Shown: positions 1-64,000 of the stretch, in pieces | Layout of the letters: every line of letters begins with the position of its first letter | How positions within the stretch are numbered: the stretch's first letter is position 1 | Origin: Jacaranda mimosifolia | Taxonomy: Eukaryota; Streptophyta; Magnoliopsida; Lamiales; Bignoniaceae | NCBI GenBank assembly: GCA_018894105.1 | Contig: CM032119.1 | Span: 13,099,246-13,163,245 of the forward strand | Direction of reading: 5' to 3' | Length of the DNA stretch: 64,000 nt | Notes under the pieces: model-generated | The model's database searches: none | Told to the model about the DNA's origin: nothing | What the model saw: the letters and a program-made list of their open reading frames with translations, nothing else | Translations under genes and position numbers: made by a program

Positions 1-185
1 AGTGGCTCTTGTGGAATGTTATATAGCAGTATGCATAGTTAAGTTGAAATGATTAACTTTGAGTTGATATGGATTTATTTAATTTTGAAAAAAAAATTAG
101 GGTTGCCATTTTGTTTTAAATTTTATGAATAAGATTAGAGTAGCACCTTGGTCCAAAGCAAGCACCTCCTGGGTGGAGCGCTACA
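1..185 (+). repeat. 3' end of the 5' LTR of element G1 (truncated by window edge)
   Basis: Begins within the LTR and ends CGCTACA at 185. It is near-identical to 26151-26340, the end of the 3' LTR. Shared landmarks include the GTGGCTCTTG start, the ATATAGCAGTATG block and the AGGCACCTCC-type block just before the end. Confidence 0.85.
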
Positions 186-189
186 AAAG

Positions 190-201
190 TGGTATTAGAG
201 C
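190..201 (+). other. Primer binding site of element G1
   Basis: TGGTATTAGAGC, four bases after the LTR end. It is one substitution from the usual plant PBS complementary to initiator tRNA-Met (TGGTATCAGAGC). It fixes the plus orientation of the element and the LTR boundary. Confidence 0.8.
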
Positions 202-3059
202 TTGGGTTAAGGAAAACCTGAGCTACACTAGAATATGATTCTCGGAGTATGGAATTCTTAGAGAAGATTAAGCTTGACCTTGGAATTGTTTAGGATGTGA
301 ATACTTGAGTTAAAGGAAACCAAAGACATGTCAGGATATGATTCTCAGAATGTGGGATTTTGGGCAGGTAAAAGAGAAGTTTGATTGTGGGATTGAATAA
401 AGTATGAACTTTTGGGATAATACTTGACATTAAGGAAGTGAAAGATTATGACCAGGATGGACAACCAGTGTATAACCTCTTACTCAGGTGTGTCAGGCAT
501 ATTATCGTATAGTTGTTAGGAAGGATGGTATTGTTTGGAATTATAGCTTTATGTGCGCAATACCTGTGGGAATTGAATTTGATGAGCAAATGACTATTTT
601 GGGAAGAATTGTATTTAGTGAGAAAAGAGTTGTTTTTGAAATCATCGTTGTGCAAGCAATATTCGTGGAAGTTGTATTTGATGAGTGGGATCATTATAGG
701 AAAATATGTAATTGGCAAGTACATGATTAACTTAGGATGAATAAATACCTGATGTGTGCTTATGGATAAGATTTAAGTGGTATAGTTACACTGGGAAAAG
801 TTAGTATGATAATAGCAAAGATGATTCGAATGACTATAAGACAACAATATATTGAAGAAGAGACAACAACATATGAGGTATTATTTAAAATTAGAAGAAA
901 GATAGCGTATTGATAATGAAAGTTGTTTAATGTGACCGCAAAATGACAATGGATAAGGGAAAGGGGAAGATTGCTTGTAAGATGTGAAGTTGTAAGAAAT
1001 CGTATTGTAAGTTTGAGGAAAATAGTATCATGCCAACCATAAGATACAGGTGACTTATGTATGAAGTACGAAAATGTGAAAGGAGAATATCAAACGAGGA
1101 CCTAGCAATAATTAGAGGAGGAGACGGAGAAATATATAGGAATAACAAGGTACAATGATGATATTGATACAATAGAAGGAAAATATGAGCAGAAAGCTAA
1201 GATTAGTGTTCTGATAAGATATGGCTTCCTAATGAAACTTAAGATACGTGGTACATGGACAAAGAGTAGGGAGCAATACTTTGAAAATAGGAAACCACAT
1301 GTCGATCCTGATGGCGGAAATTTGAGATCATGGGTTATACAGTTAAGAAAATATTTACAGCATCGATGATATATCCCAAAAGATGACCAATTTATAATCT
1401 ATTATTCCTAAAGTGTGAAGCATTGTGACTCTTTAAATTTAAGGAAAAATTATATTTTAGGAAATATATCATGTGTAAACGTGGATGTGAGATTCTAACT
1501 TGGTAAGTTGATGATCACCTTAGACAGAATTGCATTCAATAGTTAGAAGATCATTTAAGACAATTGATATTTGACAATTATATCTATTAAAAAAAAAGCG
1601 AAGATTAACTTGTATAATTGTAAAATGAAAGTGGATAGGAAAGAATGGGTGAACAACCGCAACAGATGAAGGTTTTGGAAAATTATATTGTAAATTTTAA
1701 GAGAAAGGTGTAACTGTAGTGGGTTATAAGAAGCATATGTGGCAGTAGTGACAATTGAAGGGGAACATCAAATAAGGACGTGGAAATCAATGAAGAGGGA
1801 TTGGAAAATTATGTGAGAAATACGAGGTAAAGGTTTGGTATTGACATAATGGGTAGGAAATATAGATAGAAGGTAGAGATTGATGTTTTGATAAGATATA
1901 ATCGCCTATTAGAAAATGAGGATATAGAGAATATGGATGAAGAATGGAACCAATACTTTGGAATGGACAAGCATCCCGACTTTGATTAGGGAAATCAAGA
2001 TTTGTGATGTACGTTAGTTAGAGAAATAGTTAAGACATGTATATACATAAGAATAACTAGTTTTAGCTCTGCATGTGGAGTATGATAGAAAATTTGGTTT
2101 TAATGATGACATACTAAGTCTTTTTTGCTTATCATGAATTAAACATCAGCTAGATCGATTAATAGTCTAAATATTCTCCAGAACCAAACTAATTTATATA
2201 TAGGTTGATGAAATTGTATATAAAGCTTGTATATAAATAAAATTGTATATTGTATCTCATATCTACTGATTTGAGTTACAGGGAATCCCGCCTTACATTT
2301 AGATATCCTATATTTCCTGAAAGGAAGTTGGCATCTTGATACTATTAATATTTAAGATGAACCCAAGGGGCTAAATGAACATGAATTCATTCTATAAGGC
2401 CCATAATCACTATATGGCAGGATATGACATCGCCAGAACATCATCAAGCGTGAGCGCGATTATATGTCAACTAAATTATAATGGATAGTTGTCAATCAAC
2501 TCAACTAATATGCTTGAAGATTGTGATGAAGACGCTCTAAGTAGGAACTTCTTGTGGAAGGAATTGAAGATAACAATCGACCTTACTTCACTCCCATTGA
2601 TTAATCAAAGGTAGGAAGACATGGTATAAATCATGTTACAGTGGGATGGTGGACCTTATGACCCTTTTGATGAGTGGATTATGTTAGTAATTTTGAAAGT
2701 ATAGTAGAAACCATATGAAGGATTGCCTTAAGGATGTTCTAGAGTTTCACCCCCAAAAACTATTGAAAGGATTAGACAAGTAGGACATAGTAGTATAGAT
2801 TGAGGAATATCGTGCAATTTGAGGCTCGAGATAATTTGATGAACAAAGGAATTAAGTATACTGCTTATTGTTAGGGAAGATCTCGTATCATTAATAGAAA
2901 TTGGCAAAACAATAGTAAGAGCTCGACAAAACTCATCGAATTTGGAAATTAGAGTTTACCACATAAGCTATTTAATCGAATGCAGGTACTAGGTTTATTT
3001 AAGATCAAAACTAAGGAGAGGATACTGGATACTATAAAATAAAATTTGAGGAGTAAATA
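202..3059 (+). other. Decayed internal region of G1 (gag to early pol position)
   Basis: By position this should hold gag, protease and the first part of reverse transcriptase. Every frame is broken by many stops and no domain can be named with confidence. The longest open stretch (488-730, 80 codons) shows no recognisable motif. Confidence 0.5.
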
Positions 3060-3521
3060 GACCGAAAACTACGTTTTACTTGTAATACGAACATTACGAA
3101 TTAAGATGATGTTATTGAGGTAGATTCAAGTCTTATGGTATTTGTGAATACGACCGATATATAACTGTCAGAATTATTAGGATTGATTTACAATTATCTT
3201 GTTGGGAGCCTTTACATTACTTAGAATCAGGGATTGTACCATACTACATTTATGTTTGGTCTCCCGAACATTTAGGGATTGATCTTATCAGAATCAAGGC
3301 TATGGACAATCGCGTATGACCAGAAAACGTATCAAAAGTACAAAGTTTCTTGGGTTCATCCAACTAATAGTATCTAGGAATTCTCCAAATAGTAGCTCTT
3401 TGATGAATCAACTAAGGGTGATCATTCACTCGAACAAAGAAAGAATATAAATTACACATCAAATTGGTAAATGTGAGGCTTGACGTAGGAAATTGGGATA
3501 TTTCAGGATACATTACTCTGT
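3060..3521 (+). pseudogene. Reverse transcriptase remnant of G1, first part
   Basis: Scattered frames recall Ty3-gypsy RT. Around 3068-3150 there is a stretch of the KTxF...YEHYEL type, the region ahead of the catalytic YxDD motif in this family. At 3473-3520 the reading KCEA-stop-RRKLGYFRIH corresponds to the RT thumb segment usually read as KCEFW...GFLGH. The coding sequence then stops abruptly at a 5-bp AGGAG, where the gag-only element is inserted, and resumes at 20246. Frame changes and stops are frequent and the YxDD motif itself is not visible. Assignment to gypsy RT rests on this weak homology together with the continuation after the insertion. Confidence 0.6.
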
Positions 3522-3526
3522 AGGAG

Positions 3527-4236
3527 GAAAAAATAGCGTAGATATATTGAGTTTAGCCAATGGAGAAGTGACAAATGAAAAATAATATGCTAGATATTAA
3601 TTTAAATTCTCTATTTATTTCTTGAAATTTATTAAGTTTAATTCCAAAAGATAAATAGCTAATTTTAATTAATACTCTAGTATTTATTTTATGTTCAAAT
3701 CAAATATTGACAAATGTCAGGATAAAGTGTCTATATCTATAGACCAATCAAATCAAAGATATTTGATATTATCTCTTGATACTTGATATTATCTTATTGA
3801 AGAGATAACCGTCAAAGAAGTTCAAGTCAATATGAAATTCTGCTGTCAAGTATCTATATAAATGGGGTGACCAAAGTTCATTCTACATACAAGACAAATT
3901 CTAGGAAATGAGAGGAACTTTGAAATTCTCTCAATCAAATTCCAGGAGATTCACAACATTCAAGGTGTTCTTTGCAAAACTCATATATTTTTGGCGTTTG
4001 ATTTGAAATTAAGGTGCAGAGCTCTCAAATTCGCGTTATTTCAAATCAAATTCAAGGAGATCCAAAGGCATTCATCACGAAGCTCATAAAATTTCAAAGA
4101 TCATATTTAGGAAGGGAGAATCATATGATTAGATTAGAAATTAGATTCACAATTGATAGATTTCAATTTTATTCTTATTTGTATGAATTTTTTTATCTTC
4201 TAATTTTATTTTGCAGATAAAGAAATTTGCGCTTAT
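3527..4236 (+). repeat. 5' LTR of the gag-only element
   Basis: Matches 6335-6641 plus 19780-20240 along its length (shared TTTAGCCAATG, AATAATATGCTAG, GGTGACCAAAG and GCGCTTAYA blocks). A TATA-like TCTATATAAATG lies near 3851. The LTR ends GCGCTTATA and is followed by TTTTGGTACGTCCAGTGGG, the expected PBS position. Confidence 0.85.
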
Positions 4237-4306
4237 AAATTTTGGTACGTCCAGTGGGACTATCTCTACCTCTCATCTCTTTCCTTCATCAAGATTAAAG
4301 TATCAA

Positions 4307-5275
4307 ATGGTTGCCAACAAGACTGTTGTGTTGAAAATTACTGCTTCAAATTCCTCAAGTGCTGGAGCAAGAAGTGTTGATGTTATCACAAGAAATATGT
4401 CCAAAAAGTTGCAATCATCTTTGGAGATGGCTCTTTCGCTAGTAAGATTTTTAAATCTCCAAATTGATGAGCAAAGTGGACAATTTTGATGCAAGCTACA
4501 TGGTACGGAAACAAATTAAGGCTCAAGACGAGGTGAAGTATCCACAAAGAAACAGTTAGCCGAAAATAAAAAAGACTTGAAATAAAGAACTACAAGTTTC
4601 CACTGATGGACTAATTCCCATTGACCCATTGAAGGAGTTTATCATGGAGGACTATCAAAGACAAGCTTAATGGAAGTTCTAAGTCATCTATGACCTACTC
4701 CAAGCCATATACTCAAAGTATTGACAACTTGAAAATGCCAATAGGTTATCAGCCCCCAAAGTTTCAACAATTTGATGGCAAGGGCATCCCAAAACAGTAC
4801 GTGGCTTATTTCATTGAGACTTGTAATAATGCTGGGATATATAGAGATTATTTGGTCAAGTAATTTGTTCGATCCATAAAAGATGATGCTTTTGATTGGT
4901 ATACTGACTTGGAGGCAGGCCCTATCAATAGTTGGGGGCAACTGGAAGAAAAGTTCCTCAATCATTTCTACAACACTCGAAGGACAATAAGCATGATTGA
5001 ACTCACCAACTCTCGCCAATGGAAGGAAGCAAATGTCATTAACTACATCAATCGCTAGAAAATTTTGAGTTTTAATCGCAAAGATCAATTGTCGGAGGCT
5101 TCAGCCATTGAGATGTGCATTCGAGGAATGCATTGGAGTCTTTACTACATACTTCAAGGAGTCAAACTAAAAACCTTTGAAGATTTGGAAACTCGTGCAC
5201 ATAATATTGAAACGAGCATGAATTTTGATAAAGAATAAGACTCAAGAGGTGGTAGTGGTGGTGATGATGGGGGCA
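4307..5275 (+). pseudogene. gag: Retrotransposon gag polyprotein, degraded
   Basis: Gag protein of the gag-only element; in intact relatives it would form the cytoplasmic virus-like particle. It begins MVANKTVVLKI with an open N-terminal part to 4487, then shifts frame. The core retrotransposon gag domain reads from about 4730 (GYQPPKFQQFDG) to 5240 (THNIETSMNF analogue), including FDWYTDLEAG and the typical LEEKFLNHFY helix. In-frame stops replace tryptophan or glutamine at several places (after YLVK, after INR), so no full protein can be made. No zinc knuckle, protease or RT follows. A glycine/aspartate-rich tail near 5243-5277 ends it. The LTRs on either side show this was the element's only gene. 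Confidence 0.85.
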
Positions 5276-5279
5276 ATTA

Positions 5280-6060
5280 ATTTTCATCTTCAAACAACAA
5301 ATGTTCCTTGATAAGAGCCTAAACTATCAATAATGCTCCTATATAAGAGCATAAACTATCTAAAATTCTCAAGTCTCCACGTCTCCAAATCCAAGACCCA
5401 AGTTGTCAAGTCTTCAAGTTCATGATCTTTAAGTCTCTAAATTTAAAACTCAAGTCTCCAAGTCTCTAAATTCATGACTCAAGTCTCCATATCTTCAAGT
5501 TAAGGCTCAAGCCTCTAAGTCTCTAAGTCCAAAACTCAAAATTTCAAGTCTCTGAATCAAAGAATCAAATTTTCTAGTCTAAAGTTCAAATCTCCAAATC
5601 CTATGTGCTCCTTGATATGAGTTTAAACTGTCAATAAGGCTCCTAGATACGAGTATAAACTGCCTAAATATTCAAAGTCTCCCTATGTGCTCCTTGATAA
5701 GAGTTTAAACTGTTAATATGGCATCTAGATACTAGCATAAACTTTCTAAATATTCAAAGTTTCCCTATGTGCTCCTTGATAAGAGTTTAAATTGTCAATA
5801 ATGCTCCTAAGTTCGAGCATAAAATATATAAAAATTTTAAGTTAAAGTCTCCCCATATACTCCTTAATAAGAGTGTAAATTGTCTATTAAGTCAAACCCA
5901 GGTAAACTCCTTGACATGAGTATAAATTATCAATCAAATTCAAGTAGACTCCTTGACACGAGTATAAAATGTCTACTTAAGTTAAATATACTCCTTGATA
6001 CAGGAGCTTAAACTGCATGTTAATTTTGGCCCGCATGAGTATAAATTGTGTACGGCACCC
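5280..6060 (+). repeat. Degenerate minisatellite tail of the gag-only element
   Basis: Two interleaved repeat families. One is a CAAGTCTCCAAGTC-like unit at about 5368-5600. The other is a CTCCTTGATAAGAGTATAAA-like unit near 5308, 5610, 5690, 5770, 5855, 5908, 5950 and 5990, spaced roughly 45-85 bp. The second unit has a weaker companion, GCTCCTAGATACGAG. No coding potential is apparent. Confidence 0.7.
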
Positions 6061-6334
6061 CCTCAAAAGGATGTTTACTTTAAATTGCATTATGACTTGA
6101 TCTATTTATTGGGTTCATAAGCAGATGGGAGGACTTCATCATAAAAATCTCCACGTATTGGCTATCCCACAAAGAGACGATAATTCTTGATGGCAGTATA
6201 GTTCAAGGAATGCTTGGAGGATATTTTTGTTACAGACGTATGTGGAAAAAAAAAGGAAAAGAAAAAATTCTCAAATACTTCAAGTCTTGCCTCTTACGTG
6301 GATGATTAACACATCTTTCGCCAAGCTTTGAAGT

Positions 6335-6641
6335 TGAAGAATTTATAGACATATTAATTTTAGCCAATGAAGAAGTGACACTTGTAAAATAATATGCTAG
6401 ATATTAATTTAAATTTTCTATTTATTTTTTAGAATTTATTAAATTTAATTTCAAAAGATAAATAGCTAATTTTAATTAATGCTCTAGTATTTATTTTATA
6501 CTCAAATCAAATATTGACAAATATCAAAGATGATGTGTCTGTATCTATAGACCAATCAAATCAAAGATATTTGATATTCTCTCAAGATATTTGATATTAT
6601 CTCTTTACACTTGATATTAGCTTTTGATATTTGATATTATC
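6335..6641 (+). repeat. 3' LTR of the gag-only element, first part
   Basis: Starts TGAAGAATTT and matches 3527-3790. It is interrupted at 6641 by the nested gypsy element and continues at 19780. It carries extra copies of a TTGATATTTGATATTATC repeat compared with the 5' LTR. Confidence 0.85.
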
Positions 6642-9212
6642 TATAACGCTCCAACCAAGAGGCGCTTGCACCTGTCTAAGGTGCTGCTCATTCTATAAAA
6701 CACATCTTCTAGAAAATAGAAAATATATTTTCGAGAATCCAAAGCATCTAATTTCTACAAGCGATGTCTAACAGAGGTTCAACTATGAATCGAAATATTA
6801 TAAATCGCGCTTAGTACTTCTACCATCTTCATTACCTCAAGTTTTCCATGGATTAGCTATCTTCATCACTCGTTCTTATTTGGGGAAAACAACGGAAGGA
6901 AACAATACAAATAATGTAAGTTCGAATGACTTAGTGAGCTAATAATAATAACCATCGAATACTGAAGTTATACATGATAATCAAAATGTTCACAAGGGTG
7001 CACGATATGTTTCTGGCACAAGGAAATACATTTAGTTAGAAAATTAACCAAATATAATTTAGCAAACACTTTCACTATAAAACTGTTGGTGGTTCTCTGA
7101 CCTTGTCACTCCATTTTCAAGAACATGAAAATCCATATTCTTCCAAGTTTCAGGTGATATTAGCTTGAAACGTAAATACTCATGCACACTCACTAGGCAT
7201 GGTTAGCTGCATGCCTGATCTCACTCATAGACAGCTACCTCTAGCTTGCTAAGAGTAGGGATTATATGTACAACTTGTATAGGTATCAGTCGAAATATAA
7301 CTCGCTGTCGGTTGGTTTTGCTCGATAGTCTTTCGAAATCGATCCTAAGGCCCACCCTAAGGGTATTAATTATGGAGTAATGTAGTACTTCCAGTAATAT
7401 TTTTCTTAAAATGTCAATTCGCCATGATAAACAAGTAATCAGATAACCAACATCAAGTTTGTTCCAAGACAGACATGGTGATAATAGAAAAATATATTTC
7501 GAAATCCACTTTTTGGTTTTCTCGCACAATCGATAGATTTTAAATAAAATAACATAATTCATAATCAAATAGGAGTCGTAATCAGTGTAAAGGGTGATGT
7601 ACGGTGAACTTTCACAAACTGTTTATTTTATCAAAACTTGTACATACATGGTTTTCAGTTTAGGGATTCAAAAACTCTAAATAGGTAAGAAATTCAGATA
7701 AGAAAAGCTCCAGAATCACAAGCAAAAAAGAAAAAAAGTCCAAATAGACTACCCAGCGAAACATAAGGATAGAAGGTCAATATTGTATAGAGAATGACAA
7801 TTTCTAGCAAACAAAGAGTCAAACAAAACTATTATATTTATCAATATAAATACATAAGATAAGAAGTCACATCAAGCAAGATTGAGAACTTGGATAATAA
7901 CAACTCAGGAGTTTTAGGCTAAAAGAACGACTCAAATGGACTGTCAGAATCAACATAAGAGTCAAAGAATCACATAAAATGAACATGCATCAACTATTGA
8001 ATCTCAACACGAACAGAATCAAGTGATAGGTATAATAGCAGCTATTTATGTTCTTTTCCTAGCAAGGAAAGCTAATATAAACTTGCTTGGCAAATGTAGA
8101 GGAATTCCTAGTTGTATGGTCGCTCAAGTCCTAGTTTTCGAGTCAAACCGAGATCTGTCATAAAATAACTCGAGTTATCATCTTATCAATCCTCTAAATC
8201 TTAAGTATAAATATGATTAATGTCTTTACCGAACTTAGGGTTATTTTGACATAACCCCAGTAAACTTGTTTTGATATCTAAATACTTAATTGTAATTCTT
8301 CAGTGGCTATCCCCAACAAAAGCCATTTATTACTTCACTTATTTTACAGTACGAAACATGAGTCCAGGTTCCTAAATTAATTGGTTTCTTCAGGATCTAT
8401 TAGGTCCAAGTTTGACAATTTATTTATGTTCTACCATTCCTATAGTTTAATCTTTAAATTAGATTCAATCTGTCCTCATTGATACCAGGTCAGGTGATTA
8501 AGTCCAGGGACAGAGATTTAAATAAGTATTTCTTAATTTACTAAGCTTAGATCCTATAAGTAATCCTTAGTTTAATACTTACAACATTAAATCGTCAACT
8601 TAAGTTAAATTATAATTCGATACTCTCAATTTAATAAACATTTAATTTGAATTGTAAAAATCAATCGAATGAGTATTCGATATGAAATTTACCAAAATTG
8701 GATCAGATTGAGATCTAATTCCAAGTTAATAGTAGCCCATATCAGCTCGAAATTAAATTTTTAAGCATATTGTTTAAACGCTTTTGTCAATTTGGTTTTG
8801 GGTTTTATGGACATTCTCTGGTGATTCGACGGTGAGATAGGGTCTGGGTAATTTTTGAGAATTCGATGATTTTTTGTCCTTTATTCTATATATATAATTC
8901 CATTTTCCAGCCTTTTCAATTTGGCCCAAAAAGTTCTCGACTGCCTTCGACTGAGTCTCCAAACTTCCAACTGCCTTTCACCTTGGTCCCCAAGCTTCAA
9001 TTAAGTCCTCTAATTTTTATTTCTTACACTTTGGCCCCTAATATTTCTGTTTTTGGGCTATTAGGTCCAAATTTAATTATTTTCAAGTCCTTCAACTTTA
9101 TAATTTTGGCAATCAAGCCCTTTTAACTAAATTTATCCCAAAATTAATCTAGCCAAACTTATCGATTTCATATCTTATTTTATTTTAGAATCTCAAAATT
9201 CAAGGTGTTACA
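6642..9212 (-). repeat. Left (3') LTR of G2
   Basis: Aligns end to end with 16834-19774, for example CCAACCRAGAGGCG, the AATGACTTAGTGAGC block and the terminal GGTGTTACA. It lacks about 350 bp that are present at 18915-19262 in the partner LTR. Confidence 0.9.
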
Positions 9213-9230
9213 ACTATCCCCCTTAAGAGA
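9213..9230 (-). other. Polypurine tract of G2
   Basis: On the minus strand, CTTAAGGGGGATAGT lies directly upstream of the LTR start TGTAACACC. This is the expected position and composition of the plus-strand primer. Confidence 0.7.
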
Positions 9231-9425
9231 ATCTGGTCCCTAGATTCCTATTTGAATTATGAAAGGTCTCGTAGTGTCATCACTCACCATCTTACTATTC
9301 CCAAGGATAATTTTGCTGCATGTTTCTATTTCCTTTAATCCAATTAGTTCCACATATTCCTTTTTCCAATGTCAAGTGACTTTATTTTTTCATAGAAAAG
9401 TGGAAATCCTTCTTATTGGGAATCA

Positions 9426-9695
9426 CTATTGTGGGTTTTTTCATCTACTTATACTTATTTGAGCATTTCATATTTCATCATGTGTTTGGTGTTACCTTAC
9501 ATATCCCATGTCCAGCAAGATCATTTATTCCTATGTCTCAAGTCTTTCCAAATGTATCTACTATTGTGGGTTTTTTCATCTACTTATACTTATTTGAGCA
9601 TTTCATATTTCATCATGTGTTTGGTGTTACCTTACATATCCCATGTCCAGCAAGATCATTTATTCCTATGTCTCAAGTCTTTCCAAATGTATCTA
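9426..9695. repeat. Perfect 135-bp tandem duplication
   Basis: 9426-9560 and 9561-9695 are identical by eye, each starting CTATTGTGGG and ending AATGTATCTA. The period is a multiple of three, so overlapping open frames on the plus strand repeat the same 45 residues; these are a by-product of the duplication, not evidence of a gene. Confidence 0.95.
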
Positions 9696-10498
9696 AGATC
9701 ATTCCCTGTTGACCCTATATTCATTTCAGAGCATAGGCATATTTGATATTTTCTTAAGTTTCCCAAAACGAGGTAAGACTAGTATCAAAGTTAATCCATC
9801 TCTTTAATTTTCAAATTTTCCTATACATCTCCATTCATTCAAAGATTAGCCCTGTTTCAATTATTTCAATTAGCGGACCTCTGCTCTTAGGAGGATCATA
9901 TTCGACATGAGTTGTCAAAGCTTAAGAAACTTTTATTCCCGATATTTTCTTCAATCTTCTTCAGCTTACTGTGGCCCCGACTTTGGTATGATCAAATTCT
10001 ATTTCTTCTCAAGGAATCATGTGCTTCGCAATATCTCAATTCCAAATAGAACTTCACTTTTGCAACTTGGATATATAATTTTATTCCTTTCATTCTTTTG
10101 GTTTGGATGTTTATACTTAGATAACATACTATAATTCATATTTTTCTAGGAAATTCCATTAGTCCACAAGTGTGATTTTATTTTAGTGAGGTAACTCAAA
10201 GCAACAAGTCATATATCCTTAATAGAATAATTTTGTTTCCAGGATTTAAGTTCTTTTTTGGGGTACTTATAATTCGTTTCTTGTAATCTAATCTTTGATG
10301 AGAGTATAGACACATGGAACAATTCGGTACATTCTGTAAGAGGAATAATAACTAACACCAGCTAGTCATTTTCTTTATTTCATATGATCTCTTCATATCT
10401 GTCTCCATCTATCAAGATCGTCAATTCTTCTCATTTCAGTGAATCAACATATTCACCATCCAACAAAAATCTTAAATGCACCTATGGTATTAACGGAC

Positions 10499-13324
10499 TG
10501 TAGCACCCCTTCTCAGGACGACACCTAAGCTGAGGTACTACCAATTCAATCTCAATATTTTGCTCATAGCAAGCAATAGACCCATAAAGTTTCTCTTCAA
10601 ATCCTTCAAGAAATGCGTAGTACTTTAACTTAACACGTTCTGGAAAAATATCAAAATACATAACATTAGCAACATATATACAAGTTTAGGCCTTCAAGAT
10701 CATTCATGAACTATCACAACATCTCAAAATCAACTTAACATACGTGGAAACCTATATACACAGCTAAGAGTCTAGTATATTTCAAAATACATTCAAGCCT
10801 GAAGACCTCATTCACCATCTTTACCTGTTTGAAAGAAATCAAATAACAAGGGAGGATAAGTCATAAGGACTTAGTGAGGGAAAAGAGAAGAATAAGATTT
10901 AAAAAGAAGTTAATGAGGTACGACTATCGATGAACAATTTGATAACAGCAAGAAAGTCAGTATGAATCAACAATGTACATAATACACATGTAATCAAATT
11001 TAACAGGCTGTTGGGCATTTCGTCCTTATTACTCTTAGATCAAATCATAATTGTGAGTACCGGGCATCGGTACTGTTTAAACATGAATTTCCTTATCATT
11101 CCATTGCTCGAGCACTCAGCTCGACGTGTAACAACTTGTTGTATGGCATGGTCAACCGCATGCCGGATCCCACCACTCACAGTTCACTAACTTCAGCTAC
11201 CTGTAAGTCAGGATTGTAAGTGGGTACTAGCAGGAAGATCTGTCACCGTCGGTCCATTCCGCCCGATCATTTTTTCGGACCTAGCCCCAGGCCCAAATCC
11301 CCCCTATGGCGTCCCTCCAGGTGATATCCGGCCCACGGCATCCCATGGGTTAGTATAATGTAATGCCAATAGATATAAGTTTCACATTTAAACATTTAGT
11401 ATGATTATGACAAATACGTAGTTGAACCAATAATGTACACTGGTCGGCAAGGCCGTTTAGGGTTCATAACATAAGGCAACAATGTGACATAACAGAACAA
11501 TAGATCAACAAGATCTCTTTAACAAATAATAGACTTGTAAGAAGCTAACAAGTTATATGGGGACAACCATCAAAGGTGCAGGGTACAAGGGACAGAATTT
11601 TGACAATGTGAAGAAAGTTTTGGGTACTAGAACAATCAGAAAACAGAATCGGTATCAAAGATAACCCTCACAGGGGTGTTCAAATCAGATAACAAATAAC
11701 AAATCGGATTTCAAACATAATTCAAATTTCGAACAATAAGATTACAGTACAGAAATAGAAAACCCACACAGGGGCTTATCACGGATAACAGATAGTTAAG
11801 AAAAAGGTGCCAAATTGGCGGACCCTCACCTCCAAAAGCCTCATAAGGCAGCTACAGTCAATGGCCTACTGATCCGCAGTTTCTTGCTCCTCGTCACCTA
11901 ACCACAAGAGTGATTTACTTATTAAAACCCATATTCAACTAGGATAACCTCCAATAATTAAAACCATACTATTAACTGTCTAAAATTAGTAACCACTCAA
12001 TTAAATCGACATAAGACTTCGTACGGAATTATCATTAAGAAATACTCTTAAAAATACGGCTAATTTACTATTAGTTATAGGGTTCTTATGATACAAGCAA
12101 TAGATATAGTCAATTCAATTCTATATCAGTATCCTAAGCAGTAATAATGAGCCACTTAGTTCAATAACCCAATGATTGCCATTAAAGTCTAATTTTTCAA
12201 ATTTAGGATTTTTCTAACTCAATTAACTCAATAATTCCCCAATTATCACATTTGATAAAATTTTGGGTCCAAAATCCAACATCAACCATGCATGAAACAT
12301 TTTCACTACATAATACAATTCGAAATTGATTATTCAAAGGTACAAGAGATTTAAATGAATGAAAATGTATAAAAACCTTAATTTTAATAGCAATCTTTAC
12401 CCAGAAGCACACAATCAAGACCTCAAAACCACGGACCAATCACACCACCACGACCACTGCGATGAGGAGAAGATTCTATTTGAGAGCCGCCACCGTGCCG
12501 CTGCCACCGTCCACAGGCCGCCATTACTGAAAAATGTCAGAACCATTATCAGTCGTCGCATTTCGTCCTCCTGAGTCCAATAGTCCAATTAGTTTTCAAT
12601 TTCGAGGCCAAAATGGTAGTCAATCATGGCCAGAAAACGCCAACACCACTTTTCTACTATCGCGTCTATAACTCCAATTTTTATCGCCTCTGTCGTGCTA
12701 CTCCTCCATGCAAGGCAACCAGCTCACTCATTAAACCAACGGCTTCTAGAAACATGGCCAAGACTACCCCTCTGACGCCGCCCTGCTGTGGATCGCCTTT
12801 TACCCGCCGTGGCTAGTTTTTTGGGTTTCCAAAACTGTGGAGTTTCACCGGTGCTGGGTTGTGTGTATGGTGGCAATGGTGTTGCTGGGGTAAGGAGAGG
12901 TAGTTGGTGGTGTTGAATGGAAGAGATTTTTGCAGGTGATGGCTATCAGTGATGGTGAGAGAAATAAGAGAGAGAGAGAGAGATGGTTCGGTGGTGGTGA
13001 AGAAAAAAAAACGAAAATGGTGAAGAATGAAGAAAACATTTCTTTTTATAAAATTTAATTTTTTAATAATTGAAATTTAGTCCATAGTATATATTAAGTT
13101 AATCACATTAAGTCTTCTAATTAATATAATAACATATAGACCCTAGCTGACTAGAAAAGTTCCATGTAAGCCCCACTTTTCCAATTTTAGTTCGATTATG
13201 TTTTCAAAATTTACAAATTGACGCCAATATTAAAAAAAATAATTAATTAATAAAAAATGCATAAAAATAAAATGATAATGTATAATTTCATACTAATCAT
13301 GAGATATTTGTCAGGGGTGTTACA
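10499..13324 (-). mobile_element. Solo gypsy LTR with perfect target-site duplication
   Basis: Begins TGTAGCACCC and ends GGGGTGTTACA, i.e. a minus-strand LTR with both canonical ends. It is flanked by CGGAC at 10494-10498 and 13325-13329, an exact 5-bp TSD. No internal sequence is left, which fits LTR-LTR recombination. The part around 12440-12990 is markedly GC-rich and contains a (GA)n run at 12968-12983, possibly the transcribed leader of the parent element. Confidence 0.9.
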
Positions 13325-15650
13325 CGGACAGAACCTAAAGGACTTTGTATTTCTAATATATCTCATGTCCATTTTCAATTGTCTAAGAATCTTGGTTTTA
13401 ATGGGGTTCCTTTGCTATTTCTCATGAGGTTACACACCTTTGAATGTACCTTTTTACCAAATGATATTCAATTCATTGGCTCGACACATAATTTATATTT
13501 CGACAAACATTCGCATCAATAAGAGAAATTATAGTATTTGAGTCTGGGTATACCAAATGTCCTTAACGGAATTATCAGAACTGACTCAACAAATCAGAAT
13601 ATCCTATATATCATATCAGTAAATAATACAAGAACATTGATCACTTTGAAGGACATCTTTTCAACTCATGGTACCCATATCATGAGATATGAGGTAATTT
13701 TCATGTATCTTTCTCGAACTTCTAACTATGAGTGTCCTTAACTTAGCTCAACCTAAAATAAACTATAGGTCCTTACAATAAGCTAAGTAGTTTATGTGGG
13801 CAAGGTGTTTCAGTTTGACACTCAATAGATTAGTTCGGTTCTTATTAATATCTTCCCAAATCGGTATCAATGATTTCATGGCCTTTTCTCGATACTCAAA
13901 GGATCAATTCACAGTTTTAGTCACCGCCCTTGTGTTCTAATTTCCAATCTCCTCATAACTTTGATGAATGGAATTGGAATACTCATGGTTATTTCCCTAC
14001 AATCAGATTCTATTCAAATATCTCCCCAATACTATCTAGGTTCTGCTGACCTAATTGCGTTTATCAATAAACCACAAAAGCATCATGTCATTACAATTAA
14101 ATTTTATGGTCTACCTTATTCCTTTAGATTCTATTCATAGAATTGGCGTAGGGACTTGATGCCATCATTTGTCTTTTCTATACGTTTTCTGTTAGAGTGT
14201 TCTGATCTCAGTATTTGATCATGTTAGTTTGGCTAAGTAGTAACTATCTGTTATGATATAACTGACTTGAGATCGAGACTAACTAACATTTTCTGTTGAC
14301 ATTAGTTTGGTAAAACCTAATGGGTTTTGCATTTCTGACATATTCCTTAGCTGTTTTCGATTGACTATGACCTTGATCTCAATAGGATCACTCGATTATT
14401 CTCTCATGGTTTTATACACCCTCGACTATACCTCTCCCTTAACTGATACTCAATCGGTTAAGCTAACATATAGTTTGTATTCTTATAAGCATTGTCGACT
14501 TTGAGCATGACTGCAATAGAGCTCTTTCTTCCCTTTTGAATATATCATATATCCTTAACAAAAGTGTTGTAGACTGAGCTAATTAACTAGAACACCCTAT
14601 ACATCATCATATAAATACTACAAGAGCGGTGATCAACCCCAAATAAAATTAATTCAATTCCTGGCACTTTTATCATAAATAGATGGTAATTCTTATTATA
14701 TCTATTCTTAGTGTATGCTAGCTCATCCTTAAAGTAATTATAGATTTTCACCCTAGACCAGGTAGTTTATGTGAAGAAGCATCTAGACTCCATGTTCAAA
14801 GAGGTTCATGGCATTTGCATTATGGTATTGTACGGGTCGAGCTAATTAATTAGCAATTGTTCGCTGTAGTGTATCGATCTATATTTACGTCTTCTAGGGC
14901 ATCAAGTTTTCGGACTTTCAAAGATGATCCTGGAGCAATAGGGTCTCTTTCGTTCAACTCAAGATATTCCTAAATAGTACTAAAGTTGTGATGTTGTCGC
15001 AGGGCGTATAGTATTTGAATATGTGGTAGGGTTCCTAGAATTCAAATCCATGCACACAATTACACTTCTACACGAGCTGCTGAATATATATATGTATATG
15101 CTTATCTGGTTCTTAAGAGTGCTGAAATTTCCTTAATTTAACTTATTAATTGTCAAATCAACATCATGGTCACTATATCATTCTCGAAGATACAGGATAA
15201 TCAAAATGTGGAAGACTTTGTGGAGTTCAGTTAATATGTTCATTTTTAGTTGTATACAAGTCTCACCTGCAATTCTATTAGTGTGTGTATATGAATCGCA
15301 TTCTTAAGGGTGTTAAGGTTTTTATTTGATCCAATTGGTCATTTTAGTTTGTGATGAGAAAAACTAGCTTCATCTATCATATTATCAATAAGATTATTTA
15401 TTCAATCATGTCTAATATGTGGAGGTGCCCTCACGAGCTACCCTTATGGATGTACTTATTCAGGTTCTATATTATTTTAATCTCCATAATATAAGATTCT
15501 AGTTTTCTATCGGCAAGAGTTTGGATAGGGTTTCTCATTCCCAAATGTGAATCTTTATCCTTTATTTTCCAGTTACAGGTCTTATATCTTCTTCAATTTA
15601 GATAATTGATTACAATGTATCGTTATAATAGTCTCCATCTTTCACCAATG

Positions 15651-15746
15651 TCCTATGTTGCCCCGGTTCCAACAGCAGTCCTTATCATATCATTTCCATA
15701 TGATCCCTTATCCTATGTTGCCCCGGTTCCAACAGCAGTCCTTATC
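15651..15746. repeat. Short tandem duplication, 60-bp period
   Basis: The 36-bp block starting TCCTATGTTGCCCCGG occurs at 15651-15686 and again at 15711-15746, with a similar spacer between. Confidence 0.9.
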
Positions 15747-16817
15747 CTATCTTTCTTCGTTGATTTCTATATTCCTACCTGATATTTCCTTTAAGATTCC
15801 AGTATTAACTCACAGTGTTTTCTTTACAACTTTATTCTCATAGGCAAATTTTCTCTCGTTCTATTTGCTATCACCTTGGGCTCATACTAATGAGCTTTCT
15901 AACTATTTATAAGTTAATTTTTCCAAAGATTTAAATCATAACCATACACATATATTAGTCATATTTTTCTTAAAAGATTCCTTATGGGAAATATTCCTTA
16001 TTTCCCTCTCAAATACCATGATGCAGTTATACCCATCAGCTCCATTGTTGAAGTATTGATTTCTTTGAAACAACAATATCCTATGGGCCTCCACTATATG
16101 TGTAAACCAAAATATGGATTATTCCAAAATGGTCCTTGGCTTCCAAAGTTCCATTATCACAAATATACCAACACCATAATGTGATACCAAGAATATTATT
16201 CCACCAGACGTTACTAAAGTCATATGCTTGTCATCTTATGAATAATGGACTAGATATTGCTTGGCCACTCCAACACCAATCCTTTATTCTTTTGATATCG
16301 AGCAATTTCTCAGAAGTTCACATCCTAGCGAGACTTTCATGCCAATGTTAGCCTCCACTAATCCCGATGTTCCACTTTCCAAGGAAATTCGAGTCATCAA
16401 AATACTATTTCTCAAATGACCATATCATTTAAATCACTATACACTCTTATGTCCCAAGTATTGATCTAAAAGACCTTTTGTTCATCAATTCAGCTCGACT
16501 AAAGTAGTCATCCGCTCAAGCATTGATTAGAGTGCTCTCAAACAAGTTCGTATTAAATACAAGTCCCCAAGAATGTGATTCCTCTTAAATATAAGAAGTC
16601 ACATGCTCAAGACCTTAGGAGTTATGAATTATACATTTGTCAGCTGCTCAATTATAATCCTTCACATCTTCTGGATCGAACATTATCCCAAAAATTCATG
16701 TCCTAGTCAAATCTTTCATGTCTCATTCAAATCTCAGAATCAAACTTACTCTCTACTAATAAAACCTTTCATATTCCAAGGATCATATCTTAGCGTAGCT
16801 CAAGTTTTCAAACCAAA

Positions 16818-16829
16818 GCTTTGATTCCA
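16818..16829 (-). other. Primer binding site of G2
   Basis: On the minus strand TGGAATCAAAGC follows the end of the right LTR after a few bases. It is two substitutions from TGGTATCAGAGC, the initiator tRNA-Met type PBS. Confidence 0.65.
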
Positions 16830-16833
16830 CCAC

Positions 16834-19774
16834 TGTAGCGCCCCAACCGAGAGGCGTCTGCTCCCATCTGAGGTACTGCTCATTCTATACAATAGGTCTT
16901 TTAGATAATAGAAAATATATTTCAAAAAATCTAAAGCACCTAATATTCTACAATCGACGTCTAATAAAAGTTCAACTATGAACGGAAATATTATAAATCA
17001 CACTTAGTACTTCTACCATCTTTATTACCTCAAGTGTTCCATGGATTAGTTTATCTTCGTCGCTCATTCTGATCTAGAAAAAAGAGCGGAATGAAATAAT
17101 ACAAACAATGTAAGTTTGAATGACTTAGTGAGCTAATAATAAATAGGTGATTCCAGCACATAGCATAATAACCATCGAACACTGAAGTTATACGTGATAA
17201 TCAAAATGCTCACAAAAGTGCAAGATACATTTCTGGCACAGGGAAATACATTTAGTTGGAAAATCAACCAAATATAATTTAGGAAACACTTTCACTATTA
17301 AGCTATTAGTGGTTTTCCAACCTTGTTGCTCTACTTTCGAAAATATGAAAATCCTTATTCCTCCTAGTTTTGGGTGATATCAGCTTGGAAAGTAAATACT
17401 CACTCTTACCCACTAAGCATGGCTAGCTACATGCCTAATCACGCTCATAAATGGCTATCTCCAGCTTGCTAGGAGTAGGGATTATATGTACAGCTTGTAC
17501 GGGTATCAGCCGAAAGATCAATCACCGTCGGTTTGTTTTGTCTGGTCATCTTTCAAAATTGATCCCAGAGCCCACCCCTAAGATTATTAATTACTAAGTA
17601 ATGTAGTACTTCAAACAACATTTTTCTTAACACATCAATTTGCCATGATAAACAAGTAATCAGATAACCAACATCAGGTTTATTCCAGGACAAACATGGC
17701 GATAATAGAAAAATATACTTCGAAATCAACTTTTTAGTTTTTCACACACAATCACCAGATTTTAAATAGAATAATATAATTCATAATCAAATAGAAGCCA
17801 TAATCGGTGTAAGGGGCGATGTGTGGTGAACTTTACAAACTGTTTATTTTATCAAAACTTGTATATACATGGTTTTCGGTTCAGGGATTCAACAACTCTA
17901 AATGGGTAAGAAATTCAAATAAGAAACGCTCAAGAATCACGAGCAAAGAAAAAGAAAAGTCCAAATAGACTACCCAGAGAAACACAAGGATAAAAGGTCA
18001 ATATTGTATAGACGAATGACAATTTCTAGCAAAGAAAGGGTCAAACAAAACAATTACATTTATCAATATAAATACATAAGATAAGGAATATCAGATTCAA
18101 CATAAGAGTCAAAGAATCACATAGAATGAATAGGCATTAACCATTGAATCTCAATACCAATAGAATCAAGCGACAAGTATAATAGCAACTATCTATGTTA
18201 TTTTCCCAACAAGGAAAGCTAATATAAACTCACTGGCAAATGCAAAGGAATTTCTAGTTGTATGGTCACTCAGGTCCTAGTTTTCTAGTTAAATCGAGAA
18301 CTGTCATAAGATAACCCGAGTTATCATCTTATAAATCCTCTAAATTTTAAGTATAAATGTGATTAATGTTTTTATCGAACTTAAGGTTATTCTAACACTA
18401 CCCCAATAATCTTGGTTCCACATCTAAATACTTAAGACGTTTAAATGTAGTAATTCTTGAGTGGCTATGCCCAACAAGCTCCGTATATCACTTCACTTAT
18501 TTTACAGTACATAACATGAGTCCAAGTTCCTAAGTTAATTGGTTTCTTCGAGATCTATCAAGTCCAAGTTGGACAGTTTATTTCCATTCTACCATTCCTA
18601 CAATTTAATCTTTAAATTAAATTCAATCATTCTTCATTGATACTAGGTCAAGTTATCAAGTCCAGGGACACATTTAAATCAGTATTTCTTAATTTACTAA
18701 GCTTAGATCCTATAAATAATCCTTGGTTTAATACTTACAACATTAAATCATCAACTTACTCTCAATTTAATAAACATTTAATTGGAATTGTAAAAATCAA
18801 TCAAATGAATATTCGATATGAAATTTACCAAAATTGGGTCAGATTGAGATCCAATTCCAAGTTGATAGTAGCCCAGATCAGCTCAAAATTAAATTCTGTG
18901 CATTCTATCTAAACGCTACCACGCCACTACCGCCAGAGATGGAGACCACCACCACTAACAGATGTGCCTCATGAGATGAGCAAAAATTCCAAAATAATTT
19001 CTCGATTGGCTACCGTTTGGTTGGCTAATTTGACTGAAAAAATCCGTCAACGAGCCCTAGGCGCTGCCCACTCCAATTCATTTGCTATTGCTCTTTGAAT
19101 CTCCAAATTAGCTCCACCATCACCCTGCCCAAGCATTTTACTCTAGAACCCTCTATTTCCCGCACGTTTCCCGCCATCGAAAGTGGCGAAATCGCCACTT
19201 TGGCCGCTGCATGCCATCGACCTTGATTTTCCCATTGATTTCACTAGGGTTTTAGGTGGTGTTTGGTATGGATGTGTTCGCCGTGATGAGATGAACGTTT
19301 TTGTCAAGTTGTTTGTGGGTTTTATGGCCGTTCTCCGGTGATTCGACGGTGAGATAAGGTGTGGGTAATTTTTGAGGATTTGATGAATTTTTGTCCTTCA
19401 TTCTATATATATAATTGCATTTTCTAGCCTTTTCAATTTGGCCCCAGAAGTTCTTGGTCGTCTTCGATTGAGTCCCTAAACTTCCAACCACCTTTCACTT
19501 TGGTCCCCAAACTTCAATTAAGTCCTCTAATTTTTATTTCTTACACTTTGTCCCTTATTATTTTAAAGTCGTTCAACTTTTAATTTGTTCACATTAACCC
19601 TATAAACTTTATAATTTTGGGCAATCAAGCCCTTTTCTTATTTGCAATTAAATCCCTCGACTTTCAATATTCATTTCTAGATTTTTAACTAAATCTATCC
19701 CAAAATTAATTTAACTAGACTTATCAATTTCATATTTTATTTTATTTTAGAATATCAAAATTTGAGGTGTTACA
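16834..19774 (-). repeat. Right (5') LTR of G2
   Basis: Begins TGTAGCGCCCC and ends TTGAGGTGTTACA. It is about 370 bp longer than its partner, mainly because of a GC-richer segment at about 18915-19262 that is absent from 6642-9212. Confidence 0.9.
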
Positions 19775-19779
19775 TGATC

Positions 19780-20240
19780 TTATCGAAAAGGTAACCATCA
19801 AAGAAGTTTAAGTCAATCTAAAATCTCCCATCAAGAATTGATATAAAGGAGGTGACCAAAGCTCATTCTACACACAACACAAATTCCAGCAAGTGAGAGA
19901 AACTTTGAATGAGTCCAGTAATTCTTTTAATCAAATTCGAGGAGATCCATAGTGTTCAAGGCGTTCTTCACAGAGCTCATATATTTGTAGCGTTTGATTC
20001 GAAATTAAGGTGCAAATCACTCAAATTGGCATTATTTCAAATCAAATTAAAGGAGATCCATGGTGTTTAAGGCATTCATTGGGGAGCTCATAAAATTTCA
20101 AGATCATATTTTGGAACGAAGAGTTAGAGGATTATATTAGAGATTAGATTCACAATTGGCATATTTTAATTTCATTCTTATTTGTATGAATTTTTTTATC
20201 TTGTAATTTTATTTTGTAGACAAAGAAATGTGCGCTTACA
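19780..20240 (+). repeat. 3' LTR of the gag-only element, second part
   Basis: Continues the LTR after the nested insertion. Its start (TTATCGAAAAGGTAACC) lines up with TTATTGAAGAGATAACC at 3793 in the 5' LTR. It ends GCGCTTACA, followed by the AGGAG target duplication. Confidence 0.85.
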
Positions 20241-20245
20241 AGGAG

Positions 20246-21103
20246 TTAATCCTACCAAAGTTGAGGCTATGATCAATTCAAGGTGATCAAAGCATGTGTC
20301 AGAAGTGAAAAGTTTCTCAGTGTGCATTGATTTGTATCAGAGGTATACTTGATTTTTTCAAGGTTGCAGATCCACTGGTGGAAATAACTTGAAAGGGTTA
20401 GTAATTTGAAATTTTGAATAAATAGAGATGTATGGAGATTTTCAAAAATTAAAAGGGAAAAATAATCTTAGTGTTAGTTCTTACCATCCTTTGGGAAACT
20501 AAGGGAATGTTAGGCATATATACACCTTGTAAAGGAAATTTGGTTGTGACAGAATGATCCCATATGCCTTTGGGAAGCTTAAGCATATGACAACTTATCT
20601 TGCTCGTGATTTAGGGCTATTGAAATAGTGATTGCTCTAATGAAACAAAGATATCATTTAAGGATAGAAAAGGAGAAATTCTTGAGGATTTTGAATGTAT
20701 TGGTAGGTATGATTAGGTCAAATTAAGACTAACAAACACTCTGGGTTCAAAAAATGGATTATTATATTTAGTGGTTGGTGAAATAAGTAAAGGATAAGTA
20801 TGGGGATTGCAAGGATGAAAACTTGACTATGAGTTATAGGATTCAGTAATTAACCTCGATCACATGATGAAACGAGAAATACTTAAGCAAGGATATGTGG
20901 ATTGAGAAACTCGGGATAGTAATCTCAAACATTAAGGATTTTAGATTCAAGTCTCAGCAGTAGCAATCACTTGAGACTAGAGAAGAAGAGATATAGAACT
21001 CATGGGGCTCGAGACGAATTGTCAAGAGAAACATTTGACATTTGAAACTTATCCAAACTTCATAAGATAATCTGGCGACTATATTCTTTTAAGGGATGAG
21101 GAT
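20246..21103 (+). pseudogene. Pol remnant of G1: RT C-terminus, RNase H and end of integrase
   Basis: Directly after the AGGAG duplication the frame reads GVNPTKVEAMINS...HVSEVKSF, the RT/RNase H connection of Ty3-gypsy pol that begins exactly where the sequence was interrupted at 3521. Around 20545-20680 the reading MIPYAFGKLKHMTTYLARDL recalls the RNase H segment IAYASRQLK...Y.THDLEL, broken by stops. Only about 450 bp then remain before the 3' LTR, so most of the integrase has been deleted. The last part before the polypurine-like AAGGGATGAGGAT resembles the integrase C-terminal tail of such elements. No function is possible. Confidence 0.75.
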
Positions 21104-24100
21104 TGTAACACCCTAATCCTTGAGTATGAATTTTTAATAAAATTTAAATTTAATAAATTGAACCTAAGTATTGAGAGCTAATGGAAGATTTAAAATATTA
21201 AAAGAAAGATGGGCATTAATAAGTCATACATAAATTAATTAGGACCTTAGTGTGATGTTGAAAATTATGGCGATCGAAAATTTATAAAAACCGAACTTGA
21301 TCACAAAATTTGAAAGCTAAATGAAGACCAATTTGTGAAAGGAAAAAAGTTATAAGAGAGATTGTTGGGCTCAATTTCATGCAAAAAGAAGTTTTGGGAT
21401 GGGATTTGCAGTTTTGGAAAGTTGAAAAATATAAAATAGAGGGTTTTCTACTCAATCGAATTTCCACATGCATCACCCGTCACTTTCTCCTCCAACCATC
21501 TCTCATCAGCGTCGGCAAATTAAAGAATGAAACCATCCATCATCTTCCTCTCCTCGCAACGAACATAATGGTATCAACATTTTCCAGAAACTCGCGATGG
21601 AATGGCGGCAACGAACGATCGAATGGTGGCCAATGGCAATTGTAGTGCCCCGAAACTAGAGCTTCTGCCCTTAGATCAAGGCATTACAAAAATGATATCG
21701 TTTCACAAGATTTACAAATAAACATCTTTATAGATCGACTTTTTTCATAATACAAGCTCCAATGTGTATAAGGAAGTAAACAAAATAAACTTGAGCTAGC
21801 CAAAAAAATAAACACAACTCTTTTCTATCTTTCTTCTCCTGCAAAATAATATTTTGGGGATAAAATGGAAGTTCACAGAACTTAGTAAAATTTACATCTG
21901 AAGAGGGAGGAATGAAGCAATTATAAAATTAATAAGGCGTAAGAGTTACGAATTATGAATTAGGGTTGAACTAGTTGATCCATCACCCTTATATCTTCAA
22001 CATTAATTCACCCTTTTGCCTTCCCAATGCACCTTGAGTGGCCGCTCGAGAGGGAAACAATGGCAACATGGTCGATCGCGTGTTGCAGATTGGTCTGTCG
22101 GAATGCCTCACCTCCAGACAACCGCGAGACCAGCCATCAATGGGAATAATTCGGCATAAGATTATCATCAGCCTGACGCCGCCTAGTTCTCATATCGAAT
22201 AATTCCAGGGTCCAACGTTCATGAATAATTGCAATCAATACTATCATTGAACCTTTCATTGCTTTTGATGAATGTGCTTATGTTCATCAAGAATGATAGA
22301 ATGAATATGGTTTCAAAGCCATAACGATAGGTGGAACAACGAGCAAGGAATAGAACAAGGAATATGAATGAAATAAAGATTTTTGGGTTAAAATTGAAAA
22401 GTATAATTTTTTTTTTCCTAAACTTTAGAGAAATTTTACGGTAAAATTTAAAATTCGGTATATTTTGAAAATAGTTTTGAAAATAGCAAATAACATGATT
22501 CAAGAACCAAAAATAATTCTCAAGAATCAAGGAATATAGCAAGAAAGATAGTAAGAAAAGTTATAAACTTTACCTAAATTTTCAAGCTTTTATCGATAAT
22601 TTTGGCTCGATTTTTTTTTCTTTCCTTCACCAACCCTAGCTAAATTTTCTTGGAGCTTTTATGGTGATTTTATGGGCTAAATATGTTTTGTGTGTTTGGT
22701 TTGTGTTGTATGTGTTGAAGAAAATTTATGGGTTTGGTTAGCTATTTATAGATTTGATTCAAGGGTATTTTTGTAAAGAAATTTAGTTTTAGAGGGCTAA
22801 TTTAATATTAATGACTAGGTCCTAGGGGCTAAATTAGCATTTATGAGGTGTCTAAGTAGATTAGTGGCTTGGTTAAGTAAGATTCTTCCAATTAGGCCTA
22901 AAGAAGATTTTCTTAGATTTTTCTAATTAGATATTTATGAGGTTTAAATAGAAAAATGCCATCTGGTGGATGAGTTGTAAGTTCATTTATTAAATGTCAA
23001 ACCCTCCAATAGTATTCTTACATTTTAGGGGCCATGTGTGAAATAATTTTGTAGGGAATTTTGTAGAGAATTTCACATGAGATATTATAGAATAAAAAAA
23101 TTAATCTCTTTGTTCTTGAATGGTCTTCATGATCGACTTTTAAGGTATTTGGAGTAAAATACTTTTAGAAAAATCATAATTTGGAGGAAATTGTATAAAT
23201 AGGTGTAAAATTTCTAAAATTCATAAAATATGTTAAAACAAGAAATTTTGTATTATTCATTAGATTTTTAAAAAGGTATTTAAATAAGGAGATATTTTAA
23301 AAAATTTTAAAAAAATTAGAAACTCAAAGAAAATGTTATTATAAATCTTGTAAATAGGTGTAATAATTTCCAGAAATCCTAGAATAAAGTAAACTATGAT
23401 ACTTTTATAGAAAAGTTATTATAGAGTACCAAAAATTTCAAAAGGAATTCTTTAGATGTAAAAGTTTTCAGAATTTACATTCCTAAAATTTTTTTTGGGT
23501 TATTACAGCAGTGGTGATGGATCTTGTAGTTTTGGTAGCTGAAGCTTGAGAACGAAGTATGTATTTTGATGGGTTTGGAGAGTAGAAGACAACGGTATCT
23601 TCAATTCTGCAAATAGACTAGTGGAGCGGAAGTAACTGGAGCAAAAAGGTGTAGCAGTGGTGGCAGCATCGGCAACTATATTCTTCAATTAAACGAAAAT
23701 CGAGTGTTGGAACATAAAATTGATTAGAGTGTTATGACTGGCACAACGAGGCATAGCTGATGATTGTGGCTATGCACAACTCTGGTAGGCAGGTGGGCGA
23801 TGGTGCACGGTGGTCAAGAAGCAAAACCTCTAGCATGACAATCTGGACCTATGAGGGATGGTTCTTGGTTGTGAATTAACCTCAAACTCGATCAATTTGG
23901 TAACAATCTATTTGATTAAATAATTCCTAATTTAGTTCGATTAAATTGTTAAGCTGATTTGTATTGTAAATTTAAGTTAATTAGACCAAAAATTGTGATT
24001 ATAGACTGAAATGATTGGATATGAATTTGATTGTAAATATGTGTGGACCCATATTTGATAATCAGAGACTAATTATTATTTAATTAAGTTAATCGATACA

Positions 24101-26340
24101 TTTGGGAAGTCAGTTTATGAAATGGTAATGAAATTTACTTGTACGGGGAGATATATTAAATTCATGGATATAAGATAAATTAATTACCTATGGACAAAAA
24201 ATATTAATTTAATTATTAATTATGAAAGTGAAATACAGGCCCGAAATTGATAAAATACGTAAATGGCAATGTTTGACCGAAATGGCATGTCTAGAAAGCT
24301 AAATGGTAAATTAGATTCAAAATAAAACACTGGATCACAAACAAGATAGAGGTATGGTGAATATAGCAATATGAAATAATTAGCTAAGGAAATATAGATT
24401 ATATATTTAGATGCCTATGTATGAAGATTGAAGTGAACTAATATGACCAAAATGCTTAAACAATCGTAAATATTGTTAGTAAATTCTACCATGATTAATA
24501 CTTATTAATTCTAGGCGACAAGGATCCAGGCATCCCAGACCAGTATGAGGATTTTGGTGGACACTAGGGCTCGAGGTGAGGTTATAGTTCATGTTATTAC
24601 TGGGAAAAGATCATATTTGTTATTCGTGAACCTTATTTTGTTTGTGCATGCTATACCTATTTGCAACCATCCTATACCAAGGACTTTCTATCAAGCTTAA
24701 TGAATTCTTGTCTTATGTACTTCTCAGCCTTGCTAGCTAATTTCGTGGTTGATATTGATTTTTTTTCTTAGTAATGCCATTGAGATGGTCTTGTCGACCA
24801 ACTATCTTATTATGTATCAGGGATCGTTATGTCACCTTATATTTGATACGGTATTTCCGACCAATTATATTATCATGTTTCCGAGTTCATTGTTCTACAT
24901 TATCATTAGAACGATCTTGCGAACCTATTGCTTTATCTTCCTTTGAACTCGTCATTTTGCAATGTTATTGGGACGACCTTGGCAGCTGATATGTTATGTG
25001 TTTATACCGCTTTGTTTAGTATTCTTATATGTTCATGATCAGTGATTTTGAAATTCATTTCTATTGTTGGCATTACGTTATCTTACCATTGGAGATGCTA
25101 TGGGGAAGTTTGTTACTCGTAGAAACGCCACGAGAAGTTGGGCCCAGGATTGGGTCCGAAAAGATAACCGAGTGGAATAGACCGACAATGACTACTCTCC
25201 CGCTCAATACACACTCATGATCCTGACTCGCAGGTCGTTGGAAGTAGTTGTCTGCAAGTAGCGGGATCCGGCATGCGACCGGCCATGCTACACGTCAGTT
25301 ATGTCATGCCGAGTTAATCACTTGAGAAATAGAGAGATAAGAAAGTTATTATAATAAGTCTTGTTTCTGATATGGTTTGTTCTAGGGGGTAACAAGGTTG
25401 GATTTAGCCAACGGCTCTATTAAGTTATTAATAATTGATTTTTTTTGTGTAATCTCTTGTTGTGTCACATCTCTGTTGATGTATGTATCATTTATTCGAA
25501 TTTCTTCTCTGTATTATTCTGCAAAATTTTAATTCCTTCGGTCATTTCATTTATCTTTAATCATTGTATATCGATTTTGTTATAACTCTTTATTAGTTCT
25601 TCCCTCATCTTACATGTTGGATTAACCTTATATACCTCACTAAGTCACTAGGACTTATGCCTCTTTCGTGTTCGTGATTTCTTTTCCCAACTAAGTTATA
25701 ACAGGTAGCAAGTGGAGCACCACAGGCTACATCATTGTATATAGTTTTTGTTTCTGGCTTTCAGATCTGCAGAATCTAGACTTGTTATGTAAAATACTAT
25801 GTATGTAAGTTGAAGCCTATGACGCTATGTAGATGCTTATACTTATGAGGGTTTGATACTGGTGACGATCTGGGACTTAGGTCTATTATGTAACTTTGGT
25901 ACGTGTAAGTAAATTCAATATTTTAGCATGTACCTATTTGGGCTGCTAAGACTTTGGTGCTAGTGATATTGTAAATTTTGTTTTTAGTAATGCTATTTAA
26001 GTTAGTATAGGTTTTGTAAGTAACTAGTCCATGTTATCTAAGTATATGACTTGTCATGTTGTCTCAGGGATGTTAAGTTTGGATTCAGTCACTTTTGATT
26101 TGAGTATTACATAAATATAAGTTTATGGTATTGATGTTCGAGTGCAAGTAATAGTGGCTCTTGCGAAATGTTATATAGCAGTATGTACAATTAAGTTCAA
26201 ATGATTAACATTCGAGTTGATGTGTATTTATTTAAATTTGAAAGAAAAAATTAGGGGTGTTCATTTTGTTTTGAATTTTGTGAACAAGATTGGAGTAGAA
26301 CCTTGGCCCGAGGGAGGCACCTCCAGGACGGAACGCTATA
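21104..26340 (+). repeat. 3' LTR of G1, interrupted by a solo LTR
   Basis: Starts TGTAACACCCTAATCC just after a purine-rich tract and ends ACGCTATA at 26340. Its final 190 bp match the 5' LTR end at 1-185. Without the insert at 21641-23507 it is about 3.4 kb. Confidence 0.85.
21641..23507 (-). mobile_element. Second solo gypsy LTR, inside the 3' LTR of G1
   Basis: Begins TGTAGTGCCCCG and ends GGGTTATTACA, the minus-strand form of a TGTAAT...CTACA LTR. Flanking GCAAT (21636-21640) and GCAGT (23508-23512) give a 5-bp TSD with one mismatch. It has no internal region. Confidence 0.8.
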
Positions 26341-26697
26341 GGATATAGAAAAATAAAACCTAAGGAAAAAAAAATGGTCCAATTAAATAAAATATAATTA
26401 AATAAAAGGCTAGTGAGCACAATAAGTTAAGCCAATCAAGATGGGCACCCAGATTCAAGTAGGCCAAAGCCCACTAAGCACTTAGTCATTATAAATAGCT
26501 AGTAACTTTCAAAGTTAAAATAGGGACAGAAAATCATTATATCCAAAAAATCCTGAGCTCTAACTCTACTAAAAGCGTAGAGCAAAAGCCTATTTAGTTT
26601 TGTTGACTTTGGGGAAAAAACATTTATCATATTTTTGTGCAAAATCATATATTTATATATTTTTTTCCTTTATGTATATAAATTATATTATATTAAA
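26341..26697. other. Unassigned AT-rich flank between G1 and the MULE
   Basis: No gene or element boundary recognised. A TATAAATAG box near 26500 and the following leader-like sequence suggest a promoter or LTR relic, but no partner was found. It includes the left TSD of the MULE at 26689-26697. Confidence 0.35.
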
Positions 26698-27571
26698 GGG
26701 TTAATTACACAAACCCCTTTGTAGTTTAGCCTAATTACAATAAAGTCTATAGGCTTCACGAAATTACAAATACCTCATGTGCTGACGGCTAGCCCTTAAG
26801 TTGGATGGTTTCTATGAATCGTTCATTTTAGCCTTGTACAAAAATAAAAAGAAAAAAAGAAAAAAAATAAAATGGCCAAAGACTAAAATCACCCTTACTT
26901 ACCAAATTGACCAGAAGGCCCTTCAAGTAGCAGTAAAGAAAAAAGAAAGACAATTGTCTTCCTCATTCATAACTCATTTTCATTGATGAAGAAGAAGAAG
27001 AAGAAGAGGAGGAAGAAGAAAACTCTCCCCAAAACTCCCAAAATCTCCCCAAACCATTGGTCCTACATTTCCAAAACCTAACTCCTTCCCAAACCCATCA
27101 TTCTCCACTCCATTTTGGAAGGTGATAGGCGGTCATTGGAGTCCCAAGCTTTGTAACAATTTCAAAAATACTAGGGTTTTCAAGTTTGATAAAGGTATGA
27201 TTTTTACTTCCAAAATATGTTATTTTTGTTAGATCTTATTATTAGGTTGCATATTTCTTTAGCATATGTCGAAAAATACCATGTTTTCTAATTGTTATCG
27301 TAATGTATGGATTTTTTTCTATTTTTTTGTGGGTTTTCTTTTTTCAATTAAAAATGAAATTCAGTATTTTAAATATGCTTTAGTTCGGGCATATTAATAG
27401 ATTTCAGTTTTTTCATGAATAGTGTGGTCGAACATCTATTACTGGACTGATTTTGCCTATTTAAGAATGTCGGGGCCTACTGTCTTTTATGGAAAATCAG
27501 AGGGTGGTATAGTTTAATGATTAGAAAACCAGAAAGGATATGTAATGTTTCACTGATTCAAATAATTGGTG

Positions 27572-27630
27572 TTCTTCTTCTTCTTTTTCTTTTTCTTCTT
27601 CTTCTTCTTCTTCTTCTTCTTCTTCTTCTT
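27572..27630. repeat. (CTT)n microsatellite
   Basis: A run of CTT units with a few TTTTTC interruptions, inside the MULE just upstream of the transposase relic. The leucine-rich (plus) and glutamate-rich (minus) open frames here come from the repeat. Confidence 0.95.
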
Positions 27631-27639
27631 TTGTTACAG

Positions 27640-28400
27640 AGATGGGTTCTGGATCTTTTGACATTGTTATGCACAATGGATTCTTTAAAGGGGTTCTACT
27701 GGCAACAATAGGTCTTGATGGAAACAATGGGTTGTTTCCAATTACATTTACAGTAGTTGAAGCTAAATGCAAAGAGAATTAGGGGGTTTTCTTTGAGTTC
27801 TTAAGGGATATTCTTGGGCAGTTCGATACTAATAAGCTCCAGACCTCCATGATTGATAGACAGAAAGTATTCCTAAATTCTATTGTCTTTCTGCTAGTTA
27901 AATGGTATGTTATCTGCATTTGACTTAGATGATCTTTTTGTTAGGTTTATAAAAATTTTAAGGGGGTAAATGTAATATTATAGGTTTTCCAAAGTATGTT
28001 CTTAGTCTGCAACTTAGATTATTTATTTGTTAGGTTTGTAAAACATTAGGGAGATAGGTAAGAGTATAATTATACAGGTTATCCTTTTTATGTTTTCCAA
28101 AGTTAAGGGTTTTCATTGATATGTCTTTAAAAACTTGTAGGTTTTCCTAAGTGCTGTCATCTGCATGTGATTTTAATTGTGTCTTTGTTAGGTTTGTAAA
28201 ATAGTAGGGGGCGAATGTAATATTATGATTACCTTAAGATTTTTTTGCTTATGTTTTATAAAGGCTTTGTGAGATGATTTTGACTGTTTGATTTCTATTG
28301 GCAGAGCCTTATTGAAGTTATCAGTGAGTTTGCTCCCAATGCAATAAATAGGAAATAGTTGTAGGCATATTTATGCCAATTTTATACAAGAATTTCTTGA
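27640..28400 (+). pseudogene. MULE (MURA-type) transposase fragment with intron
   Basis: The first exon piece reads GVLLATIGLDGNNGLFPI at about 27689-27742, then VVEAKCKEN, a TAG, and FFEFLRDILGQFDTNKLQ, ending IDRQK at 27866. This is the conserved DDE-region pattern of plant MULE transposases, where the second segment normally reads (S/T)DRQKG. A GT at 27867 and AG at 28303-28304 delimit a 438-bp putative intron. The next exon continues SLIEVISEFAPNAINR, the family's LIxAVxxxFPxAxHR segment. Stops and missing N- and C-terminal parts make it non-functional. Homology is clear; the exon borders are inferred from frame continuity. Confidence 0.85.
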
Positions 28401-29252
28401 AATTTGTCTACTGGAATTTGTGAAAAACTACTATATTTTCTATTGTTTTGTTATATTGGGGTGGTCTTTATTGGATTTGGAAGGTCGTCTTTCTTTGGAT
28501 TTTTATTGGTTATAATTAGATTGTATGGCTATTTTTGTTGCCTTGAATGGCAGTATTTATGGAGTTTTTGGTAGATAGCCTACCAATATTTTGTAAGCAT
28601 TTTGGATGATGAGTATGCAAAACTCTAAATATTTGAAGGATTGAATTGTAAGGTTTTTATTGTATTTATTGTTACTTATGCAATGCTAGTCTTTCTTTCA
28701 AATAGGTTATGTAGGTTTTCGCAAATTCCAAAGGGACATTTGTAATGTTCCAAAACTTTTATTTATGAAATGATTGTTATATTTAACTTATGTAATCTTC
28801 TGATTTTTCTAGAGGGGTAAAAGTAATGTTTTATTTTGTAATTTACCAGATAAAAAATTATAGTTTAAAATGTAAAATCAAACATAAAAAGAAAATCAAA
28901 ATTATTAAAAAATTTGTCAAACTGCCAATTGTAATGGCTTACAAAATTTAACAAATAAAACCTTATAGTATCAAAAATATTACAGATAGGTCTAAAGGTA
29001 TTTTTGTCTCAAAAATAACCATAACAGTAACCAAAAGGCATTTTAGGATTTTCATGTAAAAATTTTTATGACATCAACAATTAATTTAATGGAGGCTAAC
29101 GGACTTTGAAAAATATAAGATGGAGCAAAATATTAGGGGGTATTTGTAATTTCGTGAAACTGTGGGTTTTTGGATAAATAGGTCAAACCTCAAGGGGGTC
29201 TGAGTAATTAACCCTATATTAAAATATATGCTTTTTCTAAGACATATATGTA

Positions 29253-29592
29253 TGATGCTGCTCAGAAGTGGAGCAAAATCCTTTTTGAAAAATAATAGAA
29301 TATTGGTTCATCTTCTCAAGAATACGCACAGAGAGATATGCTTTTCTCAAGAGTTCTTCCACTCTGAGAAATTTGGTGAATGATTTCTTCTATTCCATTT
29401 CTTCCTGGGACTTGATATTTATAGATCTTAGCCTTGATAGGCTTAGGTCCATTAGTGTTTTTCTGCCCCCTTTATAAGCTTGGCTTGTCCTTTTGGCTCT
29501 CTGACCCATTTACTTAATTAGTTAATTTTATGATTGATTCATTATTTATTCAAATTACCGAAATGTCCTTAGGTCCAATTTTAATCACATCA
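29253..29592 (-). repeat. 3' LTR of the 3.1-kb non-autonomous element
   Basis: Pairs with 31994-32331. Shared blocks include AAGAGTTCTTCCACT, AAATGATTTCTT and TTTTAATCACATCA. Confidence 0.85.
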
Positions 29593-31993
29593 TTAAGCCC
29601 ACTATTTTTGATGAAACATTGTTAATTTTATATCAAAAATATGATTTAAATTTAATTTATTAAATTTATGTTAAGTTAATTTGAGCAATTATTTTCGTCT
29701 TAGGAGTTCGTGGATTTTCAACTTTCATCAAAGTTGAGTTTGAATAAGCTTTAAAGTCTTTAAGTCTTCTAAGAAGTGCTCCATAAAGGTGACTTTTGTT
29801 AGCACGTAGGGAGTTAGCAAAAAAGAGGGGAATTTTACCTTGGCCAAGGAGGAGAAAAAGAGAAAACAACTCTATTAGGAGTGCTAAGATGAGTCCTCAA
29901 GGTAAAGTATTATTGTTACTTTGGACTCTTTTACTTATTTCTTTCTCCTTCAGTTCTTCTTTTGTACATTCTATAAAACTCCTTTAAAAGTTAGCGAGCA
30001 CCTCAAGATCCTTAGCCGAGTCAAAGATGTCTAAATCTACGTATTTCAACAAATGTATAAACAAATATACCAAACTTCCCAAAATATTTTCTACATATTT
30101 GTACAAAACATAAACAAACACCTATAATATTTTTCAGTACCACTTTCACATTCTCGAACCCTAGTCCTAAAATTCATTTCCCCAAAATATATATCATAAA
30201 CACCCCAAAACATAACCACACATTCCCTTGGTTAATCTGGCTAGTATGTAGGTAGGTAGCTCCTACGAGTGGTGCTGAATCTTGGATGGATTTTTCTAAG
30301 TTGCTTTGATGATGCATATAGTTGGTATCAACTTCATGTTGGCAATGGGAGTAGAGCTCCTTCCTTAGTTGTAAATACTCTTTGGGTGGCTCCCCAGGAC
30401 TCTTCCCTTCTTCGCCAACGATATTGTTCCCCAATGGAGTTCTTTCTCTTGTCCACATACTCACTGAGATATCATTGCCACTTTAGTGCTTCAATTTGAT
30501 CTTCCAAGCTTCAACATCGTTTTGTGGTATGCCCACTGAGACTATAGAAGTTGTAGTATTCTAACAATCTATGCTTCCTTGTCCTTCCAACTTCCATTAG
30601 GAGGTCAAGCCTTAGAATGTGGCAGTTTGCAGTATCTTTACTATAATGGGCATAAGGGTGCTACCCATTTGGTTTTTCATCTATTCATAGCTTGCCTCCA
30701 CTCTAAGTTGACTCCTAGGTCCATCATCTTATATTTTTGCTAGCGTCTTGAAGAGCCATTACTCCTTAATTCCTCCTTTTTGTATCTTTCCATGTAATGG
30801 GGCCACCTCTCGTAGGTCTTATTTTATCCAAGGGCTTTGGGTTCTCCAATACTTCTTTCTTCATTAGGTACCGACTTTATATTCCTTTCTCAATGAGGTT
30901 GATAGCTGAGGCCCATGTGCATACTGGTTCCTATGTTGCTTCTTCCTTGACGGTGGTGTTACCTAGCTTGGTGGGTCCTCCGAAGAGTGCTAAAAGCGTC
31001 ATGGTAGTAAGGAGGTCACCTCCGTCACTCACACAATGCTAGTTTGTAGGCTTCTAGCTCTTACCAAGTAGCAGATGGCCAGACTCTTTTTTTAACTTTT
31101 GGGGCGTTTATGGGATCAATTAGCTACTGCATTATGTACTTTCCAAAATATCTTGATTGTATCAACCATTCGATCTCGTTCGTTAGGTGTCTACACCATT
31201 TGGTGGTGCGTCCATAATGCTGGTAGAAATGGCATCTTTTATCCATCTTCCGTTTTTTCATCTCCTTCGACATCCTTTGAGCATGAAATAGCTACACTGT
31301 AAGACCTAGCGTAGAACTTCTTCTCATGGAATGGTTACTAGAGTGTAGGTGGCAAATGCCCCGAATTAGTTACACCACGTGCCTTGGACATTTTGCTTTG
31401 ACTATGCTCTTCATTGATTTGTCCATGCTCCTTCCTCTAAGCGATTACGTAGGTAGGTACAGGTTTCTGACATCATCTTGGATTTGTAGTGCGGGCGCCT
31501 AAGTCCACCATCCAGTTGTAGCAAGTATCAAATTGAAAAAGCTTTCCTGGGACGAAGACTAGGAAATCTTAGGTTAGAGTGAAGAAGAGAAATGAAGTTT
31601 CACTCAGGGCTAGTCCATTAGATAGCTAGATCCAGGGAGGACGAAGCCTCCAAGTACTACTGGTAAGGTTGTAGTAGCTATTCCACACACTAAGCGATTG
31701 AGTTGGCCAGGACTCGTGTATTGACACACTTAAATAGACTTTTTAGTATTTCTGGAGTCATCAATGTCATGAGATCTATGGGGAATGATGCCTGGTTTGC
31801 AAGTGTTCTTGTTGGCAGAGTGCATACACCAGAGTGTGGCTTCGACATTGCTTGTGAAGGTGTCTCTGGCTAATAGCTCTCCACATCCTTGAATGCCAGT
31901 GTTACCAAGGTGTTGAAAGGGTGAACTCCATCTCCCTTATGCATCCTCGGTGTTCCTTCTTCATCCTTTGAGTTTCCTACAGATGTTGCAAAA

Positions 31994-32331
31994 TGATGAT
32001 GCTCAAAAGTAGAGCAAAGTTATTTTCGAAAAACAGTAAACTGTTGATTCGCCTTCTTAGGAATGCGCTCATAAGATATTTGCTCTTCACAAGAGTTCTT
32101 CCACTTTGAGACACTTGGCAAATGATTTCTTTTGTCTCATTTCTCTCTAGGACTTGGTATAGATTTTAATCTTGATAGACTTAGACTTACTAGGATTTTC
32201 CTGCCCACTTTATGGACTTGGCTAGTCTTTTGGGCTCTCTGGCTCATTTTCTTAATTAATTAATTTTAGGATTTATTTATTATTTTATTTAAATTATCAA
32301 AATATCCTTAGGTTTAATTTTAATCACATCA
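31994..32331 (-). repeat. 5' LTR of the 3.1-kb non-autonomous element
   Basis: Partner of 29253-29592, within 2 bp of the same length and with scattered substitutions and small indels. Confidence 0.85.
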
Positions 32332-33186
32332 ATATATATGTACACATACATAGTGATGATGAGTAGCGATTAAAATCTGTCTTAAAATTGTAGCTACACA
32401 ACTACTTTCAATTTTTTTTTTTCTCTAAACAATATTTACCCAAACAAATATTGGAAAAGAGGACATTTCACATCAATAGTAATAACTACATTTATATTTT
32501 TAAAAAAATGCAAACACAAATCTCAAATCTTTACTCATTTTTACCAGCTGATTTTCTCTCACTTTTCTTAGAAATATTCATAAAATGAGTGCTCATTCAA
32601 TTGTAGCCTTACATTACCATTATAAAAATAACAAGAATAAAAAAAAACTTAAGTGATAATTATTAGGACAATATTTACAATATAATGAATAAAAAATTTG
32701 TAAAGTATTTTTAGATAGTAAATTATATCTAAAATACTGAAATAAAAAGTAAAAGTAACAAGGAAAAGAGAATTATTAGCTTTTTTTATAGATTTAACAT
32801 ACATAATTATCAAATCATACATTTTAATAATTAATTGATGATCAATATACTTTATATGAATATCAAGATACATCTGCACATAAAAAATTTAAATATATTT
32901 TTTCCAATAATAAGATTGTAATATATTTCATTATAATTTAACTTAATTTTCTTAAAACTTTTTAGCTTATATTAACATTTTAAGAAATTTATCAATAATT
33001 ATAATTTTAAAGGGGACTATACACGTCCATATAACATGTATTTTTCTAGTTCTGAGACAACAAAATTGAAAGAGGAGAGCCAAGCTACTAGGACGCGACT
33101 TCCGTGGAGTGGTCGAGGCTATGAGACTGAGACTACCCACATATAAAAGTCCGAATTGAAAAAGAAAGATCAGTAGATAGCAAAAT
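32332..33186. other. AT-rich intergenic sequence
   Basis: Nothing recognised: no domain, no repeat partner in the window, only AT-rich runs and short spurious frames. A short GC-richer patch lies near 33070-33140. Confidence 0.5.
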
Positions 33187-33558
33187 TAGGGGCATAAATA
33201 AGTTGAACTTGATAAAAATTGTAGGCTTGACCTGAGCTTGATGAGCCTTCTCTTGAAAGCTCAACCTAAAGCTCAAAGCAAGAAAAAGTAGCTCGAGCTT
33301 GAGTTTAAACTCAGCTCAATAGAATATTTAGTTATTAATATATAATAATTATTTAATATTTATATAAAATATTTAAAAATAAAAATAAATAATTATTAAT
33401 ATTTAATAATTTTTTCATTAATATATAAAAAATATTTTAAAACAGAAAAAATCTGTGAGCTTTCAAATAACTGAATTTAGATTTGAAGTTGGCTCATTAT
33501 AGAGTTGGAACTCGAGTCAAGTGATAATCGAATCGACACGACCCATCTTACACCTCTA
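33187..33558. mobile_element. hAT-like MITE, 372 bp
   Basis: Terminal repeats TAGGGGCATAA and (complement of the right end) TAGAGGTGTAA. Flanking AGCAAAAT (33179-33186) and TGCAAAAC (33559-33566) match at 6 of 8 positions, an 8-bp duplication as hAT elements make. The inner arms are also complementary (GCTTGACCTGAGCTTGATGAGCC region against the right arm), with an AT-rich centre. Confidence 0.7.
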
Positions 33559-33566
33559 TGCAAAAC

Positions 33567-34790
33567 AATGGAAAAGATGTAATACTTGATATTTCTCATG
33601 TTGTGTAAGACAGAAAAAGGAGGCATAAAAGAAGTCAAAATAAAATTGAAGTACACGTGAAAAAAAAAAAAAACAAAAAAGAAGAGATAATGCAAGCTCC
33701 TCTGTTGTCTCTTCACTCCACTTTTGGCACCGGACATTAAAAAATTGGAACTATAGTAGAACTGCAAACCTTCAACTTCAAACGAAAAAAAGACCTAGCA
33801 AAATGAAACAAGTAGTAACCTGGAAAACTTGGTCAACAGAATGCAGAAATAGCTACACTATTGTCATTATGGATGATAAAAACATGCATATTTAATTAAT
33901 AATTAATAATAAGGCTCCATAAATATATATGCACGAAATGTGCTAATTCAGTTTGACATTAACTAGCAATGAAGGAAAGGAGACAACTGCATGGATAATA
34001 TGTTGTTGGGCATTTATGGGTACCTCAAAAATTCAAATTAAAGCAGCTCTGAAACAGAAGTAGGCTCAAACAAATATGCTGAAGTTCGAATGTAAGCCTA
34101 TGTCCTCTCCTGGAGTCAGGTGTGAACTGTACATGAAAGAAAACTGTTTTGGTCAAATAAGGTTTTATATATGTGCAAGGTGGCCATCTAATTCTTAAAC
34201 TAGGAAATAAAAACAATAACTTAAGGAGGCAATTTTACCAGGAAAACAGGTTATGTGGACACCTTGCAAAAATACAGCCCCTTGAAAGCAGGAAACAGGG
34301 TCCATGTTCACTGCCAAAAGAGAAATTCACCCACTTGCCTTTAGACTTTGAGCAGAATAAAGCCAATTCAAGGAGACTGAAACTCGGTACGTAAATGCCA
34401 CCTGCAAATTAAATAACACTTAAAAGAGTTTTCTTGACAAGGCAAAATTACTCTGCAGGCAGAGAAGAAAGAAGACATATATATATATATATATATCCAT
34501 ATATAATCCATGGAAGAAACATCTGTTTCGTCATCCTGCAGGCAAAGGAAGGGCAGAACAATGCAGGTGCCAAGATGTGAGGTTTTGAAGGAGAAAAGAG
34601 CAAGATTGTACATAATTCGTCAATGCCTCTACATGCTAATATGCTGGAGGGAACATCAAGATTAAAAATGCCGACATGGCATTGGCATGTGGCAGCAATC
34701 TGTGCTGTTCTTTTTAAGGTAATTAGAGCATACCAGGGATAGGGGATAAATCATAGAAATTAAGAGAGAGTACATGTATAATGAGTGTAC
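33567..34790. other. Non-repetitive stretch without a convincing gene
   Basis: Holds several pyrimidine-tract/CAG motifs on the minus strand (for example CCTTTGCCTGCAG near 34535) that could be splice acceptors, and a (TA)n run at 34476-34496. No protein family is recognised and frames are short. Confidence 0.35.
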
Positions 34791-34861
34791 GTAGTTAACT
34801 ATTGTACAGCCGCAGCGAGGCAATTTCCACCATCGTATGTATCATCAACGGTAACTATAAG

Positions 34862-34916
<55 letters not shown>

Positions 34917-35094
34917 TGAATTTTACCTTAGTCCACATGTAATGCATGTAGAAGATGGAGTCCATCAGTTTGGCCGGGCCGGGGGCAAAGAAATCCATCT
35001 TCATCCAATATGGCCACTGTCGATCCACAATTGATATTATATATATTGTCCGTACTCTCCGTTGAAATCCTTTCAAACATTGCCAACATTCCAT
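34790..35094 (-). CDS. Possible small gene or exon pair, unidentified
   Basis: A minus frame starts MECWQCLKGFQRRV at 35094 and stays open through MDFFAPGPAKLMDSIFYMHYMWTK to 34925, followed by GTAAAA, a usable splice donor. Past a (TA)n(GA)n run, the minus strand reads IVTVDDTYDGGNCLAAAVQ and a stop near 34800. That composition looks coding. Both pieces look more protein-like than surrounding frames, but I do not recognise the family, the joining is a guess and no promoter is evident. It may equally be a pseudogene or chance. Confidence 0.3.
34864..34916. repeat. Compound (CT)n(TA)n microsatellite
   Basis: A CT run followed directly by a TA run; it lies between the two possible exons listed at 34790-35094. 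Confidence 0.95.
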
Positions 35095-35109
35095 TTTCCT
35101 TTCTCAAAG

Positions 35110-37014
35110 GAGCTCTTTAATCAATGAATAGGATTACAAAAAGAGCACAACAGGATATTATTCCTATTAACATAAATAAAAAACTAGATCAAAATGAAAG
35201 CAAGGCACTAGGATCCAATTATAAAAACTTCAAAAGCTTAATAAATTAGTACTTACATGCTAACTAGGATCAAATCATACCTAAGATTCAGATTAGGATA
35301 GAATGTTATCTGAAAATTGCAAAATCCAAGGAGAATTAGGTGAACTCTTCACCAATCCAGAAACTGTCAAAAAATGCGCAACGGGAGAGGAACGATTTTT
35401 GCCTCTATCAGATCACCTCCAAAAATCACTAAAAATTACTGGAGATGCTCAACACCTTGAGGAACTCTCAGTAAAAAACTCAGACTGAAAAGCCTTCTGG
35501 ATCTCCCTGGAGAAAATCACCAAATCGAACTCTGTGCAGTGGATCTCCAAAACCGTAGCAAATAAAGTAGTTTGCCTCTAGTGATATGATTCACACACCA
35601 AATAGATCTTCCAAAATCTCTAACCTATAAGCTGGAATAAGGCCAAAGATAAGCTATGGTGGAGACCGATTTTTGGTAGGGAGGAAGAAGAAGAAGAGAG
35701 CAAAGCTTTCAACACATGAATGCAATGCTTGCAAGGATTTTGGAGGGAATGGTGGAAAATCTAATTCTTCACACCTTTTGACATAATGACCAGCCCCCTC
35801 TCTCTATATCTATATATGGGTGCTAAAATGTGTGATGCTAAGGTGGTATCACACCTCCAATGAGGAAAATGGGCAGCCAACTTGCATTTTGCCAAGGTGG
35901 CAAATGCAAATCTAAATCTAATTTAAATTTCATTTGCATTTTAATTACATTTGAAATCTAATTTCAAGTTAATTAAAATGCTAATTCAAATGAACATTTC
36001 ATTTGAATTTTTCCTCCAAAATTTGTTCTTCCTATGAATTAAATTAAACACTTTAATTTAATTAATTAACCTTTGACTTAACTCTTAAGTCAAACAAGCT
36101 CAACTCTTAAGCTTCCATTTTGTTAACTTAACTCTTTAAGCTAACTTGACCAATTGATTATCATATTGGCACCAAATAATTAACTCCTTAATTATTGATC
36201 TAATTTAATTTCTTAAATTAATTGATTAATTTAACACTTAAATTATTCAAGTCAAAATTGACCTTCAAAATTGGCACCTTAAAATCGATCCACTAGGAGG
36301 CATTTTCTAGCACTTAGAAAATCTTTTCTCCATCAAATAGGAAGCTAATTGGCTTTTGTGTGTGACTCAATAGGTTTTACTATTCATTGGACATGGGCTT
36401 ACAACTACTTGTGACTTTTGAATATCATACATTCATTTTAGTTTAAAACACTTTTAAATTAATCGACTCGATTCAATTAATCTCATTAATTGAAGAGTAC
36501 CCAATCTCCATGGTCGATGTCCAACCTCAAGCCCATGGAGCCTAACTAATTGGCCAAAATGAATGTTTTAGAGAACCATTATAGCTCTACACTTACCATG
36601 CAAATACGGTCCTTTTGTCTCCTATCTCCCGAAAGAGTCCTAGGGTAAGATATTTATCGGCTCCCTAATAGCCTCGATGCTATGCTTTTATTGTCAATGT
36701 TCAATTCCCTTGTGTGACTTCATCTTTGGAAAATTCCTTTTCCAAATTGTCACACTACCTTGCGCAAGAATTTCTTGGAATCAATCATTATAGAATATAT
36801 AGGAGATACACCCGTCCTTGACAAAAGTAAGGAGTCAGATTTCATCTTGGATCTCACAAACCTCCATGCCAACCAGACACAAGGTTACCATAGATCCTCA
36901 GGTTAGAGGACTAATAATATATACTAACATAAGTTGGAGAACTTGTCACTACCAACTTGCCACTACGACTATCTAGTGGATTCCTCGGTGGGTCTTCAGT
37001 GCCTTGTTCTCTAA
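35110..37014 (-). mobile_element. Minus-strand LTR relic
   Basis: Read on the minus strand it starts TGTTAGAGAACAAGGC right after AGTGGGTGCT, a plausible polypurine tract and LTR start. It contains a TATATAGATATAGAG promoter-like block near 35800 followed by a leader rich in CTTCTTCTTC, as in LTR R regions. No second LTR was found in the window and the downstream end (about 35110) is approximate. The short plus frame at 35303-35488 is not considered a gene. Confidence 0.5.
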
Positions 37015-37390
37015 CAAGCACCCACTAACATGCAATATATCTCATACGGTTGCTCATAGAATGAAGCAATATCCAACTCTTGAATTTATGCATCATTAGT
37101 GCAAGTTTATCCGGATCTTAGATGCCCTATCTCATAAGATCCTATGACTTGGAAGGTTTAAAATCACGGTCATATAAGACTTATTCCATGATCACCACCG
37201 AGTGAACTGACCAAGTCCTGTAGTCTTGTGTGATCTAAGAGCTTCATCCAAATGCCGGTGAATTAATAGGAAGTATAAAATGAAGATGACCATATAAAGA
37301 ATATCATTCAATCAAGATTGTTTTACAAGGAAATAGCTTTTACAACGCCAATTTAATTGGCTTGTCGGGCACTATTACAACACAAAAGAG
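37015..37390 (-). other. 3' internal tail of the minus-strand LTR relic
   Basis: Non-coding sequence joined to the putative LTR start. It ends with GTGCCCGACAAGCC (minus strand) near 37375, where homology to an element appears to stop. It is interpreted as the region between pol and the 3' LTR; no coding sequence remains. Confidence 0.4.
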
Positions 37391-37534
37391 GGTGTTAGGC
37401 TAAATTTATTTAAAAGTCTTGTAACCTCCTGTATCTTATAAGATTTTTTGGAACCTATAAAATATTAATTTTTTTTAAAAATAAATTGTAAATTATTTGG
37501 ATAAATTAAGATTTTGGAGTTTAGAAGATATTAG

Positions 37535-38645
37535 TAGGGCTTTTCTAGGGTCATATGCCCATGGTTTTAGCTTATTGTCATGTATCCACTTTTTAACCAT
37601 GGATATTAAGAGATTTAATTTTCACCATAGAATCACCATAAATTAAAAAAACCATGGTTCTTTTAAGAACCACTTTCAATTATAATTAAATTAATAGAAC
37701 TAAATATACCATACTCTTTAATAATGTAAGAGTTAATTACCTACACTTCCTGAGATTTGGCTGAGATTTAGTTTATTTATAAAAAATCGACAATTATAAA
37801 AAAATTAGAAATACCCCTTGATGTTAATGATCCGTAGTTAAAATTGACAAAATTAGTAAAATAACTATTTTATTCCTACTTTTTAATTGAGTAAAATAAT
37901 AACATTACATATTTATTGTAACTAGATTACATATTTAATAATATTAAAATAATAAATACATTTTCAAATAACTAAATTAAATGTAATAAAATTAATATTA
38001 AAAAAAGTGTGCCTTGACAACAGCCTGGCAAGGCTGCATCTGCGCATGGCAGCGAGATAGCCATGGCTGTTGCGCTTTGCAAGCAAGGCACGCAGCCATG
38101 GCTATCGCCATCATGGGTGGGGTTGGGGATGCGAGGTGAGTTTTGTATATATATATACACAAAAATATACATATGTATATATATATATATGTATGTATAT
38201 ATAAAAATATTTAATTTTTTTAATATTTTTTTTACAGATGGACATCAGGGCATTTTTATAACTAAAGTTTGTTATTTTATTTTTTTAATTTTTGATTAGG
38301 TTTTTAGTTTTAAAAGGTAGGGATAAAATTGTTATTTACCAACTTCGTCAATTTTAATGATGACGGTTGATATTAGGGGGTATTTCAAATTTCTTCATAA
38401 TTATAGATTTTTTATTAACAAGTCAAGGCTCAGGGTGTACGTAATTAACTCTTAAATTATTAAAGATTAATATGTACACTTTAATTCTATTAATTTAATG
38501 GAGGTAGTTCATAAGAGAACCGTGGTTTTTTCAATTTATGGTGATTTTAGGGTGGAGATCAAATCATCTTAATATCAATAATTAAAAAGTGGATACATGA
38601 TAATAAGTTAAAACCATGGGTACATGACTCTAGAAAATCCCGCTT
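37535..38645. repeat. Large imperfect inverted repeat (about 290-bp arms)
   Basis: The left arm runs from GGGCTTTTCTAGGGTCAT (37535) inward to about 37820; the right arm from CTAGAAAATCCCGC (38645) inward to about 38340. Matching blocks include CATGTATCCACTTTTTAA, AATCACCATAAATT, AAAAACCATGGTTCT and the inner GAGTTAATTACNTACAC...AAATACCCC. The inner block resembles MULE/MITE ends such as those at 26698. The loop contains a GC-richer patch (38010-38140). A clean TSD was not found. Confidence 0.75.
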
Positions 38646-39023
38646 TATAATAGTAATTTTGTAATAAAAATGATTAAATTAAGTGAGTTTGTTAAAATTT
38701 TAAAAATAAATTAGAAATTTCTTACTTTTTTTAAAAGGAACTTATGCGCTCCTAACATTTTATTTAACAACGTATAAAGTCTTTTTCAATGTAATTTATC
38801 AAATACTTTTTAACATTTTATAAATTTTTAAATATCTTATAAGATATTTGAGGTCCTACAAGTTTTGGAGAAAGTGTTTCTCAATTTAATTTCTACTCAA
38901 GTACTACCTGCCATCAATCCCATGTCTTTTATATAATAAGAAAGAGCTCATGTTTTCTTGTACAACTATTGACTAGAATATCCAACTGTACTAGCAAAAA
39001 TGTTTATGTTCAATAAAAAAATT
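38646..39023. other. AT-rich spacer
   Basis: No gene or repeat boundary recognised. Confidence 0.5.
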
Positions 39024-40559
39024 GGTTAATTGGCCTTAATCCCCAAATCCAATTTTATATTTGTATTCAGCCCCCATCCACCTTTTTTTTAGTTTGCACT
39101 TCCTGTTCTAAAGTTCAATTTTAAGTTCACTCCCTGCTTGTGTCAAAAATATTAAAATGCATATGACTTCAATTTGAAACTATAAAATACCCAATATTCT
39201 TTCTATCTTCCAATTTTTTTTCATTTTCCTTTCACGTTTTTCTTTTTTATTTCACGCATTCTCTTTTCATGTTCCTCAATTTCTAAAACTGTCATCGTTG
39301 TTATTCTCCATTTTCTTGTGTAATGCTTTACCTCATCTTTCCAACTTGTCGTCCACCACTGTTGTTGTCCAAGAAAAGAAGACTTTGAGTTTCGATCATA
39401 TTTTCAAAGAATAGGTACTTCATTTTTGCAATAATATATTTTATTTTCATTGAGATTTCATGGTTACGAGTTTGAAAAAAAAATCCTAAAATTTATTTAT
39501 GTTGCCTATCATTTTAGTTAATATATATTAGTTTTGTTTACTAGGACCCTAATTTGATTATCACCTATTTAATTTCACCCATTTCAAATTAGAGAAAATT
39601 CCAATATAATGTTTTTCATACAATCTACAAATGGATATTTATTTTTATTAATAGTTGCCTACATATTTTACAGAGACATGAGAAAGTATATATAAAATTC
39701 AATCATAGGTTTGTTAATAACATCATCATGTTTTAAATTAAATTCAGGAATACTATTTCAATTATAAGTTGTATGAAGGATAAAGTATTTTTATTTTTAT
39801 TTTTATTGTTGATCAAATAAAATTAGCGTTAGGTATGTGTAGTATTTTGTGTAAGTAATCTTGGCACAAAAATTTAAAATTTCAGTATCTCAAACTGTGG
39901 TTCAAGTTCCAGAACCTTGGTTTTTAGACTAATTGTAAGTAAATTATACCAAAAGGCAAGCTTTCAGTACTTCTTATTGTCTTTGTAGTGCCTGAACTTT
40001 AATTATATATGTTAAAATGTTTCACATCTTCTTATTTATACTTATTTTTAGTTATGTGCTTGTTGAATGTATATTTTATATTTTAGAGGATAAAAATGAG
40101 AAAATTATTGTCCTGATTGAGATGGAATTTGTATCAAGCGCATATTGATGTAAAAATTTTGACTGATAAGCATGGTTTATTGTGTTCCAGGGTTGAATGA
40201 TGATGTTTGGATGGTTATTATTTGGATAAATTTAGTTTTTGTATATGGACAGTGAGGTGAATGTTTCATTATTTCAGGCATTCTTGCTGGTGATAACATT
40301 TATTATTTGTGCATTTGGATGATGATGGTGTTTATAATTTATGACGTAATTTGGAAATTTATCTATATAGATATTGGTAATAATATACATGTTATAAGTT
40401 GGTCAAAATGCAGTATATTTCAAGATGTATATAGTATCCATATTTACATAAATAGTACTGGAATAAAAAAAAATGGTACCAAATATAAAAAAACACAAGT
40501 ACAAAAGTGTATAAAAAAACACACTAAATAAGTACAAAACAAGGTGAATTAGTACAAAA

Positions 40560-43500
40560 CTTGAACAATCAAGTACAAAAACTAAAAAATCAGTATTTTT
40601 TCTTGGATTACAATATCATTCTTAGTATATAAAAGAAGTTGAATTTATCTTAATATGGCCATTGCAGCTATCAAATCATGGTTTATGAGTCTTAAGACAG
40701 ATATAGTAATGAGAAGTTCATTGGTTTTTATGGTGGCATCAAAAGAATACGTTTACCTCATACATCAATGATTTACACTAATATGAATAAGAACACAAGC
40801 GTATGGATGTGGTTATTTGTATTTTCAATCATTTACACACGTACTATCATGACCATTACATGATGAAAGCATTATTTTAGTGTATTAGAGGTCTTATGTG
40901 TTGTTTCACTCATCGGATAGAGATAAATTCGGCCAAAAGAAAATTAAGTACAAAAACATGCCAAGTAAGTACAAAACAATGAAAATTTAGTACATTAGAG
41001 ACTTATAGTACCATGCATGAATGGTTTCACACTAATATGATTGAAAGCGCAAGTGGTTGGATGTGGGTGTTTGAGCTCCCAACTATTTCATCACATACTA
41101 TCACTATCATTGCTTTAACAAACTATGAGTTCGCTGTGTTAGGGTATCTTATGTGTTATTCCAAGTATTGAATTGAACCTCATCTCAGCCTTTGAAAAAG
41201 CAAGTACAGAAATATGTATAATAAGTACACAAAATTGGCAAATTAAGTACATAAATGCAGTTTTGGAGTATATAAATGCCAATACTAGATACTTTTTTTG
41301 GATTTTCAGTATTATTCTCAGCACATAAGGGATTGAGTTCAATTCAACCTAATCTGGCCATTGCATGATCATAAGACAATAGCGTATTAGTCCTAGGACC
41401 ATATAGTTATGATAAGTTCAATAGTTTTCAATCGTGATGTAGAGAGGATTCATTTGGCCTAGGCATCAATAGTTTTAACTACTATGAATGAGAGAGCAAG
41501 TGGTTGGATGTGGGTGTTTGAGTTCCCAACCATTTCAATATGCACTATCATGATCATTTCTTCAACAAAATATGAATTTGTCGCGTTAGAGTATCTTCTG
41601 TGTTGTTCTGCGTATCGAATTGAGCCTAATCCCTACCTTTGAAAAAGTAAGTACATAAACACGCATAATAAATATACAACATTAGGCAATTAAGTACATA
41701 AATGCAATTCTTGAGTACACAAAAGCCAATACTGGGTACTTTTTCGCGAATTTTCGATATCATTCTCAACACATAAGGGATTGAGTTTAATTTGGCCTAA
41801 TCTAGTCATTGCATGATCTTAAGACCATGGTGTATCAGTCCTATGACTCATATAGTCATATAAGTTCATTGGTTTGCGATGGTGGTTTCGGGAGGATTTA
41901 TTTAGCTCATGCGTCAATGGTTTATACTATTATGAATGAGAGCGCAAGTAGTTGGATGTGGATGTTTGTGTTTCCAACCATTTTAACACGTACTATCACG
42001 ATTATTTTTTCAACAAACTATAATTTTGTCGTGTTAGGGTATCTTATATGTTGTTCCACATATCGAATTGAGCCTCATCTCGACCTTTGAAAAAGTAAGT
42101 ACAGAAACATGTATAATAAGTACACATTGGCAAATTAAGTGCATAAGTGCAATTCTAGAGTATATAAATGCCAATACTGGGTACTTTTTTGCGGATTTTC
42201 GGTATGATTCTTAACATATAAAGGATTGAGTTCAATTCAACCTGAATTGGCCATTATATGATCATAAGACCATGGCATATTAGTCCTAGGACTCATATAG
42301 TCATGATAAGTTCACTGATTTTTTATGTCGGTGTCGGGAGGATTCATTTGGCTTATACATCAATGGTTTATACTACTATAATTGAGAGCGCAAGTGGTTG
42401 GATGTGGGTGTCTGTGTTTCCAACCATTTCAACACATACTAGCATGATCATTTCTTCAACAAACTATAATTCAGCTGCGTTAAGGTTTCTTATGTGTTGT
42501 TTCACTTATCGAATTGAGCCTCATCTTGGCCTTTGAAAAAGCAAGTACATAAACATGTATAATAAGTACACAACATTGGTAATGTTGTAAATTAAGTACA
42601 CAAACGTAGTTTTGGAGTACATAAATGCCAATACTAGGTACTTTTTCATAGATTTTCGGTATCATTCTCAGCACATAAGGGATTGAGTGCAATTCGACCT
42701 AATTTGGACATTACATTATCATAAAACCATGGCGTATTATTCTTAGGGCCAAGTAGTCATGATAAGTTTGATAGTTTCGATGGTGGTGTTAGAAGGATCC
42801 ATTTAATTCGTGCATCAATAGTTTATATTACTGTGAATGAGAGCGCAAGTAGTTAGATGTGGGTGTTTGTATTCCAAACCATTTCAACACGCACTATCAC
42901 GATTATTTCTTCAACAAACTATGATTTTGCCACGTTAGGATATCTTATGTGTTGTTCCATGTATCGAATTGAGCCTCATCTCAGCTTTTGAAAAAGTAAG
43001 TACAGAAACATGTATAATAGGTTCACAACATCGGCAACTTTAGTACATAAACATAGTTCTGGAGTACATAAATGCCAATACTTGGTACTTTTTTGAGAAT
43101 TTTTAGTATCATTCCCTGCACATAAGGGATTGAGTTCAATTCAACCTAATTTGGCCATTGCATGATCATAAGACCATGCTGTATTAGTCATAAGACTCAT
43201 ATAGTCATGATAAGTTCACTGGTTTGTGATGGTGGTGTCGGAAGGATTCATTTGACTCATGCATCAATGGTTTATACTATTATGAATAAGAGCGCAAGTG
43301 GTTGGTTGTGGGTGTTTGTGTTCCCAACTATTTCAACATGTACTATCATGATCATTTCTTCAATAAACTATGATTTTGTCCCGTTAAGGTATTTTATTTA
43401 TTGTTCTACATATCGAGTTAAGCCTCATCTCAGCCTTTGAAAAAGCAAGTACATAAACATATATAATAAGTATGCAACAGTGGCAAATTAAGTACATAAT

Positions 43501-43720
43501 CACTCAGTTCATCCTAATCTGGTCACTGCATGATCACAAGACCATGGCGTATCATTCTGAGCACATTAGGGATTTCCTGTACCATGTATGAATCGTTTCA
43601 CACTACTATGATGAGAGGCCAAGTGGTTGAATATGGGTGTTTGTGTTCTAAGCCATTTCAACACTTGAGTATCCAAACTATTTCATGAAGAAAATATGAT
43701 TTTATGATTTAGGTATGGTG
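40560..43720. repeat. Tandem array of about 450-bp units
   Basis: A marker motif (GCAAGTGGTTGGATGTGGG type) recurs at about 40796, 41047, 41497, 41941, 42388, 42842, 43293 and 43618. The five central steps are 444-454 bp, while the two outermost steps (251 and 325 bp) are truncated units. A second marker, GTACTTTTTNNGGATTTTC, recurs near 41289, 41737, 42182, 42638 and 43086. Each unit carries several AAGTACA motifs about 20-35 bp apart. Frames of 92-93 codons in three units (41809, 42258, 43162) are similar because the DNA is similar; I cannot match them to a protein family. Confidence 0.92.
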
Positions 43721-45127
43721 TTATATGTAGTTTCACTAGTAATTTGAGACAAATTAGGCATGAAACATTTAAGTGTAGAATCACTTTGATGAAGTATTAA
43801 ATACTGAAGATGGGGTGTTGTTCTTCTAAAATCAAGTATTCTGTTGCAAAAATGAAGTATTATTTTGCTGAAATTAGGTATTACGTTACTAACATAAGGT
43901 ATTATCTTTATGATAAAATAAAAAATACATTTGGACAATAGCTCCATCGTAAACCTTCCCAATAGCTAAAAATGATACTCATTCATGATTCCTTTCACAT
44001 TAAAACGATGGTACAATATGTCCATATCTTACAAAGTATACAACACAAATAATTATATAAAAATTCTCCAATTAAAATACAATATAATCCAAATACTTCA
44101 ACTTAACATGTTCTCCAAGCAAGGATGAATTTAGCAGCTATCATAAGCACGTGTACATGGTCTATTTCTAATCCATCTTCTTTTAAGTCTTTGTCTTCTT
44201 TGCATCCTCTTTTTTCCTAATTGAAGAGAAATAAAATCAATCAAGATATTATTTTATAAGTAATGAAAAATAGTAATGCAAGTACAAATATATAAAACGG
44301 TAAACAAATCCATCTTCATATCAATTTGCACTAAATGGTAAAAAAGTGACTTTTACTCAATAGAAGCACAACCTTACTTGCAAAGCATTGTATCAGTTTG
44401 CAATGTGTTCAATCATCTTGTTCTACACAAATAATTTATGTAAATCCAACTATGTAAATCCACAACACACAATTTATTATTATCAATCATCTCAAAACAC
44501 CTATAGCTACTAATGTGCAGGTTGAGTAGAAGTATTGAAGTATCAGAGTGGAAATACTAAATTGAACTAATCTGGTATTAATGAGTGAACTATTAAGTAT
44601 GATAATGTATAAATAAAGTATCTTATTAAGAAGAAAGAACATATAATAATTAGTTACTAATCAAAACACATCGGAAATATAACAAAGAATTGATGCAATA
44701 CTAACATGAAAATATGAAGAAACTTACCAATAAATATAATAAATTTTCCTTCCATATCTTTCCGGTTCATTTTTTTGGACAACCATCATATCAACATTGC
44801 CTATTTTAAGCAAAATATGCAATCAAATCATATTCAAAATGTCATTATTAGTTTCCAAAATGACATACGTCTTCTTATGTGGAGTGAAATATTGCAATTT
44901 ATTGAGCTCAGAACTAATTCTAGGTCATTTTTTCTCAATCTAAAACAATAACTCTATCAAACTCATACCTTCATAAATTGACAAAATATAGAGTTTCCTA
45001 TTGTACACACAACTTTCTAATAGCTAAGTTTTAGCATCTTGGCCACTCGAAGACATTTTTGTTAAGCTCAAACTCATGAAGTCTTACCTTTTTCCACATA
45101 ATGTTACACGATAAAGCAGCAATAAAT

Positions 45128-45330
45128 GGCTAAAGATCTTCCTAATGAACCAATTTGAGAATAGCGAAAAACAAAAAGAAAAAAAACGATCTTACCTGCT
45201 GTTCGCGAGAGAGAGCCGCAGTGATAAAGAGGCCAAGGATCTTCCCACTGAACCAATTTGAGAATGGCGAAAAAAAGGGGGAAAAATGATCCTACCTATT
45301 GTTTGCGGGAAAGAGCCGACGGGAGAGAAG
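45128..45330. repeat. Tandem duplication, about 103-bp period
   Basis: GATCTTCCTAATGAACCAAT near 45135 is repeated as GATCTTCCCACTGAACCAAT near 45238, with the following AGAATAGCGAAA / AGAATGGCGAAA and GATCYTACCT blocks. Confidence 0.85.
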
Positions 45331-45998
45331 AAAGAATGAAAGAGAAGGAATAATGTCAAATGAACAGAAAGAAAAAGAAGAAAAAATAAAGTTTTGAGGG
45401 ATTTTTTGGTCAAAACAAATGCATGGGTAGTCAACTCAAAACATAAAATTGAATTGGGGAATTGAAACTAAAAAAAAAAAAGGATGGATGGGAGTCTGAA
45501 CACAAAAGTGAAAGTGGGTTTGGGTATTTATAAATAAGATGCCCAATACCCAAAGCCATATTTGTCCCATTCTACTCATTTTTTTTTTTTTTTTTTTTTT
45601 TTTTGTCAAGTTGTCCTATTCTACTTCAATACAAGATTGACTTAATTGTTTTTTTTTTTTTTTTTAAATTCTGCTTCTAACCGTCAAATTTGTTTATTTT
45701 AATTTCCATGATTCAAAACAAACATATATATATATATATATATATACTAGTGAGGTGTGGTGCCTGTTTCACTACTTAAATAATTTAATTTTAAAAAATA
45801 ATAACCTAATTCTATACCTGATAAAAATTTATTTTTATATGGGTAGATTATATAATATTTTTTATGTTAAAACGTTTATTTTGAAATTAATTTTTAAAGA
45901 ATTAAATAAAGATAAGAGCAAATGAAAGTTTTATTTAATTTGATAGTTTTCCATTCTAACTTATTTAAAAACAGACACACAGAATATATTAAAAAGAA

Positions 45999-46162
45999 CT
46001 ATTGACATATTGACAAAGGAAACCCCAGTTTCAATAGCAATATGGTGATTGTCTTGACAGCTTTGCTCGGTGCATTGATATGTGCTCCTGGGCTAAACTC
46101 AACTTCCATTCCAAGAACTGTTTGCCTTGTTATCTTCTGATTAAACTTGAACAAGTAATCAC
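45999..46162 (-). pseudogene. Coding-like terminal exon fragment, unidentified
   Basis: After a putative acceptor (CTAAG/GTGAT) the minus strand stays open for 54 codons: DYLFKFNQKITRQTVLGMEV, then EFSPGAHINAPSKAVKTIT, to a TAG at 45999. Composition and the flanking acceptor look exon-like. I do not recognise the source gene. It lies downstream of and in the same orientation as the thylakoid protein exons, so it may be another captured fragment, or 3' sequence carried along with them. Confidence 0.45.
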
Positions 46163-46479
46163 CTTAGTTTCTGATTGCAATAGATTATGTAAGTTTGACT
46201 TAGTAAAATGAACTAAGATATAAGAATCCTGGATCAGAACTTGTATTTGCTAATACTAATGACGCCTCATATTTTACATAGGTATAATAGCTAAAAAAGA
46301 GAATAGATATAATAGCTTCAGCAATAATAATAAAGCCTTAATATCACGCCTCTGAATTGCTGTACAAAATCGTTTTTCTGACACCAATCGAGGTAAGAAG
46401 CATGGTGATTCCCTCAAAAAATTTCTTCTAAGGAACACCTGTAGTAGCTGTAGAGAAACATCTCAGTTTTGCAGAGATT

Positions 46480-47544
46480 TTATTTTACCTCCGAGCAATT
46501 ATTTGCACCCACTGTTTCTCTTAAGCAGGCTGAAATAGCCGTAACAGCAGCTTCAATAGATGCATCTTCTCCCTGCTTAATATAATGTCTTATCAGTATA
46601 ATTCTTGCAAATGAAAGTATTTCATGACACAATTACTAAAATGACCAAGAATTGTAACCTTTTCTTTCCAATAAAATATGTTCCCATATTTCCTTGCTAA
46701 TTGGCTCCAAAAGCTACGAGGGATGTCTAAATCCACTGAAGCCCCAATGTTGAAGTTCAGTATATTTCCTGATTACATACAGTGTATACATAACAGGTAA
46801 GTCGAGAATCTAGCTAGTTGAAGAAGAGAGCACTTATTTTACACCAATACCAAAGGTGAGATCAACAACAAATAAAATTGTATTATCATCTACTTACCAG
46901 AAATCTTTGATTGCTAACCCTGCAGAGAAAACAAAAGACAATCTCTTATTACATTCTTGACATCAAAAGGAATCAGAAAGTCGAACACACAGTAGCAGCC
47001 ATACCAGGCATATCAGGATAATTCTGAGCTAAAACTCTCAACTTATATCCTGTCTCCTTTTCTAGGGCAGCAATTTCCTGCGCAATTCTCTTCTCCTGCA
47101 GATCTAGGTTTTAAGTCTTATGATACTATCTTCAACTTGCATCTTTACCTGTATAATACTACATTGTATGATAGAATATGACACTTGATAGTACCGTATA
47201 ACCTGAAAAACAGGGTCTCTACGTGCAATAGTTTCATGTACGCTCTTCAGTAGAAAAGGGGAAGGCGTAACAAAGTTGATCAAGGATAAACTGTCCATTT
47301 GTTGATTATTCTTCAATGTTGTATAACAAGGACTCAAAATATCATCTTTAGATGCTGCTCAGGTGTAAGAGATTGCAGAATCTTCTCCAGTTACACCAAA
47401 TTTCTCAGACATTTTCATGTAACAATCAAGAACAACCAACCTGGCCGTCGGACAGGAATCCAGTAACATCAATTACAGTACTGAATTCTTTAGGCAGCAA
47501 TTCTGGCTTTTTCACCCCATCCTTTTCCTCAGCAAATCCCCCTC
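46480..47544 (-). pseudogene. Thylakoid lumenal 15.0 kDa protein 2 gene fragment (five exons)
   Basis: Five exons with GT/AG borders: 47544-47441, 47095-47005, 46919-46851, 46768-46659, 46572-46480. Joined, they read about 154 codons in one phase-consistent frame: GGFAEEKDGVKKPELLPKEF, VIDVTGFLSDGQ, EKRIAQEIAALEKETGYKL, LAIKDFW, IGASVDLDIPRSFWSQLA, GEDASIEAAVTAISACLRE. This matches my knowledge of the plant nuclear-encoded chloroplast lumen protein (Arabidopsis At5g52970 type), whose role is poorly defined. The transit-peptide exon is missing, so the piece begins at the mature region. One TAA in exon 3, right after DFW, probably from CAA, is the only stop before the terminal TAA at 46480. The first intron contains a foreign coding-like piece (47203-47437). 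It is interpreted as captured by a Helitron; a decayed native gene is less likely given its neighbours. Confidence 0.85.
47203..47437 (-). pseudogene. Coding-like fragment inside the first intron of the lumen-protein fragment
   Basis: The minus frame reads LDCYMKMSEKFGVTGEDSAI, a TGA, then KDDILSPCYTTLKNNQQMD, SLSLINFVTPSPFLLKSVHE and TIARRDPVFQ, followed by GTTATA, a plausible splice donor. Apart from the one TGA it is open for about 78 codons with a protein-like composition, unlike intron sequence. It starts almost at the exon border at 47441. The source protein is not recognised. It is best read as a separate captured exon. Confidence 0.5.
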
Positions 47545-47699
47545 CTACAAAGTTTAATCGTTGTCTTTATCATCCGCAATCTAATTAAAGTTAAAAATCC
47601 TACGCTGAGCTTGTTTAGGAGCATTTAGAATATCATAGCTCAGAATGAGTTAATTGAAGTTGTGAAAGCAAACACAGAGGGAAGAGTACTAACATGGGA

Positions 47700-48278
47700 T
47701 GCCAGAAGGATTCATCTGCAGGGGCAGAATTTAGAAATTTACATAAAAATGAGCAAGAAACAAGATCCTGCAGTTCCATTATGAGAGAAGTATAAAAGAT
47801 GTCAATAAATAACAACTTGAGAAAACAATATAGAATCACAAGTTTGTACATTCAAACAATAGGAAAATATAGGACAAATTTTGATACCTCATAAGAGAGA
47901 TTTGAGGATGTGAAAAAAACAATTCAGGAGGAATCTGACTGAAATCTCGGCCTCAATCCTCATAGGCAACTGTCTACTTTCAGTACTAAACCTGCCATTA
48001 TTGTTATTTTTGTCTATGACAATATCATCCTTTTTTGAAGGTGATAATGTGGTTTCAACTTCAGTTTCCATCTCAACAGATGACAAAGATGATGAGGACG
48101 ATGATCTTACTGCCCTCCTTAATCCTTCACCACTAATTTCACCCTCCTCTACTCTAATTTTCTTTACTTCCTGTTGTTCCTTCTCTTCCTGTTCACTTTG
48201 CTCACTCTCTTCAATGCGCAACCTCTTCCCATTTGTCTCTTCCTCCTTGGTCTCATCTTCCTCTTCAAGTGTCTCCAA
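47700..48278 (-). pseudogene. F-box protein SKIP31-type gene fragment (two exons)
   Basis: The exon 48278-47888 encodes an acidic N-terminal part (METLEEEDETKEEETNGKRL, then GEISGEGLRR and SSSSSSLSSVEMETEVETT), followed by PMRIEAEIS and the F-box start. The F-box motif QIPPEL is in another frame: a lost base puts it out of phase and an extra T in a T7 run restores FFHILK, after which two bases are missing. A GT donor (47887) and AG acceptor lead to exon 47767-47700, DLVSCSFLCKFLNSAPADES and FW, the next F-box helix. The match is to the plant SKIP31 family (SCF ubiquitin ligase substrate receptors). Everything after the F-box is absent and the homology ends near 47700. It is non-functional. 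Capture is inferred from its position between fragments of unrelated genes. Confidence 0.8.
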
Positions 48279-49237
48279 GTTTTACTGCAACACATTATTA
48301 TACAAGAGTTACCTGAACGGACCAACAGTTTGTATCGTAAAAAAGAAAATCTATAAATTTATGAAAGAATTGTGATTTATAATGAAGACAACGCAAAGAT
48401 CCAATTCTCGAAAAACAAAGCAAATAAGATTCACTTAATGCATACACAGATAGATATATAAATCGAACTTTAGGATTCAATATAGAAAATATCAGATAAG
48501 CTAAAACACACATAGTTGTCAGAAAAGAAAAACACTTCTAGAAAACATGATCCTAGTATACATAATAAATAGCTGAACAACCATGTATGCTAGATGAGAG
48601 TACATAACTTCTTGTGATGCCAGCATATATAGTTACAATAAAGTAAGATTAAGGAATTTTAATTTCAGACAATTTATATGTCCAATAAAACATATGCAAC
48701 ATCTCTTTGACTATTTTGCAGAAAATTAATCTTAAAAAAATGTATGCATCCAGGTTCACATCAAATTTTCAAATTTCATGCTGATGTATACTACAAATTT
48801 GATTTTTAGATGCATTAAAATAAATCTTAAGCCCAAAAATATGATCTTCACCTTTAGCACATCAATTCAGAGAAATATTAAAACAACAAAAAGGTCAAAC
48901 TTGAAAAAGGAAAAAGTGTAATTTCAACCCACCAAACCCATCATAATCCAACTAAATCAAACGACAATAAACATCTAAACATCCCCAAATAAAACACATA
49001 AAAATTTGCAAAACATATATCAGAAAGAAAAAAATCGCAAACAAATCCATATAAATTATAAGTCATATATACCTAATCGTAGAGTTCAAATAGAACTTCA
49101 GATTCGAGGAAATGGGCTAAGACCAAACGATCGACTGTTACATTCAAATACTATGGGAATCACACGCTAAAACACATCAATTTATATACACGAACCGGCA
49201 CAAATTATACAGACCCACATATTGGCACGCCCAAAAT

Positions 49238-49330
49238 AAGCTACGCACCCTATCTTCGCTTGTAATCCGAATTTCATTCTCATCAATCGGTGTCTCCACC
49301 TTTGGCTTCTCCACCTTCTCGTACCATCAT
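49238..49330 (-). pseudogene. Alba-domain protein (rpp25-like) gene fragment, first exon
   Basis: The minus strand reads Y-EKVEKPKVETPIDENEIRI, then TSEDRVRS, the highly conserved N-terminus of plant Alba proteins of the long (RGG-tailed, rpp25-like) class, which bind DNA or RNA. The ATG region near 49330 (ATGATGGTACGAG) has lost about two bases relative to the family, putting the start out of frame. Homology fades at about 49238 after VRS and no later Alba exon is seen. The pyrimidine-rich sequence at 49340-49640 upstream could be its 5' leader. It is a fragment, not a gene. Confidence 0.75.
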
Positions 49331-49826
49331 GCTCTATACAAAATCAATTTAAAAAAATCAGTAATCCACACAAAAATATAAGGATTGTCTTTGCAATAAT
49401 AATGATCCGCCGCTCCATTGCAGCCCGTAGCCCCTACCTTTTCTATGAAATCTAAGAATCCCCAACTTCCAGTCGCTCCTTTTCAAATCCTTTTTATGTC
49501 CAAATGAACCCGATGAAACCAAAACAGAAGGGGAAAAAAAAAAAGAAAAAAAAAAGGAAGAAGAGCAGCAGAAGCAGGTGGCTGCCTCGGTGGGGCACAA
49601 CGAACACAACAACAAAAGGGGAGGAAGAGGAAAGTCCAAAAGAAAGCCAAAAAAAAAGGAGAGAAAATGGGGTTCGCTGGTTCAAATGTTACTGTAGCAG
49701 AGGCGATTGCCTCTTATATAATAGTAGTAATATATAAACCCAATTCAAATACCGGTTTTTCTATTACAAATTTGCAATAGTAGCTACTCACCTCATTCAA
49801 TATAAGAGTTAACTGAAATTCTTACA

Positions 49827-50148
49827 GGGTGTTTGTTTATGTTTTTATTTTGTTTTATGTTATTTTTACTATTTGATAATAAATTTACAATAACTTATCA
49901 TCATTTTTACCAATATTCTAATTCATTTCCATTTCAAAATATATTTTCCAATAACTTATATATCTTCTCTCTCTTCTTCATTATTATTATCTCTCTCCAC
50001 CTGCAACCTAATAAACCATATATAATCATTACTTTTCCAACAAATTATCCAAATACAAATCTATTTTCAACTTATTTACTCTAACTAACTTTTTACATTT
50101 TAAAAATATATTATTTAAACAATGAAAATAAAAACATAACCAAGCTCC
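49827..50148. mobile_element. Probable MITE, 322 bp
   Basis: Ends GGGTGTTTGTTTATGTTTTT and, on the complement of the right end, GGAGCTTGGTTATGTTTTT are inverted repeats of roughly 20-30 bp around an AT-rich centre. The flanks TTCTTACA and TTGTTAGT are only partly alike, so the 8-bp duplication is uncertain. Confidence 0.5.
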
Positions 50149-51727
50149 TTGTTAGTAACTAGTGTCACTAATAACCACATAACCGATAAAAACACTCCGT
50201 CAACTCCAAAAGGGCAGTATTAAAAAATAATAAGAGAGGTTGTTCAAGCGGTGAAATTTAGGTTGCATATATAGAACCCTCAACTATATTATATTAAAAT
50301 TACTAAATTGTTAATTATATTTAAATAGTTTTGCCGTTGTCAATCTAAATATAGTAATAAAAAATCATGTAAAATGCTAAACCTTCAACGCCAATTACCT
50401 TAAATTCCACGGCAAAGAAAAAGGAGCAAAAATGGAAGCGCCAATAAAACTAGTAATACAAATGTTGTGCCAACAGAATAAACATTACAATATAAGAAAA
50501 ACAACACAAATTTAGATTTTATCAAATTCGACTAATTGTGGTTATAATTTTTATTTTGATTCTTTGATTATTTTCTTCAAAAAGAAAGATTTTGGACTTC
50601 ATAAATTTTGAATGGAAAATTCAGTTATGTGATTTTGATCGTTTACAATTTGATTGGTATTTATTTCTTCAATTATAGGATGTGATTTAAACTATCAAAA
50701 TATCAATATTTACTCATTTATTTTGCAAGATATGATTTGACTTGCCAAATTAGCATTCACTTCCTTAACTAGCAAGATATGATTTAAATTTATCAAAATA
50801 TTGAAATTTCACACTTTGTATCATTCGATTAACCAATAAAATATACACCAAAATATTAATTAGCTAATTATTTACTTTAGTAGAATTAAATTTAATTAAA
50901 ATTTTAAAACATAATATAAAATATAAAATTATTTTTTTATAAATATCATCATTTAATTCCAAGTGATTAACTGGCCAATATTGCATCATACTATCATGTA
51001 TAAATAACAGACGAATGGAAAAGATTCTTTCAATGTTTCGGATCCCAAACGTGCATGAAATATACCACTAAAGCTCAATACTATAGAGGAAAATAAATGA
51101 AGGACTTCATATACTAAGTTTGGAAAGGTATTTATAACTTCCCTTCCTCCCTCGGGACCTACTCCCAAACCTAGAGTAGCTAGATGGGGAAGTAAACTTA
51201 GTCCTTGTTCATACGTGGTAGGCTTCTCTAGTACGAAATAAGTCACTTCTAATAGGTTTATTGCTCCGGCTCAAAATATGATTATATATGAAGCTCGAAA
51301 TTCAAATCCTAACAAATTTTTTGCATCAGTGTATATGTAAATATAAATATAAATATACTTATATATATAATCATTTGATTGATCAAATATTTAATTTGTC
51401 TACAAATTAATATCTCAGGAAAAAAAGGCTCTGACGGTAGAAAAAACAATAATCAAGCTTTTTAAATGCAGTGCTTATCTATACTTTCATATTTACTAGT
51501 AGATTCTACTCTTGATCTTTATACTCTATACCGACAAAGTGGTTTCGACCAAATCCTAGTAGCTTTTCAAAACCAAAAAAAAGGGGGGGAGGGGGGAAAT
51601 GTGCAACTTTGCACAGTTGCATAAATGCAAATTGACCAATAGATGGTATGTAAATAGGGGAGTTCTAGCATCAGTCACCTATATAGGTAACTAATGTTAG
51701 TCATATTTTAAAATTGTGACAAGTGTA
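50149..51727. other. AT-rich intergenic sequence
   Basis: No domain recognised. A minus frame at 50986-51246 (86 codons) lies in a slightly GC-richer patch with no family resemblance. A purine run (A8, G7) occurs near 51574-51596. Confidence 0.45.
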
Positions 51728-52306
51728 TGTTGGAAATATATATGTGCACCAGTGTATGTATCAAATAGGCAATAACAAAACGAAAGCATAAAAAATTAAC
51801 ATATGACATGTATCATCACAATCAAAAACTAAAAAAACAGAAACTTGAGAAAACAAACTAGGAACAATGATTATATTAGAACTTTGATTGAGTCGAGGCC
51901 TGCACAGACACAACTTCCTTAAGGTTTTATCCACCTCCCAATGGTGCACGAGAACTCCTAACAAACAACCTCCCAAGACAAAACGACGCGGCCAGACAAA
52001 GGCTGCATTCTAATTGCCCGGACTCCAAATCATTAACAGGCATGTTACGGGTTGTAATTAAAGGTTATAACCTTTAATTTTAAATCTTGAGGACATAGCT
52101 ATAGAATTCAAACGAAAAGACATAGCTGCAAGTATTTGAACTTTTCGGACATGACCATTAGGAGAGTAATATTTGGAATTTTCGGACATAACAATTAGGA
52201 GAAGTTGGTCTCAAAATTGAAATCAAAAATAATTATAGAACATAATTATTAATGATAAATAAATAAATAAATAATATTTTATTTATTTCAAAATTGATGG
52301 AAATTA
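51728..52306 (-). repeat. Copia LTR fragment, minus strand (type 2)
   Basis: Starts TGTTGGAAATATATATGTG. It is the reverse complement of 62622-63301, the second half of the plus-strand 3' LTR, including the YGCTTTCATTTTGTTA, CTTGGGAGGTTGT and AATAATTATGTTCTATA blocks. The LTR's own start is missing. Confidence 0.85.
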
Positions 52307-53151
52307 GTATAAGTCCATGTTGATATATAATTTAGTGGCATAAAACAAAAAGCATTTAATAACATATAAAATGAACTTAAACAAGTATTAAATGTAAAGT
52401 ATATTAACAAATTATACAATTTATCAAAGCAACCGAAATTTAAAACTTAGAAAAGGATAACGAACCTAAAGCGGCATAAGTTAATTTGATTATAAAGAAA
52501 TGAGTCGAGGCCTGTACGGATACAATTTCTTTAAAGTCTTATCTGCCTCCCATTGGTGCTCGAGGACTGCTGACGGACGACCTCCCAAGATAGAACGACT
52601 CATGAGCAGTCTAAGGCGGCACTCCTATAGACTAATCCTCCAAACTGAACTAACTTGAACATCTATGTTTAATGAAAATGTATATGTATGAATGTGAGAA
52701 TAAATGCTTAGAATGCTGGAGTGCTAGAATGCTTGTATGTATTTTCTAATGAAATGACACTAGACAGCATCTCTATTTATAGGACTTAAGTGCCTATTAT
52801 TATAAGACATGTCCCTAACTCTGTCAAACTAAATAAAGGTTGTGACCTTTATTTTGAATTTCAAAAGACATCGGTTGCAACTCTCTAAGAAATTAGACAC
52901 GACTATTGGAAGAATTAAATTCGGTCTCAAAACTCAAAATTTAAAAATAATCCTAATAATAATTATATAGAATAATTATTATTATTATTTTTGGATTATT
53001 ATTATACATTATCCACCCACTCCCATGTCTTAATATAATTTTAGCTCATAGCTTGCATATTAACTTAATTTTCTCATTCAATACTACATTAATTTTGGTA
53101 TTAAAATATCTCCACAACAAGATAAATTGTTTAAATGCTAAAATTCTAACA
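52307..53151 (-). repeat. Copia LTR, minus strand (type 1)
   Basis: On the minus strand it starts TGTTAGAATTTTAGC directly after the polypurine tract GTGGGGGAT (53152-53160) and is the reverse-complement relative of 55348-56178. Contains a CTATAAATAGAGATGC promoter box near 52778. Confidence 0.85.
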
Positions 53152-53755
53152 ATCCCCCACATGAATGAGAAAATAGTCTAACATATATGTTCATGAATGC
53201 AATTACATGATAGAGGTTCAGCTCAAGTGATATTGCATCGGGAGAGGTAGCTTTTGGCTTTGAACCTTCCATAGTGAGCACTATCGGATGTACTTGCCAA
53301 CCAATGAACATGATGTCTTGAACTGTTCAGCTTTTGTGTACACCAAGACAATAGCATTGCACACAACACCACTCAATAGTCAATTTTTATGGTTTAATTG
53401 TTGTGTTCATTTTGGCCGAAACAATTCTTGGTATTCATGAGTACTACTTCGAGAATCCAGCCTTAAAATTCTCATAGGATCGGCCCAATCCCTACTGATA
53501 TAGGTGACTTCTCATTAAGAGGTTCCTACTGCACCCCCATTCGAAATATCAAGATATGAGAGCTATTAAAAGCAACAATTAGCCTAGAACTTTAGTAGGA
53601 TGCATTGTCTCCTCATCAATGGAATGGGCTAGAGGGTTGTGGCCCCCCATAATACTTCTACGTCAAGTCACAGTTGCATAACTTGTTTTTCCCTTTGAAC
53701 CTACTTCATGGGATCTCCAATCACATACGTAGGGTTCCCATTGTGGTGACTCATT
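53152..53755 (-). other. Inverted copia 3' non-coding tail
   Basis: Reverse complement of the region between RNase H and the 3' LTR in the plus-strand element (compare 60712-61260 and 61515-62115). It ends at about 53755, inside the GAGTCACCATAATGGG stretch, where the sequence switches to plus-strand protease-region sequence. Confidence 0.85.
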
Positions 53756-54643
53756 ATTTAGAGGCCACTACTATGTTTGTAGCAAACTAGGGCATAAGGC
53801 TAAAGACTGCCAAAACCATCAACAAGGAGGAACTCCCAAAAAGGGCGGGTCTTCAAATAAGAGAAATACTGCCTATGCCAATGTTACAAAAGTGGATAAT
53901 CATCTGTCAGATGGTGTTAGTGACTTGAACTTATCAGCCGTAGTTTCTGAGGTGAACCTAACTGAAAAACCCAAACAATAGTGGGTAGATACCAGGGCCA
54001 CTCGACATGTGTGCTCAGGCAAAAGCTTGTTCACAACCTATGAGGATGCAAAGGATGAGAACTTGTTCATGGGAAACTCATCAACTTCCAAGGTGCATTG
54101 AATTGGTAAAGTGGTGCTTAAGATAACTTCTGGGAAAGAGCTGACTCTCAACAATATGCTTCATGTGCCAGATATATGAAGAAACTTAGTGTCAGGTTCC
54201 ATGCTTAGCAAGAATAGCTTTAGACTAGTTTTTGAATCCGACAAATTTGTACTAACAAAAAATGGTGTGTATGTCGGAAAAGGATATTTATGTGATGGTC
54301 TTTTTAAAATGAATGTAATGACCATCATACCTAAAAATGTACCAAAAGTTGTTTTTAATGGAAATAAAGTAAATTCGGCTGACTTGTTGGGGTCTTTAGA
54401 TTTATGGCATCATAGACCAGGGCATGTAAATTTCGATACTTTAAGTAAACTAGCTAAAAGTGGAATTCTACCTAAGTTGAATTTTGACACAAAAAATAAG
54501 TGTGAAATTTGCATTGAGGCAAAAATGACAAAAACTCCTTTTAAGGCAACAGAAAGATGCACTGAACCATTAACTTTAATTCACACAGATATCTGTGACT
54601 TAAAAATGGTACAATCAAGAGATGGGAAAAAATATTTTATTAC
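53756..54643 (+). pseudogene. Partial copia gag-pol copy: zinc knuckle to integrase start
   Basis: Reads YYVCSKLGHKAKDC (zinc knuckle with its first cysteine replaced by tyrosine), then the protease start VDTRATRHVC, where the catalytic DTGA is changed to DTRA. An open frame from 54189 carries the GAG-pre-integrase domain (LWHHRPGHVNF, CEICIEAKMTKTPF) and the integrase start HTDICDLK. Homology stops at about 54643 in ITL, where the sister copy reads ITFIDDC. Stops at KPKQ* and KVH* are shared with the copy at 57735. The pieces would belong to one Ty1-copia polyprotein; none is functional. Confidence 0.9.
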
Positions 54644-55347
54644 CTTAAGATTGTTAGAGAAATTTAACAAAGATACCGTGTATGCTTGTGCTTTGTGAAA
54701 ATATATAAAATTAAAATATATAACCATATAAAATTATGTAACACGAGATAATTTTTAAAGAAAGCAACATAAACCTACTTGAATGCGAAACAAAAATTGT
54801 ACTAGCCAAGGCATGTTGCTCCAACAGTCTCCTTAAGATAATGTTGCCCCTCACACGATGGTAGAAGGCTCCTGGAAATTAACCTCCCAAGATACAACGG
54901 CTCTCCTCAGGTCTAAGGTAGCACTCTAATAGAACAGAACTATCGAACTTTACTAACTTAGAACTCTTCTTCAATGGATAGTGTATAAGTGTGTAATATA
55001 GTGAGACAGACTACTAGTATGTATGCTTTTTTTTCCCAGTGATTTGGGTTAGTTATAGGCACTCCTATTTATAGCTGTGCAATGTAATTTTGCTGACGAG
55101 ACATGATTCTTCATTATAATCATAATTCTTTCTTTTAAGAACACAACTATAGGATAAAATCCCATAACTTTACTCTTTTAATGAATAACTACAGCTTCAC
55201 TAAAGAGTTAGGATCTCAAGTCATAGCTCTAGTTTTTGAGCTAACTATTCTATAGGGGTATGGCTATCAAAATATATTAAAAAAAATTCTAATTATTTTA
55301 TTTACACACACACACCCTTTTTCCCAACGCAGGTAGAACCCACTAAA
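54644..55347 (-). repeat. Diverged copia-type LTR fragment, minus strand
   Basis: Contains AACCTCCCAAGATACAACGG and TCTAAGGTAGCACTC, the complement of the conserved leader block of the neighbouring LTRs, and a minus-strand GCTATAAATAGGAGTGCC promoter box near 55070. It is clearly more diverged than the other LTRs here. The ends are not defined. Confidence 0.65.
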
Positions 55348-56178
55348 TGTTATAATTTTAGCACCTAAATAATTTATCTCGTTGAGGAGATATTTTAGCG
55401 CCAAAATTAATGTAGTATTGAATGAGCAAATTGAGTTAAAAAGTGAGCTATGTGCTAAAACTATATTAAGACACAGGAGTAGGTGGATAGTGTATAATAA
55501 TAATCCAGAAATAATTATTATTATTATTATTCTATATAAGTATTATTATGATTACTTTAAATTTTAGGTTTTGAGACCGAATTTAATTATTCCAATAGTC
55601 ATGTCTAATTTCTTAAAAAGATGCAAACTGTGTCTTTTGAAATTTAAAATAAATGTCACAATATTTATTTAGTCTGACAGAGTTAAAGACATGTCTTATA
55701 GGAATAGGCACTTAAGTCCTACAAATAGAGGTGTTGTCTAGTGTCATTTCAATAAGAAAAGTCATACAAGCATTCTAGTACTCTAGATTCCTAAGCATTC
55801 ATTCTCACATATATACATACACACTTTCATTAAACATAGAGATTCAAGTCAATTCGATTTGGAGGTTCAGTCTATAGGAGTGCCACCTTAGACTGCTCGT
55901 GAGTCGTTGTATCTTGGGAGGTTGTTCGTTAATAGTCCTCAGGCACCAGTGGGAGGTAAATAAAACCTTAAGGAAACTGTGCTCGTGGAGGCCTCAACTC
56001 ACTATTTATTTTATCCTCAATTAATTGCTTACGGTTTGAATTCTTAACTAATTATTTACTTACTTGTTAGTTGTTTTCAATTATTTCTCCTATATTTAGT
56101 CAGTTTTATGCTAGTTGGTAGTGTTAAATTTATGCCAGTGTTATATGATAAATTTTGGTGTATACAATTATTCCAATA
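55348..56178 (+). repeat. 5' LTR of the copia element (type 1)
   Basis: Starts TGTTATAATTTTAGCACC and ends near TATTCCAATA. Aligns with the minus LTR 52307-53151, including the GGTTTTGAGACCGAATTTAA, CTACAAATAGAGGTG and CTTGGGAGGTTG blocks. No clear initiator-Met PBS follows. Confidence 0.8.
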
Positions 56179-56721
56179 AGCTTAAGGTTGTATTCTCTAG
56201 TCTCTATATAATTCAGTAGCAATATAGAAATAACAACTTGAAATTATTTGCTTCAAAACTTACAAAAGGTTGCCTAGCATTGTTTGACGTGCATGCTCAA
56301 TTTTGGTAAGATATTAGTACTCATGCCTACGTGTTCTGCGTCATAAGTCCACTTAGACTTTGGTTGTAATTAAGAAAAAAGATCTTGCCTTCATTATTCC
56401 AACACAAAATGATGCTACATTTCAAGTAAATGCTACATTAGAGAGCCTACTGGTTCCGTTAACTATAGAAAAATAGGTTGGTCTTTAAATTCTCTATATG
56501 CCTGGTTGATTGTAATTAATTCTGGAAAAGATTTTGTGTTTTACTACATTAATTTAACTTCTTGATAATAATCTGTATGGTCCTATTTATTGCTTGATCA
56601 GTGCCATAATTCTTCCTATTGAAATACAATATGTTATAATATTCTATCATTTTGTATACATTACTTCTGTCCAAATCTAAGAGAGATAATTTTCCTCATA
56701 ATTGTTTTATAGAAATTAATT
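56179..56721 (+). other. Leader of the copia element
   Basis: Non-coding sequence between the 5' LTR and the gag start. No PBS of the TGGTATCAGAGC type was seen, so it is either mutated or lies elsewhere. Confidence 0.5.
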
Positions 56722-57620
56722 ATGGCTTCAAACAACAATGTGCCAAATGTTCCTGATGAGCCCAACGTGACTAACGTTGGTAATGGAACACCAAATGCTC
56801 TCGTTGGGCCGCCTCCAATTGTCGCTGCTCCTACTTCTGCTATAGTTGGACAAGTGGAGAAACTAGAAAAATTCAATGGAAAAGATTTAAAGATATGGCA
56901 ACAAAAAATGCTATTTTATCTCACCATCTTGAACCTTACAAAGTTCTTACGGGAAGAATGTCCTGCATCAGGGGAAAATCCAGATATGCAGACCGTAGCG
57001 GCTGTCGATGCATGGAATCATGAAGATTTCTTATGCAAAAACTATATATTTAATGGGTTGGATAATGCACTATACAATGTCTATAGTCCCATTGCTACGG
57101 CCAAAGAACTTTGGGAATCACTTGAGAAAAAATATAAGATGGAGGATGTCGGCAAGAAGAAATTCATCGCTAGTAAGTTTCTTGAGTTTATTATGACTGA
57201 CTCAAAGTTTGTGATGTCCCAGGTTAATGATTATCAGATGATATTGCATGAGTTGACTGCCGAAGAGATGACATTTGGAGAATCATTTCAAGTGGCAGCA
57301 CTCATTGAAAAAAATACCCCTAGGGTGGAAGGACTTCAAAAACTACCTCAAGCACAAATGCAAGGAGATGAACCTTGAGGACTTGATCTTGAGGCTGAGA
57401 ATAGAGGAAGATAACAGACTTCCTAAAAAGTGCTGGCAATGCTTATAAGAGCGAAGCAAATATTGTGGAGCAGAGTCCTTCTAACAAACAGAAAAGAAAT
57501 GCTTCTAACCACCAGAATGACAAAACGAAGAAAAAGAAATTTGAGGGAAGCCAGGCCATAGGGCAAAGGACTGCAGACACCGTTAGCAAGTAGAAACTCC
57601 AAGGAAAAAAGGGTTTTCAA
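56722..57620 (+). pseudogene. gag: Copia gag (UBN2 family), frameshifted
   Basis: Opens MASNNNVPNVPDEPN and holds the UBN2-type gag core: KFNGKDLKIWQQKMLFYL, LYNVYSPIATAKELWESLEK and ESFQVAALIEK. The frame is intact to about 57330 (218 codons to the TGA at 57376). There a one-base shift moves the continuation into another frame (WKDFKNYLKHKCKEMNLEDL). The zinc knuckle keeps only its second half (GHRAKDCRHR near 57553), the CxxC half having been deleted. A TAG and further stops follow. In a living element this protein forms the particle; here it could give at most a truncated capsid. Confidence 0.9.
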
Positions 57621-58320
57621 GGAAGAAGAAAGTTGCTCATGCAAACATAGCTGAAGTGGAAAATCTCTCAAATGACCTTAATGACTTGAACCTTTCTGCA
57701 GTGGTTTCTGAGGTAAACCTAACTGAAAAACCCAAACAATAGCAGGTGGATATCGGGGCCACTCGACATGTGTGCTCAGACAAAAGTTTGTTCATAACCT
57801 GTGAGGATGCAAAGGATGAGAACTTGTTCATGGGAAACTCGTCAACTTCCAAGGTGCATTGAATTGGTAAAGTGGTGCTTAAGATAACTTCTGGGAAGAG
57901 CTGACTCTCAACAATGTGCTTCATGTACCAGATATAAGAAAAAACTTAGTGTCAGGTTCCATGCTTAGCAAGAATGGCTTTAGATTAGTTTTTGAATCCA
58001 ACAAATTTGTACTAACAAAAAATGGTGTGTATGTTGGAAAAAGGATATTTATGTGATGGTCTTTTTAAAATGAATGTAATGACCATCAAACCTAAAAATG
58101 TACCAAAAGTTGTTTTTAATGGTAATAAAGTAAATTCGGCTGACTTGTTGGAGTCTTTAGATTTCTGGCATCATAGACTAGTGCATGTAAATTTTAATGC
58201 TTTAAGTAAACTAGCTAAAAGTGGAATTCTACCTAAGTTGGATTTTGACACAAAAAATAAGTGTGACATTTGCATTGAGGCAAAAATGACAAAAAACTCT
58301 TTTTAAGGCAATAGAAAGAA
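57621..58320 (+). pseudogene. Copia protease and GAG-pre-integrase domain, degraded
   Basis: Protease begins after KPKQ* with VDIGATRHVCSDKSLF; the catalytic D-T-G-A is D-I-G-A here. KVH* interrupts it, and a missing base at GGGAAGAGC shifts the frame. From 58022 an open frame covers the pre-integrase domain: [33 protein letters not shown] and CDICIEAKMTK, the zinc-binding HHCC-like region. It ends in a frameshift at AAAAAACTC near 58299. A second, partial copy of this segment lies at 53756-54643. Confidence 0.9.
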
Positions 58321-58329
58321 GTACTGAAC

Positions 58330-59060
58330 CATTAACTTTAATTTTCACAGATATATGTGACTTAAAAATGGTGCAATCAAGAGGTGGAAAAAAAATTTAT
58401 AACTTTCATAGATGATTGCATAAGACCTTGTCATGTTTATCTACTTTCAAGCAAAGATGAAGCTGTTGAAGTATTTAAACATTACAATAATGAGGTTGAG
58501 AATCAACTTGGAAAAAAAATAAAAATACTTAGAAGTGATAGAGGTGGTGAATATGTTCACCCCTTTGAAGAATTTTATGTTGAACATGGAATAATTCATG
58601 AAGTAACAGCACATTATGCACCACAATCAAATGGTACTACTGAACGCAAAAATTGAACTTTAATAGAAATGATGAATGCATTAGTTATTAATGTAGATGC
58701 ACCTCAAACATGTGGAGAGAGGCAGTATTAACTGTGAATCATTTACTTAACAAGATACCCTACAAAAAATTACAAAAAACGCCATATGAGACTTGGAAAG
58801 GACATCTCCCATCTTATCAATATCTTCGAGTGTGGGGGTGTGTAGCTAAAGTAGGAGTACCAACTCCTAAAATGGTCAAAATAGGACCACGGACTGTTGA
58901 CGGAATCTTTATTGGCTACGCACAATGTAGTGTAGCCTATCGGTTCCTTGTACATAAATATGATATTGATGGCATCCAAGTCAACATGATAATCAAGTCA
59001 AGGAACGCAAGCTTCTTTGAAGAAATATTTCCATGGAAAAAGGAAGAAGGATGAGTAATA
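58330..59060 (+). pseudogene. Copia integrase, degraded
   Basis: Catalytic-core residues are spread over frames: the first aspartate in FTDICDLK (58350), then after an A-run frameshift FITFIDDC (58389), ILRSDRGGEY with the second aspartate, and NGTTERKN with the glutamate, followed by a TGA where the family has arginine. After another shift 58710-59054 reads WREAVLTVNHLLNKIPYKKL and the C-terminal part (GCVAKVGVP, KIGPRTVDGIFIGYA). All three DDE residues survive, but four or more lesions prevent translation. Confidence 0.9.
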
Positions 59061-59199
59061 TTTAAAAGACTTCCAGAATTCAAGAGTCGAGTAAAAAGGA
59101 TATTGGGCCGAGACATATTAAACGAGCTAGAATGGCTAAATCCTTTGGACCCAACTTCTTGACTTATATATTAGAAAGTGAACCACGGACATTTACTGA

Positions 59200-60060
59200 A
59201 GCTATGACCACCCCAGAAGCTTCTTTATGGAAAGAAGCAATAAATAGTGAAATAGAGTCCATCATGCATAATCATACTTAGGAACTAGTAGATTTACCTC
59301 ATAAAAATAAACCCTCAGGGTGTAAATGGATTTTCAAGAGAAAAATGAAAGTTGATGGTACGATAGACAAGTACAAGGCCAAGCTAGTAGTCAAAGGGTA
59401 CCGACAGAAAGAAGGTCTTAACTACTTTGATACGTTCTCGCCGGTGACTAGAATAACTTCTATTCGATTATTAATTTCCTTTGTTGCTATTAATAATACA
59501 CCAAACTGATGTAAAGATGGCATTTTTAAATGGTGACCTCAATGAGGAAATTTATATGGAACAACCTGAAGGGTTTGTGGTTCCAAGCTAAGAGAATAAT
59601 GTGTGTAAATTAATTAAATCGTTATATGGTTTAAAACAAGCACCTAAACAATGGCATCTTAATTTTGATCATATGATGATAGCCAAAGGCTTCAAGATTA
59701 ATGAGTGTGACAAGTGTGTCTATATTAGAGGTACACCAACTGAATATGTCATTGTATGTTTATACGTAAATGATATGTTAATCATGGGAAGCAACAGTGA
59801 CATAATCAAAGAGATAAAGAAATTGCTAAGTCATAATTTTGATATGAAAGATATGGGCCTTGCTGATGTCATACTTAAAATTAAAATTATAAGAACACCT
59901 GATGGGATAGCATTAACACAATCTCACTACATTGAAAAAGTGTTACAAAAGTTTCTAGATCCCATTAGCAGCGCTGTGAAAACACCAATAGATGTAAACC
60001 AACAGCTTACCAAAAATAAAGATGAAGGAAATGCTCAAGTAGAGTACGCACGCATAATTG
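59200..60060 (+). pseudogene. Copia reverse transcriptase (RVT_2), degraded
   Basis: Reads WKEAINSEIESIMHNHT, a stop, then LVDLPHKNKPSGCKWIFKRK and the RT fingers/palm KYKAKLVVKGYRQKEG. After a frame change come TDVKMAFLNGDLNEEIYMEQ (first catalytic aspartate kept) and, after a TAA, an open frame from 59601 with [18 protein letters not shown]. The catalytic YVDD motif reads CLYVNDMLI near 59764, so one of the two paired aspartates has become asparagine by a single G-to-A change. This would abolish polymerase activity even without the other lesions. Confidence 0.92.
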
Positions 60061-60715
60061 GAAGCCTCATGTATATAATGAATTGCACGGAGCCAGATAT
60101 TACATATGCAGTTGGTAAGCTAAGTAGATATACAAGAAACCCTGGACAAGAGCATTGGAATGCTATTGTCATTGAACTAAAGTACTTCAAACACACCATG
60201 AAGTATGGGTTGCACTATACTAAATATCCAGTTGCAATTGAGGGATACAACGATGCCAATTGGATATCTGACTCAAATGAGTCCAAGTCCACGAGTGGAT
60301 ATGTGTTCACTCTAGGTGGAGCTACCATATCGTGGAAATCCTCGAAGTAAACTTGCATAGCTAGATCAACGATGGAATCGGAGTTCATCGCGTTAGATAA
60401 AGTAGGGGAGAAAGCCAAATAGTTATGCTAATTTTGGAAGATATTCCAAATTGAACGAAGCCTATGTCAGCAATTTCATCCACTCTAATATCCAATCTTC
60501 CATTGGCAAGGCACAAAATAGTATGTACAATGGTAAGTCTCAACACATATGGAGGAGATAAAATACCGTTAAACAACTGCTCTCTAGTAGAGTTATCTCA
60601 ATCAACTACGTGAAGTCTAAAGATAACCTTGCGGATCTGCTAACTAAAGGTGTAAATAAAGAGCAAGTAAATAAATCATCAAAGGAAATGGGACGGAAGC
60701 CTTTAACTAACTGAG
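60061..60715 (+). pseudogene. Copia RNase H, degraded (first copy of its end)
   Basis: Continues the RT frame: [40 protein letters not shown], then [16 protein letters not shown] and a TAA where the family has glutamine (CAA to TAA). TCIARSTMESEFIALDK follows in frame with more stops. The C-terminal part (NYVKSKDNLADLLTKGVNKE) is present at 60600-60670. The tail from 60461 on is tandemly duplicated downstream. Confidence 0.9.
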
Positions 60716-62065
60716 TCACCATAATGGGAACCCTACCTATATGATTGGAGATCCCATGAAGTAGGTTCAAAGGGAAAAACAAGTTATGTAACTGTGACTC
60801 GACGTGGAAGCACTGTGGGGGGCCACAACCTCTAGCCTATTCCATTGATGAATAGACAGTGCACCCTGCAAAAGTTCTAAGTTAAGCATTGCTTTTAATG
60901 GTTCTCATATCTCGATATTTCGAGTAGGGGTGTAGTAGGAACCTCTTAATAAGAAGTTACCTATGTGAGTAGGGATTGGGCTGATCCTATGAGAATTTTT
61001 AAGGCTGAATTCTCAAAGTAGTACTCATGAGTACCAAGAATTGTTTAGGGCCAAAATGAACACAACAGTTAAATCATAAAATTGACTATTGAGTGGTGTT
61101 GTGTGCAGTACTATTATCTTAGTGTACACAAAAGCCGAACAGTTCAAGGCATCATGTTCACTGGTTGGCAAGTGCATCCGATAGTACTCACCAAGGAAGG
61201 TTTAAAGCCAAAAGCTACCTCTCCTGATACAGTATCACTTGAGCTGAACCTATGTCATGTAAAGCCTGTGCCAGCAATTTGCATTCACTGTGATAGCTAA
61301 TCAGCCATAGGAAGGGCACAAAATAGTATGTATAATGATAAGTCTCGTCACATACGAAGGAGACATAATACCATTAGACAACTGCTCTCTAGTGGTGTTA
61401 TCTCAATTAACTACGTGAAGTCTAAAGATAACCTTGTGGATCCGCTAACTAAAGGTGTAAATAGAGAGCAAGTAAATAGATTATTGAAGGGAATGGAACT
61501 GAAGCCTTTAAATAACTGAGTCACCATAACGGGAACCCTACCTATGTGATTGGAGATCCCATGAAGTAGGTTCAAAGGGAAAAACAAGTTATGCAACTGT
61601 GACTCGACGTAGAAGCATTGTGGGGGGCCTTAACCCCTTAACCCATTCCGTTGATAAGCAGGCGGTGCATCCTGCAAAATTCTAGGTTAAGCGTTGCTTT
61701 TAATAGCTCTCATATCGCGATATTTTGAGTGACGGTGCAACAGGAACCTCTTAATGAGAAGTCACCAATATGAGTAGGGATAGGGTCAATCCTATGATAA
61801 TTTTAATGCTGGATTCTCAGAGTAGTACTCATGAATACCAAGAATTGTTCAGGACCGAAATGAACACAACATGAACCACAAAAGCTGACTATTTAGTGGT
61901 ATTGTGTGTAGTTCTATTGTCTTGGTGTACATAAAAGTCAAACAGTTCAATACACCATGTTTACTGGTTGGCGAGTGCACTCGATAGTTCTCACTAGGGA
62001 AGGTTCAAAGCCAAAAGCGACCTCTTTTGATGCAATATCATTTGAGCTGATCCTCTGTCATTTCA
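60461..62065 (+). repeat. Tandem duplication (about 804 bp) of the RNase H end and 3' tail
   Basis: Copy 1 (60461-61260) and copy 2 (61265-62065) are similar throughout: CCTRTGYCAGCAATTT starts, AACTGCTCTCTAGTRG, the end of pol, GAGTCACCATAAYGGGAACC and GAGCTGAWCCT. The 9-bp CCTATGTCA is found at 60461-60469 and again at the junction, 61249-61257. Copy 2 keeps an open RNase H tail (61328-61516). Confidence 0.92.
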
Positions 62066-62107
62066 TTACATTCATAAGTATGCCTATCAAATAAATTGCT
62101 CATTCAT

Positions 62108-62116
62108 GTGGGGGAT
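62108..62116 (+). other. Polypurine tract of the copia element
   Basis: GTGGGGGAT immediately before the LTR start TGTGAGAATTTTGGC. The same tract precedes the minus-strand LTR at 53152-53160. Confidence 0.8.
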
Positions 62117-63301
62117 TGTGAGAATTTTGGCATTATGAGTGATAACCCACCAATTTTGATTAGAATTAATAAGAGTTTTATAAAGTCAAATTTAATGACT
62201 TTAAACCAACAATTTCATCTCATTGAGAAGATGTTTATTAAGTGGTTATATGCCAAAAAATAATGAGGAAGTGAATGAGAAAATTCAGCTAAAAATGGAG
62301 AATGAGTTAAGGAATAGCTAAGACATGTATATGGGTGGATAGCTTGAAAGTGTCCATCCCACATTGGAATTCAAAGCTAGACTCGAGCTAGTTAAATAAC
62401 TTAAGTGTGGCCCAAGAGGTTGGACCCTTTTAGGGGTACCCAAGTCTTTGAAGAGGAGAGAACATTCATGAGTGTGGGTTTGGGTTTGTCTGCAATGAAC
62501 CACACACGCGCGCATGCCGCTTACCTATCCAGCCGGCTCGGATTGGGGCAGGGCATGGGCGAAGGCGAGGGCAAGGGCGTGGGTGTCTGTGCGGTCCGGA
62601 TATTATCTTTTTAGAGAAAATTTATTTGAAATAAATAAAATATTTTTATTTATTTATCATTAATAATTATGTTCTATAATTATTTTTGATTTCGATTTTG
62701 AGATCGACTTTTCCTAATGGTTATGCCCGAAACTTCCAAATATTCCTCTCCTAATGGTCATGTCTGAAAAGTTCAAACAGTTGCAGCGATGTCTTTTCGT
62801 TTGAATTCTATAGCTATGTCCTTAAGATTTAAAATTAAAGGTCATAACCTTTAATTACAACTCGTAACATGTATGATGGGTGTACGGTCATGCCTCATGC
62901 TATTAGGCACGTGACATCTATAAATATGGGGGGGTACATTCGTGCATTGTGCATAGAAGAAAACATAAAGCATTCATTAATAGAGATTCAAGTCAGTTAA
63001 GGGTTCGGAGTCCAGGCAATTGGAGTGTAGCCTTTATTTGGCCAGGTCGTTGTATCTTGGGAGGTTGTCCGTTAGGAGTCCTCGTGTACCGTTGGAAGGC
63101 GGAGAAAACCTTAAGAAAGCTGCGTCTGTACAAGCCTTAACTCAATCAAAGTGCTAATATAATCATTGTTCCTTGTTTCTTTTCTCAAGTTTTTGTTTTT
63201 AGTGTTCGATTGATGATAAATGTCATATGTTAATTATTTATGCTTTCATTTTGTTACTGCCTATTTGATACCTACACTGGTGCACATAAATATTTCCAAC
63301 A
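62117..63301 (+). repeat. 3' LTR of the copia element (type 2)
   Basis: Starts TGTGAGAATTTTGGC and ends TTTCCAACA. The first about 220 bp are a diverged match to type 1 LTRs. 62340-62620 is unique and GC-rich. 62622-63301 matches the minus fragment 51728-52306. A CTATAAATATGGGGGGG promoter box lies near 62918. Confidence 0.85.
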
Positions 63302-64000
63302 ATGTACTTTTTTTAAGTTTTCTACTATAGGTAACAAGTTGATTGCTACATAATGTAACTTATTGTTATTATTAGAATAAAATATTTTTGTTGGTGCGTC
63401 ATCATCAAAAGTGTCACATATTTCTTGCATGGCGTATGATGTGGCAACATAACTTGCCACTTCAAAAAATAAAATAAAAATAAAAATGCCAAAAAATTAA
63501 AAAAAATTATATATAAAAAACCAAAAAAGGACTAACACGAATAAAAATGCCTAAGACTTGAAGAATGAAAATAAACATAAAAAAAAGAAGTAAATTTACA
63601 TATAAAAAAAACATAAAATATATATCCTCCGCATTTATTTTAAATACATAAAAATATTTATGATTTATAAAATATATATATACACACACCTACAAACATT
63701 TACCCCTCCTCCCAGGCTGGCCATGGTAGGGACCTGCCGACCGCCGTGACCAGCTGCAATTTTTGGGGGAGGGGGCTAGTGGCTATGTGGCCACCTAGGG
63801 TAGTAGCTATTTAGGGGGTGGCGGGTGTTGGGCTCTTTGTTGCTTTTTTTTTTATTATTATAAATAATAATAATTAATATATATATAATTTATTATTATT
63901 TAAATTAATAAATAAATTTATTTAAATTGAATTAAAATATTTTAGATATATTATAGAATTTAGTATTATTAAGTAATTTAGATTATATAGATCGGAACAT
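63302..64000. other. AT-rich sequence with a GC-rich patch
   Basis: No gene recognised. 63705-63840 is a short GC-rich island (GGCTGGCCATGG, GGTGGCGGGTGTTGG) within strongly AT-rich DNA; no partner is seen in the window. Confidence 0.4.

What the first reader, a model, noticed from the sequence alone, without database searches (positions are those of the whole stretch)
45747..49740. Helitron-like element carrying fragments of at least three host genes in one orientation
Within 4 kb the minus strand runs Alba exon 1, SKIP31-type F-box exons 1-2, then five exons of thylakoid lumenal 15.0 kDa protein 2, with a CTAG-T terminus downstream. These genes are unrelated and normally unlinked, and introns are kept, which points to DNA-level capture. 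This is the best candidate here for new transcript formation: a read-through RNA would join nucleic-acid-binding, ubiquitin-ligase and chloroplast coding pieces.
Basis: partly seen in the sequence, partly recalled or inferred. Interest (0 to 1): 0.88.

Follow-up and report, generated by a model that had tools for sequence, protein, structure and literature searches.

The report
Dead mosaic of three plant genes
Intron-bearing pieces of three unrelated plant genes lie head to tail in one 3-kilobase stretch and are broken by stops and frameshifts, so this is likely an ordinary gene-capture relic, and a Helitron transposon as its carrier is not proven here.

Summary
The gene fragments are real. 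On the minus strand run Alba exon 1, SKIP31 exon 1 (tail), 2 and 3, and thylakoid lumenal 15.0 kDa protein 2 (TL15) exons 2-6, introns kept. Protein searches confirm all three parents. By locus tags the parents lie on three chromosomes in Buddleja, and on three in Erythranthe (two species pooled). The pieces are similarly decayed (11/98, 5/41, 2/23 invariant residues changed), which fits one event but proves little. Coding is dead: three stops, four apparent frame changes, and the SKIP31-to-TL15 join is out of frame. The Helitron label is weak: CTAG|T is there, but CTRR-T occurs 488 times in the window; hairpins as good occur at 40% (short loops) or 9% (6-bp stem, longer loops) of those sites; no A|TC start lies at 49740. 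A Tourist-like MITE adjoins the 5' side. The host-genome search did not complete (11 calls), so the host's parents, other copies and empty sites are untested. Verdict: a composite gene-capture pseudogene, carrier likely but not shown to be a Helitron; new member of a known kind, low interest.

The parts
49331..49790 (-). Probable Alba 5' UTR and core promoter (inferred); the upstream limit is unknown
   Evidence: GC is 0.32-0.45 at 49300-49799 against 0.19-0.24 at 49800-50099; TATATAA at 49720 on the minus strand. No parent DNA was available to confirm it.
49249..49330 (-). Alba (RGG-type DNA/RNA-binding protein) coding exon 1, about 28 codons, 2 bp shorter than expected just after the ATG (frameshift); GT donor present
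   Evidence: 85% identity in 26 of 31 hits; 24 of 31 hits begin MDRYQKVEKPKVETPIDENEIRITSQGR.
49073..49121 (-). SKIP31 exon 1, tail only (from about codon 10); last codon now TAG; GT donor present
   Evidence: LAHFLESEVLFELYD* against LAHFLESEVLSELSDQ of Paulownia P0121.
47888..48284 (-). SKIP31 exon 2 (acidic region and start of the F-box); first codon now TAA; three apparent frame changes in its last part
47694..47767 (-). SKIP31 exon 3 (rest of the F-box); AG and GT present, ends in phase 2
   Evidence: F-box E 9e-8, above the Pfam cut-off, for the joined exon 2-3 piece with X at the shifts; below cut-off for the exon 3 ORF alone.
47441..47544 (-). TL15 (thylakoid lumenal 15.0 kDa protein 2) exon 2
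47005..47095 (-). TL15 exon 3
46851..46919 (-). TL15 exon 4, with one in-frame stop (TAA) after FW
46659..46768 (-). TL15 exon 5
46480..46572 (-). TL15 exon 6, to the native stop
46000..46479 (-). Probable TL15 3' UTR and downstream DNA (inferred)
   Evidence: GC is 0.41 at 46000-46099 and 0.20 at 45900-45999. A peptide read at 46160-46023 gave no hit of its own.
45747..45750 (-). CTAG followed by T: the proposed Helitron 3' end; background-frequency motif

Best explanation
This is a dead composite pseudogene: intron-bearing pieces of Alba, SKIP31 and TL15 lie head to tail on one strand, likely copied there in one event by a Helitron-type rolling-circle transposon whose ends are not proven here. 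Shown: identity, order, strand, kept introns, disabled coding, and parents that are not neighbours in the relatives whose tags could be read. Inferred: a single event (similar decay), the Helitron as carrier (CTAG|T with an AT-rich 3' flank, no inverted-repeat ends or target-site duplication found), an age of roughly 4-7 million years, and capture of the Alba promoter and the TL15 3' end. If transcribed, it would most likely give a non-coding, partly spliced RNA.
For: TL15, SKIP31 and Alba homology. Eight of 8 donors are GT and 7 of 7 acceptors AG at the borders I placed, so copying was from DNA or unspliced sequence. Parents: Bualt11G0108400, Bualt05G0035100 and Bualt01G0021500 in Buddleja; chromosomes 12 and 03 (E. 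guttata) and 01 (E. nasuta) in Erythranthe (names). Decay of the three pieces does not differ, chi-square p 0.91, with small numbers. CTAG|T followed by (TA)n lies 730 bp past the TL15 stop. PMC2575219 (section 6 read; passages) gives 5' TCT and 3' CTAGT as shared by maize and rice Helitrons, with a preferred 5' flanking A and an A+T-rich 3' flank (less pronounced in maize), and reports 16 of 35 maize elements with weak 3' hairpins, so a weak hairpin does not exclude one.
Against: CTRR-T occurs about once per 262 bases per strand, and another lies at 46237 on the same strand past the TL15 stop. The hairpins are not rare among such sites. No A|TC start at 49740; 30 A|TC sites lie in 49300-51750 on that strand, 8 of them TCT, all 8 beyond 50500, and none could be picked out. 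No second copy of the 30-bp 3' end in the window: the best other place matches 19 of 30. A Rep/helicase gene was not searched for. Similar decay cannot separate one event from several close in time. Splice borders were placed by me on GT/AG without parent DNA, so their intactness is partly by choice.
Confidence: 0.5

Rival explanations
1. Double-strand-break repair with template switching (synthesis-dependent strand annealing, gap filling) copied three ectopic gene pieces into one site with no transposon carrying them.
For: No proven transposon borders. Gene-bearing filler during repair that can accompany transposon insertion is described for wheat in PMC3445842 (passages); gap filling and template switching are described for animal transposon duplications in PMC8277862 (passages).
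Against: The maize filler DNAs quoted in PMC2686159 (passages) are 1-131 bp and come from nearby; here the exons alone span 2.9 kb and the parents lie on different chromosomes in Buddleja, all in one orientation (chance 1 in 4).
Confidence: 0.25
2. A Pack-MULE or other Pack-TIR element with eroded terminal inverted repeats.
For: Host gene pieces with introns in such elements are well known (recalled; PMC13317346, passages, gives over 3,000 Pack-MULEs in rice). A 38-nt AT-rich inverted match links 45767-45804 with 50090-50127.
Against: The right arm of that match lies inside the MITE at 49825-50151, which has its own inverted repeats and TTA duplication. The other flank-to-flank inverted matches listed (top 25, ungapped, 45450-46500 against 48900-51750) are T-rich or TA-rich simple sequence.
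Confidence: 0.13
3. Three separate insertions at different times happened to land together in one orientation.
For: Each piece has its own boundaries; nothing seen here excludes it outright.
Against: Similar decay in all three pieces, and coding pieces of neighbouring donors only 127 and 149 bp apart.
Confidence: 0.08
4. A local duplicate of a real three-gene neighbourhood.
For: TL15 and SKIP31 share a contig length, hence probably a chromosome, in four genomes read by eye (Salvia hispanica, Cichorium, Taraxacum, Ancistrocladus), and SKIP31 and Alba do in Perilla.
Against: Different chromosomes in Buddleja and Erythranthe; the smallest locus-tag gap I could read for such a pair was 831 (Taraxacum); the Alba/SKIP31 junction falls after Alba exon 1 and inside SKIP31 exon 1, and the SKIP31/TL15 junction between exons, not between whole genes.
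Confidence: 0.03

Closest known systems
Maize gene-fragment-carrying Helitrons (e.g. Hel1-331, -332, -333)
   Same: Captured gene pieces in one element with spliced and read-through transcripts (PMC4528327, passages); CTAGT at the 3' side is typical of maize and rice elements (PMC2575219).
   Different: Here no 5' terminus found, no unusual hairpin, no second copy seen and no transcript evidence.
Pack-MULEs of rice
   Same: DNA-level capture of host gene pieces (PMC13317346, passages).
   Different: No terminal inverted repeats found around this cluster.
Tgm-Express CACTA elements of soybean
   Same: Host gene fragments in one element with new exon combinations (PMC1947982, title and abstract start in a search listing only).
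   Different: No convincing inverted-repeat pair found around this cluster.
Repair-associated gene insertions in wheat
   Same: Displaced genes or fragments used as filler during repair (PMC3445842, passages).
   Different: This mosaic joins three donors in one orientation; the maize filler cases quoted are far shorter (PMC2686159, passages).

Membership tests
Helitron | 3' end CTRR followed by T | tested here: inconclusive
   CTAG|T at 45750-45746 on the minus strand, but CTRRT occurs 488 times in the window.
Helitron | 3' palindrome of 16-20 bp near the end (often present) | tested here: not met
   Short-loop hairpin score 10 in the 35 nt upstream, reached by 40% of 488 CTRRT sites; a 6-bp stem overlapping the CTAG, a length reached at 43 of 488. 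PMC2575219 reports many maize Helitrons with weak ones, so this is not decisive.
Helitron | 5' TC (TCT) preceded by A | tested here: not met
   None at the proposed end 49740; the nearest A|TC are 49706 and 49876, neither TCT. A start further out (8 A|TCT sites beyond 50500) is not excluded.
Helitron | Other copies with the same ends, or an empty A|T site | not testable with these tools
   The genome search did not answer in 11 tries; in the window the best other match to the 3' 30 bp is 19 of 30.
Helitron | Rep/helicase relationship | not tested
   Not searched for; not expected inside a non-autonomous element (recalled). A Rep_N match in a Copia reverse-transcriptase ORF (E 0.0038, below cut-off) is taken as chance.
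Pack-MULE / Pack-TIR | Terminal inverted repeats around the fragments | tested here: not met
   Ungapped flank-to-flank scan gave T-rich and TA-rich runs and one AT-rich 38-nt match explained by the MITE.
Pack-MULE / Pack-TIR | Target-site duplication | tested here: inconclusive
   The direct flank matches listed are A/T-rich simple sequence; borders are unknown.
Processed retropseudogene | Introns lost | tested here: not met
   Introns are kept between all adjoining exons of SKIP31 and TL15, with GT and AG at the placed borders.
Transduplicated composite pseudogene | Fragments of unlinked genes joined, introns kept, coding disabled | tested here: met
   locus tags of relatives. The host's own parents were not seen.

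The most novel reading that the evidence does not exclude
The mosaic is laid out like a gene: promoter and first exon from Alba, middle exons from SKIP31, last exons and 3' end from TL15, with every placed splice site intact and the Alba-to-SKIP31 join in frame by phase. It may be transcribed as one spliced three-gene RNA that acts, as RNA or as a small-RNA source, on all three parent genes at once.
Probability: 0.06. Interest if true: 0.6.

Novelty: new member of a known kind. Interest (0 to 1): 0.2.

Why it matters
If transcribed, it would be one more natural case of exon shuffling by DNA capture, in what is probably a Lamiales plant; a search of the held library for 'Helitron', 'gene fragments' and 'Lamiales' together found no paper. 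As it stands it is a useful warning that CTAG|T alone does not make a Helitron.

Tried and rejected
Terminal inverted repeats between the flanks: T-rich and TA-rich runs, plus one AT-rich match that falls in the MITE. A fourth gene piece: the peptide at 46160-46023, and pieces of the stretch about 47405-47196 inside a TL15 intron, were put in the same query as the Alba exon; 31 of 31 hits were Alba proteins. Four of those rows show 55% coverage; the one checked (P0206) is the Alba start plus a gapped extension that I take as spurious. Alba exon 1 alone gave nothing in Pfam or the PDB. TL15 does not pin it either: the 13th hit, an Acacia, is 83% identical. Selection on splice sites: the chance that all 30 bases stay intact at the estimated neutral decay is 0.21, so intactness says nothing for function. 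Rfam at gathering scores: 0 matches in the window. Pfam on 9 other window ORFs: 2 of 9 hit, both retrotransposon domains. Paper searches combining the gene names with 'chimeric', or Paulownia fortunei with genome and Helitron, found nothing.

Counts dropped: 4 of 31 Alba rows beginning MEQY were left out of the invariant-column count. SKIP31 decay is 8/44 with the three columns holding X and 5/41 without; the latter was used. TL15 used 20 of the 120 listed hits, SKIP31 17 of 85, chosen as Lamiales; the order was looked up only for Paulownia and Buddleja and is recalled for the others.

Full report
What is there. Reading the minus strand of 49850-45650 in three frames and placing exon borders by motif gives nine coding pieces in one orientation: Alba exon 1 (49330-49249), SKIP31 exon 1 tail (49121-49073), exon 2 (48284-47888), exon 3 (47767-47694), and TL15 exons 2-6 (47544-47441, 47095-47005, 46919-46851, 46768-46659, 46572-46480). 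Eight of 8 donors are GT and 7 of 7 acceptors AG; I placed these borders on GT/AG where the reading continues into the next exon of the protein relatives, without parent DNA.

Identity. The TL15 read-through matches 661 proteins at E 1e-3 or better among 684 candidates; the first 12 of the 120 listed are Lamiales at 83-87% identity (orders mostly recalled; Buddleja looked up), but the 13th, an Acacia, is also 83%. It also scores above the Pfam cut-off for the TPM domain (E 3.5e-7). The SKIP31 piece has 85 hits, best Paulownia fortunei (a Lamiales) at 75%, and a joined F-box piece scores above both Pfam cut-offs (E 9e-8). The Alba exon finds Alba proteins in 31 of 31 hits, 26 of them at 85%, with modest E-values because the exon has only about 27 residues.

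Linkage of parents, read by eye from truncated names and contig lengths. Buddleja: TL15 on chromosome 11, SKIP31 on 5, Alba on 1. Erythranthe: TL15 on 12 and Alba on 03 in E. guttata, SKIP31 on 01 in E. nasuta. Against full independence: TL15 and SKIP31 share a contig length in Salvia hispanica, Cichorium, Taraxacum and Ancistrocladus, and SKIP31 and Alba do in Perilla, but the closest tag numbers I could read for such a pair were 831 apart. The host's own parents were not seen.

State of the coding. SKIP31 has TAG and TAA at the exon 1/2 border and three apparent frame changes in the F-box part; TL15 has one TAA; Alba is 2 bp short after its ATG. In the predicted spliced chimera (Alba e1, SKIP31 e2-e3, TL15 e2-e6; 1020 nt) the longest ATG frame has 60 codons. 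By phase, Alba e1 to SKIP31 e2 would be in frame (0 to 0), but SKIP31 e3 ends in phase 2 and TL15 e2 needs phase 1, so a full three-gene protein could not have been read even before decay, if the parents' phases are as here.

Age and unity. At residues invariant in relatives the pieces differ at 11 of 98 (TL15, 20 relatives), 5 of 41 (SKIP31, 17 relatives, X columns dropped; 8 of 44 with them) and 2 of 23 (Alba, 27 rows); chi-square p 0.91. Leave-one-out controls differ at 0-6 of 98-104 (TL15) and 0-4 of 44-48 (SKIP31). About 0.05 changes per nonsynonymous site gives 3.9-7.2 million years at 1.3e-8 (rate used in PMC2575219) to 7e-9 (recalled). The numbers are small; they fit one event but do not prove it.

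Carrier. CTAG|T stands at 45750 with a (TA)n flank, 730 bp past the TL15 stop. CTRRT has 488 sites and CTAGT 120 on the two strands of the window, and another CTRRT lies at 46237 on the same strand after the stop. The short-loop hairpin upstream is ordinary (40% of sites as good); the 6-bp TAGTGA/TCACTA pair overlapping the CTAG is one of 43 of 488 sites with a stem of 6 or more. The proposed 5' end 49740 has no A|TC; 30 A|TC sites lie in 49300-51750. GC steps at about 46000 and 49800 mark the gene-derived DNA. Just upstream sits a MITE, 49825-50151, with TTA duplications and inverted repeats (31-nt arms, 84% complementary), a Tourist-like layout (label recalled). PMC2575219 (section 6 read; passages) shows that weak hairpins are common in maize Helitrons, so a Helitron remains the most likely carrier, but membership is not shown.

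Verdict. A composite gene-capture pseudogene of a well-known kind in plants (PMC13317346 and PMC4528327, passages).

Noticed in passing
49825-50151 (TTA at 49822-49824 and 50152-50154): Tourist-like MITE (label recalled) with about 27-bp terminal inverted repeats and a TTA target-site duplication, next to the Alba 5' side.
   Followed up: yes
41012-43499: Array of 5.5 copies of a 447-bp unit, 80% matches, with single further copies of a 53-nt piece on either side.
   Followed up: no
6945-9046 and 17165-19563: Several direct repeats spaced 10.1-10.5 kb, 83-94% alike; possibly the two LTRs of an old element or a duplicated one.
   Followed up: no
51728-63301: Copia-type retrotransposon pieces (gag, GAG-pre-integrase, SH3-like and RVT_2 domains) with large inverted and direct repeat pairs, suggesting nested copies.
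   Followed up: partly
45115-45330: A stretch of about 105 bp appears twice in tandem with differences, seen by eye.
   Followed up: no
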